Of a DNA stretch of 64,000 nt, positions 1 through 64,000 are shown piece by piece. The position numbers and the translations under genes are program-made. A model generated the notes under the pieces. That model searched no databases and had not been told where the DNA came from. It saw nothing but the letters and a program-made list of their open reading frames with translations. Each line of letters begins with the position of its first letter. Position 1 is the first letter of the stretch. The DNA lies in assembly GCA_016745035.1 (NCBI GenBank), contig JADGDE010000012.1, forward strand, positions 62,171 to 126,170. Reading direction: 5' to 3'. This stretch comes from Thiotrichales bacterium (GTDB lineage: Bacteria; Pseudomonadota; Gammaproteobacteria; Beggiatoales; Beggiatoaceae).

Positions 1-1200
1 AACCTATGGCATTGCCCTAGGCTATATGAATCTCGCCCCTTTGGGGCTTTCTTCGTTAGCCCTATCTACTCGCTAGGGCATTTTCTGGGGCGTTTTCCCC
101 ATCCCCCGTTTACGCGCTTACTATCATTAAGTTAAGAGCAGCCCTGAAAGGGCGGCATTTATACAGCCTAGGGCAACGCCCTAGGAACGGTAAATGAAAC
201 GGGTTTAGCCCTGTAAGGGCGAGATAAATATACCGTATTATGTCGCCCTTACAGGGCTTAATTCTTTTTTATATCATTAACCTAGGGCGTTGCCATAGGC
301 TATATGAATATTGCCCCTTTGGGGCTTTCTTCGTTAGCCCTATCTACTCGCTAGGGCATTTTCTGGGGCGTTTTCCCCGTCGTTTTCCCCATCCCCCGTT
401 TACGCGCTTACTATCATTAAGTTAAGAGCAGCCCTGAAAGGGCAGCATTTATACAGCCTAGGGCAACGCCCTAGGAACGGTAAACGAAACGGGTTTAGCC
501 CTGTAAGGGCGAGATAAATATAGCGTATTATGTCGCCCTTACAGGGCTTAATTCTTTTTTATATCATTAACCTAGGGCGTTGCCCTAGGCTATATGAATC
601 TCGCCCCTTTGGGGCTTTCTTCGTTAGCCCTATCTACTCGCTAGGGCATTTTCTGGGGCGTTTTCCCCGTCGTTTTCCTCATCCCCTCGTTTACGCATTT
701 ACTATCATTAAGTTAAGAACAGCCCTGAAAGGGCGACATTTATACAGCCTAGGGCAACGCCCTAGGAACGGTAAATGAGACGGGTTTAGCCCTGTAAGGG
801 CGAGATAAATATACCGTATTATGTCGCCCTTACAGGGCTTAATTCCTTTTTATATCATCGACCTAGGGCGTTGCCCTAGGCTATATGAATCTCGCCCCTT
901 TGGGGCTTTCTTCGTTAGCCCTATCTACTCGCTAGGGCGTTTTCTGGGGCGTTTTCCCCGTCGTTTTCCCCATCCCCCGTTTACGCGCTTACTATCATTA
1001 AGTTAAGAGCAGCCCTGAAAGGGCAGCATTTATACAGCCTAGGGCAACGCCCTAGGAACGGTAAACGAAACGGGTTTAGCCCTGTAAGGGCGAGATAAAT
1101 ATAGCGTATTATGTCGCCCTTACAGGGCTTAATTCTTTTTTATATCATCAACCTAGGGCGTTGCCCTAGGCTATATGAATGTCGCCCCTTTGGGGCTTTG
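1..1200. repeat. Tandem array of ~290-bp palindrome-rich repeats
   Basis: Four near-identical units and a partial fifth lie head to tail. Units begin at CCTAGGGCGTTG-like sequence near 3, 281, 571, 862 and 1152, giving periods of 278, 290, 291 and 290 bases. The first unit lacks a 12-base GTCGTTTTCCCC duplication that the others carry. Each unit holds several perfect hairpins: CCTAGGGC/GCCCTAGG twice, GCCCC/GGGGC and GCCCT/AGGGC. It also holds a 16-base arm pair, AGCCCTGTAAGGGCGA and its complement, about 22 bases apart. The array reaches the left window edge and may extend beyond it. Short open frames repeat with the units and look like by-products, not genes. Confidence 0.95.
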
Positions 1201-2521
1201 AATCTTCAGTATTAACTAACCGCGTTCTTCCCGTGAGGAGTTCTTGCATCATGCCTTGTTTTAGGTGTTGGGTTTTGGTTAGGCGGTGTTCTAGTGCTTC
1301 AATTTCGTTGTCCATATCATGAAGTGTTCGTGATATGGCTTTTTGTTCTTCTAATGTGGCTGGTAAGGAAACTAAAAATGATTTAACAATATCACCACTA
1401 AAATTGGGTTGTCCCCCTTGTGTGTATGTATCAATAAAGTAGGTTTTTTTTAGTTGTAGATATTGAAATAGAAAAAGAGTGTCATTTTTACTGTTTAAAA
1501 CAATAGCTAATATAGCCTGATTGATAGTTGCATTTATTTCGGTCAGTGCAGAAACACCAGCTGTTGCACCATATAATGCAAACAGTAAAGTACCTCTATT
1601 AACCTTTTTTGCTGAAGATTTCTCAAACCCAAGCTTTGTAATCCGACCATTTACAAAGCGTATTATTCTTTTGTTTAAATCACTAGAAGTAATCCAAGGT
1701 AGTTCACCACCATAAAAATACGCATTTCCAGTTGATGGTGTTCCACCAGAATAACATGAACAGAATGAGTCGATTGCCTTAACCTCCCAATCCTCCGGTA
1801 TCTCCCCCAGTTCGGTTTGTTTGTAACCGCTGTGGGTTTTATCAAAAGGTGGCAGGCGTTTTTTTCCGGTGAGCAGTTGCTGCATGGCGGCGGTTTTGAT
1901 GGCGCGTTTTTTGGCGATGAGTTTTTCCAGTGAGGTGATCAGAGCATCGACATCGGAGAGCGCCTTGGCTATGGCGGTTTGTTCTTTTTTTGAGGGGAGG
2001 GCAATTGGTAGCTGTCCCAACGCTGTTTTATTGATTGTGGCTAGATTCGTGGTTTGCTTTCCTGCAACCATGAAGTAACGTCGGGCTGATGCTGAACCAG
2101 TCCAAACATTTAGGTAGTCTGGATATATATTTGTACCACAACGGACAACAAATACATGATTCTGATGTATACATGGGCTATATTCACTTCGCCAAACTGC
2201 CCCTCGACCTAGCTTGTCAAGGTCACCACCTTCATTCATTAATACGTCACTAGAAAGTACAGCGTATTGTGTAACGGCTTCCTTACTAACTTTGATCATA
2301 CTCATTTCAGAAAGATCTAAATATCCATCCTGTACGTTAGCAACTCGCAAATAATGAACAACAACGGGATCACGTATTACCTTATTGGTGTTTTTTGCAA
2401 ATCCAGATCTGATTTTCGCCAAACAATTAAGAGGAAGAATCTCCCAATCCTCAGGAATAACCCCAACCTCAGTCCGCTTATATCCCTCCGGCACGTCTTG
2501 CTCAATAACGCGACTCACCAT
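1166..2521 (-). CDS. hsdS: Type I restriction-modification specificity subunit HsdS
   Basis: Target-recognition subunit that directs the HsdM methyltransferase (and HsdR if present) to a bipartite DNA site. The protein of about 451 residues has the classical two-fold plan: two target-recognition domains, each introduced by a 'TE(V/L)G(V/E)IPEDWE' segment and each followed by a conserved helical region ending in 'QLLTGKKRL' or 'ELLTGRTRL'. The ATG at 2521 is preferred over an in-frame one at 2545 because it overlaps the stop of the upstream frame (ATGGTGA), which suggests coupling. The last ten residues (from KPQRGDIHIA) and the TAG stop are encoded by the edge of the neighbouring repeat array, so the native C-terminus has been altered. 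hsdM lies upstream; no hsdR follows within the window. Confidence 0.93.
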   Translation of the reverse strand: MVSRVIEQDVPEGYKRTEVGVIPEDWEILPLNCLAKIRSGFAKNTNKVIRDPVVVHYLRVANVQDGYLDLSEMSMIKVSKEAVTQYAVLSSDVLMNEGGDLDKLGRGAVWRSEYSPCIHQNHVFVVRCGTNIYPDYLNVWTGSASARRYFMVAGKQTTNLATINKTALGQLPIALPSKKEQTAIAKALSDVDALITSLEKLIAKKRAIKTAAMQQLLTGKKRLPPFDKTHSGYKQTELGEIPEDWEVKAIDSFCSCYSGGTPSTGNAYFYGGELPWITSSDLNKRIIRFVNGRITKLGFEKSSAKKVNRGTLLFALYGATAGVSALTEINATINQAILAIVLNSKNDTLFLFQYLQLKKTYFIDTYTQGGQPNFSGDIVKSFLVSLPATLEEQKAISRTLHDMDNEIEALEHRLTKTQHLKQGMMQELLTGRTRLVNTEDSKPQRGDIHIA

Positions 2522-2790
2522 TCTCTCCCCATATTTATCAAACACGCTCCCATCTTGGCTCTTAACGTATTAATCAATGTACTTAAGTCTGGTAACGACT
2601 GAAACCAACTCAATTCAAGAGACACTGTCTCTCGAATTGAAAACAGCAGATAAAAACGATGCCAATCGAATGCGCAAACATCGCTATCTACGCTAGCAAT
2701 AAGCTGACGAAAATAACCCAAACTGAATTCAAGACACACTGCGTCCTGAATTGGAAAAGCCAAATAAAAACCCTTATCACGCATCAACAA
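2515..2790 (-). CDS. Doubtful 91-codon frame between hsdM and hsdS
   Basis: This frame could start at TTG 2790 or ATG 2784, directly after the hsdM stop, and its own stop overlaps the hsdS start, so it fits an hsdM-orf-hsdS operon. I recognise no family. The protein contains two similar stretches, 'FYLAFPIQDAVCLEFS' and 'FYLLFSIRETVSLELS'. They are encoded by two copies of a palindromic DNA repeat, so the frame may be repeat DNA that merely stays open. No convincing ribosome-binding site is seen. Confidence 0.25.
   Translation of the reverse strand: MLMRDKGFYLAFPIQDAVCLEFSLGYFRQLIASVDSDVCAFDWHRFYLLFSIRETVSLELSWFQSLPDLSTLINTLRAKMGACLINMGREW
2600..2776. repeat. Two imperfect direct repeats, each with a hairpin, between hsdM and hsdS
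   Basis: Two related stretches of roughly 60 bases (about 2602-2670 and 2714-2774) each hold an inverted repeat. The first pairs CAATTCAAGAGACA with CTGTCTCTCGAATTG; the second pairs GAATTCAAGACACA with the GCGTCCTGAATTGG side. Each is followed by an A-rich 'AAATAAAAAC'/'CAGATAAAAAC' tail. They look like paired REP-type palindromes inside the restriction-modification operon. Confidence 0.6.
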
Positions 2791-5232
2791 TCACCACTCC
2801 AGCCCCATCTGGCGCAAATGCCCCTCAACCTTAGCACTCAATGCCTCCACCGACTGCGCCAAAGCAGGCAACGGCTCGGCATAACGTTCTTCCAAGGTCT
2901 TAACCCGATTGGCAAGCTGTTGGGTCACGCGCTCTATCTCGGCGACAATATGCCCTTGCAAACTCGCCAGCCATTTATCCTCGACAATCAAGTTTTTATT
3001 CTCCGCCTCGCTCAGTTGCGGGTATTGTTGCAACACCTGTTTATCTAAAACCGTTTGCGCGGCTTTGAGGGCTTTTTTAGCCGCTGCCTCGGTGTCAAAA
3101 TGTTGTTTTGCTTGCTTCAAGGCGGCGACTTCCTCGGCATCGCTGGCGAGTTTCAAGCGGGCGGCGATGCTGGCTTTATTAAGCTTGCCATTGTCGTTCA
3201 AAGCCTCTTCCAATAAACCGCCTTCGACCCCGTGTTCTTCGATATAACTCTCCAAGGCTTGGCTGCTGGCATCAAGCGCTGCTTGCAAGGCATCGACCTC
3301 TGCCTGCTCAGCGGCAAAAAAACGTTTGATAATCAGCGCGGGGGGAATAAGCTCGGCTTTGTATTTGGCTTTGTTAATCATCAAATCGGGGCTTTCTTTG
3401 AGTTTTTCGCCCTTTTTCACCACCAGCTCGCGCAAGGCGTTGGCAGCCGCCCAGCCGTCTTGAGTAATAAAATAAACATCATCCTGCATTACCTCTGCCC
3501 AGTAATTCATGACGAGTTGATACATATCATAGCGATCCAGCAGCGGCACATCGGTATAAGCCTCAAGCAGCGCCTCAGAGATGCGGTGGATAACCGCCTT
3601 GGGCAAATCGTCTTGAGACAATGCCGACAAATCCGCTGCGCTTGCCCACTGCTGAAATTGCGCCAAGCCCTGTGCGGCAAATTGTTGGAACTCATCATGC
3701 TCGAGGATGGTGCTTTTAACTTCGGCGGCTTTAATCAAGGCTTGGCTATAACCCGCCCGCTCGGCTTGGAACAAGGTCTTGCGCAAGCTGGGGAACACTT
3801 GCCAATAAGCGTCTAGGGCTTCGATGTCGGCATCGGGAATACCGCCGCTCAAGTGGGCGCTCAAGTCGTGTCGGTCTTCTGGCTCGGCGCTGTCGATATA
3901 GCGCGGGATATTGAGGTTGTAGTCATTGCCCTCGATTTCATCAAAGCTGACCATGCGGGCGTATTTTGGCTCGCTGTCGATTTGCTTGTTAAAGACATCA
4001 ACGATTTTGTGCAAATCTTGCTCGCGCAGGCGGTTTTTCGCCCCATCTTTCATAAAGCCTTTGCTAGCATCGAGCATAAAAATACCGCTGTTGGGGTCGT
4101 CCAGCCGTGTCTGCGCCCCAGCTTTGTCGATGACGATGATACAAGCAGGGATGCCTGTGCCATAAAACAGGTTGGCAGGCAGGCCGATAATGCCCTTGAT
4201 ATAACCTTGGCGGATGAGCTTGCGGCGAATTTCCGCCTCAGCGTTGCCACGAAACAGCACGCCGTGGGGCAAAATCACCGCCGCCTTGCCTGTGCTTTTT
4301 AGGGATTTGAGGATGTGCAATAAAAAAGCGTAATCGCCGTTTTTCTCCGGCGGGATGCCATATTCAAAACGGGCATAAATATCCTCTTCGGGCGAAAAAC
4401 CTGTATTCCATGCTTTAAAGGAAAAGGGCGGGTTAGCGACGGCAAAATCAAAAGTTTTTAGCCCCTGATTGGCTTGTTTGTATTCCGGCTCGGCAAGGGT
4501 GCTGTGTCCACCGGGGGCAATTTCAGCCTCGGCGTTGTTGTGCAAAATCATGTTCATGCGACAAAGCGCGGTGGTGGAGACATCTTTTTCTTGACCGTAG
4601 ATGCTCAAGCCATTACGCGCCTCATCGGCGGCTTTCAAAAGCAGCGAACCAGAGCCGCAAGTGGGGTCGTAGACGGTTTTAGCGGGCAGTGTATCAGCGC
4701 TGATACCCACCACCTTGGCGAGAATACGCGAGACCTCGGCGGGAGTATAGAATTGCCCTTTGCTCTTTCCCGATTCAGTGGCAAAATTACGCATCAAATA
4801 TTCATAGGCATCACCGAGCAAATCATCGCCCTGAACATTGTTGCCCGTAAAGTTTAGCCCCTCGAAAATGCCGACCAATTTCGAGAGCCTGTCCACCATT
4901 TCTTTGCCTTTGCCAAGGCGCTCCTCGTCGTTAAAGTCGTTGTCTTTGTTCACCAGCCAAGGCAGCCCGTTTTCCTCGGCGATGTCATCGAGCACCATGT
5001 TCAGCTTCTCGCCGATTTCTTTATCGCCTTTGAACTTAACCATATCGGCAAAGGTGCAGCCATTCGGCACAATAATCATCGCTTCGGAGTCACTGAGGTA
5101 TTTATCAGAGACGTATTTTAGGAACAAGAAGGTGAGGACATAGTCTTTGTATTGCGAGGCATCCATGCCGCCGCGCAGTTCGTCGCAACTAGCCCAGAGG
5201 GAAGAGTAAAGTTCAGTTTTTTTGATAGCCAT
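2791..5232 (-). CDS. hsdM: Type I restriction-modification DNA methyltransferase HsdM
   Basis: N6-adenine methyltransferase subunit of a type I system. An N-terminal helical domain opens with 'LWASCDELRGGMDASQYKDY'. The S-adenosylmethionine motif 'DPTCGSGS' lies at about 189-196 and the catalytic 'NPPF' at 267-270. At 813 residues it is far longer than classical HsdM (about 500-530). The extra C-terminal part (after about 510) is Ala/Glu/Lys-rich, probably coiled coil, with tails such as 'EALNDNGKLNKASIAARLKLA' that occur in long-form HsdM proteins. The ATG at 5232 is the first Met and the N-terminus matches the family. The gene precedes hsdS in the same direction; the promoter region (5233-5300) abuts a MITE. 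Confidence 0.95.
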   Translation of the reverse strand: MAIKKTELYSSLWASCDELRGGMDASQYKDYVLTFLFLKYVSDKYLSDSEAMIIVPNGCTFADMVKFKGDKEIGEKLNMVLDDIAEENGLPWLVNKDNDFNDEERLGKGKEMVDRLSKLVGIFEGLNFTGNNVQGDDLLGDAYEYLMRNFATESGKSKGQFYTPAEVSRILAKVVGISADTLPAKTVYDPTCGSGSLLLKAADEARNGLSIYGQEKDVSTTALCRMNMILHNNAEAEIAPGGHSTLAEPEYKQANQGLKTFDFAVANPPFSFKAWNTGFSPEEDIYARFEYGIPPEKNGDYAFLLHILKSLKSTGKAAVILPHGVLFRGNAEAEIRRKLIRQGYIKGIIGLPANLFYGTGIPACIIVIDKAGAQTRLDDPNSGIFMLDASKGFMKDGAKNRLREQDLHKIVDVFNKQIDSEPKYARMVSFDEIEGNDYNLNIPRYIDSAEPEDRHDLSAHLSGGIPDADIEALDAYWQVFPSLRKTLFQAERAGYSQALIKAAEVKSTILEHDEFQQFAAQGLAQFQQWASAADLSALSQDDLPKAVIHRISEALLEAYTDVPLLDRYDMYQLVMNYWAEVMQDDVYFITQDGWAAANALRELVVKKGEKLKESPDLMINKAKYKAELIPPALIIKRFFAAEQAEVDALQAALDASSQALESYIEEHGVEGGLLEEALNDNGKLNKASIAARLKLASDAEEVAALKQAKQHFDTEAAAKKALKAAQTVLDKQVLQQYPQLSEAENKNLIVEDKWLASLQGHIVAEIERVTQQLANRVKTLEERYAEPLPALAQSVEALSAKVEGHLRQMGLEW

Positions 5233-5304
5233 CGGGGGTCTTTATTTCCTGAGTCGGGCAGGAATCATAACAAACATCATGAGTCGTAAGTGCTCTTATA
5301 ACTA

Positions 5305-5438
5305 ACTGATGTTACGCAAAGGCTTCTTTTTCTGCCTTAAGGGCAGAAAAAACCACCATTGCTGCACAGCTAAGCTTCACTAGGCAGGTGGAAAAGCACC
5401 TTATTGTGGCAAAAACAGGCTTAGTACGTAACATCAGT
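5305..5438 (+). mobile_element. MITE-like element, full copy A (134 bp)
   Basis: The ends ACTGATGTTACGCA and TACGTAACATCAGT are inverted repeats. The flanks are direct repeats: AACTA is present on both sides, and TAACTA if the last base is shared. The interior has a TTCTGCCTTAAGGGCAGAA hairpin. There is no coding capacity. A second full copy lies at 11258-11391 in the same orientation, and shorter or decayed copies at 11152, 18481, 27430 and 47352. Confidence 0.85.
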
Positions 5439-5548
5439 AACTAAAAATTCGAATGGATAACGCGCCATTTCTTTTCGCATCAGTGTGCATAAATTAAATA
5501 AAGCAGGCAACATTACACAGCCTGTTTCTGGCACTTTTCCCTCTAAAG

Positions 5549-5600
5549 GTCTATGCGAAATATGAATAATCGGTCGCAAACCCACTATTTTGCTCTGTCC
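5549..5600 (+). repeat. Partial copy of dispersed TCTATGCG repeat
   Basis: About 45 bases starting TCTATGCGAAATATGAATAA match the left end of the inverted-repeat element at 23049-23209 with few differences. The match fades after about 5595 and no right terminus is seen, so this is a truncated or decayed copy. Confidence 0.6.
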
Positions 5601-5821
5601 GTGCTGCCTCAGTTAAAAACGAAGAAATGCGTGCTAATTAGTGCATTAATCGTTATGATCAGTACCTTTATTAACCAAGCTAACATAAAAAAATAATAAT
5701 ATCTGCAATTCATTGATTTTTATAAAAAAGCAATAGCAATATTGCTTAACTAACGGCTGTGACAATGAGGAGAATCACACTGTCTCACGGCCATTAAACT
5801 ACTAAAAGAGGAAGGAAATAC

Positions 5822-7318
5822 ATGCCTTATCAAAAGCCCAGCTTTAAATCTCAATATGAAAACTATATCGGTGGACAGTGGGTTGCACCTGTTGATGGAC
5901 AATATTTTGATGCGATCTCGCCTGTCGATGGCAGTGTCATCACCAAAGTGCCACAATCCAACCATAAAGATATTGATGCAGCAGTCGCAGCAGCAAACAA
6001 AGCCGCAGAGACTTGGACAAAAACATCAATTACCGAACGCAGTAATTTATTATTCAAAATTGCCGACCGTATTGAACAAAACTTAGAAAACTTAGCGCTG
6101 GTTGAAACCTGGGATAATGGCAAAGCCGTTCGCGAAACCCTAGCTGCTGATTTGCCGTTGGCGGTGGATCATTTTCGCTATTTTGGCAGCGTGATTCGGG
6201 GTGAAGCCGGTGATATTAGTGATTTAGATGCCAATACCGTGACGATGGAAGTACACGAACCTTTGGGCGTGGTCGGGCAAATCATCCCGTGGAACTTCCC
6301 TATCTTAATGGCAACATGGAAAGTGGCTCCCGCGCTGGCGGCGGGTAACTGTGTTGTTCTCAAGCCTGCTGAGCAAACACCGGTCTCTATTTTATTTGTC
6401 ATCGAAGCGATTGCCGACTTATTACCCGCTGGGGTATTAAACGTGGTCAACGGTTTTGGTCCTGAAGCTGGTAAACCTTTAGCCACCCACCCTGACATCA
6501 AAAAAGTTGCCTTTACAGGCGAGACCACCACCGGGCGCTTGATCATGCAATATGCCTCGGAAAATATTATTCCTGTGACCTTGGAGCTGGGCGGCAAATC
6601 GCCGAATATTTTCTTCGATAGCGTCATGGCTGAGGATGATAATTTTCTTGATAAAGCCATCGAAGGCTTGGTTTTATTTGCTTTCAATCAAGGCGAGGTT
6701 TGCACCTGCCCATCGCGTGCCTTGGTTCAAGAGAGCATTTATGACGAATTTATGGAACGCTGCATTAAACGCATTGAAGCGATTAAAATGGGCGACCCAC
6801 TCGACAGCGATACCATGATGGGCGCACAAGCCTCTAATGACCAATATGAAAAAATTCTCAATTATATTGATATTGGTAAACAAGAAGGCGCAGAGCTTTT
6901 AACTGGTGGGGAAGCGTATAAAAATGACAGCCATCCTGAGGGCTATTATATCCAGCCTACGGTCTTCAAAGGTGATAACACCATGCGGATTTTCCAAGAA
7001 GAAATTTTTGGCCCGGTGTTAAGTGTCACCACCTTTAAAGATGAAGCCGAAGCTTTAGCGATTGCTAACGATACTTTATATGGCTTGGGTGCAGGCGTGT
7101 GGACACGCGATGTCCATCAAATGCAAACTTTTGCCCGTGGCATTGAAGCCGGGCGGATTTGGTGTAATTGCTATCACGCTTATCCCGCTAACGCCTCTTT
7201 TGGTGGTTACAAAAAATCCGGTATCGGGCGCGAAACCCATAAGATGATGCTAAACCATTATCGTCATACCAAAAACATCCTCATGTCTTATGACAAAAAT
7301 CCCTTAGGCTTTTTCTAA
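5822..7318 (+). CDS. NAD-dependent aldehyde dehydrogenase (AldB/ExaC type)
   Basis: Oxidises aldehydes, probably acetaldehyde or another short-chain aldehyde, to the acid with NAD(P). The 498 residues match the family length. Visible motifs are 'PWNFPI' (about 160), '[11 protein letters not shown]' and 'LELGGKSPN' (cofactor binding and catalytic Glu), '[11 protein letters not shown]' with the catalytic Cys near residue 297-299, 'EEIFGPV', and the C-terminal '[15 protein letters not shown]'. The 'GEVCTCPSR' and '[16 protein letters not shown]' segments are typical of the AldB/ExaC subgroup of alcohol-oxidising bacteria. A strong ribosome-binding site sits 6-13 bases before the ATG. A DUF779 gene follows, a pairing known for this subgroup. 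Confidence 0.95.
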
Positions 7319-7328
7319 GCACTGAGCA

Positions 7329-7348
7329 AGCGTGGCTTTAGCCACGCT
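7329..7348. terminator. Hairpin between the aldehyde dehydrogenase and DUF779 genes
   Basis: Perfect 8-base arms AGCGTGGC/GCCACGCT around TTTA, about ten bases after the stop codon. There is no T-run, so it may protect the mRNA or attenuate rather than terminate. Confidence 0.5.
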
Positions 7349-7361
7349 CAAAGGAATGAAC

Positions 7362-7730
7362 ATGTCAACGATTGAACGCTTATCGGTCAGCGATGCCGCC
7401 ATCGCTATTATTGAACAACTCCAAGCCCAACATGGCGAGCTGATTTTTCATCAAAGCGGCGGTTGCTGTGATGGCTCAGCGCCGATGTGTTTTGCTAAAG
7501 GTGAATTTATTCTTGGCTCACGCGATTTATGCTTGGGAGAAATTCACCAGTGCGGTTTTTATATGGCAGCTGATCAGTTTAGCTATTATAAAAATATGCA
7601 CATTCACATTGATGTCTGTGAAGGGCGCGGCTCAAGTTTTTCTTTAGAAATTCCGCTAGGGGTGCGTTTTATGGCGGTATCACGCTTATTAAGCGAGGAT
7701 GAACTCGCACAGATTCGCCCTGTGGTTTAG
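7362..7730 (+). CDS. DUF779 family protein paired with aldehyde dehydrogenase
   Basis: Protein of about 122 residues, whole-length DUF779. It is Cys-rich: 'HQSGGCCDGSAPMCF' near residue 30, with further Cys in 'SRDLCLGEIHQCGFYM' and 'HIDVCEGRGSSFSLE'. The family is commonly encoded beside AldB/ExaC-type aldehyde dehydrogenases, but its biochemical role is not established to my knowledge; the clustered cysteines suggest metal or redox chemistry (inference). ATG 7362 is chosen over 7356 because AAGGA lies at a proper distance upstream. It is probably cotranscribed with the dehydrogenase 44 bases upstream. Confidence 0.88.
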   Translation: MSTIERLSVSDAAIAIIEQLQAQHGELIFHQSGGCCDGSAPMCFAKGEFILGSRDLCLGEIHQCGFYMAADQFSYYKNMHIHIDVCEGRGSSFSLEIPLGVRFMAVSRLLSEDELAQIRPVV

Positions 7731-7763
7731 AATGTTAGCAACACCGCTAACCACTGTACAGAT

Positions 7764-8066
7764 ATGCCACAAACTCAACAACAGTTAGAAACCGAACTAC
7801 ACACTTGGGATGAGAAATACCATTTTTTTCGGATGGAAAAAATCAATGCTCACGATGCGGGGCAAAAATTTGCGATTCAACAACAACTCAAACAAATTCA
7901 AAGCGAGATTCAGCGCCTAGAAACAGCGCTGGCAGAACATTTTGCTGCTCAAGTCGATGACTGTGAGATAGAACAGGTCGATTACTCGTTCCCAGAGTCC
8001 ACGCTGGGAATGCCTATTTCGCTGCTCCAGCAGCGCGTGACAGGAAGCAGGAGCTTCCCAATATGA
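7764..8066 (+). CDS. Small helical protein resembling an effector-associated domain, repeat-derived tail
   Basis: 100 residues. The first ~60 form two predicted amphipathic helices: 'LETELHTWDEKYHFFRMEK', then 'AGQKFAIQQQLKQIQSEIQR'. The 'xxKFxLxxQLxxxxxEIxRLE' pattern resembles the short helical effector-associated domains (EADs) that occur as adaptors in conflict and signalling proteins of cyanobacteria and Thiotrichales. This is a pattern judgement, not a search result. After about residue 75 the frame runs through a block of palindromic repeats, which encodes the rest and the stop, so the natural C-terminus is probably lost. No clear ribosome-binding site is present. It converges on the Septu-like genes. 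Confidence 0.5.
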   Translation: MPQTQQQLETELHTWDEKYHFFRMEKINAHDAGQKFAIQQQLKQIQSEIQRLETALAEHFAAQVDDCEIEQVDYSFPESTLGMPISLLQQRVTGSRSFPI

Positions 8067-8091
8067 ATTCCCATGCGAGAGCATGGGAACT
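7988..8091. repeat. Cluster of palindromes of the TTCCCA...TGGGAA type
   Basis: Four hairpins in about 100 bases: TTCCCAG/CTGGGAA-type (7989-8010), GCTGCT/AGCAGC-type (about 8021-8036), GGAAGC/GCTTCC (8043-8058) and TTCCCATGC/GCATGGGAA (8068-8089). They fill the gap between two converging genes and contain the end of one and touch the stop of the other. A related palindrome is at 11495-11516. They could act as a bidirectional terminator. Confidence 0.75.
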
Positions 8092-8728
8092 AGTCAACGT
8101 TTGTTTTTTCACGAATTAACCTAAACCCCGTATTGGGAAAGTCAGAACAATTCCACAAAGCTTCCACCACCTCCGGCACATCCTCAAACACCCTAAACCA
8201 AACCGACCAATGCCCCAGTGCTGCCTGTGCCAACACCTCATCAATTGAGCTATAGCGCTTGAGATAATTTTCTTTTGCCTGTTGGGCAACGCGAAAAGTA
8301 TTACGGCGCGCGCGATTCAAGACAATTTGCTTTTGCGCCTTATCATCAAGGCATAACAAAGCGATGGTATTTTCAGCCTTTTGTTTTTCTGCGACCTTGA
8401 GCGTCGCTTGTACCCTCACACGCCCATCAGGTAAATAATCCAGATACAACAAAGGGTTGTCGATATCCGGCCAAATATAACCATCACGGCTATCATTTTG
8501 GCTACGTTTAAAATCACGGTTACAGCGAGAACAGGCTAACAAAAGATTTGACCATGTTAATCTCAATTCAGGGGCTTTGCTTTGAGGCACAACATGCTCA
8601 ACATCCAATTTATCCAAACGTTCACAATATGCGCAATATTGCCCAAAGGCTGTTTGTAAGGCTTCCAAATAATCTTTATATTTTTTAATCGGCTTGCCCG
8701 TATAGTCAGGGCGTTGTAATGGTCTCAT
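8090..8728 (-). CDS. ptuB: HNH endonuclease, Septu PtuB-like
   Basis: Putative DNA nuclease effector of a Septu-type defence pair. Near residues 31-36 is 'YCAYCER' with the first metal Cys pair; 'DVEHVVP' supplies the HNH histidine, and 'NLLLACSRCNRDFK' the second Cys pair and the Asn. Length (212) fits PtuB proteins. The start overlaps the stop of the upstream ATPase gene by four bases (ATGA), so the two are translationally coupled. The stop codon TAG lies against a palindromic repeat shared with the converging small gene. An HNH protein alone would be ambiguous; the coupled AAA ATPase makes Septu the best reading. A retron-Septu is unlikely because no reverse transcriptase is present. Confidence 0.85.
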   Translation of the reverse strand: MRPLQRPDYTGKPIKKYKDYLEALQTAFGQYCAYCERLDKLDVEHVVPQSKAPELRLTWSNLLLACSRCNRDFKRSQNDSRDGYIWPDIDNPLLYLDYLPDGRVRVQATLKVAEKQKAENTIALLCLDDKAQKQIVLNRARRNTFRVAQQAKENYLKRYSSIDEVLAQAALGHWSVWFRVFEDVPEVVEALWNCSDFPNTGFRLIREKTNVD

Positions 8729-10032
8729 AGGGGTTTATGCAAACGTTTACGCCGCTCGGCTTTCAAAAAAGCCACATAGGCAGGGTTATCACCAAAATAA
8801 GTTTCTAACTCGTCTAATTGTTGTTCTAAAGCTTGAATTTGTTCATCATCATAGCCAGCACCTTCATCCAATAAACGGTAATAGCTTTGTGCCGTTTCTA
8901 CTTGTTTTTGAAAAATGGCACTACGTTGCACACCTTCCAAGCCCATAATTTCCTCGGCAATGTCTTCAAGGCTACGCTCTGGGGTTAAGCTATGGCTTGG
9001 CGCTGAGAGGGTATTGTCTAAATCAATTAATTTTGCTTCTTTAACCGATTGAATAATAAAGGGGGAATGGGTGGAGACAATAAATTGCAATTGTGGAAAG
9101 GTCTGCTGTAAACGCGGTAAAAACTCACGTTGCCAACTGGGGTGTAAATGCAAATCGACCTCATCAATGAGGACAACGCCTTTACCCTCCAGCGGTGCTG
9201 TTTTCTCTGGGTTTGCCTCTGCCATACGCGAGGCAATATCCATCACCATTGCCAGCGTGGTGCGATAACCATCGCTTAATTGCTCAATGCGCAGCTCTGT
9301 GGTTTCTGTTTCTGATTTGTGCCAATCGACAATAATGCCAGCGGGGCTGCTGCTGCGTGGACTGGAAAAGCCGGGCATCATGTGACTGATAGCAAGGCGA
9401 ATCGCTCGCAACTCAGGCAATTCGACATCAAAAGAGCGTTGTTGTTTTTGTAGACGGTTTTCTTGGTCTTCTAAAAAATAAAAATATTCAACAAAGCGCT
9501 TAAAGTTGGTGCGGCTCTCTAAGGCATCTTTAAAGGTATCGAAGCGGGGAAAGGTTTGCGCAAAACTGCGCTTGCGTTGCGGCACAGAAAAAACACCCCG
9601 TCCCGTGCCGTAGTAAATAAATACGGGTAATTCAAAGGCTTGTTTGTCATTGTAAGCATTAATCCAGCTATCGACATAGGCATTGAGTTGTTTAAGACCT
9701 ATGCCTGTTGGAATTTGTTGCAAGGTTTTTTTGCTTTGGTCGCGTTTTTCGGTTTTATCCCAACAAAGCCCATCCTCGGTTTGACAATGAATGCGCATAT
9801 AAGCGGGTTTATCTCCCACAGTATTCACAAGAAAATCGGTTTTTTTCGGGTTTAAGCCACTGACACCGGGTAAGCGGGTCAAAAAAGCCCCTAAAGCAAT
9901 GGCTAAAGCATCTAAAACCGTGGATTTCCCTGCACCATTGCGGGCAATTAATAAGGTTAAGCGTTCATCAAAACTTAAGCTTAACGCATCAAAGCAGCGA
10001 AAGTTTGTTAAGGTCAGTTGTTTAATTTTCAT
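8725..10032 (-). CDS. ptuA: AAA/SMC-like ATPase, Septu PtuA-like
   Basis: Sensor/ATPase partner of the HNH nuclease. The N-terminus 'KIKQLTLTNFRCF' and Walker A 'NGAGKST' (about 32-38) are typical of the AAA15/RecF-like class. 'LSDGYRTTLAMV' resembles the ABC signature. Walker B 'VVLIDEVDLHLHP' is followed by 'STHSPFII', the switch histidine region. From the chosen start the protein has 435 residues, normal for PtuA. ATG 10032 begins at the conserved 'MKIKQL' sequence; an in-frame ATG at 10074 would add 14 residues and neither has a strong ribosome-binding site. No TOPRIM domain is present, which argues against OLD-type nucleases. Confidence 0.85.
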   Translation of the reverse strand: MKIKQLTLTNFRCFDALSLSFDERLTLLIARNGAGKSTVLDALAIALGAFLTRLPGVSGLNPKKTDFLVNTVGDKPAYMRIHCQTEDGLCWDKTEKRDQSKKTLQQIPTGIGLKQLNAYVDSWINAYNDKQAFELPVFIYYGTGRGVFSVPQRKRSFAQTFPRFDTFKDALESRTNFKRFVEYFYFLEDQENRLQKQQRSFDVELPELRAIRLAISHMMPGFSSPRSSSPAGIIVDWHKSETETTELRIEQLSDGYRTTLAMVMDIASRMAEANPEKTAPLEGKGVVLIDEVDLHLHPSWQREFLPRLQQTFPQLQFIVSTHSPFIIQSVKEAKLIDLDNTLSAPSHSLTPERSLEDIAEEIMGLEGVQRSAIFQKQVETAQSYYRLLDEGAGYDDEQIQALEQQLDELETYFGDNPAYVAFLKAERRKRLHKPL

Positions 10033-10213
10033 ACAAAGGCTGAGTCGAGTTAGCGCATGAAGGTTAGCAATCATACAACAAGCTGAGTCGTATCGTTAGG
10101 ATATTTTTGAGTTCCTCCAAACACTGGGTTAATCATATTATAATGCTCGGTTTTTCTCCTCGCTTGGCTAAGATAAAAAACAATGGAATAACTCCAAACA
10201 TAAAAGGATTTTT

Positions 10214-11134
10214 ATGCAGCATCGTATTTTCCCCCTCGCCCTATTGGGTTTATTTACCAATGTTGCGGCTATCGCTGCTGATACCATTACTTTGCCCCCC
10301 GTTAATTTGGGAAGCACCTCATTTTTAGATGGCATTGCCAAACCCGCATCACTTATCCAAGTGACAGGGGTTCATTTTGATGCCGATCGTTTAATGAATC
10401 ATCAAGGCAAGCAAATAGCTGGCGATAATCGAATGCAGGTATCGGCGCTCACGGTTCAATTGGCGCATATTTCTAAATATAAAATGTTGGGGGGCTATTA
10501 TGGCGCTGAGCTGATTGTGCCTGTGGCAGACATCGAGCCAGATACAGATATAGGCTTGACTCAAGGGGCATCAGGACTGGGCGATGTGCTATTTAGCCCT
10601 TTTCTCTTGCAATGGAATAATCAGCGTTTATTTGGAAAACCGCTATTTCATCGGCTGAATTTTTTATTTAGATTACCCACTGGCGATTATGATAAAAACC
10701 AGCGATTAAATGTTGGTAAAAATGCCTATAGCTTTAACCCTTATTATGCCGCGACGGTATCACTCACGCCGAAATGGTCAACAAGTTTTCGTTTTTATTA
10801 TCTTTGGAATGCCAAAAATAATGACCCTGCCCTCATCTATCAAGCAGACAATATCCAAGCGGGCAGCGCTTTTCATATGAATTATGCTTTTTCTTATCAG
10901 CTTAAAAAGAATTTGTACTTGGGCATTTCAGGCTATTATCTAAAGCAGCTACGTGATGACCATATTGGTGGACAACGAGTTGTCAATTCTCGTGAGTCTG
11001 TTTTTGCCATCGGCCCTGGGTTGGTTTATCGCGGTCGGGGAACAAAATTTAAGCTCAATGCGTATCTTGAATCAGGCGCAAAAAATCGCCCTGAAGGCTT
11101 GCGTTTGGTGATGGGGTATACCTGGTATTTTTAA
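10214..11134 (+). CDS. Outer-membrane beta-barrel protein, phenol-degradation MetA/SphA-like family
   Basis: 306 residues with a signal peptide (hydrophobic 'IFPLALLGLFTNVAAIAA', cleavage near 22). The rest is rich in alternating aromatic strands such as 'NPYYAATVSLTPKWSTSFRF' and ends in 'GYTWYF', with the terminal aromatic residue typical of outer-membrane barrels. Segments 'GLGDVLFSPFLLQW' and 'RLPTGDYD' are the usual signature of the MetA-pathway (PF13557-type) transporters, thought to be hydrophobic-compound channels. The substrate cannot be told. The gene stands alone; downstream are two MITE copies. AAAAGGA lies just before the ATG. Confidence 0.75.
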   Translation: MQHRIFPLALLGLFTNVAAIAADTITLPPVNLGSTSFLDGIAKPASLIQVTGVHFDADRLMNHQGKQIAGDNRMQVSALTVQLAHISKYKMLGGYYGAELIVPVADIEPDTDIGLTQGASGLGDVLFSPFLLQWNNQRLFGKPLFHRLNFLFRLPTGDYDKNQRLNVGKNAYSFNPYYAATVSLTPKWSTSFRFYYLWNAKNNDPALIYQADNIQAGSAFHMNYAFSYQLKKNLYLGISGYYLKQLRDDHIGGQRVVNSRESVFAIGPGLVYRGRGTKFKLNAYLESGAKNRPEGLRLVMGYTWYF

Positions 11135-11151
11135 AATGCCATGGTTAAATA

Positions 11152-11216
11152 GCTGATGTTACGCAGTGGAAAACCCACATAGTGTGACAAAAACGGGATT
11201 AGTGCGTAACATCAGT
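11152..11216 (+). mobile_element. MITE-like element, short copy (65 bp)
   Basis: Same terminal repeats as the 134-bp element (CTGATGTTACGCA and TGCGTAACATCAGT) with most of the interior missing. Perfect flanking direct repeat TTAAATA (11145-11151 and 11216-11222), which supports insertion as a unit. Confidence 0.8.
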
Positions 11217-11257
11217 TAAATAGTAGTGTCCCGACAAATACACGATCTTTTTACCTA

Positions 11258-11391
11258 ACTGATGTTACGCAAAGGCTTCTTTTTCTGCCTTAAGGGCAGA
11301 AAAAACCGCCATTGCTGCACGGCTAAACTTCACTAGGCAGGTGGAAAATCACACTATTGTGATAAAAACCGGCTTAGTGCGTCACATCAGC
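11258..11391 (+). mobile_element. MITE-like element, full copy B (134 bp)
   Basis: About 90 percent like the element at 5305-5438 by eye, same length and orientation. It is flanked by the perfect direct repeat TACCTA (11252-11257 and 11392-11397). The interior hairpin with CTTAAG is conserved. Non-coding. Confidence 0.85.
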
Positions 11392-11494
11392 TACCTAACT
11401 GACAAGCACACTCAGCCGTACAGGTTGCAAATTTATACCCATTTCAATATTAATCGCTCCGATTTTACGCGCCACTGGAGCGACGCAATAGGCA

Positions 11495-11516
11495 TTCCCA
11501 AGCTAGAGCTTGGGAA
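11495..11516. repeat. Perfect palindrome TTCCCAAGCT/AGCTTGGGAA in a convergent gap
   Basis: Ten-base arms with a two-base spacer, of the same family as the palindromes at 7989-8089. It lies between the outer-membrane protein gene and kdsC, which converge, about 30 bases past the kdsC stop. It may act as a bidirectional terminator or a dispersed REP. Confidence 0.7.
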
Positions 11517-11547
11517 CGAGTTGGAGTAGTAAAATCTAGGATTGGTA

Positions 11548-12090
11548 TTAAGCTGCCGCAAAGTTTTTCAGTTGCGCTTGCCATGTGCCTTGCGCTTGCA
11601 TGATCATTTCACACACATCACGCGCTGCGCCGCGCCCGCCATTGGCTGTGGTTACCCAATCGGAATGCTGTTTGGTTAAAGGGTGAGCATCGGCAGTTGC
11701 AATACTTAAACCAGCGGCATTGAGTACCGGAATATCAATAATATCATCGCCGACATAGGCGGTTTGATTCGGGTGCAAATGGTTTTGTTGGCATAGTTGC
11801 AAAAAGGCGGGGATTTTATCGGTTTGTCCCTGAAATACGTTTTTGGGGTCGAGTTTTAAGGAATTCATCCGGTGTTCAACCACACCCGAGGTTCTACCTG
11901 TAATCACACCGACTAAAATCCCGGTGTCTTGTAAAATCCGCATCCCTAGGCCATCACGAGAATTAAAGGCTTTATATTCTTCGCCGTGGTTATCAATAAA
12001 CAAACTACCATCGGTGAGTACACCATCCACATCAAAGATGACCATTTTGATTTGTTGCGCCTTGGCATTCACGTCGCTGGATACGGGCAT
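11548..12090 (-). CDS. kdsC: 3-deoxy-D-manno-octulosonate 8-phosphate phosphatase KdsC
   Basis: HAD-superfamily phosphatase releasing Kdo from Kdo-8-phosphate for lipid A-core synthesis. Motif I 'FDVDGVLTDG' has the nucleophile Asp20 and Asp22. 'GVITGRTS' gives motif II; a Lys-containing segment and 'AYVGDDIIDIPVL' give motifs III/IV. 'NGGRGAARDVCEMI' near the C-terminus is the conserved KdsC tail. The 180 residues match the cap-less KdsC type. Last gene of the minus-strand cluster, 26 bases after tonB. Other lipopolysaccharide genes (hldD, waaA) are in the window but in other units. Confidence 0.93.
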   Translation of the reverse strand: MPVSSDVNAKAQQIKMVIFDVDGVLTDGSLFIDNHGEEYKAFNSRDGLGMRILQDTGILVGVITGRTSGVVEHRMNSLKLDPKNVFQGQTDKIPAFLQLCQQNHLHPNQTAYVGDDIIDIPVLNAAGLSIATADAHPLTKQHSDWVTTANGGRGAARDVCEMIMQAQGTWQAQLKNFAAA

Positions 12091-12116
12091 GAGTTTATTC
12101 CTGTGAGTATGAGGGG

Positions 12117-13049
12117 TTAATGGTTGCTAAAACCACCATCGCTGTCAAATCGCCATGTGCGAATAATATGCAAAATACCATTTTCGCCTAGTTCGGCTTT
12201 TATGTCGTCGGTAAACACCGCATAGGGCGAGCCTAAGTTGGCAATTTTTATCGCGGCATCATTCAAAAAAGCATAGGGGGCAGGCTCGAGGATTTCAGTC
12301 GCTATCACTGTGCCATCAGCGCGAATCGAGACATCCATGATTAAGCTACCCGAACGGTTTTTCTTCCGTGCTTCGGTAGGAAAATGGTGTTGCCCTAGGC
12401 GCTCGACTTTGAGTCGCCAGGCATCCATATAGCTGGCATAGGCGTGGGCTTTGGTGCGGGCGCTAATGTATTTATGCGGGGGTTTGTCCTTAAATGATTG
12501 TAAGTTGGCATCCAATTCGGCTTGTAAACTCGCCACTTCACGCCGGGCATTTAAGATTAATTCCGAGGCACTGATTTTAGGAATATCCGGCGTGGTTTGT
12601 AAGTCTTTGCCCTCGGCTTTGGGTTTTTCTTTAGGTTTTTTTTCTGGTTTAGGTTCCACCACTTTGATTTTAGCTTTTTTAGTCGTCAGCTGAGTGGTGG
12701 TTTTCGGTTTTGGCGCAGCAGCAATATTCATCGGGCTAGCGGCGCTGGTGACATGCGGGACGGGGTCTGGAAATTCAGCATTGGTAGGGCTGCTGGCACG
12801 TTGGACTTCTTCGGAATTACCGCCGCCATCTTGGTTGGCTTGAGCTAGGTATTTTGCTTCCACCGGTTCGGATTCGGTTTTGGTTTGCACCAAGACCACA
12901 TCCATGCGGGTGTTGATGCGTTGACTGCTCTCGGGCAAGGTGAAGCCTAAGCCAAAAATAATAAACAAGTGCAACAGCAAGGCGATAAATAAGCTGACAT
13001 TTAAGCGTTCTTGCGGCTGTTCGAGCCAATCAGAGGGGGCTGTGTTCAT
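12117..13049 (-). CDS. TonB-family energy transducer
   Basis: Couples the proton-motive force to outer-membrane receptors. One N-terminal membrane anchor (about residues 19-37, 'LFIALLLHLFIIFGLGF') is followed by a long linker rich in Lys, Pro and Glu (about 110-150) and a helical stretch. The C-terminal TonB domain includes 'SGSLIMDVSIRADGTV', 'ILEPAPYAFLNDAAIKI' and 'ILHIIRTWRF'. The start overlaps the hemA stop (ATGA). No exbB/exbD is nearby. A TonB-dependent receptor gene is 23 kb away at 36089, a possible but unproven partner. Confidence 0.85.
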   Translation of the reverse strand: MNTAPSDWLEQPQERLNVSLFIALLLHLFIIFGLGFTLPESSQRINTRMDVVLVQTKTESEPVEAKYLAQANQDGGGNSEEVQRASSPTNAEFPDPVPHVTSAASPMNIAAAPKPKTTTQLTTKKAKIKVVEPKPEKKPKEKPKAEGKDLQTTPDIPKISASELILNARREVASLQAELDANLQSFKDKPPHKYISARTKAHAYASYMDAWRLKVERLGQHHFPTEARKKNRSGSLIMDVSIRADGTVIATEILEPAPYAFLNDAAIKIANLGSPYAVFTDDIKAELGENGILHIIRTWRFDSDGGFSNH

Positions 13050-14308
13050 GTGTCTAAATCAAACAGGCGCTTGGTGATGTCGATAAAGTTTTGATCGCCA
13101 TTGCTACCGGCTTCACGCAAACGGGTGCAAGGCGTGTGTAGCCATTGGTTGCTCATGCGATGAATAACAAAATCAATTACTTCCTCAGGCGATTTGCCAT
13201 TATTGAGTAATTGATTGGCTTTTTTGCGCAAAGGTTCGGCATTTTTCTGGGTATAGTCGCGCAAGGCGCAAATACTCTCGACTACCGCTCTGGATTTGAG
13301 CCAGTCAACAAAATGGCTGATTTCGGTGTCGATCATCTCCTCGGCCTGTTGCGCCGCCTCGGTGCGTGAGCGCAAATTCTCTTGAATCACATCATTTAAA
13401 TCATCAACACTATAGAGATAAATATCTTCTAGTTCTTCAACATCGGCGGCTATATCGCGTGGCACGGCTAAATCAATCAGCAACATGGGGCGGTGTTTGC
13501 GTTGCTGCATGGCGGCTTCGACCATGGCTTTGCTTAAAAGGGGTTCTGGGCTGGCAGTGGAGGCGATAACAATATCAGCTTCGCTTAAATGCTGTGGGAT
13601 TTCACTTAGGGTAATCGCATAACCATCGAGTTCGACCGCTAAATGCCGAGCGCGCTCTAGGGTACGGTTAGCAACCACCATGCGCCCAAGTTCGCTTTCG
13701 TGTAAATGCCTTGCAACCAATTCGATGGTTTCTCCTGCACCGAGTAACAAGGCGGTGTATTTATCGAACTTGCCAAAGACTTGTTGGGCTAAACGTACTG
13801 CGGCAAATGCCACTGATACCGGGCTAGAGCCGATCGCTGTATCAGTACGAATTTGTTTAGCAACCGAGAAACTGTGTTGAAATAATCGTTCCAGCAAAGT
13901 ATTCAGTGTCTTGGCATTTTGAGCATAACGGTAAGCGTCTTTGAGTTGCCCTAAAATTTGCGGCTCGCCTAATACCATCGAATCCAGCCCACAAGCGACG
14001 CGAAATAAGTGCCGAATGGCTTCATTTTCTCGATGACAATAGACACATTGCGCTAATTCTTCGCGCTGCATTTGCTGATATTCACTGATCCAATCAAGTA
14101 AATGCGCTTGCCCATCATAACCATCAGGGATGGCACAATAGAACTCGGTTCGATTACAGGTAGAGAGGAGCACCACTTCTTCAATGGCGCTGTGTTGACT
14201 GAGGTGGTGAAGTGCCAGTGGGACTTGCTCAGCATTAAAGCTAAGCTGTTCTCGCACCTCGACACTGGCAGTATTATGATTAATGCCTAACGCAAGCAGT
14301 TGGGTCAT
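13046..14308 (-). CDS. hemA: Glutamyl-tRNA reductase
   Basis: First committed enzyme of C5 tetrapyrrole synthesis, reducing glutamyl-tRNA(Glu) to glutamate-1-semialdehyde with NADPH. The N-terminus has '[17 protein letters not shown]' and the catalytic '[11 protein letters not shown]' with Cys51. '[22 protein letters not shown]' is the family signature; the nucleotide-binding '[17 protein letters not shown]' follows, then the dimerisation helix. Length 420 is normal. It starts within the end of dapE (ATGA overlap) and its stop overlaps the tonB start, so dapE-hemA-tonB are coupled. Confidence 0.97.
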
Positions 14309-15441
14309 GTTGTTGGTAATAAAAGCTGTTCAAGAATGCGTTGGTAGACGCTAGAGAGGGTGTCTAAATCAGCGATACTGACCCGTTCGTCTACCTTGTG
14401 AATGGTGGCATTTAATGGCCCGAGTTCCACCACTTGCGCGCCTGTGGGGGCAATAAAACGCCCGTCAGATGTGCCACCTGCGGTTGATAATTCGGTCGGG
14501 TAGCCACACACTTCTTGCACCGCAACTTGAATCGCATCGACCAATTCACCCGCCGCGGTTAAAAACGGCGCACCGGAATGGCTCCAGTCAATGTCGTAAT
14601 TCAATTTGTGTTGATCTAACAGGGCTAAAACCCGCTGTTGGATTTGGCTTTGATTGGTTTCGGTGCTATAGCGAAAATTAAACACGATTTTGACACTACC
14701 GGGAATCACATTGGTAGCGCCTGTGCCTGTCTCGATTTGCACCACTTGAAAGGTGGTCGCGGGGAAGAAGTCATTGCCTTGATCCCATTCGGTATTGACT
14801 AGCGTATCAAGGACAGGCGCTAAGCGGTGTACCGGATTTTCGGCTAAGTGTGGATAAGCCACATGCCCTTGAATGCCTTTAACGGTTAAATAGCCTGTTA
14901 AAGAGCCACGTCGTCCGTTTTTGACCACATCACCGACTTTATCGGTACTCGATGGCTCGCCGACCAAACACCAGTCGATTTTTTCGTTACGGGCTTCTAA
15001 GTGTTCGATAACTTTTACTGTGCCATCGGTAGCCGGGCCTTCTTCATCACTGGTAATTAAAAAACCCATGCTGCCAGTGTGATCTGGGTGTTCGGCAATA
15101 AAGCGCTCGCAAGCAGTGGTCATAGCAGCAATACTGCCTTTCATATCCGCTGTGCCACGGCCATATAAATAGCCATCGACACAGTTAGCGGCAAAAGGTG
15201 GCTGTTGCCAAGCCGCTTCAGGACCGGTGGGCACGACATCGGTATGCCCTGCAAAAACTAACAGCGGCGTTGTATCACCACGACGCGACCAAAGATTATC
15301 GACATCATTAAAACGCAGATGTTCATTATTAAAGCCTAAAGCACCTAAGCGATTTGCTAACAGTGCTTGGCAACCTTTATCCTCAGGGGTGATAGAGTCC
15401 CTTTGAATTAAATCAATAGCAAGATCTAAGGTCGCTGACAT
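14305..15441 (-). CDS. dapE: Succinyl-diaminopimelate desuccinylase
   Basis: M20-family di-zinc amidohydrolase making LL-diaminopimelate for lysine and peptidoglycan. Metal and catalytic motifs: '[10 protein letters not shown]' (His/Asp), '[10 protein letters not shown]' (bridging Asp), '[11 protein letters not shown]' (catalytic Glu pair), '[11 protein letters not shown]' and 'GGTSDGRFI'; a late His is in '[12 protein letters not shown]'. Length 378 fits DapE. Located three bases after the ppiC-like gene and overlapping hemA by four bases. Confidence 0.96.
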
Positions 15442-15444
15442 GGG

Positions 15445-16281
15445 CTATTTCCCTGCGGCTGGGGTATCGTCGCCCAATTGCATGTCAATTTTGGCTTTAG
15501 CGCGCAATTCTTTGCTCCACCCGCCCATCAAATCATTTTGCAAGCTTTGACGTAAACGTTCTTTGACGCTGTCAAATTCAGGTAATTGCAAAGGACGGGT
15601 ATCTTCAAGCAAAATCACATGCCAACCAAATTTACTTTTCACTGGCGCATCGGAATATTTGCCTTTTTCTAAGGTTTCCAATGCGGCTGCAAATGGCTTG
15701 ACCATGTCACGCAAACCAAACCAGCCTAAAGAACCGCCTTGCTCAGCCGAACCTTTATCACCGGATTTTTCTTTTGCCAAGGCGGCAAAGTCTTTACCGG
15801 CTTTTAATTCTTCTAGCACGGCTTTGGCGCTGGCTTCATCTTCTAATAAAATGTGGCTAGCACTGTATTCGGTTGGCCATTCAGCTTTATTGGGTAATTC
15901 TTCGTACAGCTTGCGCACTTGCTCATCACTAACAGGGTTATCAGCCAAGTATTTACGCATCATGCCTTCGGTCAGCAAGTTATAACGCATGGTTTGCAAA
16001 CGGGCTTGATAAACGGGGTCTTTTTCAACATCCGATTTAAGCGCTTGCTGATATAACAATTCGCGGGCAATTAATTCCTCAGCGATGACTTTTTTGTCTA
16101 CTGGGGTTTTGCTTTGACGATTACGGGCAGAGGCGTAAGCATCATAATCCGCTTGAGTAATGGCTTCGCTATTGACGGTGATAATAGTTTTATCTGCGGC
16201 AGTTTTAGCGACATCATCAGCGGCAAAAACTAAAGGGCTGAGCGCTAAACTGGCAGCGATTACATAAGCTTTATATGTCAT
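15445..16281 (-). CDS. Periplasmic peptidyl-prolyl isomerase, parvulin (PpiC/SurA-like)
   Basis: Folding helper for exported proteins. A signal peptide (about residues 1-20, ending 'LSPLVFA') is followed by an N-terminal helical chaperone part ('KKVIAEELIARELLYQQALK'). The parvulin domain runs about 130-230, with 'YSASHILLEDEASAKAVLEEL', 'DKGSAEQGGSLGWFG' and 'SKFGWHVILLEDTRP'. ATG 16281 is chosen because GGAG lies nine bases upstream; an in-frame TTG at 16296 would place the ribosome-binding site inside the gene. Lies between bolA and dapE on the same strand. Confidence 0.92.
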   Translation of the reverse strand: MTYKAYVIAASLALSPLVFAADDVAKTAADKTIITVNSEAITQADYDAYASARNRQSKTPVDKKVIAEELIARELLYQQALKSDVEKDPVYQARLQTMRYNLLTEGMMRKYLADNPVSDEQVRKLYEELPNKAEWPTEYSASHILLEDEASAKAVLEELKAGKDFAALAKEKSGDKGSAEQGGSLGWFGLRDMVKPFAAALETLEKGKYSDAPVKSKFGWHVILLEDTRPLQLPEFDSVKERLRQSLQNDLMGGWSKELRAKAKIDMQLGDDTPAAGK

Positions 16282-16305
16282 TATTGATTTCTCCAAACGT
16301 CGGTT

Positions 16306-16563
16306 TTATTCTGGTTTTTTTACTTGAATACTGAGCGCGTGAACCGCGCTATCCATCAAATCTCCAGCGGCATCATACACCAAACGGTGTTGTTGGATCA
16401 GAGATTTATCCGCAAAAGCAGCGCACCTGATGACCACGGTATAATGTCCACCACCCTTAGCGCTGGCATGTCCTGCGTGTTGCGTACTTTGATCGCTGAT
16501 TTCCAATAGCGTTGGCGAAAGGGCAGTTTCTAAACGCTGACGTAATTCTGCAAGGGTATCCAT
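16306..16563 (-). CDS. bolA: BolA family protein
   Basis: Small (85 residues) BolA/IbaG-type protein, usually a partner of monothiol glutaredoxins in iron-sulfur trafficking or a transcriptional regulator. 'LEISDQSTQHAGHASAKGGG' is the conserved beta-turn with the His ligand candidate, and 'HYTVVIRCAAFADKSLIQQH' and 'VHALSIQVKKP' the rest of the fold. The ATG at 16563 is preceded by AAGGA at good spacing; a longer in-frame extension overlapping yciI lacks family similarity. 24 bases upstream of the ppiC-like gene. Confidence 0.92.
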   Translation of the reverse strand: MDTLAELRQRLETALSPTLLEISDQSTQHAGHASAKGGGHYTVVIRCAAFADKSLIQQHRLVYDAAGDLMDSAVHALSIQVKKPE

Positions 16564-16606
16564 GCTGAGTCCTTGAATTAAACGGTGATTAACAATACGA
16601 CGAAAT

Positions 16607-16906
16607 TTAGGGTAACACCTTTTTGAAAGGTTTGACCACGACTTTGGCATACACGCCAGCACTGATATACGGGTCTTGATCTGCCCATGCCTGTGCTGCT
16701 TCTAATGAGGTAAATTCAGCCACGACCAAACTGCCACTGAAGCCCGCACTGCCTGGGTCTTCGCTATCGATGCTGGGGTGAGGTCCGGCTAATATCAGCC
16801 GTCCTTCGCTTTTGAGTTGTTGTAAACGCTCAATATGTGCAGGACGCACCGTGAGGCGTTTTTCTAAACTGTTTTCGTAATCTTCACTGATGATGGCGTA
16901 GAGCAT
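16607..16906 (-). CDS. yciI: YciI family protein
   Basis: 99-residue YciI-like protein: '[18 protein letters not shown]' start, '[20 protein letters not shown]' with the conserved His, 'GPHPSID' and '[20 protein letters not shown]'. The family forms ferredoxin-like dimers of unsettled enzyme function. The His/Asp dyad of the family seems present (His in 'PAHIERL', Asp in 'ADQDPY'). The gene begins 43 bases inside the upstream HD gene. The neighbourhood yciB-yciI-bolA-ppiC is common in gammaproteobacteria. Confidence 0.92.
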
Positions 16907-17511
16907 AAACTCTCCCTTGAAATATGTAATTCATCACAACTTTGCTTTAATACGGCTTCATAATGCGAAAATAAAGCTGCATTACAGGTTTTTATTTGCG
17001 CGCTGACTTGCATACTCCAACATAAATACGCCTGTTTACGCGCCAGATCCCAACCTTGTGGGCTTTCCTCAGCAGAGGCAATATCCTGAATATTACAAAT
17101 CTTATCAGCTAATTTTATTTGCTGAGCGCCAAGAGATAAACTCGCGGCTTTTTCAACTTGCAAGCGTTTGCGATCGGTGCTGCAAAGACGGGTATCGTCG
17201 CTGACTTCCTCAACAATATGAGTAATAGGCGCACCAAATAACGCGAGTAACTCTTCAACCTCTGTGTTAGTGTCCTCTAAGGTATCGTGCAAAATGGCAG
17301 CAATAAGAATATCGCTGTCATGCACAGAACCCACTTGCCACAACACTTGAGCGACTTGCAAAGGGTGGTTGATATAAGGGGTGGCAGCGATATTTTTGCG
17401 CCGTTGATGTTGGTGTTTATCAGCGGCAAAACAAACCGCTTGTAATAAACGCCCTTGATCAAAATCTGTCCCCAATAATTCAACTTGGAGTGGACTAAAA
17501 GGGTACATCAT
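16864..17511 (-). CDS. HD-domain protein, small (p)ppGpp hydrolase (MESH1-like)
   Basis: 215 residues resembling the hydrolase domain of SpoT alone. Metal-ligand pattern: His33 ('[11 protein letters not shown]'), 'TPYINHP' with His49, 'LHDTLEDT' with His75-Asp76 and Glu79-Asp80, and a late Asp/Asn in '[10 protein letters not shown]'. No synthetase, TGS or ACT domain follows, so it would be a stand-alone alarmone hydrolase; nucleotide specificity is inferred from family only. It starts six bases after the yciB stop and its last 43 bases overlap yciI. Confidence 0.8.
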
Positions 17512-17517
17512 TTAGGC

Positions 17518-18144
17518 TTATTCCTGACTCTTGGCGGGTAATTCTTCTTCCGTTTCGACAATGTGCTGGGCAAGGTAAATACTTTGCACAATCACAAAGA
17601 CAATGGTTAAGCCCAAAAAGCCAAATAACTTAAAATTCACCCAGGTATCTTCACTAAAATTATAGGCAACAATTAAGTTAATAATACCCACGGCAACAAA
17701 AAAACCTATCCACAAATAGTTTAATTGCTGCCAAGTTTTTGGACTATCTAAGGTAATGTTATCGCCAATCATACGCATGATCAGGGGTTTATCACCGATA
17801 AACTGACTGCCAAGGAAAGCTGCTGCAAAAATCCAATTAACCACCGTAGGCTTCCACATAATAAAAGTTTTATCTTGAAAAGCTAAGGTAGCGCCACCCA
17901 ATAATACGATCATAGCCAACGTGACTAAATGCATTTTCTCAAAACGGCGATGTTGAAACCAGTAAATCGCCACTTGAATAATTGAGGCGATAATAGCAAC
18001 CACCGTCGCGGCATAAATAGCCCCCTCAGTACCACCGGGAATACACATGCCACTGATACAGGTGGGTTCAGTTGCCCAATCTGGATAAAATTTGAAAGCC
18101 AGAAAAAATAATATGATAGGGAATAAATCAAAGAGAAATTTCAT
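17518..18144 (-). CDS. yciB: Inner-membrane septation protein YciB/IspA
   Basis: Integral membrane protein of the YciB family, implicated in envelope synthesis and septation. About 208 residues from ATG 18144, whose 'MKFLFDLFPIILFFLAFKFY' matches the canonical YciB N-terminus. An in-frame TTG at 18201 would add 19 residues. Five or six membrane helices are visible. Conserved 'FEKMHLVTLAMIVLLGGATL', 'KPTVVNWIFAAAFLGSQFIG', 'KPLIMRMIG' and 'WVNFKLFGFLGLT'. There is an extra Cys-containing loop ('EPTCISGMCIPGGTEG') between helices 1 and 2 compared with the E. coli protein. First gene of the minus-strand cluster. Confidence 0.93.
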   Translation of the reverse strand: MKFLFDLFPIILFFLAFKFYPDWATEPTCISGMCIPGGTEGAIYAATVVAIIASIIQVAIYWFQHRRFEKMHLVTLAMIVLLGGATLAFQDKTFIMWKPTVVNWIFAAAFLGSQFIGDKPLIMRMIGDNITLDSPKTWQQLNYLWIGFFVAVGIINLIVAYNFSEDTWVNFKLFGFLGLTIVFVIVQSIYLAQHIVETEEELPAKSQE

Positions 18145-18201
18145 CGCCGTCCACGAAAGTTGCAAAGCGCCGATTCTAACAGGCTGCTTGCTATTGCTCA
18201 A

Positions 18202-18575
18202 GATGGCGAAGGGGCGGCTTCAGGGCTAACGCATATGAAAAATAGCGCATATTCTGCTTGTATGCTATGAGAAAGCTAAGTAAGGGTAATGCGCGATGAA
18301 CTGAAAATGCTTTGAGAATTGAACCGAGCCACGCCGAGAAAATCATCGCTTGTTGAACTGTTATTTGCGGGGCAAATAATTGCTAGGATTGAATGCTTAA
18401 AAAGCCTTTTAGAATGGCCACATAATATGTTTTCGTCGGTATGTTTAGACGCATTTTTTCCACCTACTAAAGGTGTTTTTTGATGTTACGCAAAGGCTAA
18501 GCTTCACTAGGCAGGTGGAAAAGCACCTTAATTGTGGCAATGTGGTTTAGTGCGTCACATCGGTAGCTATTGTGC
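18202..18575. other. Intergenic region upstream of yciB
   Basis: About 370 bases between yciB and a small gene on the same strand. Apart from the MITE remnant at 18481-18564 I see no gene, tRNA or clear terminator. The promoter of the yciB cluster should lie in its left part. Confidence 0.5.
18481..18564 (+). mobile_element. MITE-like element, internally deleted copy (84 bp)
   Basis: TGATGTTACGCAAAGGCT at the left and GTGCGTCACATCGGT at the right match the 134-bp family. The hairpin-bearing interior (about 45 bases) is missing, while CTAAGCTTCACTAGGCAGGT is retained. No flanking duplication is evident, so this copy is older. Confidence 0.75.
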
Positions 18576-18818
18576 TCAGCTATGGGTTAATAAAACATCC
18601 AATTTAGAGCCAAGTTTGCGGGCATAAATATCGACAGCCACCACCTCTGATTCAACTAAATGATGCACAGAGAGAATTTCATAACAACTATTGACTTCAT
18701 GCTCATCAAAGCGGTCAATAATTTCTCCCACACGGGGCAAGGCAACAAAGCTTTGCTTGCCTAAGGTTTGCCATTCCCCTTGCGCCTGATGACTGATAAT
18801 TAAATTGGCTTCGATCAT
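18576..18818 (-). CDS. Small protein of unknown function
   Basis: 80 residues, not recognised. No membrane segment or Cys motif. Alternating hydrophobic residues ('MIEANLIISHQAQGEWQTLG', 'YEILSVHHLVESEVVAVDIY') suggest a small beta-rich fold, and 'LPRVGEIIDRFDEHEVNSCYE' in the middle recalls small barrel proteins in which a nucleic acid or ligand is bound. That resemblance is a guess. A plausible TATCTTG/AGATAGG region lies upstream. It stands alone between the yciB cluster and the divergent glycosyltransferase gene. Confidence 0.6.
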   Translation of the reverse strand: MIEANLIISHQAQGEWQTLGKQSFVALPRVGEIIDRFDEHEVNSCYEILSVHHLVESEVVAVDIYARKLGSKLDVLLTHS

Positions 18819-19009
18819 ATCTTGTTATCCTATCTCTTCTCTCAAATCCGTTGTAGTCTAGCAGTAAAAAGGGTATTTGTGTCATAAAAAAGTATTATAA
18901 AGCGGCAATCGTATTTACTACATTCATTGAATAAATTGTGCCCTTTGCGTGTTGCTTGGCTTTGCAGTAGAATCATCAGCTTTTCAGCTCGATAAAAACA
19001 ATCATCACC

Positions 19010-22000
19010 ATGACCGAATCTGTAAGCCATCCTCCCGCATCCTCTTTGCGCCTTGCTGTCATTGTTCGCACCAAAGATAGACCTAGCCTTTTAGATCGCT
19101 GTTTAGCCAGTTTAGTTAAACAAAGCCGCCAGCCTGATCAAGTGATTGTGGTCAATGATGGCGGTGTGGCTATTGATGATTTACTCAAAGGTTTGAGTAA
19201 ATTACCAATTATGTTGCTAGAAAATAAAACCTCCCAAGGGCGAGCAAAGGCGGGTAATCAAGGCGTTGAAGCCAGTGATGGTGATTTAATTTGTTTTTTA
19301 GATGATGATGACAGTTTTGCCCCGGATCATTTAGAGCGCTTAGAGCAAACCATCAAGCATTTTGATGCCCAAGTGGCATATTCGGGCTGTCGTTTATTGC
19401 AGCGCGATATGTTGGGTAAAAAAGAGCCATTGCAAGAAACCAGCGTGGGGGTATTTAATGATGCTTTTGATGAGGAGCGGCTTTATTATGAAAACTATAT
19501 CCCGCTGATTAATTTGCTGATTCGTCGCGACTTATTCCTAGAAGTCGGCGGTTTTGATACCAATTTTGATTTATTTGAAGATTGGGATTTGTTACTGCGT
19601 CTGGCAGAGAAAACCCGTTTTTATCACTTAAATAAAATCACCACCGATTATGCTTTGTGGGGAGAGCAACAAATCACCCGCACCAGTAGCCAAGCCAAAT
19701 GGCAACAGGCTTATGAGCAAATTCTAGCCAAACATTTGTTGGCTTTACCCGCAGAGCAGCAACGGGCGCGTTTGGTAGATTATTGGATGCTCAGCCAAGA
19801 GCGTCGCGGTATCGTGCGTCAAGATCAGCGTGAACTACAAAATTTACAATTAAAATTAGCAGAAAAAGAACAAGCTTTGCTGCAAGCTCAGCATGATCAT
19901 GCCAACCAAATCGCCATCGAACAAGCCGCGCATACCGATGCATTAAGCCAGTCTGAGCAAAAAATTATTGCCCTCAAACAACAACAAGAGGCGATGCAAG
20001 GGCAATATGAAGATAAAATCAGCGAGTGGACAAAACAAGTTGAGAGTCAAAAAGCTGAAATTTTACGTTTACAAGATGAGCTTAAAAGCACGCATAACCG
20101 CTATGCTGAACAAGCACAAGGCCACACAAAATTACAGCAAGCTTACGAACGGGCACTCAATGACTTCCAACAAAGCAATGCACGGGTGGAAGCCTTAGAG
20201 CAACAAGCAGCACGCCTCAGCAGTGAATTAGCCGCAGGCTTGGATAAACCCGCCTTTGAAGCGGCGCTATTAGCTGAGCCGCGTGCTTATGATTTGGCTA
20301 AAAATGATGTGCCGGTACACAGCGATTATCAGCATTTATTGACATGGATACGGCAAAAAGTTGAGCAACTGGATTTATATACACCGCCAAGCCCTCAGAC
20401 GATAGATTTAAGCCCTGCTTACGAGGAAATGGTGAGTGAAGTTGAAGGCTTAATTGCGCGTTTAGGCGCTTCAATGTGGCCGCAAGTACGTCGTCATGTG
20501 CCAGCAAGCAAGGCGATTTTGCAGCAATTGGCTAATTTTAAACAGCAAGCGGAAAATCCAGCGCCAACAAGCGAGCATAATCTATTACAGCGTTACAATT
20601 TAGAAGGGGTGCTGAGTCAACGCCCGCATTATCCCCAACCACCGCTACGCCCCTTATCAGGGTTATATCCGACTTATATGCTGGTTGCAGGGGATAACGA
20701 CAACCCGAGCTTTATGGAAAATACCTCCACCTTGGGTGAAACTCCATTTTTCCTAACCTCGCCTGAAGATGTGTTGGTATTCAGTGTTTATAGCAGTTTA
20801 GCTAATTTCTGTCGTTTAGATTTATTGATGGCGACTTGTATGCGAGTGAATCCCTGCCAGGTGCGTTGTTTGATTCGAGATATGCAAACAGGTTCGGTGA
20901 TTCGTGAAGTCATTTTTGATGGTATTGATGTTTATGATAACCGTTATCACAGCATATGTTTTGAGCCGATAGCTGATTCAGTTCAAAAAAGTTTCCAAAT
21001 CGAAATAGACTCGCCCAATGCCAGTGCTGATAATGGCATTGCCCTGTGGTGTCATCAAAAACTGCCGGTTTACGAACACCCACAAAATCCAGACGAACAC
21101 CATAGTCGCCAAGTACCGCAATTACTCCCCCAATGGGTGCAACAAAGCCTTAGCCAACAGCGTTTATCCAAACGTATTAATAATGATAAAGCGGATATTG
21201 CCGTGGTACTCAATGGCATCGCCTTCGATACCAGTGAAATTGCCTTACATATTGCCCTTAGTCAATGGGATCAGGCATTGATAACCGCAGATTGTCACGC
21301 CAGCATATTGGTTTGTGGTGAATTAAATCCCGCCTTAAAACAATATTGCCAACAACATGACTTAGCGACGGCTGACAGCAAAGACTTGAGCGCGGTGATT
21401 CATTGGGGACAACGCCAAACGGCGCTAGGCAGTATCTATCATGCCCATATTAGCGCTTTGCCTCACCCTGAATTAGTCAAAGCCGCAGAAGAAATGTGGC
21501 AAGAGGATGACAATGCGGCGATGTTAGTCCCTATGGAAACGGACCCCGCCGGGCAAATTCGAGCCGCTTACGCCATCTTAGTCCGCGATGCGATTTTGCA
21601 TCATTTACCCATTGGTGATTCAGCCGAAGCACCACAACATGGCTATCGCCGTACAGTGGATGCTGCCAGCTCTGAGTTGATTATTTTCAAACAAGAAAGC
21701 TTGGCAGACTTAGAAACGGATCAACTTAATCATTATCAAACCCCTGTCTATCAAGTCACGGAATTAATCCAACAGTTCAAGAATGAAGGCAAAAACTGTC
21801 TGTATCAAAGCCGTTTACGTTATTTGCACCAGCAAGCAGTCCCACAATATGATCCGGCAGCCTTAGAAAGTGATAGAAAACGTTTGTTTAAACATTGGCG
21901 TGCGCATGTACCGCAAACACTAGCCCCCTTTGCGCGTTTACGCGAATTATTAAACCCCAATAAAACCCCCAGTGTTTTAGTGATTGATGCGACTTTACCA

Positions 22001-23050
22001 ACCTATGATGAGGATTCTGGCTCTTTACGCATGTTTACGCTGCTTAAATTGTGGAAAAGCTTGGGTTATCACATCAGTTTTGTATCAGATAATCTCGACT
22101 CTAATCCCAAGTACCGTCATGCATTGGAAAATGTGGGTATTGAAGTCTTCCATGGACAATTCAAGCTACAAAATGCGATTGCTCAGCGGCATTTTGATTT
22201 AGCCTTAATCGGCCGCGTTGATGTGGGACACCGCTATATTCCTTTTATGCGCTTGGTTTCACCTGAAACAATGATTTTATATGACACGGTCGATATTCAT
22301 TACGTTCGCGAAGAGCGCCAAGCTGAAATTGAAAATAACCCAGCTTTGGCTGAAACAGCGAAGTTGACTAAAAAACGGGAATTACACAATTGTCGTATGG
22401 CGGATAAAGTGCTGACCGTGACCGCTGATGATGGTGAGCATTTACGCAAAGAAATTCCTGATTTAGATTATGCTGTCTTACCGAATGTGCATCCGCATTT
22501 CCCATTGCCCGAACAAGGTTTTGATGACCGAGATGGCCTGGTCTTTATTGGCAATTACCACCATCAACCCAATGAAGATGCCGCCGAGTTTTTTGTCACC
22601 GAAGTGTTACCGAAAATCAATGCCCGCCTACCGGAAGCAAAACTATATTTGGTCGGCAGTAATATGAAGCAAAAAACCAAAGACTTAGCCTCAGAGAATG
22701 TCGAAATTGTTGGCTGGGTTGATGAGGTTGCCCCAGCTTTTGCCCAGCGGAAAATGTTTGTTTCTTATTTGCGTTATGGCGCAGGCATGAAAGGTAAATT
22801 AGGACAGGCGATGTCCTTAGGCTTGCCAGTGGTCAGCACCACCATTGGTGCTGAAGGCATGGGCATGGTCGATAATGAAACCGCTTTAATCGCCGATGAT
22901 ATTGACGGTTTTGTTGAGGCGGTTTGTCGCCTGTATGAGGATGGTGAGTTATGGGAAAAACTCTCCACGCAAGCTTGGCAATATATTGAAGATACCTATG
23001 GCGAACCTGCGGTGAAACGTCAATTGAATGAGATTCTTCAAGCGCTTTAG
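19010..23050 (+). CDS. Two-domain glycosyltransferase (GT2 + coiled coil + GT4-like)
   Basis: 1346 residues. The N-terminal GT2 (GT-A) domain, about 14-240, has 'AVIVRTKDRPSLLDRCLASL', 'VVNDGG' and the acidic 'FLDDDD' (98-101). Residues about 265-410 form a long Gln/Glu/Ala-rich coiled coil. A middle part (about 500-960) is unrecognised and contains a beta-rich 'FLTSPEDVLVFSVYSSLANF' segment. The C-terminal GT-B domain of GT1/GT4 type (about 985-1345) has 'YDEDSGSLRMFTLLKLWKSL', 'GLVFIGNYHHQPNEDA' and 'GMKGKLGQAMSLGLPVVST'. Likely builds a surface polysaccharide or glycosylates surface proteins; substrates unknown. Single gene, ending inside an inverted-repeat element. Confidence 0.88.
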   Translation: MTESVSHPPASSLRLAVIVRTKDRPSLLDRCLASLVKQSRQPDQVIVVNDGGVAIDDLLKGLSKLPIMLLENKTSQGRAKAGNQGVEASDGDLICFLDDDDSFAPDHLERLEQTIKHFDAQVAYSGCRLLQRDMLGKKEPLQETSVGVFNDAFDEERLYYENYIPLINLLIRRDLFLEVGGFDTNFDLFEDWDLLLRLAEKTRFYHLNKITTDYALWGEQQITRTSSQAKWQQAYEQILAKHLLALPAEQQRARLVDYWMLSQERRGIVRQDQRELQNLQLKLAEKEQALLQAQHDHANQIAIEQAAHTDALSQSEQKIIALKQQQEAMQGQYEDKISEWTKQVESQKAEILRLQDELKSTHNRYAEQAQGHTKLQQAYERALNDFQQSNARVEALEQQAARLSSELAAGLDKPAFEAALLAEPRAYDLAKNDVPVHSDYQHLLTWIRQKVEQLDLYTPPSPQTIDLSPAYEEMVSEVEGLIARLGASMWPQVRRHVPASKAILQQLANFKQQAENPAPTSEHNLLQRYNLEGVLSQRPHYPQPPLRPLSGLYPTYMLVAGDNDNPSFMENTSTLGETPFFLTSPEDVLVFSVYSSLANFCRLDLLMATCMRVNPCQVRCLIRDMQTGSVIREVIFDGIDVYDNRYHSICFEPIADSVQKSFQIEIDSPNASADNGIALWCHQKLPVYEHPQNPDEHHSRQVPQLLPQWVQQSLSQQRLSKRINNDKADIAVVLNGIAFDTSEIALHIALSQWDQALITADCHASILVCGELNPALKQYCQQHDLATADSKDLSAVIHWGQRQTALGSIYHAHISALPHPELVKAAEEMWQEDDNAAMLVPMETDPAGQIRAAYAILVRDAILHHLPIGDSAEAPQHGYRRTVDAASSELIIFKQESLADLETDQLNHYQTPVYQVTELIQQFKNEGKNCLYQSRLRYLHQQAVPQYDPAALESDRKRLFKHWRAHVPQTLAPFARLRELLNPNKTPSVLVIDATLPTYDEDSGSLRMFTLLKLWKSLGYHISFVSDNLDSNPKYRHALENVGIEVFHGQFKLQNAIAQRHFDLALIGRVDVGHRYIPFMRLVSPETMILYDTVDIHYVREERQAEIENNPALAETAKLTKKRELHNCRMADKVLTVTADDGEHLRKEIPDLDYAVLPNVHPHFPLPEQGFDDRDGLVFIGNYHHQPNEDAAEFFVTEVLPKINARLPEAKLYLVGSNMKQKTKDLASENVEIVGWVDEVAPAFAQRKMFVSYLRYGAGMKGKLGQAMSLGLPVVSTTIGAEGMGMVDNETALIADDIDGFVEAVCRLYEDGELWEKLSTQAWQYIEDTYGEPAVKRQLNEILQAL

Positions 23051-23209
23051 AGTCTATGCGAAATATGAATAATCGGCTGCAAATCCGCTATTTTGGTCTA
23101 ATCCCGCGCTTTTATTCGTTAAATAACGCGTTATTCGCCTCACAAAACCACGGAATTAGCCTCAAAATATCTGATTTTCGCGACGACTCCCATACTCCGC
23201 ATAGACTCT
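23049..23209. mobile_element. Inverted-repeat (MITE-like) element filling a convergent gap
   Basis: AGAGTCTATGCG at the left and CGCATAGACTCT at the right are exact 12-base inverted repeats, and the next several bases also nearly match (AAATATG against GAGTATG on the complement). The 161-base interior is non-coding and includes the AATAACGCGTTATT palindrome. The left end overlaps the stop codon of the glycosyltransferase gene and the right end touches the stop of tsaE. A partial copy is at 5549-5600. Confidence 0.75.
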
Positions 23210-23679
23210 TAAGTTGAAGGCGCATTTGCTAGCTCAGTAAGCAACTTTTGTCCTTTGTCGCTCTGGGCTTGTAGGCGCACATCACGCGCTGTGCCTTGGT
23301 GGCTGATATGTAAACTCAAGTCTGGCTGGGGCAAAAAGTCGCCGCCTTGCTCGGGCCACTCAACCAACCAAATCACCGGCGGAGTTAAATAATCCGCCAA
23401 TCCTAAATAATCCAGCTCTTCAGGGTCAGCGAGCCGGTACAAATCAAAATGATATACCGCTGGGCTTAATTCGTATTGTTCGACTAGGGTGTAGGTTGGA
23501 CTTTTGACTTTGCCTTGATGTCCTCTAGCTTGAATAAAACCGCGGGAAAAGGTGGTTTTTCCTGTGCCTAAATCGCCATAAAGATAAATCAATAAGCCTT
23601 GGTTAGCCCTTTGCGCAAGCTGTTGCCCTAGCGCAAGCATTTGTTCACTGTCTTCGATGTGGCGGTGCAGGGTCTTCAT
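23209..23679 (-). CDS. tsaE: tRNA threonylcarbamoyladenosine biosynthesis ATPase TsaE
   Basis: ATPase needed with TsaB/TsaC/TsaD for the t6A37 modification of ANN-decoding tRNAs. P-loop 'YGDLGTGKTTFSRGFIQ' near residue 35; 'VKSPTYTLVEQYE' and 'HFDLYRLADPEELDYLGL' are family signatures, then 'VWLVEWPEQG'-like 'VIWLVEWPEQG'. Length 156 is normal. Its start overlaps the end of the upstream DedA-PAP2 gene by four bases. Its TAA stop is at the edge of the inverted-repeat element. Confidence 0.96.
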   Translation of the reverse strand: MKTLHRHIEDSEQMLALGQQLAQRANQGLLIYLYGDLGTGKTTFSRGFIQARGHQGKVKSPTYTLVEQYELSPAVYHFDLYRLADPEELDYLGLADYLTPPVIWLVEWPEQGGDFLPQPDLSLHISHQGTARDVRLQAQSDKGQKLLTELANAPST

Positions 23680-25736
23680 GGCACACCTTTATTGGGTTGA
23701 TGGGTAAAGTTGTGGGCAAAACAAGGTTGTTTCCAGCCTAATAAGACTTCGCCTTGCCAATGCGGATCGGCGGTAGCCAAATGATATTGGCGTTGCGCCC
23801 AACACAATTGTTTGCTGTTTTGTGGTAAATAGTCCAACGGATGTAAAATTTCCCCTTGCTGGCTCACAGGCAAAGTGAAAAAGGCTAAAGGATGCTCAAG
23901 ACGCTCGCGGGTGATATTGCCGACCCAAACCAGAGAATGGACATTAGTCAAATACATATGCGATGACCAGAGGCGCAAAATCAAACGGCTGTCTTTCTCA
24001 TAATAAACCCAGGCGTGTTGTTCATGGCGGCTTTGGTGGACACGGGGCAGCAAGGGCAAGTCTTTGAGCGAACTATCGGGGCTAAGCCATTTAAAACTCG
24101 ACATCAAGCTAAAAGGTGGGGCTTTTTGCCATCCCTCGGCGAGTAATAATGCTTCTAATTTAGCGACCTTACCGCCCCATTGCAGGGTCATAGGATCAGC
24201 AGCACGTCCACCCCAATCGGTTTGATAATGGGCAACCCCTTCCCAGTCTAATTGCCACCACGCTTGGGCAAGCATGATTTCCTCAGTGGGTTTGAATAAG
24301 TTTTTTTCAATCTCTTCATAATCGTATTGTTGATAATGCCAGAGATTAAGAGCTAAAAAGGCGGTAGACATCCACAGCCCTAAGTGACCGATGCGGATAT
24401 TACTGACATGATGGCGGCGATAAGCCAGCCCGATCACCGCAACCCAAATCAAGCCAAGGGTAAAGCCTAACAAGGTATCCGAGAGCCATTGTTGCTCTAA
24501 ATAAAGTCTGGCAAGGATAAGAGACACCACCCACCAAGCAGCAGCGGTGTAGGGCAAGCGTCTTAGCGTCGGTTTATCTTGTAATTCGCCCGCAATCAAT
24601 ACCGCCAAAAAGCCATACACCAAGGTGCTTAAGGTGATGCGCACATCAGCAAAGCCCGTATAGTCATAAACAGGAGAGCCTTCGGGGACACTGAAAAATA
24701 AGGCTTGTTGTATCAGCCAGGCGCTGAGCATACCGCTGACCAGCACAAAACCCCAATAATAAAAGCCTTGCCATTGGCGTTTAAGCGCTAAATAGCTTAA
24801 ACCTAACAGCGCCATGCCCAAGGTCGTACCCAAGTTATGCATCCCGTTGATAAACAGCATGATGTAATTGGCCCACGGGGTATGCAAACCTTGGAATAGA
24901 AAGGTCACTTGTCTATCGAGTACAAAAGGCAAATCACTGGCAAGTTGCAGCCCGAGCATGACAATAAACACGCCGCTGGCAAGCACGAGGGTAAAACTGA
25001 ATTCAAATAAGGCGAGAATATGCGGGTGTTGGGTATCGAGAATACCTTTACTAAAATGCTTTAATAAAGGGTGTTGATTTAGCCAAGCGAGGAGGTATTT
25101 TAAGCTGCTGTTCATCATCGGCATGACTTGACCATAGGTACGGCGTACCACCCATGCAACCAGCCATAAAACCGCGACAATAATGCCAAGTAAAATAATC
25201 AAGCGGGTCGCAACCCCTGCGACCAAGGTCAGCGATGCTCCTAATAATACCCCCGGCAAAATAAAACTCGGTGCCCAAAGCAGAGCAGAAACCACATCAA
25301 CCGCAACAAAGCGCGCCGGGGGCATATTGAACATGCCCGCAACTGTGGGAATAAAGGAGCGCACCGGACCAAAAAAACGCCCAAAAGCCACACTTTTACC
25401 GCCATGCTTATGAAAAAAAACCTCAGCTTGTCCTAACCATTCCGGGTGCTTATTAAACGGCCATAAGCGTCTGACCGCTTCATGATAGCGATAGCCTATC
25501 CAAAAACTGATGCCATCGCCCAAAACCGCGCCCATAAAAGCGGCAAATAAAGTCGGCCAAAGGGATAAAACTTCGAGTCCTACTAAAACCCCAAACCCTA
25601 GCATAATCGGTGTGCCGAGGATAAATAAACCCACGACCAGCAGAGATTCTCCAAAGGAAATAAGGAACACCAATAAGCTGGCTAGCTCTGGGTTTTCATT
25701 AAACCAGCGTAGCAGTTCAGGTAGGATTTCGTTCAT
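23676..25736 (-). CDS. DedA-PAP2-LssY-type fusion membrane protein with degenerate phosphatase site
   Basis: 686 residues. N-terminal DedA/SNARE-associated domain (about 10-200), with 'FGESLLVVGLFILGTPIMLG' and 'GRFFGPVRSFIPTVAGMF'. A PAP2-like multi-helix domain follows (about 230-445), then a soluble LssY-like C-terminal domain (about 480-680, 'GWQKAPPFSLMSSFKWLSPD'). DedA proteins flip undecaprenyl-phosphate-type lipids; PAP2 enzymes dephosphorylate lipid pyrophosphates. Here the PAP2 PSGH motif is replaced by 'ADVRI' (about 361-366), and 'SRxxxxxH' by 'ARLYLEQQWLSD' (about 408-419), so phosphatase activity is unlikely. Coupled to tsaE by overlap. The first Met starts right at the DedA helix. 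Confidence 0.88.
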   Translation of the reverse strand: MNEILPELLRWFNENPELASLLVFLISFGESLLVVGLFILGTPIMLGFGVLVGLEVLSLWPTLFAAFMGAVLGDGISFWIGYRYHEAVRRLWPFNKHPEWLGQAEVFFHKHGGKSVAFGRFFGPVRSFIPTVAGMFNMPPARFVAVDVVSALLWAPSFILPGVLLGASLTLVAGVATRLIILLGIIVAVLWLVAWVVRRTYGQVMPMMNSSLKYLLAWLNQHPLLKHFSKGILDTQHPHILALFEFSFTLVLASGVFIVMLGLQLASDLPFVLDRQVTFLFQGLHTPWANYIMLFINGMHNLGTTLGMALLGLSYLALKRQWQGFYYWGFVLVSGMLSAWLIQQALFFSVPEGSPVYDYTGFADVRITLSTLVYGFLAVLIAGELQDKPTLRRLPYTAAAWWVVSLILARLYLEQQWLSDTLLGFTLGLIWVAVIGLAYRRHHVSNIRIGHLGLWMSTAFLALNLWHYQQYDYEEIEKNLFKPTEEIMLAQAWWQLDWEGVAHYQTDWGGRAADPMTLQWGGKVAKLEALLLAEGWQKAPPFSLMSSFKWLSPDSSLKDLPLLPRVHQSRHEQHAWVYYEKDSRLILRLWSSHMYLTNVHSLVWVGNITRERLEHPLAFFTLPVSQQGEILHPLDYLPQNSKQLCWAQRQYHLATADPHWQGEVLLGWKQPCFAHNFTHQPNKGVP

Positions 25737-25831
25737 GAGCTTGCATCTATATTAGAATATTAGTATAATCTAATACTTTAATTGTCTGATTCAGAAACGA
25801 AAAATTTAGAAACAATCGGAGCCTATTTACC

Positions 25832-26341
25832 ATGCACTTTCGTTTTATTACCTATTTATGTAGTTTGATTATCGTTATTAGCAGCATTAGTTTGCCTGTT
25901 TTCGCCAGTTCAAACAAATCCTTTAGCAAAGCCCAGCTCAAATCCTTGGCGGATCAAGCGGCGGTACGCCATGACTTGGATCCGGTTTTATTTCGCATTT
26001 TAATCCATCATGAGTCCACTTGGCGCACCCGCATTATTTCAAGTAGTGGTGCGATTGGCCTAACACAATTAATGCCAAACACGGCAAAAGGTATTTGTGG
26101 ACTCAGTCGTCAGGAACTATTTAACCCAAAAAAGAATCTTGATTGTGGCGCGCAATATTTTGCCAGTCTCATTAAACGTTTTGACAGTGTTGAATTGGCC
26201 TTGTGCGCCTATAATGCCGGCCCATCCATCACTGCCAAACTCGGCCGTTGCCCTAATTACAAAGTCACCAGAAAATATGCTAAAAGCATTCAAACTGCTT
26301 GGAGTCGTCATGTTTGGTCAAATATCTGGGTTTTAGATTGA
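25832..26341 (+). CDS. Lytic murein transglycosylase (SLT domain)
   Basis: 169 residues with an N-terminal signal peptide (to about residue 25, 'SSISLPVFA') followed directly by one SLT domain. The catalytic Glu61 is in 'LIHHESTWRT'; 'SSGAIGLTQLMPNTAKGI' and 'LALCAYNAGPSI' are the other conserved parts. It would cleave peptidoglycan glycan strands in the periplasm. Four extra cysteines (for example 'GICGLS', 'LDCGAQYF', 'LCAYN', 'GRCPNY') may form disulfides. AATCGGAG lies upstream of the ATG. Single gene converging with hldD, only 11 bases apart. Confidence 0.92.
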   Translation: MHFRFITYLCSLIIVISSISLPVFASSNKSFSKAQLKSLADQAAVRHDLDPVLFRILIHHESTWRTRIISSSGAIGLTQLMPNTAKGICGLSRQELFNPKKNLDCGAQYFASLIKRFDSVELALCAYNAGPSITAKLGRCPNYKVTRKYAKSIQTAWSRHVWSNIWVLD

Positions 26342-26352
26342 GAACACGCTGG

Positions 26353-27321
26353 CTACAAGGTTGCCGGGTCATAATTGGTTTGTTTGAGCCAATCTAAATA
26401 AGTCTGAACGCCCTGTTCTACGGTTTTAAACGGCTTATCATAGCCAACAGCGCGCAAGGCACTGATATTAGCCTCGGTGAAACTTTGATAACAGCCCTTT
26501 AAGTGATCAGGGAAGTCAATATAATTGAGCTTACCGCCTTTGTGCCAATCTAACACCGAATTGGCGACATCATTAAACGTCTGACTGCGCCCAGTGCCAA
26601 CATTAAAAATCCCGGATTTATCAGGATTATCTAAAAACCACAGATTGACATCGACCGCATCTTGCACGTAGATAAAGTCTCGACGTTGCTCACCGTTACC
26701 ATAACCATCATAACCCTCAAATAAATTGACCTCGCCTTTATCGAGCATTTGGTTATGGCAATGAAACGCCACGCTAGCCATCGTGCCCTTATGCTGCTCA
26801 CGTGGACCATAGACATTAAAATAGCGAAAGCCAACAATTTGACTGGAATTTTGCCCTAGACAACGGCGCACATTTTGATCAAATTGGAATTTAGAATAGC
26901 CGTACATATTCAAGGGCGCTTCGTATTGCAAATCTTCCTCAAATACATGTCCACTGCCATATACCGAGGCGCTGGAAGCGTAAATAAAGGGAATACGGCG
27001 ATTGCGGCAAAAGTTTAGCAAAATTTTAGAATATTCATAATTATTTTGCATAATATAATGTCCATCCCACTCAGTGGTGCTCGAACAAGCGCCTAAGTGA
27101 AAAATGGCGCGAACATTACTGGCAAAATACTCGTTGTTTTTGACTTGCTGTAAAAACTCACGTTTGTCGATGTAGTCCATGATTTGGCAATCGACTAAGT
27201 TTCTAAATTTCTTGCCATTTTCAAGGTTATCCACAGCAATAATGTCGGTTTCGCCGCGTAAATTAAGCGATTTGACCAAATTACTACCGATAAAGCCCGC
27301 AGCCCCGGTGACGATAATCAT
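26353..27321 (-). CDS. hldD: ADP-L-glycero-D-manno-heptose 6-epimerase
   Basis: Last step of ADP-heptose synthesis for the lipopolysaccharide inner core. Short-chain dehydrogenase/extended type: '[19 protein letters not shown]' NADP site at the N-terminus, '[12 protein letters not shown]', 'YASSASVYG' with the catalytic Ser, 'YGYSKFQFD' with the YxxxK pair, and '[19 protein letters not shown]', the HldD signature. Length 322 matches the family. A CAGGAG ribosome-binding site precedes the ATG. Monocistronic by position. Confidence 0.96.
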
Positions 27322-27429
27322 TGAATCTCCTGTTATATGGCAAAAACGGCGGCATTATACCGCAACAAGGCTTAGCTTGGCTAAATTGTCACTGAAATTT
27401 AGGTTCAAAAAACATCAATGACTTAAAGA

Positions 27430-27565
27430 ACTGATGTTAGGCACTAAACCTATTTTTATCTCAAAATGGTGGTTTTCCACCTGTCTCGTGGGATTTAGCC
27501 GTGGAGCAATGGCGTTTTTTTACCTTTTGGGATAAAAAAGAAGCCTTTGCTTATACACCTGATTA
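27430..27565 (-). mobile_element. MITE-like element, decayed reverse copy
   Basis: ACTGATGTTAGGCACTAAACC at the left and GAAGCCTTTGCTTATACACCTGAT-like sequence at the right match the reverse complement of the 134-bp family with many changes. The GGTGGTTTTCCACCTG and GGAGCAATGGCG interior blocks are kept. It lies in the promoter region of the alanine-dehydrogenase-like gene, 57 bases before its start. Confidence 0.65.
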
Positions 27566-27621
27566 AGGCTTACAATGCGCCGCCTGCTCTTCTCTTAGCC
27601 CAAGGATTTAAAAGCATCAGT

Positions 27622-28779
27622 ATGAATATCGGTATATTAAAAGAACAAAAAACAGATGAAAATCGCGTTGCACTTACCCCCACGCAAGTAGCGGTTTTAA
27701 CTGCCAATAGGCATCGAGTTTATATTGAGAAACAAGCGGGTAAACAATCAAACTATACCGATGCTGATTATCAGCAAGCAGGTGGTATGGTCGTGTCTAA
27801 AGCAGAAGTGTTAAAGCAAGGGGAATTACTACTCAAAGTTAAATGTCCTTTGCTATCTGAATATCAAGATTACCAGCAGCAACATACCTTGTTTAGCTAT
27901 TTACATTTTGATGAAAATATTAGCGTCGATCATATCCAAGCCTTAACTCAATCAGGTTTTTTGGGTATTGCTTATGAATGGGTAGAAGAGCAAGGGCGTT
28001 ACCCCTTGTTAGAGCCAATGAGTCAAATCACGGGCTATTTGTTTTACCAACGCGCCAAAGAGCTGTGTACCCAATACAAGGGGATTTTGTGCCCGCAATT
28101 TGATGACTTGGGTAACGCTGGCGCGAATCTATTGATTATCGGTATTGGCACGATTGGCACGCAGGTGTTGCGCTCAGCACTCACCGATAAATTAAATTTA
28201 TTTATTGTTGATAAACACCCAGAGCGCGTTAAGGATAAAATCACAGCGATGGGCTTTACTGTGCCCGAAAACTTAGAGTTCATTAGGTTTGAGCAAGATA
28301 ACCCCACCGCGACTAAAAAAGCCCTCAAGGCTGTGATGCCCAAATTGGATATGCTTATCAATTGTGCTGTGCGTCGTCCTAATTTGCCCAAGTCTATCTT
28401 AGATTATTTAGTCGATGCCGAAATGGTGCAAAGCATGGCAGCCAATAGCGTGGTTTGTGATGCCACAGCCTGCGATAAAGACTTGATTGAAACCTGTGTT
28501 TCTAGCGAACACTTGACAGAGATTAAGGTTGTTGATCAAGTGATTCATTATAATCCTGACCATATCCCGTCTTTGACCGGACAAAGTTCCACAGAAAAAC
28601 TCACCGAAGCGACCTTTCCTTATATTGAACTGATGGCAAATCAAGGTATTCACCAAGCGATTAAAACCAATGCCGCGTTAGCCAAAGGGGTCAGTTGTTA
28701 TCAAGGCAAGCTGACCCATGCTTATACAACGCAAAAAAAACAATTGCCTCATCACCCTATTTTAGATTTGCTGGCTTAA
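27622..28779 (+). CDS. Alanine dehydrogenase/lysine-ketoglutarate reductase-like enzyme (AlaDH/PNT superfamily)
   Basis: 385 residues from ATG 27622; an upstream in-frame start at 27547 lies in a MITE remnant and is rejected. The AlaDH/PNT N-terminal domain opens with 'IGILKEQKTDENRVALTPTQ'. The Rossmann site is 'LLIIGIGTIGTQVLRSA' (about 170). The C-terminal 'DHIPSLTGQSSTEKLTEATFPYIELM' combines the 'DHLPSL' of lysine-forming saccharopine dehydrogenases with the 'ATLPY' of alanine dehydrogenase. The substrate is therefore open: alanine, or lysine + 2-oxoglutarate. The presence of a Lys9-type saccharopine dehydrogenase two genes downstream favours a saccharopine-type opine reaction (inference). 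First gene of a tight operon. Confidence 0.75.
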   Translation: MNIGILKEQKTDENRVALTPTQVAVLTANRHRVYIEKQAGKQSNYTDADYQQAGGMVVSKAEVLKQGELLLKVKCPLLSEYQDYQQQHTLFSYLHFDENISVDHIQALTQSGFLGIAYEWVEEQGRYPLLEPMSQITGYLFYQRAKELCTQYKGILCPQFDDLGNAGANLLIIGIGTIGTQVLRSALTDKLNLFIVDKHPERVKDKITAMGFTVPENLEFIRFEQDNPTATKKALKAVMPKLDMLINCAVRRPNLPKSILDYLVDAEMVQSMAANSVVCDATACDKDLIETCVSSEHLTEIKVVDQVIHYNPDHIPSLTGQSSTEKLTEATFPYIELMANQGIHQAIKTNAALAKGVSCYQGKLTHAYTTQKKQLPHHPILDLLA

Positions 28780-28792
28780 GGAGGAATAGGCG

Positions 28793-30832
28793 ATGTTAAT
28801 TGAATTGGGGATTTTGTTTGGTGTTTATGGCACGATGGCGGCTAAACGCAAGCAAAGTAAAAAAAAGCGGCGGCTTAAAAAGCGCAAAAACCAAAGCCGT
28901 TTGGAAAAAAAGGATAATGATTTAATCAAACATGCCCCCAGTGCTTTAGAGTTAAAAAATAACCGTTATTTGCGCTTTAGTGGTATATCGGTGGTGCTCT
29001 CTGGCGTGGCGATCATGAGCACGCCAGCGCTAAGCTTACTATCGGTGGGAATGCTGGGCATTTTAAGCTATCAGCGCTTTATTGGCGGCTTTAGCAAATT
29101 ACTCAAAGACAAACGCATTAGCAATGATTTGGTGATTTTTATTGGGATTGTGTTAGGGGTCGTTACCGCGCAATATTTCGCCCTGAGCTTGGGCATGTGT
29201 TTGTATTACTTTGCCAAAAAAATCCAATCCAAAACCCGCGCCCATGCTGAGCGAGAAATCTTTGAATTATTCGATAATAAGCCCCGCTTAGCTTGGCTCT
29301 TACAAGCAGATGGTGGCGAGCTAGAAGTCGCAGTCGATGAATTACAAATCGGCGATGTGATCGTGATTAACGCGGGCGAAGTGATTCCCGTTGATGCCCT
29401 GATTACCAAAGGCGAGGGCATGGTGGATCAAAGCATTTTAACTGGAGAAGCCAAACCGGTTGAAAAAGTCGCCGATGATGTGATTTTAGCCTCAACCATT
29501 TTGCTGGCGGGCAAGCTCCACGCCCAAGTCGAAAAAACCGGGACTGAAACCATCATTGCCAATATTGGCAAAATCCTCAACAGCTCGATTGAATTTAAAA
29601 CCGATGTGCAATCCAAATCCGAAGTATGGGCAGAACAAGCAGCCGTGCCATTTTTGCTCATGGGCGGGATGGCGTTCCCGTGGCTGGGCATTGGCGCGGC
29701 AACCGTGATTTTCCGCAGCACCTTCTCTGCCAGTATTGATTTGATTGCCTCGCTGGAAGTGTTGTCGCATTTACGCTTTGCTTATGGACATGGGATTTTT
29801 ATCAAAGATGGGCGCGCGCTTGAAAAGCTCCATGATGTCGATGCCATTTTGTTTGATAAAACCGGCACACTGACCACGGGTAGCTTTGAAGTCCATCGCC
29901 TGATTAGCTATAGCGATAGCCACAGTGAAAACGACATCTTAGGCTATGCAGCCATTGCTGAGAAAAAACTCAAACACCCGATTGCAACCGCGATTTTGAC
30001 CCACGCCCAAGCCTTGAACTTAAGCACCGACGCTTTTGCCGATGCAAACTACCAAATTGGCTATGGTGTCAGCCTGAATTTAGGCGATAAAATGATTCAA
30101 GTCGGCAGTGAACGCTTCATGCAAGCCAAAGACATTGACCTAGACACAGGCGTTGCCAACGATATGCACAGCGCCCATGATTTAGCCCACTCCTTTGTTT
30201 TGGTCGCCGTCGATGGGGAAATAGCGGGGGCAATCGAATTGCAAGCCAGCTTGCGCCCCGAAGCCCATCAGATTGTCAGCGATATTCACAAAATGGGCGG
30301 ACGCGAGAGCTATATTGTCTCTGGCGACCACAAACAAGCCACCGCGCAACTGGCGGACGAACTCGGCATTGATCATTATTACGCCGATGTCTTACCCGAG
30401 GACAAAGCTGACATCGTCGCGAAACTCCAAAAACAAGGCAAAACCGTCTGCTTTGTCGGCGACGGGGTCAATGACTCGATTGCCATGAGCCAAGCGGATG
30501 TGTCGATTTCCTTGCGTGGCGCGTCTTCAGTGGCAACCGATGTCTCCCAAGTCATTTTCATGGATGGCACTTTGGTCAACTTCACCCGCTTATTTGAACT
30601 CAGTGAACACCTGAATAAAAAACTACGTCGTGGGCTATTTTATACCATGACTCCCTCTGGGTTTAATATTGCCTCCGCCGTCTTCTTAAATACCAACTTA
30701 CTTGCGGCGATTATGGTCGATTATGGTTTCTTAATGACCGGACTACTCCAGACCATGCGCGAAAAGAAAGTTGAATTTATTGACCAGCAAGACCCAGACT
30801 CCCAAGCCCTGTCCCAACTAGAGGAAAAATAG
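28793..30832 (+). CDS. P1-like P-type ATPase lacking the metal-binding CPC motif
   Basis: 679 residues. The N-terminus is a hydrophobic helix and a strongly basic stretch (about 17-42), with no heavy-metal-associated domain. Then membrane helices, the actuator motif 'TGEA' (217-220), phosphorylation site 'DKTGT' (355-359), 'KHPIA' in the nucleotide domain (HP typical of P1B) and 'GDGVNDS'. Where copper/zinc pumps have CPC before the phosphorylation domain, this protein has 'RSTFSASID' (308-316), so its cargo cannot be inferred. The ribosome-binding site AAGGAGGA overlaps the upstream stop. A paralogue is encoded at 48815-50836. Flanked on both sides by amino-acid/opine dehydrogenases within 13 and 4 bases. 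Confidence 0.88.
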   Translation: MLIELGILFGVYGTMAAKRKQSKKKRRLKKRKNQSRLEKKDNDLIKHAPSALELKNNRYLRFSGISVVLSGVAIMSTPALSLLSVGMLGILSYQRFIGGFSKLLKDKRISNDLVIFIGIVLGVVTAQYFALSLGMCLYYFAKKIQSKTRAHAEREIFELFDNKPRLAWLLQADGGELEVAVDELQIGDVIVINAGEVIPVDALITKGEGMVDQSILTGEAKPVEKVADDVILASTILLAGKLHAQVEKTGTETIIANIGKILNSSIEFKTDVQSKSEVWAEQAAVPFLLMGGMAFPWLGIGAATVIFRSTFSASIDLIASLEVLSHLRFAYGHGIFIKDGRALEKLHDVDAILFDKTGTLTTGSFEVHRLISYSDSHSENDILGYAAIAEKKLKHPIATAILTHAQALNLSTDAFADANYQIGYGVSLNLGDKMIQVGSERFMQAKDIDLDTGVANDMHSAHDLAHSFVLVAVDGEIAGAIELQASLRPEAHQIVSDIHKMGGRESYIVSGDHKQATAQLADELGIDHYYADVLPEDKADIVAKLQKQGKTVCFVGDGVNDSIAMSQADVSISLRGASSVATDVSQVIFMDGTLVNFTRLFELSEHLNKKLRRGLFYTMTPSGFNIASAVFLNTNLLAAIMVDYGFLMTGLLQTMREKKVEFIDQQDPDSQALSQLEEK

Positions 30833-30836
30833 CCCG

Positions 30837-32159
30837 ATGAAAACTGTTGCCATTTTTGGTTCTGGCATGATGCCGCCGGCAATTATTGACTACTATAGCC
30901 ATAAATACCCCTGCCAAATCATTATCGCTACCATCGACCGTCCTCAAGCAGAAAAATTAATTGCAGGCAAGGAAAACTGTCAGATAGCTATGTGGTCGGC
31001 TGATGACCCCAATAGCATTGATGCGATTACCGCAAAAGCCGATTTGGTCGCAGCAATGATTCCTGAGCATGTGCTGCTACCCGTAGCAGAATCCTGTATC
31101 CGCACCGCAACCCCTATGGTCTATACCGCTTACAATGAAGTCAATATTCAAAAACTCTCAGAAAAAGCCCAAGAAAAAGGCATATTAATCCTCTCCGAAG
31201 TCGGCGAAGACCCAGGGCTAGATCATCTTTGCGCCATGAAAATTCTCGAAGACATTCGCGCCGAAAACGGCAAGGTATTGGAGGTAAAACAATGGGGGGC
31301 TGGGATTCCTGATCATGCCGACAACAACAACCCGATGGGCTATAAATTCTCTTGGTCACCCCCACGTTTATACGAAGCCCTACAAGCCAGCCCGACTTAT
31401 ACTGTCAACGGCGAGCAAATCTCATATCATAATGGCGAACAATACAAACACTTCAAATTAGTCGATACCCTTTGGGGCACATTTGAATCGGTGGCTCACC
31501 GTACGGTTATGCCTTATTTCGATGCCTATCAACTGCCAAAAAATATCTCCTATATACGCGGTTTATTGCGACACCATGGCTACTGCAATACCGTCAACGC
31601 CTACTTAAAATTAGGTCTATTAAATTCTAAACAACCATTCGATTACCAAGGCAAAAGCTGCCGAGAGATTACCGCCAGTTTGATTGATGCTGAGCCTGAA
31701 AACCTAGAACAAGCCATGGCTGATTTTCTTGAAATGAAAACTTATGATGACATCATGCATCGCCTCAAATGGTTAGGTTTATTTAAAGATAGCCCCGCCC
31801 CGATTGAACAAGGCACACCGGCGCAATACCTATTAGCGCTACAAAGTCGCCGGATGATGTATGCAGAGCATGAGTCTGACATTACCTTAATCCTAGCGCG
31901 CATCACCGTAGAATTGGCAAACGGGCAACGGGTATTAAAAGAAGGGCGTTTGCGCGTAGCAGGTATCCCCGGCGGTTTCTCCGCCATGAGCCGTGCTGTC
32001 GGCTATTCCGTCGGTGTGGCAGGGCGAAAAATTTTGGAAGGCAAAGTGCCGCAAACCGGCTGTTTGATGCTGCCAGAACTCCCGGATTTATGCCACCTGA
32101 TGCGCGATGAAATGGCGCAATATCAATTTAAGTTTGATTATGAGACCTTTGAACAATAG
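30837..32159 (+). CDS. Saccharopine dehydrogenase, Lys9/SDH type
   Basis: 440 residues. N-terminal NADP-binding 'VAIFGSGMMPPAIIDYYSHK'; core 'LSEVGEDPGLDHLCAMKIL' and 'NNPMGYKFSWSPPRLYEAL', which match the glutamate-forming saccharopine dehydrogenases (yeast Lys9 and the C-terminal half of animal/plant LKR/SDH); also 'YIRGLLRHHGYCNTV' and 'AMSRAVGYSVGVAGRKILEG'. Known reaction: saccharopine to 2-aminoadipate-6-semialdehyde and glutamate (or the reverse). It begins four bases after the ATPase stop, so the three genes are almost certainly one transcript. It ends convergent with a zinc dehydrogenase. Confidence 0.88.
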   Translation: MKTVAIFGSGMMPPAIIDYYSHKYPCQIIIATIDRPQAEKLIAGKENCQIAMWSADDPNSIDAITAKADLVAAMIPEHVLLPVAESCIRTATPMVYTAYNEVNIQKLSEKAQEKGILILSEVGEDPGLDHLCAMKILEDIRAENGKVLEVKQWGAGIPDHADNNNPMGYKFSWSPPRLYEALQASPTYTVNGEQISYHNGEQYKHFKLVDTLWGTFESVAHRTVMPYFDAYQLPKNISYIRGLLRHHGYCNTVNAYLKLGLLNSKQPFDYQGKSCREITASLIDAEPENLEQAMADFLEMKTYDDIMHRLKWLGLFKDSPAPIEQGTPAQYLLALQSRRMMYAEHESDITLILARITVELANGQRVLKEGRLRVAGIPGGFSAMSRAVGYSVGVAGRKILEGKVPQTGCLMLPELPDLCHLMRDEMAQYQFKFDYETFEQ

Positions 32160-32192
32160 CATTTGAGGGAGCTTTGTCACCCGCACACACCC

Positions 32193-33149
32193 TTAAGGCG
32201 TTAATAGCACTTTCATTGCTGCCGCTTGTCTAGCCTGTGCAAAAGCGGCTAAACCTTGGCTTAAGGGATAGCTTGCGCGAATCAAAGGGCGTGGGTCAAT
32301 ACGCCCCTCGGCGAGCAGACGCAGCGCGGGGGTGAAATCACCACAGCGCGAGCCTATCAAGCTGATTTCATTGACCACAATGCGGGATAAATCGACCTCA
32401 GGGCTACCCTTATAGGTGCTTTTGAGGATAATCTTGCCGCGTGGGCGCACACAATCGAGGGCAAGCGCTAAACCGCTGGGATTGCCTGTGGCTTCAATGA
32501 CAATATCAAAGCGCTGTCTTTGAGCAGCTTGTTCGTTTATCCAATCGATACTTTGAGCACTGAGCAAAGCTTGTTGCTCAGGGTAACGCGCCACTACTTG
32601 CACTTGCGCGGGCGTTTGTTTGAGGCACAAGGCAATCAGTTGCCCCAAGCGCCCTGCGCCAATCAGTAAAACCTTATCCTGAGGACGTAAGGGGGTTTGC
32701 TCGACAATTGCCAGTGCAGCGGCCAAAGGCTCGGTAAACACCGCCATCTCTGCTGTTACCGACTCTGGCACGCGGTATAAATTGGCTAAGGGTAAACACA
32801 AATAATCGGCAAACGCGCCATCATGATTAAGAATGCCTAAAACTTCACGGTTATCACAATGCGTCGGGCGGGCGGCTTGGCAATTAGGACATTGCCCACA
32901 ACTGATATTAATTGCACCGACGACACGCTCGCCTATCCGTTCTGGAGCATTCGGGGCTTCTTCGATTTCACCGTAGAACTCATGCCCTAAAATACCGCTA
33001 AAGGGGTAGTAACCTTGAATTAAGGCTAAATCCGTGGCGCAAATGCCGGCAAGATGAACTTTAACGCGGGCTTCATGGGGCTTAGGGATTGGAGAGGCTA
33101 AATTGCTACGATAGTGCAATTGTTTATCTTGAAGATATAAGCCTTGCAT
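32193..33149 (-). CDS. Zinc-dependent medium-chain alcohol dehydrogenase
   Basis: 318 residues. Catalytic zinc: Cys37 ('AGICATD') and His54-Glu55 ('LGHEF'). Structural zinc: four cysteines at 82, 85, 88 and 96 ('SCGQCPNCQAARPTHC'). The cofactor site 'VLLIGAGRLGQLIALCL' is followed by 'EATGNPSGLALALD'. It is shorter than typical alcohol dehydrogenases (about 340-370) and resembles the compact sorbitol/threonine-dehydrogenase side of the family. Substrate unknown. No purine-rich ribosome-binding site is seen. Downstream of erpA on the same strand but separated by a hairpin. Confidence 0.88.
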   Translation of the reverse strand: MQGLYLQDKQLHYRSNLASPIPKPHEARVKVHLAGICATDLALIQGYYPFSGILGHEFYGEIEEAPNAPERIGERVVGAINISCGQCPNCQAARPTHCDNREVLGILNHDGAFADYLCLPLANLYRVPESVTAEMAVFTEPLAAALAIVEQTPLRPQDKVLLIGAGRLGQLIALCLKQTPAQVQVVARYPEQQALLSAQSIDWINEQAAQRQRFDIVIEATGNPSGLALALDCVRPRGKIILKSTYKGSPEVDLSRIVVNEISLIGSRCGDFTPALRLLAEGRIDPRPLIRASYPLSQGLAAFAQARQAAAMKVLLTP

Positions 33150-33159
33150 GGGGAGGTAA

Positions 33160-33185
33160 CATTCCTACGCAAGTACGTAGGAATG
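33160..33185. terminator. Hairpin between erpA and the alcohol dehydrogenase gene
   Basis: Perfect ten-base arms CATTCCTACG/CGTAGGAATG with a six-base loop, eight bases past the erpA stop. No T-run follows, so an ordinary Rho-independent terminator is not certain. Confidence 0.5.
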
Positions 33186-33193
33186 CCAAATAC

Positions 33194-33547
33194 TTAGGAA
33201 GAAAAAGAGGAGCCGCAGCCACAAGTAGTGGTTGCATTCGGATTGCGAATCACAAATTGTGAGCCTTCCAAACCTTCGGTGTAGTCGATTTCAGCACCAA
33301 CCAAGTATTGGAAGCTGGTAGGATCAACGAGGAGTTTTACACCATTTTTTTCCACCACGGTGTCGCCGTCTTCTTCATTTTCGGCAAAGGTAAAGCCGTA
33401 TTGGAAGCCTGAGCAACCGCCGCCTTGCACAAATACACGTAACATTAAACCGTCATGATCTTCTTCTTCGATCAGCGCTTGGACTTTAGCAGCGGCGCTG
33501 TCGGTAAAAATCAATGGTTCTGGGATTTCAACTTCAACTGAACTCAT
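33194..33547 (-). CDS. erpA: Iron-sulfur cluster insertion protein ErpA
   Basis: A-type carrier delivering iron-sulfur clusters to apoproteins. 117 residues with the three invariant cysteines: Cys45 in '[13 protein letters not shown]', and Cys109/Cys111 in '[12 protein letters not shown]'. '[14 protein letters not shown]' is the ErpA-type segment before the last cysteines. The start is 46 bases from the divergent DUF1624 gene, so the promoters overlap. Confidence 0.96.
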
Positions 33548-33593
33548 AATAAATCTGCCTTATAATGATGGCTTTTTCAAAAAGGTGTTAGCG

Positions 33594-34355
33594 ATGTCAC
33601 GACGCAAGCGTGGACCGAAAAAAATGATAAAAAGTCAGCAAGTAAATCGCTTGCCGCGTTTAGATATGCTTCGGGGTATCGCTGTTGTCGCAATGATAGC
33701 CTATCATTTTTGTTATGATTTAGTCTATTTTCAATGGGCTTACTTTGATTTTCAGCAAGATTGGTTTTGGCAAGGGGCAAGATTTGTCATTGTCAGCAGC
33801 TTTTTATTGCTGGTTGGTATCGGTCTACAACTGGCAACCGTGGGACAAAACTATCTAAATTCAACGCATTGGAATCGCTTATTAAAAATCGCCGCTTGTG
33901 CTGCCTTGGTCAGTGTTGGCAGTTTTTTATTATTCGGTCAGCGCTTTATTTTTTTTGGTATTCTCCATGCGATTGTCGTCTCTAGCTTAATTGGCTTATG
34001 GTTACGGCAGCAATTACGCTTGAGTTTTATCATCGGCAGCTTGTGTTTACTTATCGGGGTTTTATTTGAGCATCCGCTGTTTAACCACCCCGCGCTGCAA
34101 TGGTTGGGGATGATGCCGTATGCGCCTGCAACCGAGGATTACGTGCCCTTGCTGCCGTGGTTGGGCTTGGTGTTATATGGCTCGATTTTGGGCGCGTGGC
34201 TGCTCAAATCCCCCAAGTGGCAACAGCACCTCGCCGTCGCGCCAGAATCTGTCTTTAGCCATAGCTTGGTATTTTTGGGTAAACGGGCTTTGTGGGTGTA
34301 TATGCTCCACCAACCGATTCTTATCAGTCTTATGTATATGGTTAAAACCGCCTAA
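33594..34355 (+). CDS. DUF1624 (heparan-alpha-glucosaminide N-acetyltransferase-like) membrane protein
   Basis: About 253 residues from ATG 33594 (AAGG upstream); ATG 33624 is an alternative. The signature 'RLPRLDMLRGIAVVAMIAYHFCYDL' carries the Asp-Arg and His of the DUF1624/acyltransferase-like family. Six to seven membrane helices and 'LGKRALWVYMLHQPILISLM' at the end. The role in bacteria is not settled; acyl transfer to envelope glycans is the family guess. Its stop is one base before the waaA start, so the two are an operon. Confidence 0.85.
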   Translation: MSRRKRGPKKMIKSQQVNRLPRLDMLRGIAVVAMIAYHFCYDLVYFQWAYFDFQQDWFWQGARFVIVSSFLLLVGIGLQLATVGQNYLNSTHWNRLLKIAACAALVSVGSFLLFGQRFIFFGILHAIVVSSLIGLWLRQQLRLSFIIGSLCLLIGVLFEHPLFNHPALQWLGMMPYAPATEDYVPLLPWLGLVLYGSILGAWLLKSPKWQQHLAVAPESVFSHSLVFLGKRALWVYMLHQPILISLMYMVKTA

Positions 34356-34356
34356 T

Positions 34357-35607
34357 ATGCGCTATTTATACAGTTTATTGCTCTGCTGCCTTATTCCTTT
34401 AGTTATTTTGCGTTTGTTGTGGCGTGGCTTGCGCGCCCCCGCTTATCTGCACGGCTGGGGCTATCGTTTCGGTTGGCAACGCCGCCAGCAGCGCTATGCT
34501 ATTTGGTTGCACGCGGTCTCTGTCGGCGAGGTGCAAGCGAGTTTGCCGCTGATTAGCGCCTTGAGGCAACAATACCCTGATAAAAACTTGTTAGTCACCA
34601 CCTTTACCCCCACAGGCTTAGCGCAATTACGCCAGCATTTCCCCGGCCTAGATCATCAATATTTGCCCTATGACTTGCCTTGGGCGGCACAGGCTTTTAT
34701 GCGCCAAATTCGCCCCCAATTGGGCATTATCATGGAAACCGAGTTATGGCCAAACTTACTTCATGCGTGCAGGCAGCAACAAACGCCCTTGATTTTAGCC
34801 AATGCGCGTTTATCAGCGCGCTCTTTCCGTGCTTATCAACGCTATAATCTCGGCTTATTGTCACCAACGCTCGCGGCACTGACGCATATCGCCGCGCAAA
34901 CCGAGCAAGATGCTGAGCATTTTCAAGCTCTCGGTGTCGAGGTTGAGCGAATAACGGTTACGGGCAATATTAAATTTGATAACGACTTGCCGCACAGCTT
35001 GCACGAACAGGCAGCGGCATTGCGCCGCCAGTGGCAACAACGCTTAGTCTGGATTGCCGCCAGCACTCACGAGGGCGAGGACGAACCCATACTCAGTGTT
35101 TTTCAGCGCTTACGGGTCGATTTTCCTGACTTATTATTAATTTTAGTCCCGCGCCATCCTGAGCGTTTTAATCGAGTGGCGGCTTTATGTGAAGCCAACG
35201 CACCAACCGTGCGGCGCAGCAGTGGCGAATCTTGTAGCGATGACACTGCAATTTATCTTGGCGATAGCATGGGCGAGTTGCCTTTATTATATGCCTGTGC
35301 CGATGTTGCCTTTGTCGGTGGCAGCTTGGTCGAAATCGGTGGGCATAATATGCTTGAGCCAGCGGCTTTAGGTGTGCCGTGTGTGTTTGGCGCACATGTT
35401 TTTAATTTTTCATTAATCAGTCAGCAATTACAACAACACGGCGCAGCAGAACAAATTGAAGATATAGAGGGTTTGTATCACAGTTTGAAGAGGTATTTAG
35501 CTGACCCCAATCAACGCCACCAAACGGGCGAAAATGCACGGCAGTTTGTGGCGCAAAATCGGGGGGCTTTAGAGCGCTTAGAAAAATTGGTGTTAGCACA
35601 TTTTTGA
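34357..35607 (+). CDS. waaA: 3-deoxy-D-manno-octulosonic acid transferase
   Basis: Membrane-anchored GT30 enzyme adding Kdo to lipid IVA. 416 residues from ATG 34357; an upstream open extension overlapping DUF1624 is not family-like. N-terminal anchor ('YLYSLLLCCLIPLVILRLLW'), 'WLHAVSVGEVQASLPLI' with the catalytic Glu, 'METELWPNLL', 'TGNIKFD', 'ASTHEGED', 'VPRHPERF' and 'VGGSLVEIGGHNMLEPAALG'. These are all canonical. kdsC (supply of Kdo) is elsewhere in the window. Confidence 0.96.
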   Translation: MRYLYSLLLCCLIPLVILRLLWRGLRAPAYLHGWGYRFGWQRRQQRYAIWLHAVSVGEVQASLPLISALRQQYPDKNLLVTTFTPTGLAQLRQHFPGLDHQYLPYDLPWAAQAFMRQIRPQLGIIMETELWPNLLHACRQQQTPLILANARLSARSFRAYQRYNLGLLSPTLAALTHIAAQTEQDAEHFQALGVEVERITVTGNIKFDNDLPHSLHEQAAALRRQWQQRLVWIAASTHEGEDEPILSVFQRLRVDFPDLLLILVPRHPERFNRVAALCEANAPTVRRSSGESCSDDTAIYLGDSMGELPLLYACADVAFVGGSLVEIGGHNMLEPAALGVPCVFGAHVFNFSLISQQLQQHGAAEQIEDIEGLYHSLKRYLADPNQRHQTGENARQFVAQNRGALERLEKLVLAHF

Positions 35608-36088
35608 AGTGCTCTGTGATAGGACAAACTTAACAGCAAATAATACCCATTCAAATATGATTTGCGCTCACTAGCGCACGGTTAAAAATAATGTAGCTAG
35701 AGGAAAAGCTTGAACCAAATAGACATTAAGGTCAATTATGCCGTTAAATAGATAACATACAAACGGATACCTAAAAGGTTTAAACCGTGGCGACCATGAT
35801 GTTAGTAATATTTCCCATAATTTTTTAGCCGAAATGCCTAAATCAAAAGGGCAATCGTATTCAGGGTAATCACATCAAATGATCCAACTCACATTTCCAT
35901 TTTGATGTGATTGCTCAACCCGTTTATTCGACATCGCTTGCACCCTATAATCGGTTCAGGTTAAGCTAGGGCAGTTGTTTTAGCTTGCCCACACAAATAA
36001 TTAATGTTCTGCTATCAGTTTTTTAGAGCGTAGAAGCCAGTCAGTGTGTTTTATAGCAGTTAAGTATCAAAATAAAGTTGTTACCATC
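35608..36088. other. Intergenic region between waaA and the TonB-dependent receptor
   Basis: About 480 bases with no gene recognised. It is AT-rich with one inverted repeat (35868-35912) and probably the receptor promoter in 35940-36080. No cobalamin or other riboswitch core was recognised. Confidence 0.5.
35868..35912. promoter_or_regulatory. Inverted repeat AATCACATCAAA ... TTTGATGTGATT upstream of the receptor gene
   Basis: Twelve-base arms, complementary, separated by about 20 bases, roughly 175 bases before the receptor start. It could be a paired operator, a hairpin or a dispersed-repeat remnant. The half site does not match the Fur box as I know it. Confidence 0.35.
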
Positions 36089-38071
36089 ATGAAAAAAATC
36101 AATATATATGCGTTGGCTTTATGCCTATGTAGCCCTGGGGGATGGGCCGCGGACCTTGGCAAAAAAAAGGAAGTGAATACAAAGCGTGTAAAAATTTTAT
36201 CCAAATTGAGTTTATCTGAGTTATTTGATGTCAAAGTCAAAATAGCCTCAGGTAATGTCGAAACACTCAGCGAAGCCCCTTCTTTGGTGACCGTGTTTAC
36301 AGGAAAAGAATTGCGAGCGATGGGGATTCAGTCTCTGGAAGAATTGCTCAATTATATACCTGGCTTTCAAAGTATGCGAGAAGTCGCCGGTGGCGATGGT
36401 TTTGTTGCTAATGGTCGGGGTTATAGCACGGCACAAACGGGCTATAACATTTTGTTCATGATTGATGGGCAGCGGATTAATAATGATATTAGTGGTGGCG
36501 CTTTGATGCCAAACCGCTTTATTAGCACTGCGAATATTAAACAAGTGGAAGTCATTCGCGGTCCTGGTTCTGCACTTTATGGTACCAGTGCTTTTACTGG
36601 CGTGGTCAATGTCATCACCGATAAAGAACTAAACAATATTACGTTGAGCAAAGGCAATTTAGGCAGCCACCGACTGAGCGCCAACCTCTCGGGTAAAAAT
36701 GATTACGGACAAGCGGCGGTTTATTTCCACCAATTTCAGCAGCAAGGTCAAGCCTATGAGGCTAAGCTAACTGAGGTGCTTAATCCTAGCGTTTCAGGTA
36801 TCACCGATCCAAGACGGGGACAAGATTTTCAGGTCAGTTACCAATGGCAAGATAAACTAAAATTATCTCTACGCCATACGCAACGCGATGTTGATGACTT
36901 TTTTATTCGCGATTATCCTCACGCGGATAATTATCACCACACCGAACAAAATTATCTACATTTTGATTATCAGTTGCATAGCGATAAAACCTGGGATTTC
37001 AATGTGACTGGGGGTTATTTAACCACCAAGCAACAGCGCCGCAATGATGCTTTTGACAGACAACGCAATGATACGATTCGCTTTGAAGAGCAAGAATGGC
37101 GTTTAGGGATGAACTTACATTATCGTTATGGCAAACATCGGTTACTTGCGGGGGCGGATTTACGTCGTCCACAAGTTGATACGGGGCGTAAAGATATTGC
37201 TAATTACGATGGCACGCGCAATGATGATGTTTCCTTACTGACTGAAAGCCATCGCAATATTATCGGGATTTATTTGCAAGACCAATATCGCTTTAATAAA
37301 ACTTATTCAGTGACAGCCGGGGTACGTTACGATGATTACTCCGACTCAGGGGGCAATCTTAATCCGCGCTTAGCTTTGGTTTACCGTCCACACCGTAATA
37401 CCAGTTTCAAACTTTTATATGGTGAAGCGTTTCGTGCACCTTCCATTCGTCAAACCCAATCTACCAATGGGCTTGGGAATCCAGACTTGAATCCTGAAAA
37501 AATTAAGACTTTCGAGTTGGCTTGGACACAAAAATATAAAAAATCGCAAACGACTTTGAATTATTTTTATAACCAAGTTAATGATAGAATTGATACCGTC
37601 AACGTCAGTGTGAATGGACGTAGTTTGCGCCAATTTAGTAATACCGATACGGTAAAAACATCGGGGTTTGAATTAGAATCTAAACTGGACTTAGGCAATT
37701 GGAAATTGCGTGCTGCTTACACTTTTTTAACTAAGCACGAACAAGCACCGCGCCGTATTGCCAGACAAACCTTAGCTTTGATTAGTGATTATCAACGAGG
37801 TGATTGGCATTGGAACGTCAGTGGCGTTTATCATGGCAGCCGCGAACATGAATATCTAATCAATCGTCAATCGAGCTTTGTGCCCTTGGCAAGTTACTGG
37901 TTACTCAATAGCCGTTTAAGCTATCAAGTCAACAAAGGCTTGAGCGTGTTTGTACAAGGACAAAACCTGTTGGATGAAACCTATTATACACCAGTGAAGG
38001 CCACCGATTTTTCTCAGGGTATTATTAACCGTGGACGCACCGTACAACTGGGTGTAACCCTGAACTTTTAG
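36089..38071 (+). CDS. TonB-dependent outer-membrane receptor
   Basis: 660 residues. Signal peptide to about residue 21 ('LCLCSPGGWA'); plug domain (about 55-180) with 'EAPSLVTVFTGKELRAMGIQ', 'LLNYIPGFQ', 'MIDGQRIN' and 'IKQVEVIRGPGSALYGTSAF'. A 22-strand barrel follows, with 'RAPSIRQTQ' and 'GNPDLNPEKIKTFELAW', ending in 'GRTVQLGVTLNF' with the terminal Phe. Ligand unknown; the 'LSLSELFDVKVKIASGNVET' N-terminal segment is frequent in receptors for siderophores or other large ligands. ATG 36089 is chosen because the signal peptide starts there. Monocistronic or read into the DUF115 gene 41 bases on. Confidence 0.93.
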   Translation: MKKINIYALALCLCSPGGWAADLGKKKEVNTKRVKILSKLSLSELFDVKVKIASGNVETLSEAPSLVTVFTGKELRAMGIQSLEELLNYIPGFQSMREVAGGDGFVANGRGYSTAQTGYNILFMIDGQRINNDISGGALMPNRFISTANIKQVEVIRGPGSALYGTSAFTGVVNVITDKELNNITLSKGNLGSHRLSANLSGKNDYGQAAVYFHQFQQQGQAYEAKLTEVLNPSVSGITDPRRGQDFQVSYQWQDKLKLSLRHTQRDVDDFFIRDYPHADNYHHTEQNYLHFDYQLHSDKTWDFNVTGGYLTTKQQRRNDAFDRQRNDTIRFEEQEWRLGMNLHYRYGKHRLLAGADLRRPQVDTGRKDIANYDGTRNDDVSLLTESHRNIIGIYLQDQYRFNKTYSVTAGVRYDDYSDSGGNLNPRLALVYRPHRNTSFKLLYGEAFRAPSIRQTQSTNGLGNPDLNPEKIKTFELAWTQKYKKSQTTLNYFYNQVNDRIDTVNVSVNGRSLRQFSNTDTVKTSGFELESKLDLGNWKLRAAYTFLTKHEQAPRRIARQTLALISDYQRGDWHWNVSGVYHGSREHEYLINRQSSFVPLASYWLLNSRLSYQVNKGLSVFVQGQNLLDETYYTPVKATDFSQGIINRGRTVQLGVTLNF

Positions 38072-38112
38072 CACCGTCACGCATTTTTCTTTTCGGATGA
38101 TAGAATCACAAA

Positions 38113-40146
38113 ATGATACATTTTGACTTTTTACAAAAACTAAAAAAAGCCCACCCTAAAAAGCGCATTAAAATGCTCAATACATTGCATGCGAAAAATG
38201 TGAAATTTTTAACTGGGCGACATGAAGCCTTGGCTGCTGAGGTGCAACGTATAGGCACAAGTAATTATGAAATCAGTGTTGACAGTGAATTTTTAAACGT
38301 TATCGAACGCAGTAGTGGACGTTTTTGTCATCCTAAAGATGATTATCTGGGTTATGTGAATAAACTTGGCGCATGGCATCATACCGGGTGGATCGATAAG
38401 CTCAAAGTTAAGCATACCATTTCTATTGGGGTTGAACACGGCCAACGCGTGCATGATTTTATCCAAGCTGTACATGCTAAATTCCCTGAAATTGGGATAA
38501 ACATGATGCAAAGTCATGAAATCAGTTTGCCCAAACTGGTAGATAACCGTCGGCGTTTTTCAGGAGTCACCGTTTTTTTAGGCAGCTTCCTCGGCGGGCA
38601 AATTAACCAATATTTAAACCGCACGCAAGTTAGAGATATTGTCATTGTTGAGCCAGATGTAACTAAATTTTCGTTATCTTGCTATTTCGTCGATTATGCT
38701 GCGATTGAAAAAAATTTCGGTAAATTGGTGATGCACGTCGGGCCTGATATGCCTGAAAACCCCTTGGGATTATTGATTGGTGATGCCCATGTGTCTGCCA
38801 CCGCATGGCTACGCTTTTTACCAGCCTATCCTTCAAAGGATTTTAATGAGCTGATTAGCCGTTTTGAGTTGCGTTGGCGTGCTTTGTCAGAAATTTTCGT
38901 CCCTTATGACCGAGAATTACGTAACTTGGTTTATGGCAGCCAAAACATGGATGCAGGCTTACCGATTAACAATAGCATCCCTGTTTTATCTGACAATAGC
39001 CGTATTGCTGTGGTTGCCAGTGGTCCCTCACTCGATACCGATATGGAATGGCTCAAAGCCAATCAAGATAATTTGATTATTTTTTCTGCGCATTCCGCGG
39101 TTAGCTCGCTTAAAAGTCATGGTATAAAACCGGACTATCAATGCAGCTTGGATACTGAATTAGGGGATGAGCTAATAGAAAAATTGGAGCTTGATTTTAA
39201 AGTACCTTTCATCTCCTATTACAAAGCCTCACCTGAGTCTCTTGCCAAATTTGATAAAGTGTTACTTGTCAATGAAGCTTCGAAAGCGAATGCGGTTATC
39301 TTTAATATGCTGTTAAATTTCACCCATCCAACGACGGGTAATACCTCTGTTGCCAGTGCTATGTTAGCCAAACCACGGCAATTATTTTTAATCGGGCTTG
39401 ATTTTGGTTTCCGCGATGCTGGACGTGATCATACCGCAGGTTATTGGGCACATCAAAATGAAGACCATAAAGACATTGCCCCTGAAACTGACGAACAATC
39501 TATTTTGATTGACGCAAACTTTGAAGATTCTCAAGGTGAAATTTATACCCGCGCTTATTACAACAATGCCCGTAAAGGTGTAGAGGGTGCGTTGGCAACC
39601 ATACGAAATGAAGAAACACTTTGTTATAACTTTGCTGACGGTGCCAAAATCATGGGGGCAAAAGCACAACGTAGTAGTGAGTTTGAGCTAGCCCCTTATC
39701 CTGAAAAAGAGGCCGATAAAGCCGCTTATGAGACCGGTTTTAGTTCGGAAAAATCTTGGCATGTGTTTGAGAACGATGGCGATAAACTTCTCGATACCCT
39801 GCGTGAGACTGTAAAAACTCACTTACAGTTGAAAAGCTTTTCTTGGATGCGTTTTACCAAAGCCATTGACAGTGTTGGGGGAGAAATTTTCCGAAATTGT
39901 GCAGCTTTACAAACAGGTGATATTCGTGTCGAGGTTTATACTAAGTTGATTCAAGACTTTTTGGTGGAATGGTATCGGATTATGATTTTTACCAAAACCA
40001 TCAAGCAAGCGGAAAAAGTCTATAAAGAAGGCTATGAAGCTTTAAATACAGCGTTGGAAAAATTGGAATGGCCTGAGGAACTCAACGAATTTGACCATAA
40101 GTACCGTGAAACGGATACAGATGGTGAAGAAGCAACGACTGAGTAA
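38113..40146 (+). CDS. DUF115 (MptE-like) protein, motility-accessory-factor type
   Basis: 677 residues. The central domain (about 300-480) has 'RIAVVASGPSLDTDMEWLK', 'IIFSAHSAVSSLKSHGIKPD' and 'QLFLIGLDFGFRDAGRDHTA', the DUF115/6-hydroxymethylpterin-pyrophosphokinase-like fold found in Maf proteins that glycosylate flagellin with nonulosonic acids. The flanking N-terminal and C-terminal parts fit the larger Maf-like architecture. No flagellar or nonulosonate genes are in the window, so the acceptor is unknown; the giant surface protein or another exported protein is possible (inference). No Cys-rich or membrane segment. Confidence 0.8.
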   Translation: MIHFDFLQKLKKAHPKKRIKMLNTLHAKNVKFLTGRHEALAAEVQRIGTSNYEISVDSEFLNVIERSSGRFCHPKDDYLGYVNKLGAWHHTGWIDKLKVKHTISIGVEHGQRVHDFIQAVHAKFPEIGINMMQSHEISLPKLVDNRRRFSGVTVFLGSFLGGQINQYLNRTQVRDIVIVEPDVTKFSLSCYFVDYAAIEKNFGKLVMHVGPDMPENPLGLLIGDAHVSATAWLRFLPAYPSKDFNELISRFELRWRALSEIFVPYDRELRNLVYGSQNMDAGLPINNSIPVLSDNSRIAVVASGPSLDTDMEWLKANQDNLIIFSAHSAVSSLKSHGIKPDYQCSLDTELGDELIEKLELDFKVPFISYYKASPESLAKFDKVLLVNEASKANAVIFNMLLNFTHPTTGNTSVASAMLAKPRQLFLIGLDFGFRDAGRDHTAGYWAHQNEDHKDIAPETDEQSILIDANFEDSQGEIYTRAYYNNARKGVEGALATIRNEETLCYNFADGAKIMGAKAQRSSEFELAPYPEKEADKAAYETGFSSEKSWHVFENDGDKLLDTLRETVKTHLQLKSFSWMRFTKAIDSVGGEIFRNCAALQTGDIRVEVYTKLIQDFLVEWYRIMIFTKTIKQAEKVYKEGYEALNTALEKLEWPEELNEFDHKYRETDTDGEEATTE

Positions 40147-40183
40147 TTGATTCATTCTGATAGATTAACAAGCAAGGTTGGTG

Positions 40184-43100
40184 ATGCGATATATGCAGCA
40201 ATTCAGACATCTTTTTATCATTGCTCTGTTGAGCTTGAGTTATCTGCTTAGCGCCAATGAAGTCGATAACCACACCAACCTTGCCGAACTTGATGAACCC
40301 GCTTTGTTGCAGCAACAACAAACTTGGTTCGACTTGTGGGCATATTTAGAGCAGCGTCATGTTGTACTGGTCGAACAGCACCATAAGCTTGAACAAAAAC
40401 ACAAAGATTTGTTACATCAGCGACCTCACATCATCGCCTCGCCTGCCGATCCGCATATTTTAGATCAAGACTTAAACCTAGCTGACATTGAACGTTTAAA
40501 TCAGCAGGCAAAAGCCTATCAAACCGCCCTTAATGAGCAAGCCAGTTTTATTAAACAACAGCAAGATTTAGCTTATGAACAAAAAGCCTTGGCACTGGAA
40601 TTGGTACATGAAACTGAACAACTGCAAGCAGCACAAAAAGAGGCGCAAGCGGGTTTAGCAGAAATTGAAAAGCGACAATTATTAGAAGTATTGACAGAAA
40701 TCTTGGCTGATAATCAAGGCGATAAAACCGAGAAAAAACCCGCACAATGGCGCACCAGCTTAGATAAATTAAAACAAGCCAGCTTGCCTGACACAGATGA
40801 ATGGCTATTGTTCAGCAATAAGCAAGCCTCATTTTTAGAACAGCTTGAGCAAGCACTCCCCGTATTACAACAAGCAGAAAATAGCTTTTTGGATTATCAA
40901 CACTTATTGGATTTGTATGCACAAGAACAAACAGAAGTTCAGCAATGGCAGGATAAATTCTCAGCAGATGATGCACCGAAGTTAAACAGCCATTTTGTCA
41001 AACAACATCAATTATGGGACGAATCTCAAGCGGCTCTTGCCAAACTGGAGCAGCAGCGGCAACAACAAAGAAACCAGATTGATCAGCTTAACACGCAATT
41101 GGCGGCTTTAAGTGCGCCAGAAATTAATCAGCTATTGGGCGCAGACAGTAAAGAGGATAATGTCACACAGGCGCAAGCTGCGGTAGCACAAAGCCAAGAA
41201 AGTTTACGTTATTGGCAAGCACGTTTGGATTATTTAAGCCAATTACAACAGCAACAAAACGATTTAGTCGCTACACTCGAAGACTATGAAACCCAGCTAA
41301 AAACCAGTAGCGCCCGTGAGCGACAATTATATGCTTTGGGAGAAGTCTTAAAGCTTAAACTCAGCCCGGAAAAATTACCTGAGTTAATTCAAAGTGATGC
41401 ATTAAAGCAAGTCCTCAAAAAGCAGCGCTATACCCATAAAAATTTGTTTGCCAACAAGGACAAAGTCAGCGCCCATCTGCAAACGTTGGAAGAAGAATTA
41501 CAACAAGCCCGCGTCGAAGTTGAAAACTTTGAAATTGAATTACAGCAAAGCCAACAACTGTTAGCCAGAGAACAAGAGTGGCAGCAATTTTTACAAAAAA
41601 TTGAGCCAATGGATAACGCCAAATTGCTACAGGTGTTCAAAGATAATCTGCAAGACTATCAGCAACTGCAAACCAAGCTCGAAACCGGACAAGCACAAGT
41701 GGCAGCACAAGCACAGCAGGTCAGTGAAGAAAACTTGTCTTTAAGCGCCCACAAAGACCCGACCGGTTTAGATTATATTGATGATGAAAACAGTTTTAAA
41801 CAATGGTATCAAAGCGAATATAACCTCACTTTAGATACAGTCGAAAAAAATAATGTTGCCGCTGAAGATGATAATCTCAGCGCCGCAGAAACCGTGGCAA
41901 ATACCAAAATCACAGCCAGTGATAAAACCCAGACTCAAAGTGTTTTTTATCAAAAAATATTGGCATGGAAAAATGCGATTACGGACAGCCAAAACCAATC
42001 TTTCTTACGCTATAGCAGTTATTTAGAAGATAAACAAAGCTTAGAGACACAATTAGTCAAAGTTCGACGTGAATATCAAGGCAGTTTGGAAAAACTATTT
42101 AAATCTTATGATGACAGCCTAAAAGCTGCGCGTCATGCTTGGGGCAGTGCTTTGGTATTACAAAAGCGGCAAAAAACCCAGCCCAAAATGAATTTACCTA
42201 AGAGCATTAATGAATGGCAATCACGCAACCGTGTCGAAAGCTTGCAACAAGGCATAGCTCAGGTGAATCAAGCGATTGAAGATAATTTACACGTACTCAA
42301 ACGCTATGAGATTGCCGAGCCAGCAGCAGAGGCGAGCTTGAGTGATGAACATGCCAATGCCGACAGTTTGGCGGCACTGACACAAACGTTGGATACCGGT
42401 GCAAATAACAGCGTGAATGAAGAGCCAGAGGCTCATTTAAGTTATGAATATTTGATGACCGCCGAGACTGAAGCGGAATTGTTGACCGCGTTAAAAAAAT
42501 CGGCGAGTAACAGCGAATTACAATTACAAAAATTGACCCATTTACTTAAGCTAGAACAAGCCTATGAATTGACTCAATTTGAGCAGCTCAATGAATTTGA
42601 AAAACACCGTTATGAAGCACGTTTACGCAAACGTATTAAAGAAGATCAAAGCTTAGAAGATTTGTTATTGTCATTTTTTGCCAATCAACAAGTGGAGGAC
42701 ATTGACCAGCTTTTGCGCAGTCATTATGAAAACCTGGTCGAGATTGAGCATCAATTAAAAAATATTGAAGCGAAGAGAAAAACCATTGAAGATTTGATTG
42801 CTTATGTCGAACTCAGCCGTCCGACGGTTAGCGAAGTCTTGGCACTGATTGAAACAATTAACCAACAATCCGTCCTACGCCTCAGAGTGCGCGCACATCG
42901 CCTTAAAGCCATTTTTCACCCAGAAGAACAATTAGACATCCAAGAGCAATTTTATCAACAACAAGGCTTTTTACTAGATTTAGAAGGCATCCCTTTATTG
43001 CCCTCTAAAGCCGAACCTGAAAAACGCCAAGAAATGCAAGAACACTTGTTACAAGATCTGTTTGAATACTGGACCAATCAGCGTGGTTATGAAGCATGGA

Positions 43101-44200
43101 CACAAGGGCTGGGCAAATATACCGAAAAGCTCGGCGGTTTAGATCAGCGTATTAGTCATTTTAAAGAACTGATTGCCGAATTAGAACACAGCCAATTTGA
43201 ACTCGCACATGAACGTCAGGGGCTGCTCGGCAAGCCTTTGACAGCATTGGCAGAGCTTCCGCCTGAACAGCACCCGCAAACACACGCTGAGGTTGAACAA
43301 TTCAGTTTAGGTGAAATAGGTCTATTGCGTAAAGAACGCGCTCATGCTCTGCGCTGGGCGAGTATAGAAACCAGTTTTTGGTTATTTATGATTCCTATTT
43401 TAGCCATTTTAGCTATATCCTTTGTTAATTGGGTTGGGCGTAAATGGGTAGATAAGGCGAAAAAATTAGTTGCCGATATGCAAGCCAGAGGCGAAGTGCC
43501 CAAACACGATCCGATTGGTTATCGCCAATTGATTTATAAACTGGTGCGCAATGTTTGGACGGTCGCCGTGATTATTATCACGATCATTGCCATGTTTAAG
43601 GCCATTCACATTGATGTATTGCCTTTGCTTGCCTCGGCAGGTATTTTTGGTTTAGCCCTGGCCTTTGGTGCGCAACAACTGGTACGGGATTTTTTCTCTG
43701 GCTTTTTCATTCTCCTAGAAGATCAATTCCGCGCCGGTGAGAGCGTGATTATTAATGATGTGCGTGGTGAGATTGAACAAGTCACCCCACGCCTTACTCT
43801 GTTGCGGGACTTAGAAGGGGGTTTACACTATATCCCCAATGGCAGTATCGACAGTGTTGATAATCTCTCGCGCGGCTGGGGTGCTGTGAATATTGATGTA
43901 GCCATTGATAGCAGCCATGATGACCAAGAAGTCTTGGATTGTTTGCAAAGTACCGCCGACAAATTAAAAGCTGATCCCACATTCCAAGCTGACATACAAA
44001 AAATAAAAATTGTCGGGATTATGCAGTTTGATGCCCATCAAGCCGATTATCGGGTTAAAATCACCACTGTACCTATGCAGCAGGCAGGGATTGCCAGAGC
44101 CTATAAACGCCTGTTGAAAACTGAATTTAACCAACATGGGATTGCTTTATCGCAAAGCCCACTGCTTAATATGCAAAAAACGCTGACTGCAAAAACCTAA
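40184..44200 (+). CDS. MscS-family mechanosensitive channel with giant coiled-coil N-terminus
   Basis: 1339 residues from ATG 40184 (AAGG upstream; an in-frame TTG is at 40178). Signal peptide ('LFIIALLSLSYLLSA'), then about 1,030 residues almost wholly of Gln/Glu/Leu-rich helical coiled coil, presumably periplasmic. Near the end are only three membrane helices: 'WLFMIPILAILAISFVNWV', 'VWTVAVIIITIIAMFKAI' and the pore helix 'LASAGIFGLALAFGAQQLVR'. Then the MscS beta domain 'GESVIINDVRGEIEQV' and 'YIPNGSIDSVDNLSRGWG'. MscK/KefA has a shorter periplasmic part and many more helices, so this is an unusual architecture. Followed 12 bases on by an unknown gene, likely one operon. Confidence 0.88.
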   Translation: MRYMQQFRHLFIIALLSLSYLLSANEVDNHTNLAELDEPALLQQQQTWFDLWAYLEQRHVVLVEQHHKLEQKHKDLLHQRPHIIASPADPHILDQDLNLADIERLNQQAKAYQTALNEQASFIKQQQDLAYEQKALALELVHETEQLQAAQKEAQAGLAEIEKRQLLEVLTEILADNQGDKTEKKPAQWRTSLDKLKQASLPDTDEWLLFSNKQASFLEQLEQALPVLQQAENSFLDYQHLLDLYAQEQTEVQQWQDKFSADDAPKLNSHFVKQHQLWDESQAALAKLEQQRQQQRNQIDQLNTQLAALSAPEINQLLGADSKEDNVTQAQAAVAQSQESLRYWQARLDYLSQLQQQQNDLVATLEDYETQLKTSSARERQLYALGEVLKLKLSPEKLPELIQSDALKQVLKKQRYTHKNLFANKDKVSAHLQTLEEELQQARVEVENFEIELQQSQQLLAREQEWQQFLQKIEPMDNAKLLQVFKDNLQDYQQLQTKLETGQAQVAAQAQQVSEENLSLSAHKDPTGLDYIDDENSFKQWYQSEYNLTLDTVEKNNVAAEDDNLSAAETVANTKITASDKTQTQSVFYQKILAWKNAITDSQNQSFLRYSSYLEDKQSLETQLVKVRREYQGSLEKLFKSYDDSLKAARHAWGSALVLQKRQKTQPKMNLPKSINEWQSRNRVESLQQGIAQVNQAIEDNLHVLKRYEIAEPAAEASLSDEHANADSLAALTQTLDTGANNSVNEEPEAHLSYEYLMTAETEAELLTALKKSASNSELQLQKLTHLLKLEQAYELTQFEQLNEFEKHRYEARLRKRIKEDQSLEDLLLSFFANQQVEDIDQLLRSHYENLVEIEHQLKNIEAKRKTIEDLIAYVELSRPTVSEVLALIETINQQSVLRLRVRAHRLKAIFHPEEQLDIQEQFYQQQGFLLDLEGIPLLPSKAEPEKRQEMQEHLLQDLFEYWTNQRGYEAWTQGLGKYTEKLGGLDQRISHFKELIAELEHSQFELAHERQGLLGKPLTALAELPPEQHPQTHAEVEQFSLGEIGLLRKERAHALRWASIETSFWLFMIPILAILAISFVNWVGRKWVDKAKKLVADMQARGEVPKHDPIGYRQLIYKLVRNVWTVAVIIITIIAMFKAIHIDVLPLLASAGIFGLALAFGAQQLVRDFFSGFFILLEDQFRAGESVIINDVRGEIEQVTPRLTLLRDLEGGLHYIPNGSIDSVDNLSRGWGAVNIDVAIDSSHDDQEVLDCLQSTADKLKADPTFQADIQKIKIVGIMQFDAHQADYRVKITTVPMQQAGIARAYKRLLKTEFNQHGIALSQSPLLNMQKTLTAKT

Positions 44201-44212
44201 TGAGGAACCCCT

Positions 44213-44584
44213 ATGGATATGAATGATATTAAAGCCGCCCTCGATGATATGATCAATTTAGATATTCGCACGGTGGTCGGTGAATTTGCCCATGATGACA
44301 AAGGCCGCCTCGTTGGCAAACAAGGCTCGAAAGAAATGGTCACCCGTATCAACCTGCTTGCTGGCGATGTCACCACTGCCTTTAGTGAAGAAGTCTTAGA
44401 CAGCTCACTTGCCGAAGTACGCAGTTTTCATTCTCAGCGTGAAGCCCAAGGCTTAGACATTATCCGCTCCAACCTCAATACCTTGTATTCCCTGAGCCGC
44501 TTAATTAAAGTTTTGGACGAAGAAGAAAATGGGGTCAAACCAGAAGATGACCGTCCAGCGCTGGATAACATTACCCGTCTCTAA
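44213..44584 (+). CDS. Unknown small cytosolic protein in the MscS-GspF operon
   Basis: 123 residues, not recognised. Highly charged and helical, no membrane segment or Cys. It opens with 'MNDIKAALDDMINLDIRTVV', resembling the opening of the next protein ('LAQDLLSLEVSTIVKV'), so the two may share an N-terminal motif. Its TAA stop overlaps the next start. GAGGAA precedes the ATG. Confidence 0.75.
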   Translation: MDMNDIKAALDDMINLDIRTVVGEFAHDDKGRLVGKQGSKEMVTRINLLAGDVTTAFSEEVLDSSLAEVRSFHSQREAQGLDIIRSNLNTLYSLSRLIKVLDEEENGVKPEDDRPALDNITRL

Positions 44585-45366
44585 TGAGCGATTTATCCTT
44601 TAAAACCTTGGCTCAAGACCTCTTGAGCCTTGAAGTTAGCACCATTGTTAAAGTCGATATGTCAGGGCGTAAAATGCCCACAGACAGGCGTGAAGCTTTG
44701 CTCGATATTGCAAAAAAATATCACCTAAAATTGGTCGAGCTGGGTTGCCGCGCGCCAGAGATGTGGAACAGTGGCGGCATCATGGCGTTTTTAGAACTGC
44801 GTAGCCGTGCTATTCAAGGGCGCAAAAAGCGTGAAATAGTGATCAATAAAATCACCGATGCGCAAAAGCAAAAACACATCAAACAAGAATTGGCTATTTT
44901 AATGCGCATTGAAGGGCAATCCGAGCAAATCGTCTCTATGTTTGTCAATTTCGCCCTGCGTGAAGACCCAGCGTTTGATCTCCCCGCCTATCGTAAATGT
45001 ATGCGCGATAAAATGAAAAACGACCCCGAACGCCTGCCTTACGATGATGACAGCTTTCGCTGGAACAATGATTTATCTCGCGGGACGATGCAAAAACAAG
45101 CAGACTTGGAGTTGGATGCAGTACAAATCAGCATGATTCGTAAAATGTGGGAAATTGGCACGGAACAAGTGGTCTTGCAAACCGTGATTCATGCTGATGG
45201 CGATGTCACTACCCGTATTGCAGAACACCTAACCCAACACCCAAATCAAACCTTGTTTGATGTCCATAATCAAGCGGTGGACAATTCAGTTAAATTTTGG
45301 CACGGGCTGGTGGAACTGGTCACGGGCATGGCAAAAAACCTGTTTAAAAACATCACCCCCGGATGA
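44584..45366 (+). CDS. Unknown cytosolic protein in the MscS-GspF operon
   Basis: 260 residues, not recognised. Mostly helical and charged: 'GRKKREIVINKITDAQKQKH' near residue 79, 'DLPAYRKCMRDKMKNDPERL' at about 130, and 'FWHGLVELVTGMAKNLFKNI' near the C-terminus, an amphipathic segment that could touch the membrane. The N-terminus resembles that of the preceding protein. It overlaps both neighbours (stop/start TAATG upstream, ATGA downstream), so co-translation is certain in practice, and a function linked to the following GspF-like membrane protein is plausible. Confidence 0.78.
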   Translation: MSDLSFKTLAQDLLSLEVSTIVKVDMSGRKMPTDRREALLDIAKKYHLKLVELGCRAPEMWNSGGIMAFLELRSRAIQGRKKREIVINKITDAQKQKHIKQELAILMRIEGQSEQIVSMFVNFALREDPAFDLPAYRKCMRDKMKNDPERLPYDDDSFRWNNDLSRGTMQKQADLELDAVQISMIRKMWEIGTEQVVLQTVIHADGDVTTRIAEHLTQHPNQTLFDVHNQAVDNSVKFWHGLVELVTGMAKNLFKNITPG

Positions 45367-46571
45367 ACTTCAAATACAAAGCCATGAGCCTACAAGGGCG
45401 CATGGTGTCGGGGCAACTGCAAGCTGAAAATACCGATGATTTAGAACAGCGCCTACAAAACATGGGGCTGGAGCTGGTGAATTATCGCCAGCAACAAGCC
45501 AAACGCCAACACAGCCCCAAAATCCCGCGCGAAGAGTTGATCACGTTTTATTTTTACATGGAGCAATTACTGCGCGCTGGCGTGCCCTTGCTCGATTGTT
45601 TGCATGATATGCGTAACACCCTAGAGCAATCACCTCTGCGAGATGTGATCAGCAGTTTGATTGAAGATGTCCAAGCCGGTACGCAATTATCCGAGGCGAT
45701 GGCACGGTTTCCAAAAACCTTTAACAGCGTTTCTGTACAATTAATTGCCGTTGGCGAAATCAGTGGCGAACTGGATAAAATTTTTACCCATTTGACCGCG
45801 ATGGTGAAATGGGAAGATGAACTCATTTCGCAAACCAAACGTTTATTGATGTACCCAATTTTCACCTTGGTGGTGATTGGTGGCTTACTCGCCTTTGTCT
45901 TAACCTACCTAGTCCCCGAATTAACCCAATTTTTAATCTCGGTGTTACCGGGAGAATTACCCGCACGGATTCAAATGCTGAATCAACTCTCTGATTTTGT
46001 CATTCATTACTGGTATTTATTTTTCATTATCCCCGTATTGTTATTTACTCTCTTGCGTTTAGCTATGCACGTAAGCCAAACAGTACGTTTTCAAGTCGAT
46101 TACTGGAAATTACGCCTGTGGCTAATTGGGCCGATTTTGCAAAAAATCATTCTCGCCCGTTTTGCTGCTTTTTTCTCTCTCATGTATGGCGCGGGAATTA
46201 CCGTGATTGATTGCTTGGAAACCACAGGTAAAATCACCGGAAACCTTGCTATCGAAGCCGCCTTAAAAGAAGTACAAAGCAACATCGACGAGGGCATGAA
46301 AATGAGTGAGAGTTTTGCCAAAGCCAGTTTATTTCCACCGTTGGTGGTGCGTATGATTAGTATTGGTGAAAATACCGGTGAATTAGACGTAGCACTGAAC
46401 AATGTCAGTTATTTTTATGATAGGCAAGTACGCGAATCCATCGGCAAGATTCAAGCGGTGATTGAGCCGGTATTAATCCTTATCATGGGGTTAATACTTG
46501 GGGGCGTGATTTTCTCGGTACTCGGCCCTTTATACGATGTGATTGCCGAAAGTAGCCAATCCCTACGATAA
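45363..46571 (+). CDS. Orphan GspF/PilC-like inner-membrane protein
   Basis: 402 residues with the two-fold T2SSF architecture. The first F domain (about 60-185) has 'YFYMEQLLRAGVPLLDCLHD' and 'VQLIAVGEISGELDKIFTHL'; the second (about 265-390) has 'RFAAFFSLMYGAGITVIDCL' and 'VRMISIGENTGELDVALNNV'. Three membrane helices are present ('IFTLVVIGGLLAFVLTYLV', 'WYLFFIIPVLLFTLLRLA', 'PVLILIMGLILGGVIFSVL'). It is the platform protein of type II secretion or type IV pili in known systems, but no ATPase, secretin or pilin gene is nearby. Coupled to the unknown protein upstream. Confidence 0.92.
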   Translation: MNFKYKAMSLQGRMVSGQLQAENTDDLEQRLQNMGLELVNYRQQQAKRQHSPKIPREELITFYFYMEQLLRAGVPLLDCLHDMRNTLEQSPLRDVISSLIEDVQAGTQLSEAMARFPKTFNSVSVQLIAVGEISGELDKIFTHLTAMVKWEDELISQTKRLLMYPIFTLVVIGGLLAFVLTYLVPELTQFLISVLPGELPARIQMLNQLSDFVIHYWYLFFIIPVLLFTLLRLAMHVSQTVRFQVDYWKLRLWLIGPILQKIILARFAAFFSLMYGAGITVIDCLETTGKITGNLAIEAALKEVQSNIDEGMKMSESFAKASLFPPLVVRMISIGENTGELDVALNNVSYFYDRQVRESIGKIQAVIEPVLILIMGLILGGVIFSVLGPLYDVIAESSQSLR

Positions 46572-46585
46572 GTGCATCATATCAA

Positions 46586-47329
46586 TTATTTATTCAACAG
46601 TGCTAAAACAATAATAAATACCATAACCAATGCGGTGAAAACCCATATAAACATAAGCATTAGAGAAAAAAATGCCTCTTTTTCATTGGTATTTTTCGTT
46701 TTAGGTAAATCCTGCCTATTATTCGGCTTTATGTTTTCGCCGGTGGTATCTACTGGTATTTTTATCTCCTGACGCTTGGGGTTATTCTCACAGATAAATC
46801 GTTCTGGTTCTTCAATATCAACCAGTTCCAAGAGTTCTGGAGCCACAGACAAACCCACATATTGTAATTGTCTATGGTTCAGTATCAGCTTAATTCGTCC
46901 ATTTTTATATAAACCCATCAGGAGCATCCCCCCATGCTCTAAAAATGAGTCTTCATCGCTAACCGTTAAAATAGCGCTATTTTTAACCAGTGTTGGACAT
47001 AACATTTCTAAATTAAATTCCGCGCTAAAAAATGCGATATGACACACAGACATCTCTTCTCGCTGTTTTATTTCAATCAATGCTAGAGGATGACCGTTTT
47101 CGGTATAAATTTCTGTATCAATGATGATGGATAGAGCATCTAAAATTCGTTTATTTTCACCCACAAGACAGATATTAACGGTTGCCCCCTGTGGTAATTT
47201 ATCCTCAGGCCAAGAGATAAAAGAAGTAAAATTATATAAAAAAATAGCCTCTAATTCTTTAAATTGAATAGCCATTGAAGTATGAGAAAAACAGAAGAAA
47301 AACACGCAAATAAAACGAAAATATTTCAT
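46586..47329 (-). CDS. YfiR-like (DUF4154) protein with C-terminal membrane helix
   Basis: 247 residues. Signal peptide (about 1-20), then the YfiR/DUF4154 domain, with 'EAIFLYNFTSFISWPEDKLP' and 'ALIEIKQREEMSVCHIAFFS'. It continues with 'GMLLMGLYKNGRIKLILNHR' and 'AGLSVAPELL'-like 'VGLSVAPELLELV'. YfiR is the periplasmic repressor of the YfiN diguanylate cyclase in Pseudomonas and E. coli. This copy carries an added Lys-rich linker and a C-terminal membrane helix ('LMLMFIWVFTALVMVFIIVL'), and there is no cyclase gene beside it. It converges with the GspF-like gene, 14 bases apart. Confidence 0.82.
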   Translation of the reverse strand: MKYFRFICVFFFCFSHTSMAIQFKELEAIFLYNFTSFISWPEDKLPQGATVNICLVGENKRILDALSIIIDTEIYTENGHPLALIEIKQREEMSVCHIAFFSAEFNLEMLCPTLVKNSAILTVSDEDSFLEHGGMLLMGLYKNGRIKLILNHRQLQYVGLSVAPELLELVDIEEPERFICENNPKRQEIKIPVDTTGENIKPNNRQDLPKTKNTNEKEAFFSLMLMFIWVFTALVMVFIIVLALLNK

Positions 47330-47351
47330 GATAAAAATTTGTTAGATAAAA

Positions 47352-47419
47352 ACTGATGTTATGCACTAAGCTAGTTTTTGCCACAATAAGGGGGGTTTCC
47401 ACGTACAGCCAGTATCAGA
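47352..47419 (-). mobile_element. MITE-like element, short decayed reverse copy
   Basis: ACTGATGTTATGCACTAAGC at the left and a worn GTATCAG end at the right. GTTTTTGCCACAATAAGG matches the interior block of the family in reverse. AGATAAAA occurs on both sides and may be the target duplication. Confidence 0.55.
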
Positions 47420-47606
47420 TAAAAACATATTTGCCCAATTATCACCTGACTTGAAACAGCGCATATGATAATCACAATATAATTTTTTGCACAGCTATCG
47501 CCCCGCCCGCGCCTCAGCAGCAAAAAACATTGATTTTGACGTGTTCACATATTTACCATTCAACTGGCTGATTAATAGAGAAATAACGCGGTATTCATGA
47601 TGATAT

Positions 47607-48290
47607 TTAGCTTATGTTTTCGATTTGTCCATGCCAGCACCACTTATTGGGGTTAAGTAAAGTCGTTAAACTTTGGTCATAATATTCTTGCCATGCCTGC
47701 TGTTCACTGATGCTAGCTAACGAAGCTAAACTTGCTTCTAATGTCATGACAGCCTCATAAATTTGTGCGGGAATATGGACATGAAAATGACGCTCTAAAC
47801 CCTGCCAAGCACCACTGTCAGTACGGATAACTAACATCCCTTGATAAGGGCTTAATTCATCCTCATCGGGTTCAGCAAAGTCCCTACGTGTTGCAAGCTT
47901 CTGATTGGGAAAAGGGGTTTTGGCGATCACAGCATTAAATGCTTTTATCGCCGTTTGTAATTTATCTGAGTCAAAATCTAAAATAGAGAATTGCACTTCA
48001 ACATGTGGCCAGTCTAGTTGAACAAGCTGCATATCTTTTTTACGATCCCAGCTCGCTATGCGTAATAATGGCGCTAAGTAACCGATTTCATCATCACCGC
48101 TGGCATCGGTATATAGTGTGATTGTTCGCATAGGGACAGTATCGAAGCGATGCAGCCTTATGGCGATAGTTTTTTCCAAATAGCGGGTATCGCCATTATT
48201 TGGATAGATAATCTCTGCACCATCTAATAAGGCGTTGCCTAATCTTAAAATTTTACGTTTATCAATTGGCATTGCTATTATAAATTTCAC
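47607..48290 (-). CDS. Unknown protein at the end of the bfd-ATPase operon
   Basis: Up to 227 residues, not recognised. GTG 48290 or ATG 48272 could be the start; the first overlaps the deaminase gene by 29 bases, the second by 11. Alternating hydrophobic and polar residues suggest a beta-rich fold, with 'LHRFDTVPMRTITLYTDASG' and 'YQGMLVIRTDSGAWQGLERH'. No signal peptide, Cys or membrane helix. Its position after the deaminase and ATPase genes implies cotranscription. Confidence 0.7.
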   Translation of the reverse strand: MKFIIAMPIDKRKILRLGNALLDGAEIIYPNNGDTRYLEKTIAIRLHRFDTVPMRTITLYTDASGDDEIGYLAPLLRIASWDRKKDMQLVQLDWPHVEVQFSILDFDSDKLQTAIKAFNAVIAKTPFPNQKLATRRDFAEPDEDELSPYQGMLVIRTDSGAWQGLERHFHVHIPAQIYEAVMTLEASLASLASISEQQAWQEYYDQSLTTLLNPNKWCWHGQIENIS

Positions 48291-48822
48291 CGCCGTGCTG
48301 TTGATAGCTTTTAAGTACTTGCACCGCCGCCTCTCTTTGCATGGCGTTTATTACCCGAATACCCCGTTGCTCTAAAGCTTGTTGCCAATTGGGGAGTTTA
48401 TCGCCCTCATCAAACCCAATCGCACGGACATCCGCATCAGCCGCTGCACAAACTAACTCGCTAATACCTGACCACGGCAACGCGCCAAAACACATGCTGC
48501 ACGGCTCGGCGCTACAGACCAAGCGATGCCCGCGCAAGTCATATGTGCCCAGTTGTTGCTGGGCGAGACTAATTGCCAACATTTCCGCATGTAAAATCGA
48601 TAAACCCGTGCTGGGGACTAAATTCACCCCCAGCGCCACCAGTGCATGGTTGTCTTGTTGAAACACACCCGCAGCAAAAGGACCACCTGTACCCATGTCA
48701 ATATTTTTGCTTGCAGCTTGAATCACAAAGCGCATTTGTGCCTCGATGTCGGCACAGGCTTGATAGTTTTTTTCAAACAGTGTGAGCCATGTTGGCAAAG
48801 GAATATTGAGGTTATCAACCAT
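48262..48822 (-). CDS. Zinc-dependent nucleoside/cytidine-type deaminase
   Basis: 186 residues of the cytidine-deaminase-like superfamily. Zinc and catalytic residues: His78-Ala-Glu80 ('[10 protein letters not shown]') and 'EPCSMC' with Cys108 and Cys111. The longer N-terminus (about 75 residues before HAE) and '[20 protein letters not shown]' resemble guanine-deaminase/tRNA-adenosine-deaminase relatives rather than dCMP deaminase. The substrate is open. It overlaps the ATPase gene by eight bases and is followed by an overlapping unknown gene. Confidence 0.85.
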
Positions 48823-50836
48823 ATGCTGCTTCGCTGTCTAAACTCAAGGCTTTTGGCTCTAATTCGTTGGACTGTTGCGCATGAACCAACCCTAAACTAA
48901 ACACGCTGATAAAGACCAAAGAGGAGGGCAGCAATCCCCATTGTAATAGGCTTACAGCGCCGACATTCGCTGTGCCATAGCCCGCCCAAAATAATAAGGT
49001 GTTTTTCAACCGGTTATCGAGTTGTTTAGAAAGCCGTATTAACTCGGGTAAGTGGCGCAAATGCGCATCCATCAATACCACTTGAGCAACATCGGTGGCA
49101 ATGGTGCTCGCACCAGCCAAAGAAATGGCAACATCGGCTTGTTTCATTGCCAAGCTGTCGTTAATGCCATCGCCGACAAAAGCCACCCGATGTCCTTGAG
49201 CTTGATATTCGCGGACTAAATCGGCTTTTTCTTGTGGCAGGACTTCATAATGGACTTTATCTAAGCCCAGTTGCGTGCCTAGGGTTTCGCAAGCTTGCTG
49301 ATGGTCGCCGGAGACCATGATCAGTTTTTTCACCCCTTGCTCACGTAAGTGCAGCAAGACTTGTGCGGCTTCGCTACGTACTTGCGGGTGAATTTCAATT
49401 GCGCCTTGCAATTGTTTATCGATGGCTAAAAATAACAGCGCATAGCCTTTTTGCTCGGCACGCTGCGCATGTTGTTGAATTGCCGGGTTATCAATGCTGA
49501 TCTGTGACATCGCCATAAAGCGCGCATTCCCCAAACGAATATGCTGCCCTTGGTAATCAGCACTGATACCACTGCCGACATCATAACGCCGATTCATCAA
49601 CGGTAATTCGTTTAAACCCCGGTGTTCAGCCGCTTGTTTCAAAGCTTTGGCAATTGGGTGTTGTAAGCGCCCTTCAATGGCGCTGGCGTATTGCAACACA
49701 CTGTCCGTATCGAGCTTGCCGCAACGGATGATCTCTCCGACTTCAGATTGGTTTTTAGTCAATGTCCCGGTTTTATCAAATAAAATCACATCAATATCTT
49801 GCAAGCTCTCTAAGGCGCGCCCGTCCTTAATCAATACCCCATGCGCGGCAATTTGCTGCAAATGTTGATAGGTTTGCAAGGAACTCATGACCCGAATGCT
49901 ATTGGTTGGGGCGCTGAATAACAAAGCGGTGGCAGATGCCAATCCCCAAGTTGGAATCAAGGCGGCGCTGGTTGCCAATAAGGGCAGAGCAATTTTATTT
50001 GACCATGCTTCACCCAAGAGTTGTCTTTGGGTTTTAAAATCGGTGCTGCTGGCTAAAATACTTGCCAATTGGGCAGCGTTAGTGTCTTTCCCGGCGTGTT
50101 CGACTTGAATTTGTACCGTACCCGCCAGCACCACGGTGGCGGCAAATACCGGATCACCGATACTTTTTTCCACCGCTAGAGACTCGCCTGTGAGCGCTTG
50201 CTGATCAACGCTGGCTGCGCCTTGATGTACCCGTCCATCAACGGGAATGGTTTCACCGGTGCGAATAATAATCATATCGCCCGCCACCAAGTCCTCTAAA
50301 GCAACTTCCATTTCAGCTTGCCCTGTCACCCGCCATACCAAGGTGTTTTGTTGGTTAAAGACTTCGCTGATGACTTGGTGGGAAAGGTTTTTACTGCGAT
50401 TGACCTGTTTACTGGCGAAATGATACACCCAAGCTTGCAGGGCGAGCACTGAATATTGCCCCAGACCTAAACTGGTAATACACACGGCACTGGTGAGCAA
50501 GTCATTGCCGATTTGTTTGTCTTGGCGCAGCCCATATTCGGCTCGCTTAGCAATTGGCAAACTGATATATGTGCCGAGGGCAAAATTTAATGGGCTAACA
50601 AAGGGAAAAGCAAAACCGACTACCGACAAACCCATCGCTCCGGTTGAGAGCAATAATTGCTGGTCAGTGTATTTATTACTCTCGACCATTGCGGTTTCAT
50701 TGTTCACTTCAGGATTATCCACCGCCTTATCAACCCGGGCTTGCGAGAGGTGAATCAGGGGTTTTTTCTTGTAAGATTCCCACAAGCGCAAGCCGCCATA
50801 AATACCAGCATAGAGACCAAGATTAAGTAATAACAT
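48815..50836 (-). CDS. P1-like P-type ATPase lacking CPC motif (second paralogue)
   Basis: 673 residues. N-terminal hydrophobic helix and a charged linker, no metal-binding HMA domain. Actuator 'TGES' (216-219), phosphorylation 'DKTGT' (354-358), 'QHPIA' in the nucleotide domain, and '[14 protein letters not shown]'. The metal-site position reads '[11 protein letters not shown]' (306-316), so the two Cys of CPC are Ala and Thr. Same overall plan and size as the ATPase at 28793-30832, which marks them as paralogues. Upstream are bfd-like and ybaN-like genes (65-base gap); downstream, overlapping, a deaminase. Confidence 0.88.
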
Positions 50837-50901
50837 AAGCGTTTACGCCTAAAAGCAAAGCAACAAGTTTGATTGTAACCTGTTATCAGCCAATAAAGCC
50901 A

Positions 50902-51270
50902 TTATTCCTTTATTTTCCAAAGAAATAGCAATAAAGTGACTGCAATAAAAACCAATAGAATTTGTAAATATAGTTTGCCATTTAATATCCAAATCGAGAC
51001 TGAAAAACTGACCACAATTAAAGCGGTGGCTCTGTGTTTGATTCGTCGTGATAAAGTTTTTTGCTCATCCCATTGGCGTAGTGCTGCACCAAACCACGGG
51101 TTATGCAAGAGCATTTGATGAAAGCGCGGCGAGCTTTCAGAAAACAAGGCAAGGGCTAAAATTAAAAACGGTGTGGTCGGTAAAATCGGCAAAACCACGC
51201 CAATCAACCCCAAGAGGACGAAAAACCAGCCCAATAAAATCAGCAACTGATTTTTTAATAATTTGCGCAT
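50902..51270 (-). CDS. DUF454 (YbaN-like) inner-membrane protein
   Basis: 122 residues of the YbaN/DUF454 family. Signature 'LGWFFVLLGLIGVVLPILPTTPFLILALALFSESSPRFH' region (positions about 13-50; only key motif LPxxPTTPFLxLA noted), then 'HNPWFGAALRQWDEQKTLSRR' and 'KHRATALIVVSFSVSIWIL'. Three to four membrane helices. Function unknown in the family; often found near heme or iron genes. Starts four bases after the bfd-like stop. Confidence 0.88.
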   Translation of the reverse strand: MRKLLKNQLLILLGWFFVLLGLIGVVLPILPTTPFLILALALFSESSPRFHQMLLHNPWFGAALRQWDEQKTLSRRIKHRATALIVVSFSVSIWILNGKLYLQILLVFIAVTLLLFLWKIKE

Positions 51271-51274
51271 CTGT

Positions 51275-51493
51275 TTAATCGCTACACAAGCATTCGATTA
51301 AACGCTCAACTTCGCGCCGACAACACCCCGTCCCATCAGTGGCGCAGGTTTGTTGTTGTATCTCTGCGACAGTGTTCGCACCGTTAACAATGGCGTTGAT
51401 CACAACCATTTTTGGTACTTGATTACAAACACAAAGGTTTTTATCTAAGCCTTGTTTTAACAAAGGTGGCAATTTATCTAGCGGGTTATCCAT
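51275..51493 (-). CDS. Bfd-like [2Fe-2S] protein
   Basis: 72 residues. The cysteine pattern C21-x-C23 ('NLCVCNQV') and C50, C57, C58 ('QTCATDGTGCCRREVERLI') matches BFD-type [2Fe-2S] domains such as bacterioferritin-associated ferredoxin, with one extra Cys in 'ECLC'. The role may be electron transfer for iron release or as a sensor; no bacterioferritin gene is in the window. First gene of the minus-strand run bfd-ybaN-ATPase-deaminase-unknown. Confidence 0.85.
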   Translation of the reverse strand: MDNPLDKLPPLLKQGLDKNLCVCNQVPKMVVINAIVNGANTVAEIQQQTCATDGTGCCRREVERLIECLCSD

Positions 51494-51542
51494 AGCTGTG
51501 CTTCTACTTTATCGCTGAAAAGGCGGCATAGTAGCATTATTG

Positions 51543-51560
51543 CGGGACTTACGTCCCGCT
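51543..51560. terminator. Hairpin after the giant surface-protein gene
   Basis: Perfect seven-base arms GCGGGAC/GTCCCGC around TTAC, six bases past the stop of the giant gene and upstream of the bfd start. No T-run; may be a weak terminator or a dispersed palindrome. Confidence 0.5.
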
Positions 51561-51566
51561 TAGCAT

Positions 51567-54500
51567 TTACATACTCGATTGCGTTGTCGTCGAGGATGAA
51601 GCTTGGAATTGATAGGAGGAGAAATCATCCCAGTTCAAAGCCAAGGGTTTTTCAAAGGCTCGATGTAATGCTTGAATCATCTTAATCGGCGAGTGCGCCA
51701 TCACCGTTTGTACTGACACGGGCGTGGAGACAAATAACTGACTGGTGATCGCCGGGGTGAAATAGGTGCGCATGTCATAGACGCTCATTTCATCCTGATT
51801 ATACAAAGCTACTTGCTGTTTGATTTGAATCGAGTGTGGGGCTTTCCACAAAATGGTATTCGGGAACGAGGCAAGCCAGTTGCCGCCAGTATCCGCCATC
51901 ACTGTTTGCGTGCCGACTTCCGAGCCATGATCATCAAACATGATCACGGTCATGGTTGTTCCTGGGGCAACCGAGCCACTAAAGACCGGTGAAATCGGCA
52001 GCGGTGGCAAATCAAACTGAATATCGCCATTCGGCCAATAAAAGCCATATTGCTCGTTTTTGGCTTTTTTCAGATCGGTACTGCTGACAAAGCCTCTGTC
52101 TTGTTCAACGGTGTTGAACACAAAACGGCTATCAATGCGCTCGATTTCGGGGGTGATGTTAATCCCTGAAATATTCGAGGGCGGAATTTCACCCTCAGGG
52201 GTTTGTCCTTCACCGTCTGGCGTTTGCCCCTCGTCGTCGGGTGTTTGTTCTCCGGTATCTGGCGTTTGCCCTTCGGTTTCGCCATCCGTGTCTTGGTCGC
52301 CTTCATCGTCCGCTACGGGAATAATCCGATTATCATCCGCGTCGGTATTGTCTTCAAGACGGCTGTCATTGCCTTGTTTATCGGTGACGCTGACTAAATT
52401 GCTAAAGCTGTCGGCATTGGCATCGGCTTTTACCTCTGCTTTAACGATCAAGATTTTGCTTTGATTAACCGCGAGGCTGTCCAAAGTCCAAGTAATGCGT
52501 TCACCATTGACCACGCCGCCATCGCTGACTGAGATAATCTCCAAGATATCGGCGGGGAATTTATCAATAACCCGCACATCGTGACCACTTGCTTGACCAT
52601 GATTGCTAACACTGATTTGATAAGTCAGTTGTTGCCCTGGACGAACCTTGTCTACGCCATCATCTTTGCTGACTTGATAATCCGGCTTGCCTGTTGGTTC
52701 TAGCTCTGGTTTTGGTTCAATCGACTCTGGGGTTAAGCGAAAATCGAAGTCGTCTCGTACTTCATCCTTGCCTAAATTAAACTGTTGCTGTTTATCACTT
52801 TGCAACTGATACCCCTCAGGCAAGGTATCGCTGTCTAAATCAAGTCGATACTCACCTTGGGTCAAACGCACAAATTCATAGCGCCCTTGGTTGTCAGTTT
52901 CGGTCGTTTGAATTACATCATCATCGGTATCAAATAGCCCATCTTCACCGGCTTCGGTTAAGGTTAGACGGATGCCATGACTGCCGAGATTGTCTTCGTT
53001 TTGTAGCCCATCCAAGTTGTCATCTTTCCAAACCAAATCGCCGATGCGCCCTTGTGAGGACAAGCTTTCAAGGGCAAAATCCATTTCATGGTTTTGCTCA
53101 TTGCTACCCAAGTGCAAGCTTAATTCGGTGGTGTTGGCTTGTAAGCTTGGCGGAATGCTATCGCTGTCGATTTGGATACGGTAATCAGCTTCGGGCAAGT
53201 TATCAAAACGATAATGCCCTTGGCTATCGGTGACGGTGATTTTTTGAATATCATCCGCTGTGCCTTCGATACCATCATCTCCGGCACTGCTTAAGGTCAC
53301 AGTGACATCGCTGATACCCAGCTCATCGCTATCTTGCACGCCATCACCATCAGCATCGAACCAAACTAAATCGCCAATTTGTCCTTGCGTGGCACTCAAA
53401 CCAAAATCAATGTTATCTAAACGCTCATCACTTTGTAAGTTGATGATTTGTTCGCTGGCAGTGGTGATCAGTAAATCCGAGACCACCGAGACTTGATACT
53501 TACCAGCAATCAAATCATTGAATTGATATAAGCCTTGTGCGTCGGTGCGCATTTGCTCGCTGACATCATCGCTGCTGCCCAAAATGCCATCACTGCCCGC
53601 GTAACGTAATTGCACTAAAACCCCAGCTTGTCCTTGCTCGTCTGCGTCTTGCACGCCGTCGGCATCGCTATCAAACCAGACTCGGTCGCCAATGCTGGAT
53701 AAACTGCTAAGTCCAAAATCCATATCAAGATTGCTCTCGCCTGCTTGCAGGTTTAGAGTCTGTTTCTCTGGCGTGGTCAGGCTTTGCTGGGTGTCAATTT
53801 CAACCGAATATAAACCCTCTGGCAAGGCATCAAAACGGTATTGCCCCTTGCTATCCGTTTGAGTTTGTTGCAATACGTCATCATCTGTACCGAGCACGCC
53901 ATCGCTGCCAGCGGCGCGTAAATTGACGCTGACACCTGCTGCGCCTTGCTCGCCTGCCTCTTGTAGCCCGTTGCCATTGCTATCAAACCACACGTGATCG
54001 CCAATACTGCCTAAGGCAGGGAGAAGGCCAAAGTCAGCTTTGTTGTAATCCTCACCCATACCTAACTGGGTGACGATATTATCCGCGGTGCTTAAGGTCT
54101 CCGTCGTGTCGATAGTGACCCGATAATTATCGGGGCTTAAATGCTCAAAGCGATACAAGCCAAGGCTGTCGGTTGTGGTTTCTTTGAACACATCATCGGC
54201 TGTGTCTAAAATTCCATCAGCGCCCGCCGCTTGCAAATTCACCTTAACCCCGGCAACCCCCTGCTCGTCATCATCTTGCTGCCCATCGGCATCTGAATCT
54301 AGCCAGACCCGATCGCCAATACTGCCTGCGTCAATGAGACCAAAATCAGCATCGAGCCTGTCTTTACCCTCTGCCAGCGTCAGATTAAATTGCTGCGGGG
54401 TACTAAAGTCTTGGTTTGCCATACTGCTGAGATAAACAATGTAATCGCTTGCGGGTAACTGCGCAAATTGATAAACGCCGTTACTATCGGTTTTTGTGCT

Positions 54501-57500
54501 CGCAATCAGATCATCGGCTGTACCCAATACGCCATCCTTGCCCGCACCACGGAGATTGACCGTGATTGCCTCTACGCCGGTTTCATTCGCATCTTCAATA
54601 CCATCGGCATTGCTATCAAACCAAACTTTATCACCAATGCGATGGGGTTGAGTTAGCCCAAAATCAGCGCTATCAATCGGTGTTGCGGTTAAATCCAAAT
54701 CATACTGCGCTGGCGTGGTCAGCATTTGATTTGCCTCAGGGGCAATCGTGACTTGATACTGACCGCTACTTAAGTTTTCAAACTGATAATGCCCTTGGGC
54801 ATCCGTCACCGTGCTAGAGAGCACATCATCAGCGCTATTGAGTACGCCATCCTTGCCAGCGGCGCGCAGTGTCACTGTCACCCCTGCAATACCGGATTCG
54901 TTCGCATCTTGCTGTCCGTCGGCATCGCTATCGAGCCAGACAAAGTCGCCAATCGTGCTATTCACCAGCCCAAAATCGAGATCTTGGCGCTGCTCACCAT
55001 TGGCTAAAACAAGTTGAGTATCTTGGTTTTGCGTGCTTAGATTCAACGGTGTTGGCAGGCTGTTGCTATCTAAGTGCAGTTGATAAGTGCCTGCGCTTAA
55101 ACCTGCAAATTGATACTGCCCTTGAGCATCGGTTACGGTGCTAGAGAGCACATCATCGGCGGTATTGAGCACGCCATCGTTGCCAGCATCGCGTAATATA
55201 ACCGTTACCCCAGCAATGCCGGACTCGTTCGCATCTTGCTGCCCGTCGGCATCGCTATCGAGCCAAACAAAATCACCAATAGCTCCAGTGGGCTGCGCTA
55301 AACCAAAATCTATATCAAGCCGTTCGCTATTCGTGGCTAAATCCAGCTCAAACATATTTTTAGCACTGCTAATGCTGACCCCCGAAGGCAGCGTACTGGC
55401 AACCAAACTGACTTGATACGTCCCTGAGGGCAAATTATCAAAACGGTATTGCCCTTGTGCATCCGTTGTTGTGGTTTGCTGGCTATCGTCCGCCGTGCCA
55501 AATACGCCATCAGCACCGGCAAAGTCTAGCTGTACAGCAATATTTTCTGCGCCAGATTCGCCCGCATATTGCAGCCCATCGGCATTGCTATCGAGCCAAA
55601 CCGTATCACCAATTGCAGAAGTAAGCGCCGTTGTTGCGATACCAAAATCAGCATCCAGATATTGCTCGCCCGCGCTCAAATCCAAAGCATGTAAGGCATT
55701 CGTGGTCAGGTTTTGACCTGTCGCCAAATTTTGCGGATCGATACTGATCTGATGCGAGCCTGTGCTTAGCCCATCAAACTGATATAGCCCATTGCTATCG
55801 GTCGTCGTTGTTATTTGGATGTTGTCTGCGCTGGTATTAAAATCGCCATCTGCACCAGCGCCGAGCAAGGTCACATTTAGCCCCGCAACCGCATCTAGTT
55901 CACTGGCATCTTGAACACCATCTTGATTGCTATCAAACCAAACCCGATCACCAATACTGCCAGAGGCGCTGGTATTAAAACCAAAATCACCATCATCGCG
56001 TTGTTGCCCTGCGCTTAAACTCATATCAGTTTTGCCAGCGGTTTGACTTAAGCCTTGTAAAGCGCTGCTATTGGCATCAACCGTGAGCTTAAATTCACCA
56101 GCGGGCAAATGCTCAAACAAATACTTACCGGAGCTATCAGTTGTGGTGCTAAAGACAATATTGTCATCCAGCGTATTAAAGTCATTATCAAAGCCCGCCC
56201 AAGTCAACTCTACAGGCACGCCAGCAATGCCTGATTCGGTGCTATCTTGCAGCCCATCGGCATTCTCATCTAACCAAACCAAATTACCCAAACTGCCTGT
56301 GCCGCGATAACCAAAATCAACCGTATCAATGCTGGTGTCAGCAGGTAATTCCACCCGCAAAGAGCGATGATTGCCCAAGTTGGGCGTGGTCAATTCCATC
56401 GCAAAGGGTAAAGAATTTTCATCCACTTGGACAAAGAAACTGCCAGCAGATAATTTATCAAATTGATATAAACCATTAGCATCAGTTGTTTGCGTTGGTG
56501 TAGATGTGCCAATCAGATTCAATTTCACATTAGGAATCACAGGCTCACCAGCATCTTTAATCCCATCACCATTGGTGTCATACCAAACCAAATCACCGAT
56601 GTCGCTATTGGTGGTCGATTTCGGGGGAGCATAACCAAAATCAGCCAAGGTATAGTTTTGCCCCGCAGTCAAGGTTGTGACATGTATATCACCCCCTGTG
56701 GTCACCTTCATATTAATCGGCGGAATGACCTCAACAATATATTTTCCAGGATTTAGCTCACTAAATTCATACGCCCCGTTAACCGTGCTTGTATCGCCAA
56801 CTTTGGTATCACCGGCATCTAATACACCATCATTATTCTGATCTAAATACAAGTTCACGCTGACACCATCTAAACCGGATTCAGTCGCATCTTTAAACCC
56901 ATTATGGTTAGAATCCAACCAAACCAAATCCCCTATGCGGGTATTTAATTTAAGACCAATATCAATGTCCGTCTCATTATCATTAGCTGCTACCGTAATC
57001 GTATCGGTTTTGCCTGTGCTGCTATCAACATCACTATCAATGGTATCGGCAACGCTATCTTTGCTGGTAAACAACTGACCTGCGGGTTTAATGACCTGAA
57101 TGTAGTAATCCCCTGGAGCAATATTGTTGAAGTTATACAAGCCACCGCCTGAGGTAGTGGTGGTTTTAACTAGACTATCGTCAACGGCTTTGCGTAATTC
57201 AACCGTGACATTATCAACGCCATCTTCGCCTGCGTCTTGTTCGCCATCGCCGTCGCTGTCTTGCCAGACTTTATCGCCGAGGCTGTTGTTGTATTTGAGA
57301 CCGGCATCAACGCTGGTATTGCTGGTATCGCCTGCCATGGTCACAGCAGTGGTTTTGCCCGTGGTGGTATCGACATCGCTATCTTTGCTGTCATCGGCAA
57401 TGTTGTCTTTACTGGTGAAGCTGGTGTCAGCGGGTTTAGTGACGCGTACCACGTAGTCTGCGGGTTTGAGGTTGGTGAAACTGTAATCACCATCGCCTGA

Positions 57501-60500
57501 GGTGGTGTCGGTTTTGATGACTGTTGTGCCGGTGCTGTCCATCAATTCGACGGTTACGCCGTTGAGTCCGACCTCAGAAGCACCTTGTTCGCCATCACCG
57601 TCGGCATCGTACCAAACTTTATCGCCAAGGCTGTTGGCATAGGTCAAGCCGGCATCAATATCGCTGCGTAGTTGTCCGGCAGTTAGGGTCACGGCTGCCG
57701 TGCGGCTAGTGGCGTTATCAAAGTCGCTGTCTTTGTCGGTATCAGCGCCTGCACCTTGGGTAGTGAGGCTTGCACCGGTGGGCTTGGTGACTTCGACGAT
57801 GTAATCACCGGCTGCCAAGCCTTCAAATTGGTATTCGCCGTTGACATCGGTGACTTGGGTATCTTTTAAGGTCGTGCCTAAGCTGTCATAGAGTTTGACC
57901 GTGACACCTTGAATCGGTAATTCGCCGCCATCTTGGATGCCGTCGGCATTGGCATCGTGCCAAACCAAGTTACTGATACCGGCGTATTTTATCCCGGCAT
58001 CAATGCTGTTATCAGTCGTGCCTGCTGCTACCGTTATCGCTGCGGTTTTACCTGTCGTGGTGTCAACATCGCTATCTTTGGCATCATCGCTACCGGCATT
58101 TTGGGGGCTGATAAGCGTGCCTGTGGGCGCAGTCACTTGAACGATGTAATCACCCGGTTTGAGGTTGGTGAAGCTGTATAAGCCATTGCTATCAGTGTTA
58201 GTTGTGGCGATTTCAGTTGTGCCGTTACTGGCAAGCAGTTTCACCGTGACGTTTTCAATCCCGTCTTCGCCCGGGTCTTGAATCCCGTCTTGATTCAGGT
58301 CTTGCCAAATCAAGTTGCCAAGGCTGTTGTCGTATTTGAGGCCAGCATCGAGGTTGGTGATGGTATCGCCATCGTTGACACTGAAGGCAGCGGTTTCGCC
58401 GCTGGTGGTATTAGCATCGCTGTCTTTGGCATCATCAGCAATGTTGTCTTGTGTGGTGAAACTGGTGTCCGTGGGTTTAACAAACTTGAGGCGATAGGTA
58501 TCGGCGGGGACATTATCAAATTGATATAAGCCGCCGCTTGCGGTGATTTCGGTCGCAACCACACTGTTATCACTGTTTTTAAGCAGTTGGACAGTCACCC
58601 CATCAATGCCTTCTTCAGTACCATCTTGTTCGCCATCCCCATCTGCGTCATACCAAACTTTGTCGCCGATTTGGGTGTCAAACAATAGCCCGGCATCGTA
58701 GTCGTTGCTGCTGGTATTCGCCGCTACGGTGATGGTGTCGGTTTTGCCGGAAGTGCTATCGACATCGCTGTCAATGGTATCGGCAACACTGTCTTTGCTG
58801 GTAAAGGTATTGCCTGTCGGGGCGGTGACTTGGATGTAGTAGTCCCCAGGCGCAATATTGCTGAAGTTGTATAAGCCCCCACCTGCGGTGGTGGTGGTTT
58901 TAACCAAGCTATTATCATCGGCTTTACGCAACTCGACTTTGACATTATCAACGCCCGCTTCACTGCCGTCTTGTTCACCATCACCATCGGTGTCTTGCCA
59001 GACTTTGTCGCCGAGACTGTTATTGTATTTGAGACCGGCATCAACACTGCTGTCGGTGGTATCACCTGCCATGGTCACGGCAGCGGTTTTGCCCGTGCTG
59101 GTATCGACATCGCTGTCTTTGCTGTCATCGGCAATGTTGTCTTTGCTGGTGAAGCTGGTGTCGGCGGGTTTAGTTATCCGTACCACGTAGTCTGCGGGTT
59201 TGAGGTTGGTGAAGCTGTAATCACCATCGCCTGAGGTGGTGTCGGTTTTGATGACGGTGGTGCCAGTGCTGTCCATCAAATCAACAGTCACGCCGTTAAG
59301 TCCTACCTCAGAAGCATTTTGTTCGCCATCACCGTCGGCATCGTACCAAACTTTGTCGCCAAGGCTGTTGGCGTAGGTCAAGCCCGCATCTATGTCGGTG
59401 CGTAGTTGTCCGGCGGTTAGGGTCACGGCTGCCGTGCGGCTAGTGGCGTTATCAAAGTCGCTGTCTTTGCTGCTATCAGCGCCTGCACCTTGAGTGGTGA
59501 GGCTAGCGCCTGTGGGCTTAATGATTTCGACAATGTAATCACCGGCTGCCAAGCCTTCAAATTGGTATTCGCCGTTGACATCGGTGACTTGGGTATCTTT
59601 TAAGGTTGTGCCTAAGCTGTCATAGAGTTTGACCGTTACGCCTTGAATCGGTAGTTCACCCGCATCTTGAATCCCATCAGCATTGGCATCGTGCCAAACC
59701 AAGTTGCTAATCCCTGCGTATTTTATCCCGGCATCAATGCTGTCATCTGTGGTGCCTGCTGCTACCGTTATTGCGGCGGTTTTACCTGTCGTGGTGTCAA
59801 CATCGCTGTCTTTGGCATCATCGCTACCGGCATTTTGGGGGCTGATAAGCGTGCCTGTGGGCGCAGTGACTTGAACGATGTAATCACCCGGTTTGAGGTT
59901 GGTGAAGCTGTACAAGCCATCGCTATCGGTGTTAGTTGTGGCGATTTCAGTTGTGCCGTTACTGGCAAGTAGTTTCACCGTGACGTTTTCAATCCCGTCT
60001 TCGCCCGTATCTTGGATGCCATCTTGATTCAGGTCTTCCCAGACTAAGTTACCAAGGCTGTTGTCGTATTTGAGGCCAGCATCGAGGTGAGTAATGGTAT
60101 CGCCATCACTGACGCTGAAGGCAGCGGTTTCGCCGCTGGTGGTATTAGCATCGCTGTCTTTTGCATCATCAGCAATGTTGTCTTGTGTGGTGAAACTGGT
60201 GTCCGTGGGTTTGACGAACTTGAGGCGATAGGTATCGGCTGGGACATTATCAAATTGATAACTGCCATCATTAGCAGTCGTCGTGGTCGCAACCACGCTA
60301 CCATCGCTGTTTTTAAGCAGTTGTACCGTAACATCTTTAATGCCCTCTTCAGTGGCATCTTGTTCGCCATCACCATCAGCGTCATACCAAATTTTGTCGC
60401 CGATTTGGGTGTCAAACAATAGACCGGCATCATAGTCGTTGCTGCTGGTATTCGCCGCTACGGTGATGGTGTCGGTTTTGCCGGAAGTGCTATCGACATC

Positions 60501-63500
60501 GCTGTCAGCCGTTTCGGCAATCGTTGCCGCATCTTTAGTCGTAAAGGTATTGCCTGTCGGGGCGGTGACTTGGATGTAGTAGTCACCGGGCGCAATATTG
60601 CTGAAGTTGTATAAGCCCCCACCTGCGGTGGTTGTGGTTTTAACCAAGCTATTATCAGAGTCTTTGCGTAATTCAACCACAACACCATTAACGTCATCTT
60701 CGCCTGCGTCTTGTTCGCCATCGCCGTCGCTGTCTTGCCAGACTTTATCGCCGAGGCTGTTGTTATACAAGAAGCCTGCATCTTGAGTGGTTAAATCACC
60801 CCCGCCATTGAGGGTAAAGAAACCTGTCAGACCATTATTATTAATATCGCTGTCCGTGGCATCATTACCGCCCGCATCTTGATTAGGACTGGGTAAATAG
60901 TCGCTATTTTCAAATTGCAGAAAATATTTGCCGGGGGCAAGCTGGTCAAATTGGTAGTAACCGGGGTTGCTGCTGCCATCATCTGCCGTGGTTGTGGTTT
61001 TCACCAAGGTATCTGTTGTGGTGTCAATGCTGCCATCGCCATTGTCTTTGTAGATTTTGACAGTGATACCATTGAGCCCCTTATCAGCGGCTTCATTTTG
61101 AACCCCATCTTCATTACTATCTAGCCAAGCGTAATTACCTACGCTTGCCGTTTCGATGACTTCGGCATCAACAGTGGCTTTGGTTGTGGTGCTGCCGTTG
61201 TTGTAGCTTGCTGTATTGGCAAATTTAGGCTCGTAAGATAAGGCGTTTAAGTTGTAGAGTTTGGCAACCTCTGCTTGGGTGAGTTCTTTGCCCTCGTAAA
61301 TGCGGACATCATCAATATCACCTGTGAAATGAAACTCCGTACCTGTGCCAGCATTATCACTACGAGCGCCAAGTAACAAATCATAAGTGGTGGTTACAGC
61401 ACCAACCGTTTCAGTGTCTTGCTCAATAAGATCATTACCATCATCGAGATATAAAGCGGCATTAGTGCCATTATTGACTAAAGTTGCCATGTGCCATGTG
61501 CCATCATTAATCGCACTGCCCACACCGCCTACTTGTTCACCGCCAATTTTACCAATGAGCACACCGCCGTTGACATACATTTGCATTTCACGATTAGTTG
61601 GACTATCTTTCCCAGCTTTCGCTATCAATGTCCCGTTACTGGTGGTCTTAAACCATAAGGAAATACTAAAGGTGTCGTCTTTGTCGATTTGAATATCGCC
61701 ATTGCTACCGAGTTTGACGTATTCAGAGCCATCAAAACTTAAAGCGCCGTCAATTTTACCTGCACCCAGCCAACTGGCATTATCCATATTGCCATCGGTG
61801 GTAATATCAATATCGCGCTGTGTACCTGTGCCCTCATCATTGGCTGTATTGGTTCCACTACTTTCATCCAGTTTCCAGTAGTGTTGAGGATCAGCCGTTG
61901 CACTACTCACCGTCGCGACAATATCAATTTGTATTTGCCGATTAGCATCCGTGTTATCGCTACCTGAGCTGACATTACCGAAATCAAAGCTATAGCTATC
62001 ATTGCCTCCATCATTATCTGTATCGCTGATCGTCGGGCTGGGATTGGTATTAGCAACGCTTAAATCACTGCCAATAGTGATGCTATGAGATTGATAAGTC
62101 AGGCTCACCGCTTCATGTGGCAATAGGTCGCCAAGCGTTACTTGTTCAGCAGGCGAATTTTTCGGCACATCAAGAGTGATGCGATAGGTAATCTCATCTC
62201 CTACGCCAACATCTTGAATCGCCGTATCATATGCATCTGTGCCCATACTAAGGTTATTAACCGAAACAATGCTTTTGCTGACGCTAGGTGCTGGGGTTGG
62301 CATCGTGTAGGTCGGAGCAGAGTCGCTGTCTTTGTAATCATTCACAGCTCCTGCATTATGGCTCGTATCACCTGTGCGCTCACCATCGGCATCGCCTGTG
62401 TTACCGGGAGTGGAAGATTCGGTGGCATTGCTGGCTGTGCCTTGATCGCCGGCTAGACTGGTATAAGTAACCGTTGCCGTGTTGTCAATTGTTGTCCCCA
62501 CCGCACCACTCATGTCGGCGGTGATGCTAAAAGTGATACTGGCATTTGCACCAAGGCTTTCAATGTCGATAACGACTTTTTCTGTGCCCAAATTGGTATT
62601 AGTCAAACTCACCGTGCCAACATCGCCTGTACTGCCGATTTGTTGAATATCACTGATATTATCAATATCTAAATTAGCCGCTTGAAGTTGGTCTGTGATT
62701 TGGAGATTATAGGTTTCCATATCACCACTATTTGTCACTGTGATTTGGTAGGTGATCTGGGTATCAGCACTGCTAGGTGGATTAGGAATGCTGGTATCAA
62801 TATTGATAACAGGCTCAATCACGCTGACTTCAACAGGATTAGAATTAGCATCGCTAATTGCGACCTCATCAACACTGACACTAAAACTATTTTCTAAAAT
62901 CGTGCCTTGTTGATTACCTACTTCATTAAGCACAAGAGCGTTGAACTCAATAACCGCATATTCAGCGCTGGTTTTATCGGTGGTATTTTGTAAGTCACCG
63001 AGCTTAAAATAGATGTCTGTGCCTGAAGTATAGGTATCCACATCACTGCTGGGGTCACTGGAGACATTGTCATCCAAGCCTGCGGCACTAAAATCAAAAG
63101 TGGTGGCACGGTAAGGCGAAACACCCGTTGCCTCAGCTCCAGCTAAATCAGCATCGACCACGGTTAAATTATTATCATTATCAATAAAAGACACGCGGGC
63201 AGAGTCTTCTATAAATTGCAGTCCATCAGGCAAATTGTCGTGGATAACCAGATTAGTAACATCATTCTCGGGTAATTGCACCTGTAAGCGATAACGGACG
63301 ATTTCACCAATGGCAACCTCATAAGCGTTAGTGAAGGTCTCTGAGGTGGCAATAATGCCTTTTTCGGCAATGAGTTCGGCGGCGATGACGGTGACATCTT
63401 CATCATCGACCACATCACTGCCATCGGTTGGCGTGCCCGGATCCATCGGGGTTTGCCCATAGTCAAAAATTTTGTCGGTATCATTGCTATCAACCCAAGC

Positions 63501-64000
63501 ATCATTTTGATACACCCCAGAGGCGATATTGGCATCGGAGGTAGCATCAAAAGTTAGGACGCGGGTGGTATTAGCGGCGATGTCCGCACCACCTAAAAGC
63601 GCTGATGACCAAGTTAGGTTTTGTCCTGAAATACTCGGATCAGCAATGGCAACGCCATCGAGTTTGGCAGAACCCGCTTTATAGCTAAAACCAACAGCCA
63701 AGGTATCGCCCACAGAAATATTATTCATGGTATTGGCGCTATCATTATTCACTAGCGTAATAATGTAACTGGCATCTTCACCGGCCAAAATGGTTTTGGT
63801 GCTGGCATCCACGTCTTTGTCGATGGTTAAAGGCGAGAGATAGACATAGGCATCATCTTCAGCGGTGAAAATTTGCGGATCTGCGCCACCAGGGCCGTCA
63901 GGGTCACGCGTGCCTGAGACCATCGAATCATTTTGGTTATAACCCGCTTGAATATCAGCAGGATTTGACGGTGTTTCGGCGGTAAAATCAATAATGATGT
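51567..64000 (-). CDS. Giant surface protein with DUF11, LamG and 25 SdrD/B-type repeats (5' end outside window)
   Basis: The frame stays open to the right window edge: codons upstream of the ATG at 63923 read IIDFTAETPSNPADIQAGYN and onward. So the start lies outside and at least 4,140 codons are present. In protein order: DUF11/isopeptide-like domains (about 61900-64000), one LamG/concanavalin-like domain (about 61240-61890), and 25 SdrD/B-type repeats (about 52730-61150). Each SdrD/B repeat has a 'DxDxDGxQD' calcium-type loop; the last eleven or so have a second loop ('DGVLxTADD'). Then a DUF11 domain (about 52340-52690), an acidic 'GQTPD' linker (about 52190-52310) and a C-terminal Big-like region. 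Likely an exported adhesin or sheath component. No LPXTG motif is seen at the C-terminus; the secretion route is unknown. Confidence 0.92.
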   Translation of the reverse strand, partial: IIIDFTAETPSNPADIQAGYNQNDSMVSGTRDPDGPGGADPQIFTAEDDAYVYLSPLTIDKDVDASTKTILAGEDASYIITLVNNDSANTMNNISVGDTLAVGFSYKAGSAKLDGVAIADPSISGQNLTWSSALLGGADIAANTTRVLTFDATSDANIASGVYQNDAWVDSNDTDKIFDYGQTPMDPGTPTDGSDVVDDEDVTVIAAELIAEKGIIATSETFTNAYEVAIGEIVRYRLQVQLPENDVTNLVIHDNLPDGLQFIEDSARVSFIDNDNNLTVVDADLAGAEATGVSPYRATTFDFSAAGLDDNVSSDPSSDVDTYTSGTDIYFKLGDLQNTTDKTSAEYAVIEFNALVLNEVGNQQGTILENSFSVSVDEVAISDANSNPVEVSVIEPVINIDTSIPNPPSSADTQITYQITVTNSGDMETYNLQITDQLQAANLDIDNISDIQQIGSTGDVGTVSLTNTNLGTEKVVIDIESLGANASITFSITADMSGAVGTTIDNTATVTYTSLAGDQGTASNATESSTPGNTGDADGERTGDTSHNAGAVNDYKDSDSAPTYTMPTPAPSVSKSIVSVNNLSMGTDAYDTAIQDVGVGDEITYRITLDVPKNSPAEQVTLGDLLPHEAVSLTYQSHSITIGSDLSVANTNPSPTISDTDNDGGNDSYSFDFGNVSSGSDNTDANRQIQIDIVATVSSATADPQHYWKLDESSGTNTANDEGTGTQRDIDITTDGNMDNASWLGAGKIDGALSFDGSEYVKLGSNGDIQIDKDDTFSISLWFKTTSNGTLIAKAGKDSPTNREMQMYVNGGVLIGKIGGEQVGGVGSAINDGTWHMATLVNNGTNAALYLDDGNDLIEQDTETVGAVTTTYDLLLGARSDNAGTGTEFHFTGDIDDVRIYEGKELTQAEVAKLYNLNALSYEPKFANTASYNNGSTTTKATVDAEVIETASVGNYAWLDSNEDGVQNEAADKGLNGITVKIYKDNGDGSIDTTTDTLVKTTTTADDGSSNPGYYQFDQLAPGKYFLQFENSDYLPSPNQDAGGNDATDSDINNNGLTGFFTLNGGGDLTTQDAGFLYNNSLGDKVWQDSDGDGEQDAGEDDVNGVVVELRKDSDNSLVKTTTTAGGGLYNFSNIAPGDYYIQVTAPTGNTFTTKDAATIAETADSDVDSTSGKTDTITVAANTSSNDYDAGLLFDTQIGDKIWYDADGDGEQDATEEGIKDVTVQLLKNSDGSVVATTTTANDGSYQFDNVPADTYRLKFVKPTDTSFTTQDNIADDAKDSDANTTSGETAAFSVSDGDTITHLDAGLKYDNSLGNLVWEDLNQDGIQDTGEDGIENVTVKLLASNGTTEIATTNTDSDGLYSFTNLKPGDYIVQVTAPTGTLISPQNAGSDDAKDSDVDTTTGKTAAITVAAGTTDDSIDAGIKYAGISNLVWHDANADGIQDAGELPIQGVTVKLYDSLGTTLKDTQVTDVNGEYQFEGLAAGDYIVEIIKPTGASLTTQGAGADSSKDSDFDNATSRTAAVTLTAGQLRTDIDAGLTYANSLGDKVWYDADGDGEQNASEVGLNGVTVDLMDSTGTTVIKTDTTSGDGDYSFTNLKPADYVVRITKPADTSFTSKDNIADDSKDSDVDTSTGKTAAVTMAGDTTDSSVDAGLKYNNSLGDKVWQDTDGDGEQDGSEAGVDNVKVELRKADDNSLVKTTTTAGGGLYNFSNIAPGDYYIQVTAPTGNTFTSKDSVADTIDSDVDSTSGKTDTITVAANTSSNDYDAGLLFDTQIGDKVWYDADGDGEQDGTEEGIDGVTVQLLKNSDNSVVATEITASGGLYQFDNVPADTYRLKFVKPTDTSFTTQDNIADDAKDSDANTTSGETAAFSVNDGDTITNLDAGLKYDNSLGNLIWQDLNQDGIQDPGEDGIENVTVKLLASNGTTEIATTNTDSNGLYSFTNLKPGDYIVQVTAPTGTLISPQNAGSDDAKDSDVDTTTGKTAAITVAAGTTDNSIDAGIKYAGISNLVWHDANADGIQDGGELPIQGVTVKLYDSLGTTLKDTQVTDVNGEYQFEGLAAGDYIVEVTKPTGASLTTQGAGADTDKDSDFDNATSRTAAVTLTAGQLRSDIDAGLTYANSLGDKVWYDADGDGEQGASEVGLNGVTVELMDSTGTTVIKTDTTSGDGDYSFTNLKPADYVVRVTKPADTSFTSKDNIADDSKDSDVDTTTGKTTAVTMAGDTSNTSVDAGLKYNNSLGDKVWQDSDGDGEQDAGEDGVDNVTVELRKAVDDSLVKTTTTSGGGLYNFNNIAPGDYYIQVIKPAGQLFTSKDSVADTIDSDVDSSTGKTDTITVAANDNETDIDIGLKLNTRIGDLVWLDSNHNGFKDATESGLDGVSVNLYLDQNNDGVLDAGDTKVGDTSTVNGAYEFSELNPGKYIVEVIPPINMKVTTGGDIHVTTLTAGQNYTLADFGYAPPKSTTNSDIGDLVWYDTNGDGIKDAGEPVIPNVKLNLIGTSTPTQTTDANGLYQFDKLSAGSFFVQVDENSLPFAMELTTPNLGNHRSLRVELPADTSIDTVDFGYRGTGSLGNLVWLDENADGLQDSTESGIAGVPVELTWAGFDNDFNTLDDNIVFSTTTDSSGKYLFEHLPAGEFKLTVDANSSALQGLSQTAGKTDMSLSAGQQRDDGDFGFNTSASGSIGDRVWFDSNQDGVQDASELDAVAGLNVTLLGAGADGDFNTSADNIQITTTTDSNGLYQFDGLSTGSHQISIDPQNLATGQNLTTNALHALDLSAGEQYLDADFGIATTALTSAIGDTVWLDSNADGLQYAGESGAENIAVQLDFAGADGVFGTADDSQQTTTTDAQGQYRFDNLPSGTYQVSLVASTLPSGVSISSAKNMFELDLATNSERLDIDFGLAQPTGAIGDFVWLDSDADGQQDANESGIAGVTVILRDAGNDGVLNTADDVLSSTVTDAQGQYQFAGLSAGTYQLHLDSNSLPTPLNLSTQNQDTQLVLANGEQRQDLDFGLVNSTIGDFVWLDSDADGQQDANESGIAGVTVTLRAAGKDGVLNSADDVLSSTVTDAQGHYQFENLSSGQYQVTIAPEANQMLTTPAQYDLDLTATPIDSADFGLTQPHRIGDKVWFDSNADGIEDANETGVEAITVNLRGAGKDGVLGTADDLIASTKTDSNGVYQFAQLPASDYIVYLSSMANQDFSTPQQFNLTLAEGKDRLDADFGLIDAGSIGDRVWLDSDADGQQDDDEQGVAGVKVNLQAAGADGILDTADDVFKETTTDSLGLYRFEHLSPDNYRVTIDTTETLSTADNIVTQLGMGEDYNKADFGLLPALGSIGDHVWFDSNGNGLQEAGEQGAAGVSVNLRAAGSDGVLGTDDDVLQQTQTDSKGQYRFDALPEGLYSVEIDTQQSLTTPEKQTLNLQAGESNLDMDFGLSSLSSIGDRVWFDSDADGVQDADEQGQAGVLVQLRYAGSDGILGSSDDVSEQMRTDAQGLYQFNDLIAGKYQVSVVSDLLITTASEQIINLQSDERLDNIDFGLSATQGQIGDLVWFDADGDGVQDSDELGISDVTVTLSSAGDDGIEGTADDIQKITVTDSQGHYRFDNLPEADYRIQIDSDSIPPSLQANTTELSLHLGSNEQNHEMDFALESLSSQGRIGDLVWKDDNLDGLQNEDNLGSHGIRLTLTEAGEDGLFDTDDDVIQTTETDNQGRYEFVRLTQGEYRLDLDSDTLPEGYQLQSDKQQQFNLGKDEVRDDFDFRLTPESIEPKPELEPTGKPDYQVSKDDGVDKVRPGQQLTYQISVSNHGQASGHDVRVIDKFPADILEIISVSDGGVVNGERITWTLDSLAVNQSKILIVKAEVKADANADSFSNLVSVTDKQGNDSRLEDNTDADDNRIIPVADDEGDQDTDGETEGQTPDTGEQTPDDEGQTPDGEGQTPEGEIPPSNISGINITPEIERIDSRFVFNTVEQDRGFVSSTDLKKAKNEQYGFYWPNGDIQFDLPPLPISPVFSGSVAPGTTMTVIMFDDHGSEVGTQTVMADTGGNWLASFPNTILWKAPHSIQIKQQVALYNQDEMSVYDMRTYFTPAITSQLFVSTPVSVQTVMAHSPIKMIQALHRAFEKPLALNWDDFSSYQFQASSSTTTQSSM
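57124..60790 (-). repeat. Five-domain super-repeat inside the giant gene
   Basis: Equivalent points recur at 57124, 58858 and 60598, so the period is 1734-1740 bases (578-580 codons, five SdrD/B domains). The two complete blocks are nearly identical at DNA level over long stretches and a third block has begun on the low-coordinate side. This indicates recent tandem duplication or gene conversion. Confidence 0.85.

Follow-up and report, generated by a model that had tools for sequence, protein, structure and literature searches.

A Beggiatoaceae operon with a CPx-less P-type ATPase gene between two dehydrogenase genes, possibly a make-and-export unit

Layout of the three-gene operon

In a 64,000-nucleotide stretch of a Beggiatoaceae contig (hereafter the window), the gene of a P1B-like P-type ATPase without a recognisable metal motif was found between the genes of an alanine dehydrogenase (AlaDH)-like enzyme and a saccharopine dehydrogenase. 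Our tentative reading is that this is a dedicated make-and-export operon, in which the ATPase may export an amino-acid product of the neighbouring enzymes. The initial annotation, which had placed saccharopine-like chemistry around an ion-pump-like ATPase, was as a whole partly supported.

ORF calls and direct reading of the letters confirmed three genes on the forward strand. They encode an AlaDH/PNT-fold dehydrogenase of 385 aa (enzyme 1; 27622..28779; assigned by Pfam, alignment and structure model), the P1B-like P-type ATPase of 679 aa (28793..30832; Pfam, NCBIfam and motifs) and a Lys9-type saccharopine dehydrogenase of the L-glutamate-forming type, 440 aa (SDH; 30837..32159; Pfam and PDB matches). 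The Pfam domains were AlaDh_PNT_N/C in enzyme 1, E1-E2_ATPase and HAD hydrolase in the ATPase, and Sacchrp_dh_NADP/C in the SDH. Between the genes lie 13 bp and 4 bp, as previously annotated, and a possible alternative TTG start of enzyme 1 lies upstream at 27547. Ribosome-binding sites had been described inside the end of each preceding gene. This holds for gene 3, with a possible weak site (AGAGGA, 30820..30825) within the end of gene 2, but the Shine-Dalgarno sequence of gene 2 (GGAGG, 28780..28784, direct reading) lies in the gap, abutting the TAA stop of gene 1 and 8 bases 5' of the ATG. A heptose epimerase gene upstream (26353-27321) and a zinc ADH gene downstream (32193-33149) are both on the opposite strand, so the operon consists of exactly three genes. 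The earlier statement that no described system has this layout agrees with the literature searched, in which we found none; likewise, we found no report there that links a P-type ATPase with EgtD or with a saccharopine operon.

An ATPase clade that lacks the CPx motif

The window ATPase contains DKTGT, TGE and GDGVND, the motifs expected of a P-type ATPase, and passes the NCBIfam P1B subfamily model TIGR01525 (390 versus a cut-off of 346 bits). Its N-terminus consists of a short hydrophobic and Lys/Arg-rich segment, and no HMA domain was found in it by Pfam search. Membrane topology was taken from hydropathy, the structure prediction, made with 3 sequences, having reached a pLDDT of 44. The fourth membrane segment (M4), FRSTFSASIDLIASLE, has no CPx. 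The description of the protein as cysteine-less was inexact, since two cysteines are present (136 and 553), but M4 indeed contains no CPx, SPC or TPC, and none of these motifs occurred in M4 in any of the 96 clade members fetched, a few of which are fragments. The clade is concentrated in Beggiatoaceae: homologues (E<=1e-90) were detected in 34 of 43 genomes of the family, where a single genome can contain as many as 20, compared with 6 of about 365 genomes from other Gammaproteobacteria. The 43 genomes, taken to be Beggiatoaceae, represent 25 genera, which matches the number of GTDB genera that PMC11172852 reports for this family.

Mean column entropy across the clade was 2.15 bits in the M4 core and 2.2-2.5 bits in the other membrane segments, versus 0.58 bits around DKTGT. 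One M4 column is R or K in 75 of 92 members; the window ATPase has D316 there, plus R308. The CPx site is invariant in metal pumps, and its absence from the clade makes it unlikely, judged from sequence, that these proteins are standard metal pumps. The likeness to P1B heavy-metal ATPases such as CopA, ZntA and CtpC lies in the A, P and N domains and in TIGR01525, whereas the missing CPx and HMA domain, the variable M4 and the biosynthetic partner genes set the window ATPase apart. CtpC of M. tuberculosis retains CPC and a zinc role (PMC9374683). A second ATPase of the same clade, also CPC-less and 36% identical, is encoded outside the operon on the reverse strand (48815..50836), and a cytidine/guanine-deaminase-like gene downstream of it on the same strand (48262-48822) overlaps it by 8 bp.

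Clade ATPases are frequently coupled to small-molecule enzymes

We surveyed the genes next to clade ATPases in 80 fetched regions and further loci, using simple ORF calls. Upstream neighbours were co-directional in 75 of 86 cases. The co-directional partners within 100 bp, as identified by Pfam, included NRPSs, O-methyltransferases, EgtD-type histidine methyltransferases and an NNMT-type methyltransferase; amino-acid decarboxylases, glutamine-synthetase-like ligases and TPP enzymes; and sulfotransferases, TauD, a type II thioesterase and an APH kinase. By our own classification, small-molecule enzymes made up 30 of 57 coupled neighbours versus 0 of 17 arbitrary coupled genes from the same genomes (Fisher ~7e-5), a comparison in which we chose the neighbour classes after seeing the data, the genomes are related and the control set is small. 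The count was 27 of 54 when the window operon and its closest counterpart were excluded, and about half of the coupled neighbours are not small-molecule enzymes. Proximity, counted by hand from coordinates among the matches listed, gave a listed ATPase within 4 kb of 6 of 16 PF10017 (EgtD-like) genes (p=7.6e-6) and 8 of 31 PF00891 (O-methyltransferase) genes (p=1.1e-5), each versus 2 of about 150 PIN genes.

Partner type also followed the ATPase tree, with 13 changes versus a mean of 18.4 and a minimum of 15 in shuffled data (0/500 shuffles), and O-methyltransferase, NRPS, EgtD and sulfotransferase partners arise in separate ATPase clades. In 2 of 7 loci inspected outside Beggiatoaceae, the ATPase gene is immediately preceded or overlapped by an EgtD-family gene, and this EgtD-ATPase pairing in other gammaproteobacterial families provides the cleanest independent replication. 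A true EgtB (582.9 versus a cut-off of 360) and EgtD are encoded 3' of the ATPase gene in one Beggiatoaceae genome. The recurrent position of the clade beside small-molecule genes suggests a metabolite, and not a metal, as the possible export cargo of the window pump. The earlier idea of an amino acid that is pumped fits the statistical tie of the clade to amino-acid and small-molecule biosynthesis genes, from which we infer export.

Several loci were observed in addition. In two non-Beggiatoaceae gammaproteobacteria (L178:147-3366 and L181:294-3399), an EgtD-family gene and a CPC-less ATPase gene form a compact two-gene unit. Amidinotransferase-like genes, a class V aminotransferase, an O-methyltransferase and a CPC-less ATPase occur in small Beggiatoaceae loci (L106, L113 and L107), which by appearance could encode a guanidino-compound pathway not yet described. 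In the window genome (L018:4780-7023), amidinotransferase-like and TauD/VioC-like hydroxylase genes adjoin a clade ATPase and its APH-kinase partner.

An alternative that we consider unlikely is an ion or metal pump with non-cysteine ligands; its neighbours would then either produce a chelator or depend on the ion, and the gene pairing would reflect metal supply or metallophore traffic. Opine metallophore loci of the staphylopine/pseudopaline type resemble the operon in placing an opine-forming dehydrogenase beside a transporter; however, the CntM-type opine dehydrogenases belong to another family, and we know of no P-type ATPase exporter in such loci. The existence of opine metallophores (PMC7438024) is consistent with a metal pump, as are the P1B subfamily match and the fact that several partner families elsewhere are iron enzymes (TauD, EgtB). 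Against it stand the complete absence of CPx from the clade, the variable M4 core, the basic residue found at one M4 column in most members, the missing HMA domain and the many partners that need no metal, such as methyltransferases and sulfotransferases.

Conservation of the operon and of the enzyme pair

The full triple, in the same gene order, was also found in the MAG Thiotrichales BB31, which represents another genus of Beggiatoaceae. Protein identities between the window and BB31 are 69% for enzyme 1, 73% for the ATPase and 73% for the SDH. The genes flanking the BB31 operon are unrelated to those of the window; its second gap is 5 bp and its first at least 143 bp. The same order in a second genus shows that the operon is not a chance arrangement, and the ATPases of the window operon and of BB31 group as a separate clade in the ATPase tree (support 100). 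The earlier suggestion that the three families might be neighbours in other genomes thus held for BB31, but the triple was found in these two genera only, both of one family. Wide conservation was rejected: among 17 enzyme 1 loci outside the window genome, scanned in fetched flanks with short exact peptide patterns that can miss members, BB31 was the sole one with an SDH or a CPC-less ATPase adjoining. The genes neighbouring plasmid relatives of the ATPase and the SDH were uninformative.

The SDH matches the fungal and human enzymes along its full length (PDB 1e5l, E=2.1e-50) and by sequence resemblance retains the invariant residues of Magnaporthe Lys9 (G-DPG-DH, NP--YKFSWS and RG--R); an NCBIfam search gave no model match. 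It is rare, being present in 2 of 58 relatives searched, in no genome but that of the window in the gammaproteobacterial sample (369 genomes) and, among 390 genomes from the cyanobacterial class, in one. The last is a Spirulina MAG (SIO3F2), which encodes the closest SDH (62% identity) and AlaDH-like protein (53%) outside Beggiatoaceae on separate contigs. No ATPase of the CPx-less clade was found in this MAG, whose five P-type ATPase matches are distant (best 33% identity); the ATPase near its SDH (C46:41007) was rejected as a clade member at just 33%. The co-occurrence of enzyme 1 and the SDH indicates that the pair goes together in three genomes from two phyla, with the ATPase linked in two. 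The annotated pairing of an AlaDH/PNT-fold enzyme with a Lys9-type SDH is upheld to this extent, but most of the enzyme 1 family has no SDH nearby.

It is rather improbable, in our view, that the operon is an ordinary saccharopine-type lysine catabolic pair (LKR and SDH) into which a functionally unrelated or merely co-expressed ATPase gene was inserted. Such catabolism is known in bacteria, for example in Ruegeria (PMC4334477), and the Spirulina MAG has both enzymes without the clade ATPase. However, two genera whose proteins are about 70% identical share the gene order, their ATPases group together with full support, small-molecule enzymes are habitual partners of the clade, and no aminoadipate-semialdehyde dehydrogenase gene is in the operon. 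An aldehyde dehydrogenase gene elsewhere in the window (5822-7318) was considered for the oxidation of aminoadipate semialdehyde and rejected: from its sequence it looks like an acetaldehyde dehydrogenase with a DUF779 partner, and so provides no evidence for that step.

Of a second SDH copy, 38 C-terminal codons with 63% identity remain at 5445..5558 on the reverse strand, which indicates that the SDH was formerly duplicated here. This remnant is flanked by a type I restriction locus and the acetaldehyde-dehydrogenase-like gene.

Enzyme 1 has an AlaDH fold with an altered active site

Relatives of enzyme 1, with 40-69% identity, were found in rhizobia, Methylobacterium, Planctomycetota, KSB1 and Spirulina, and 18 sequences of the family were aligned. 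R15, K75 and H96 (AlaDH numbering) are retained in all 18. In the same 18 sequences, D270 is replaced by C or N, A299 by D and N300 by H. In its own numbering, enzyme 1 retains R15, K74 and H95 and has C284, D313 and H314 in place of D270, A299 and N300. In AlaDH, D270 is catalytic and essential and N300 binds the substrate; the PDB entry 2vhv is the structure of a D270A mutant. The D-H-I-P-S motif of enzyme 1 (DHIP in 18 of 18) matches SIDHLPS of yeast Lys1 and resembles SIDNLPA (D-N-L-P) of human LKR; at the level of sequence, the family has an LKR/Lys1-like pocket feature.

The AF2 model of enzyme 1 (pLDDT 94) is closest in fold to AlaDH (2vhx; Z 44.9, rmsd 2.0 A over 361 residues), followed by transhydrogenase (PNT; Z 36.1), the LKR of human AASS (29.0) and yeast Lys1 (27.0). 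Sequence matches gave the same ranking (AlaDH, E=1.6e-76, versus Lys1, E=3e-8). The LKR-like character claimed for enzyme 1 is found in its active-site residues, but by overall fold it is nearest to AlaDH. By the catalytic criteria of AlaDH itself, the replacement of D270 and N300 in all 18 members means that the family is not alanine dehydrogenase. A plain alanine dehydrogenase with unrelated neighbours is thus highly improbable despite the fold match, and enzyme 1 also misses the equivalog cut-off of TIGR00518 by far (193.6 versus 391.85 bits). Its likeness to bacterial Ald extends to fold, length and the three retained residues; the differences are the two lost residues, an identity of about 30% and membership of a distinct family.

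Among the relatives (L038:8994-11200 and L044:5732-7985), the AlaDH-like gene lies 3' of a DDAH/arginine-deiminase-like gene in Bradyrhizobium and adjoins peptide/opine-type ABC transporters in Methylobacterium and Mesorhizobium.

A possible make-and-export pathway

In the make-and-export operon that we tentatively propose, enzyme 1 would join an amino acid and a 2-oxo acid by an LKR/Lys1-like reductive amination. The SDH would act on the other C-N bond of a saccharopine-type opine to give glutamate and a semialdehyde, or in the reverse direction; with lysine, the semialdehyde would be 2-aminoadipate semialdehyde/piperideine-6-carboxylate. The ATPase encoded between both enzymes would export the resulting small amino-acid-like molecule. 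The broader idea, that the clade derives from P1B ATPases, lost the metal site and became metabolite exporters tuned via M4 to the product of the adjoining enzymes, here a saccharopine-type opine or semialdehyde, is more doubtful. We know of no P1B-type ATPase that moves an organic molecule. A precedent for organic cargo in a P-type ATPase is ATP13A2, a P5B ATPase and lysosomal polyamine exporter (PMC8564547), which differs in being of another P-type class, eukaryotic and without biosynthetic partner genes.

The enzyme pair shares with LKR/SDH (AASS) of animals and plants and with fungal Lys1/Lys9 the combination of an AlaDH/PNT-superfamily enzyme with a Lys9-type SDH, as well as the D-H/N-[LI]-P motif. 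It differs in that the genes are separate with an ATPase gene between them and that AlaDH is the nearer relative of enzyme 1 in both sequence and fold. The pair would be a bacterial, split relative of LKR/SDH. P1B ATPases are automatically annotated as heavy-metal pumps. Should the clade export small organic molecules, 'heavy metal translocating' would be the wrong annotation for many proteins of sulfur bacteria. The clade would then constitute a new class of exporters for specialised metabolites, with each pump marking a small biosynthetic locus that has gone unrecognised.

Two further features were observed in the window. Three near-identical short ORFs at 240-1006 (MSPLQGLI.FYII.LGRC...) reveal a repeated DNA unit, and the reverse strand at 51567-63923 encodes a protein of 4118 aa built from numerous SdrD-like repeats (GDKVWYDADGDGEQD...) that resemble one another and each contain a putative calcium-type motif.
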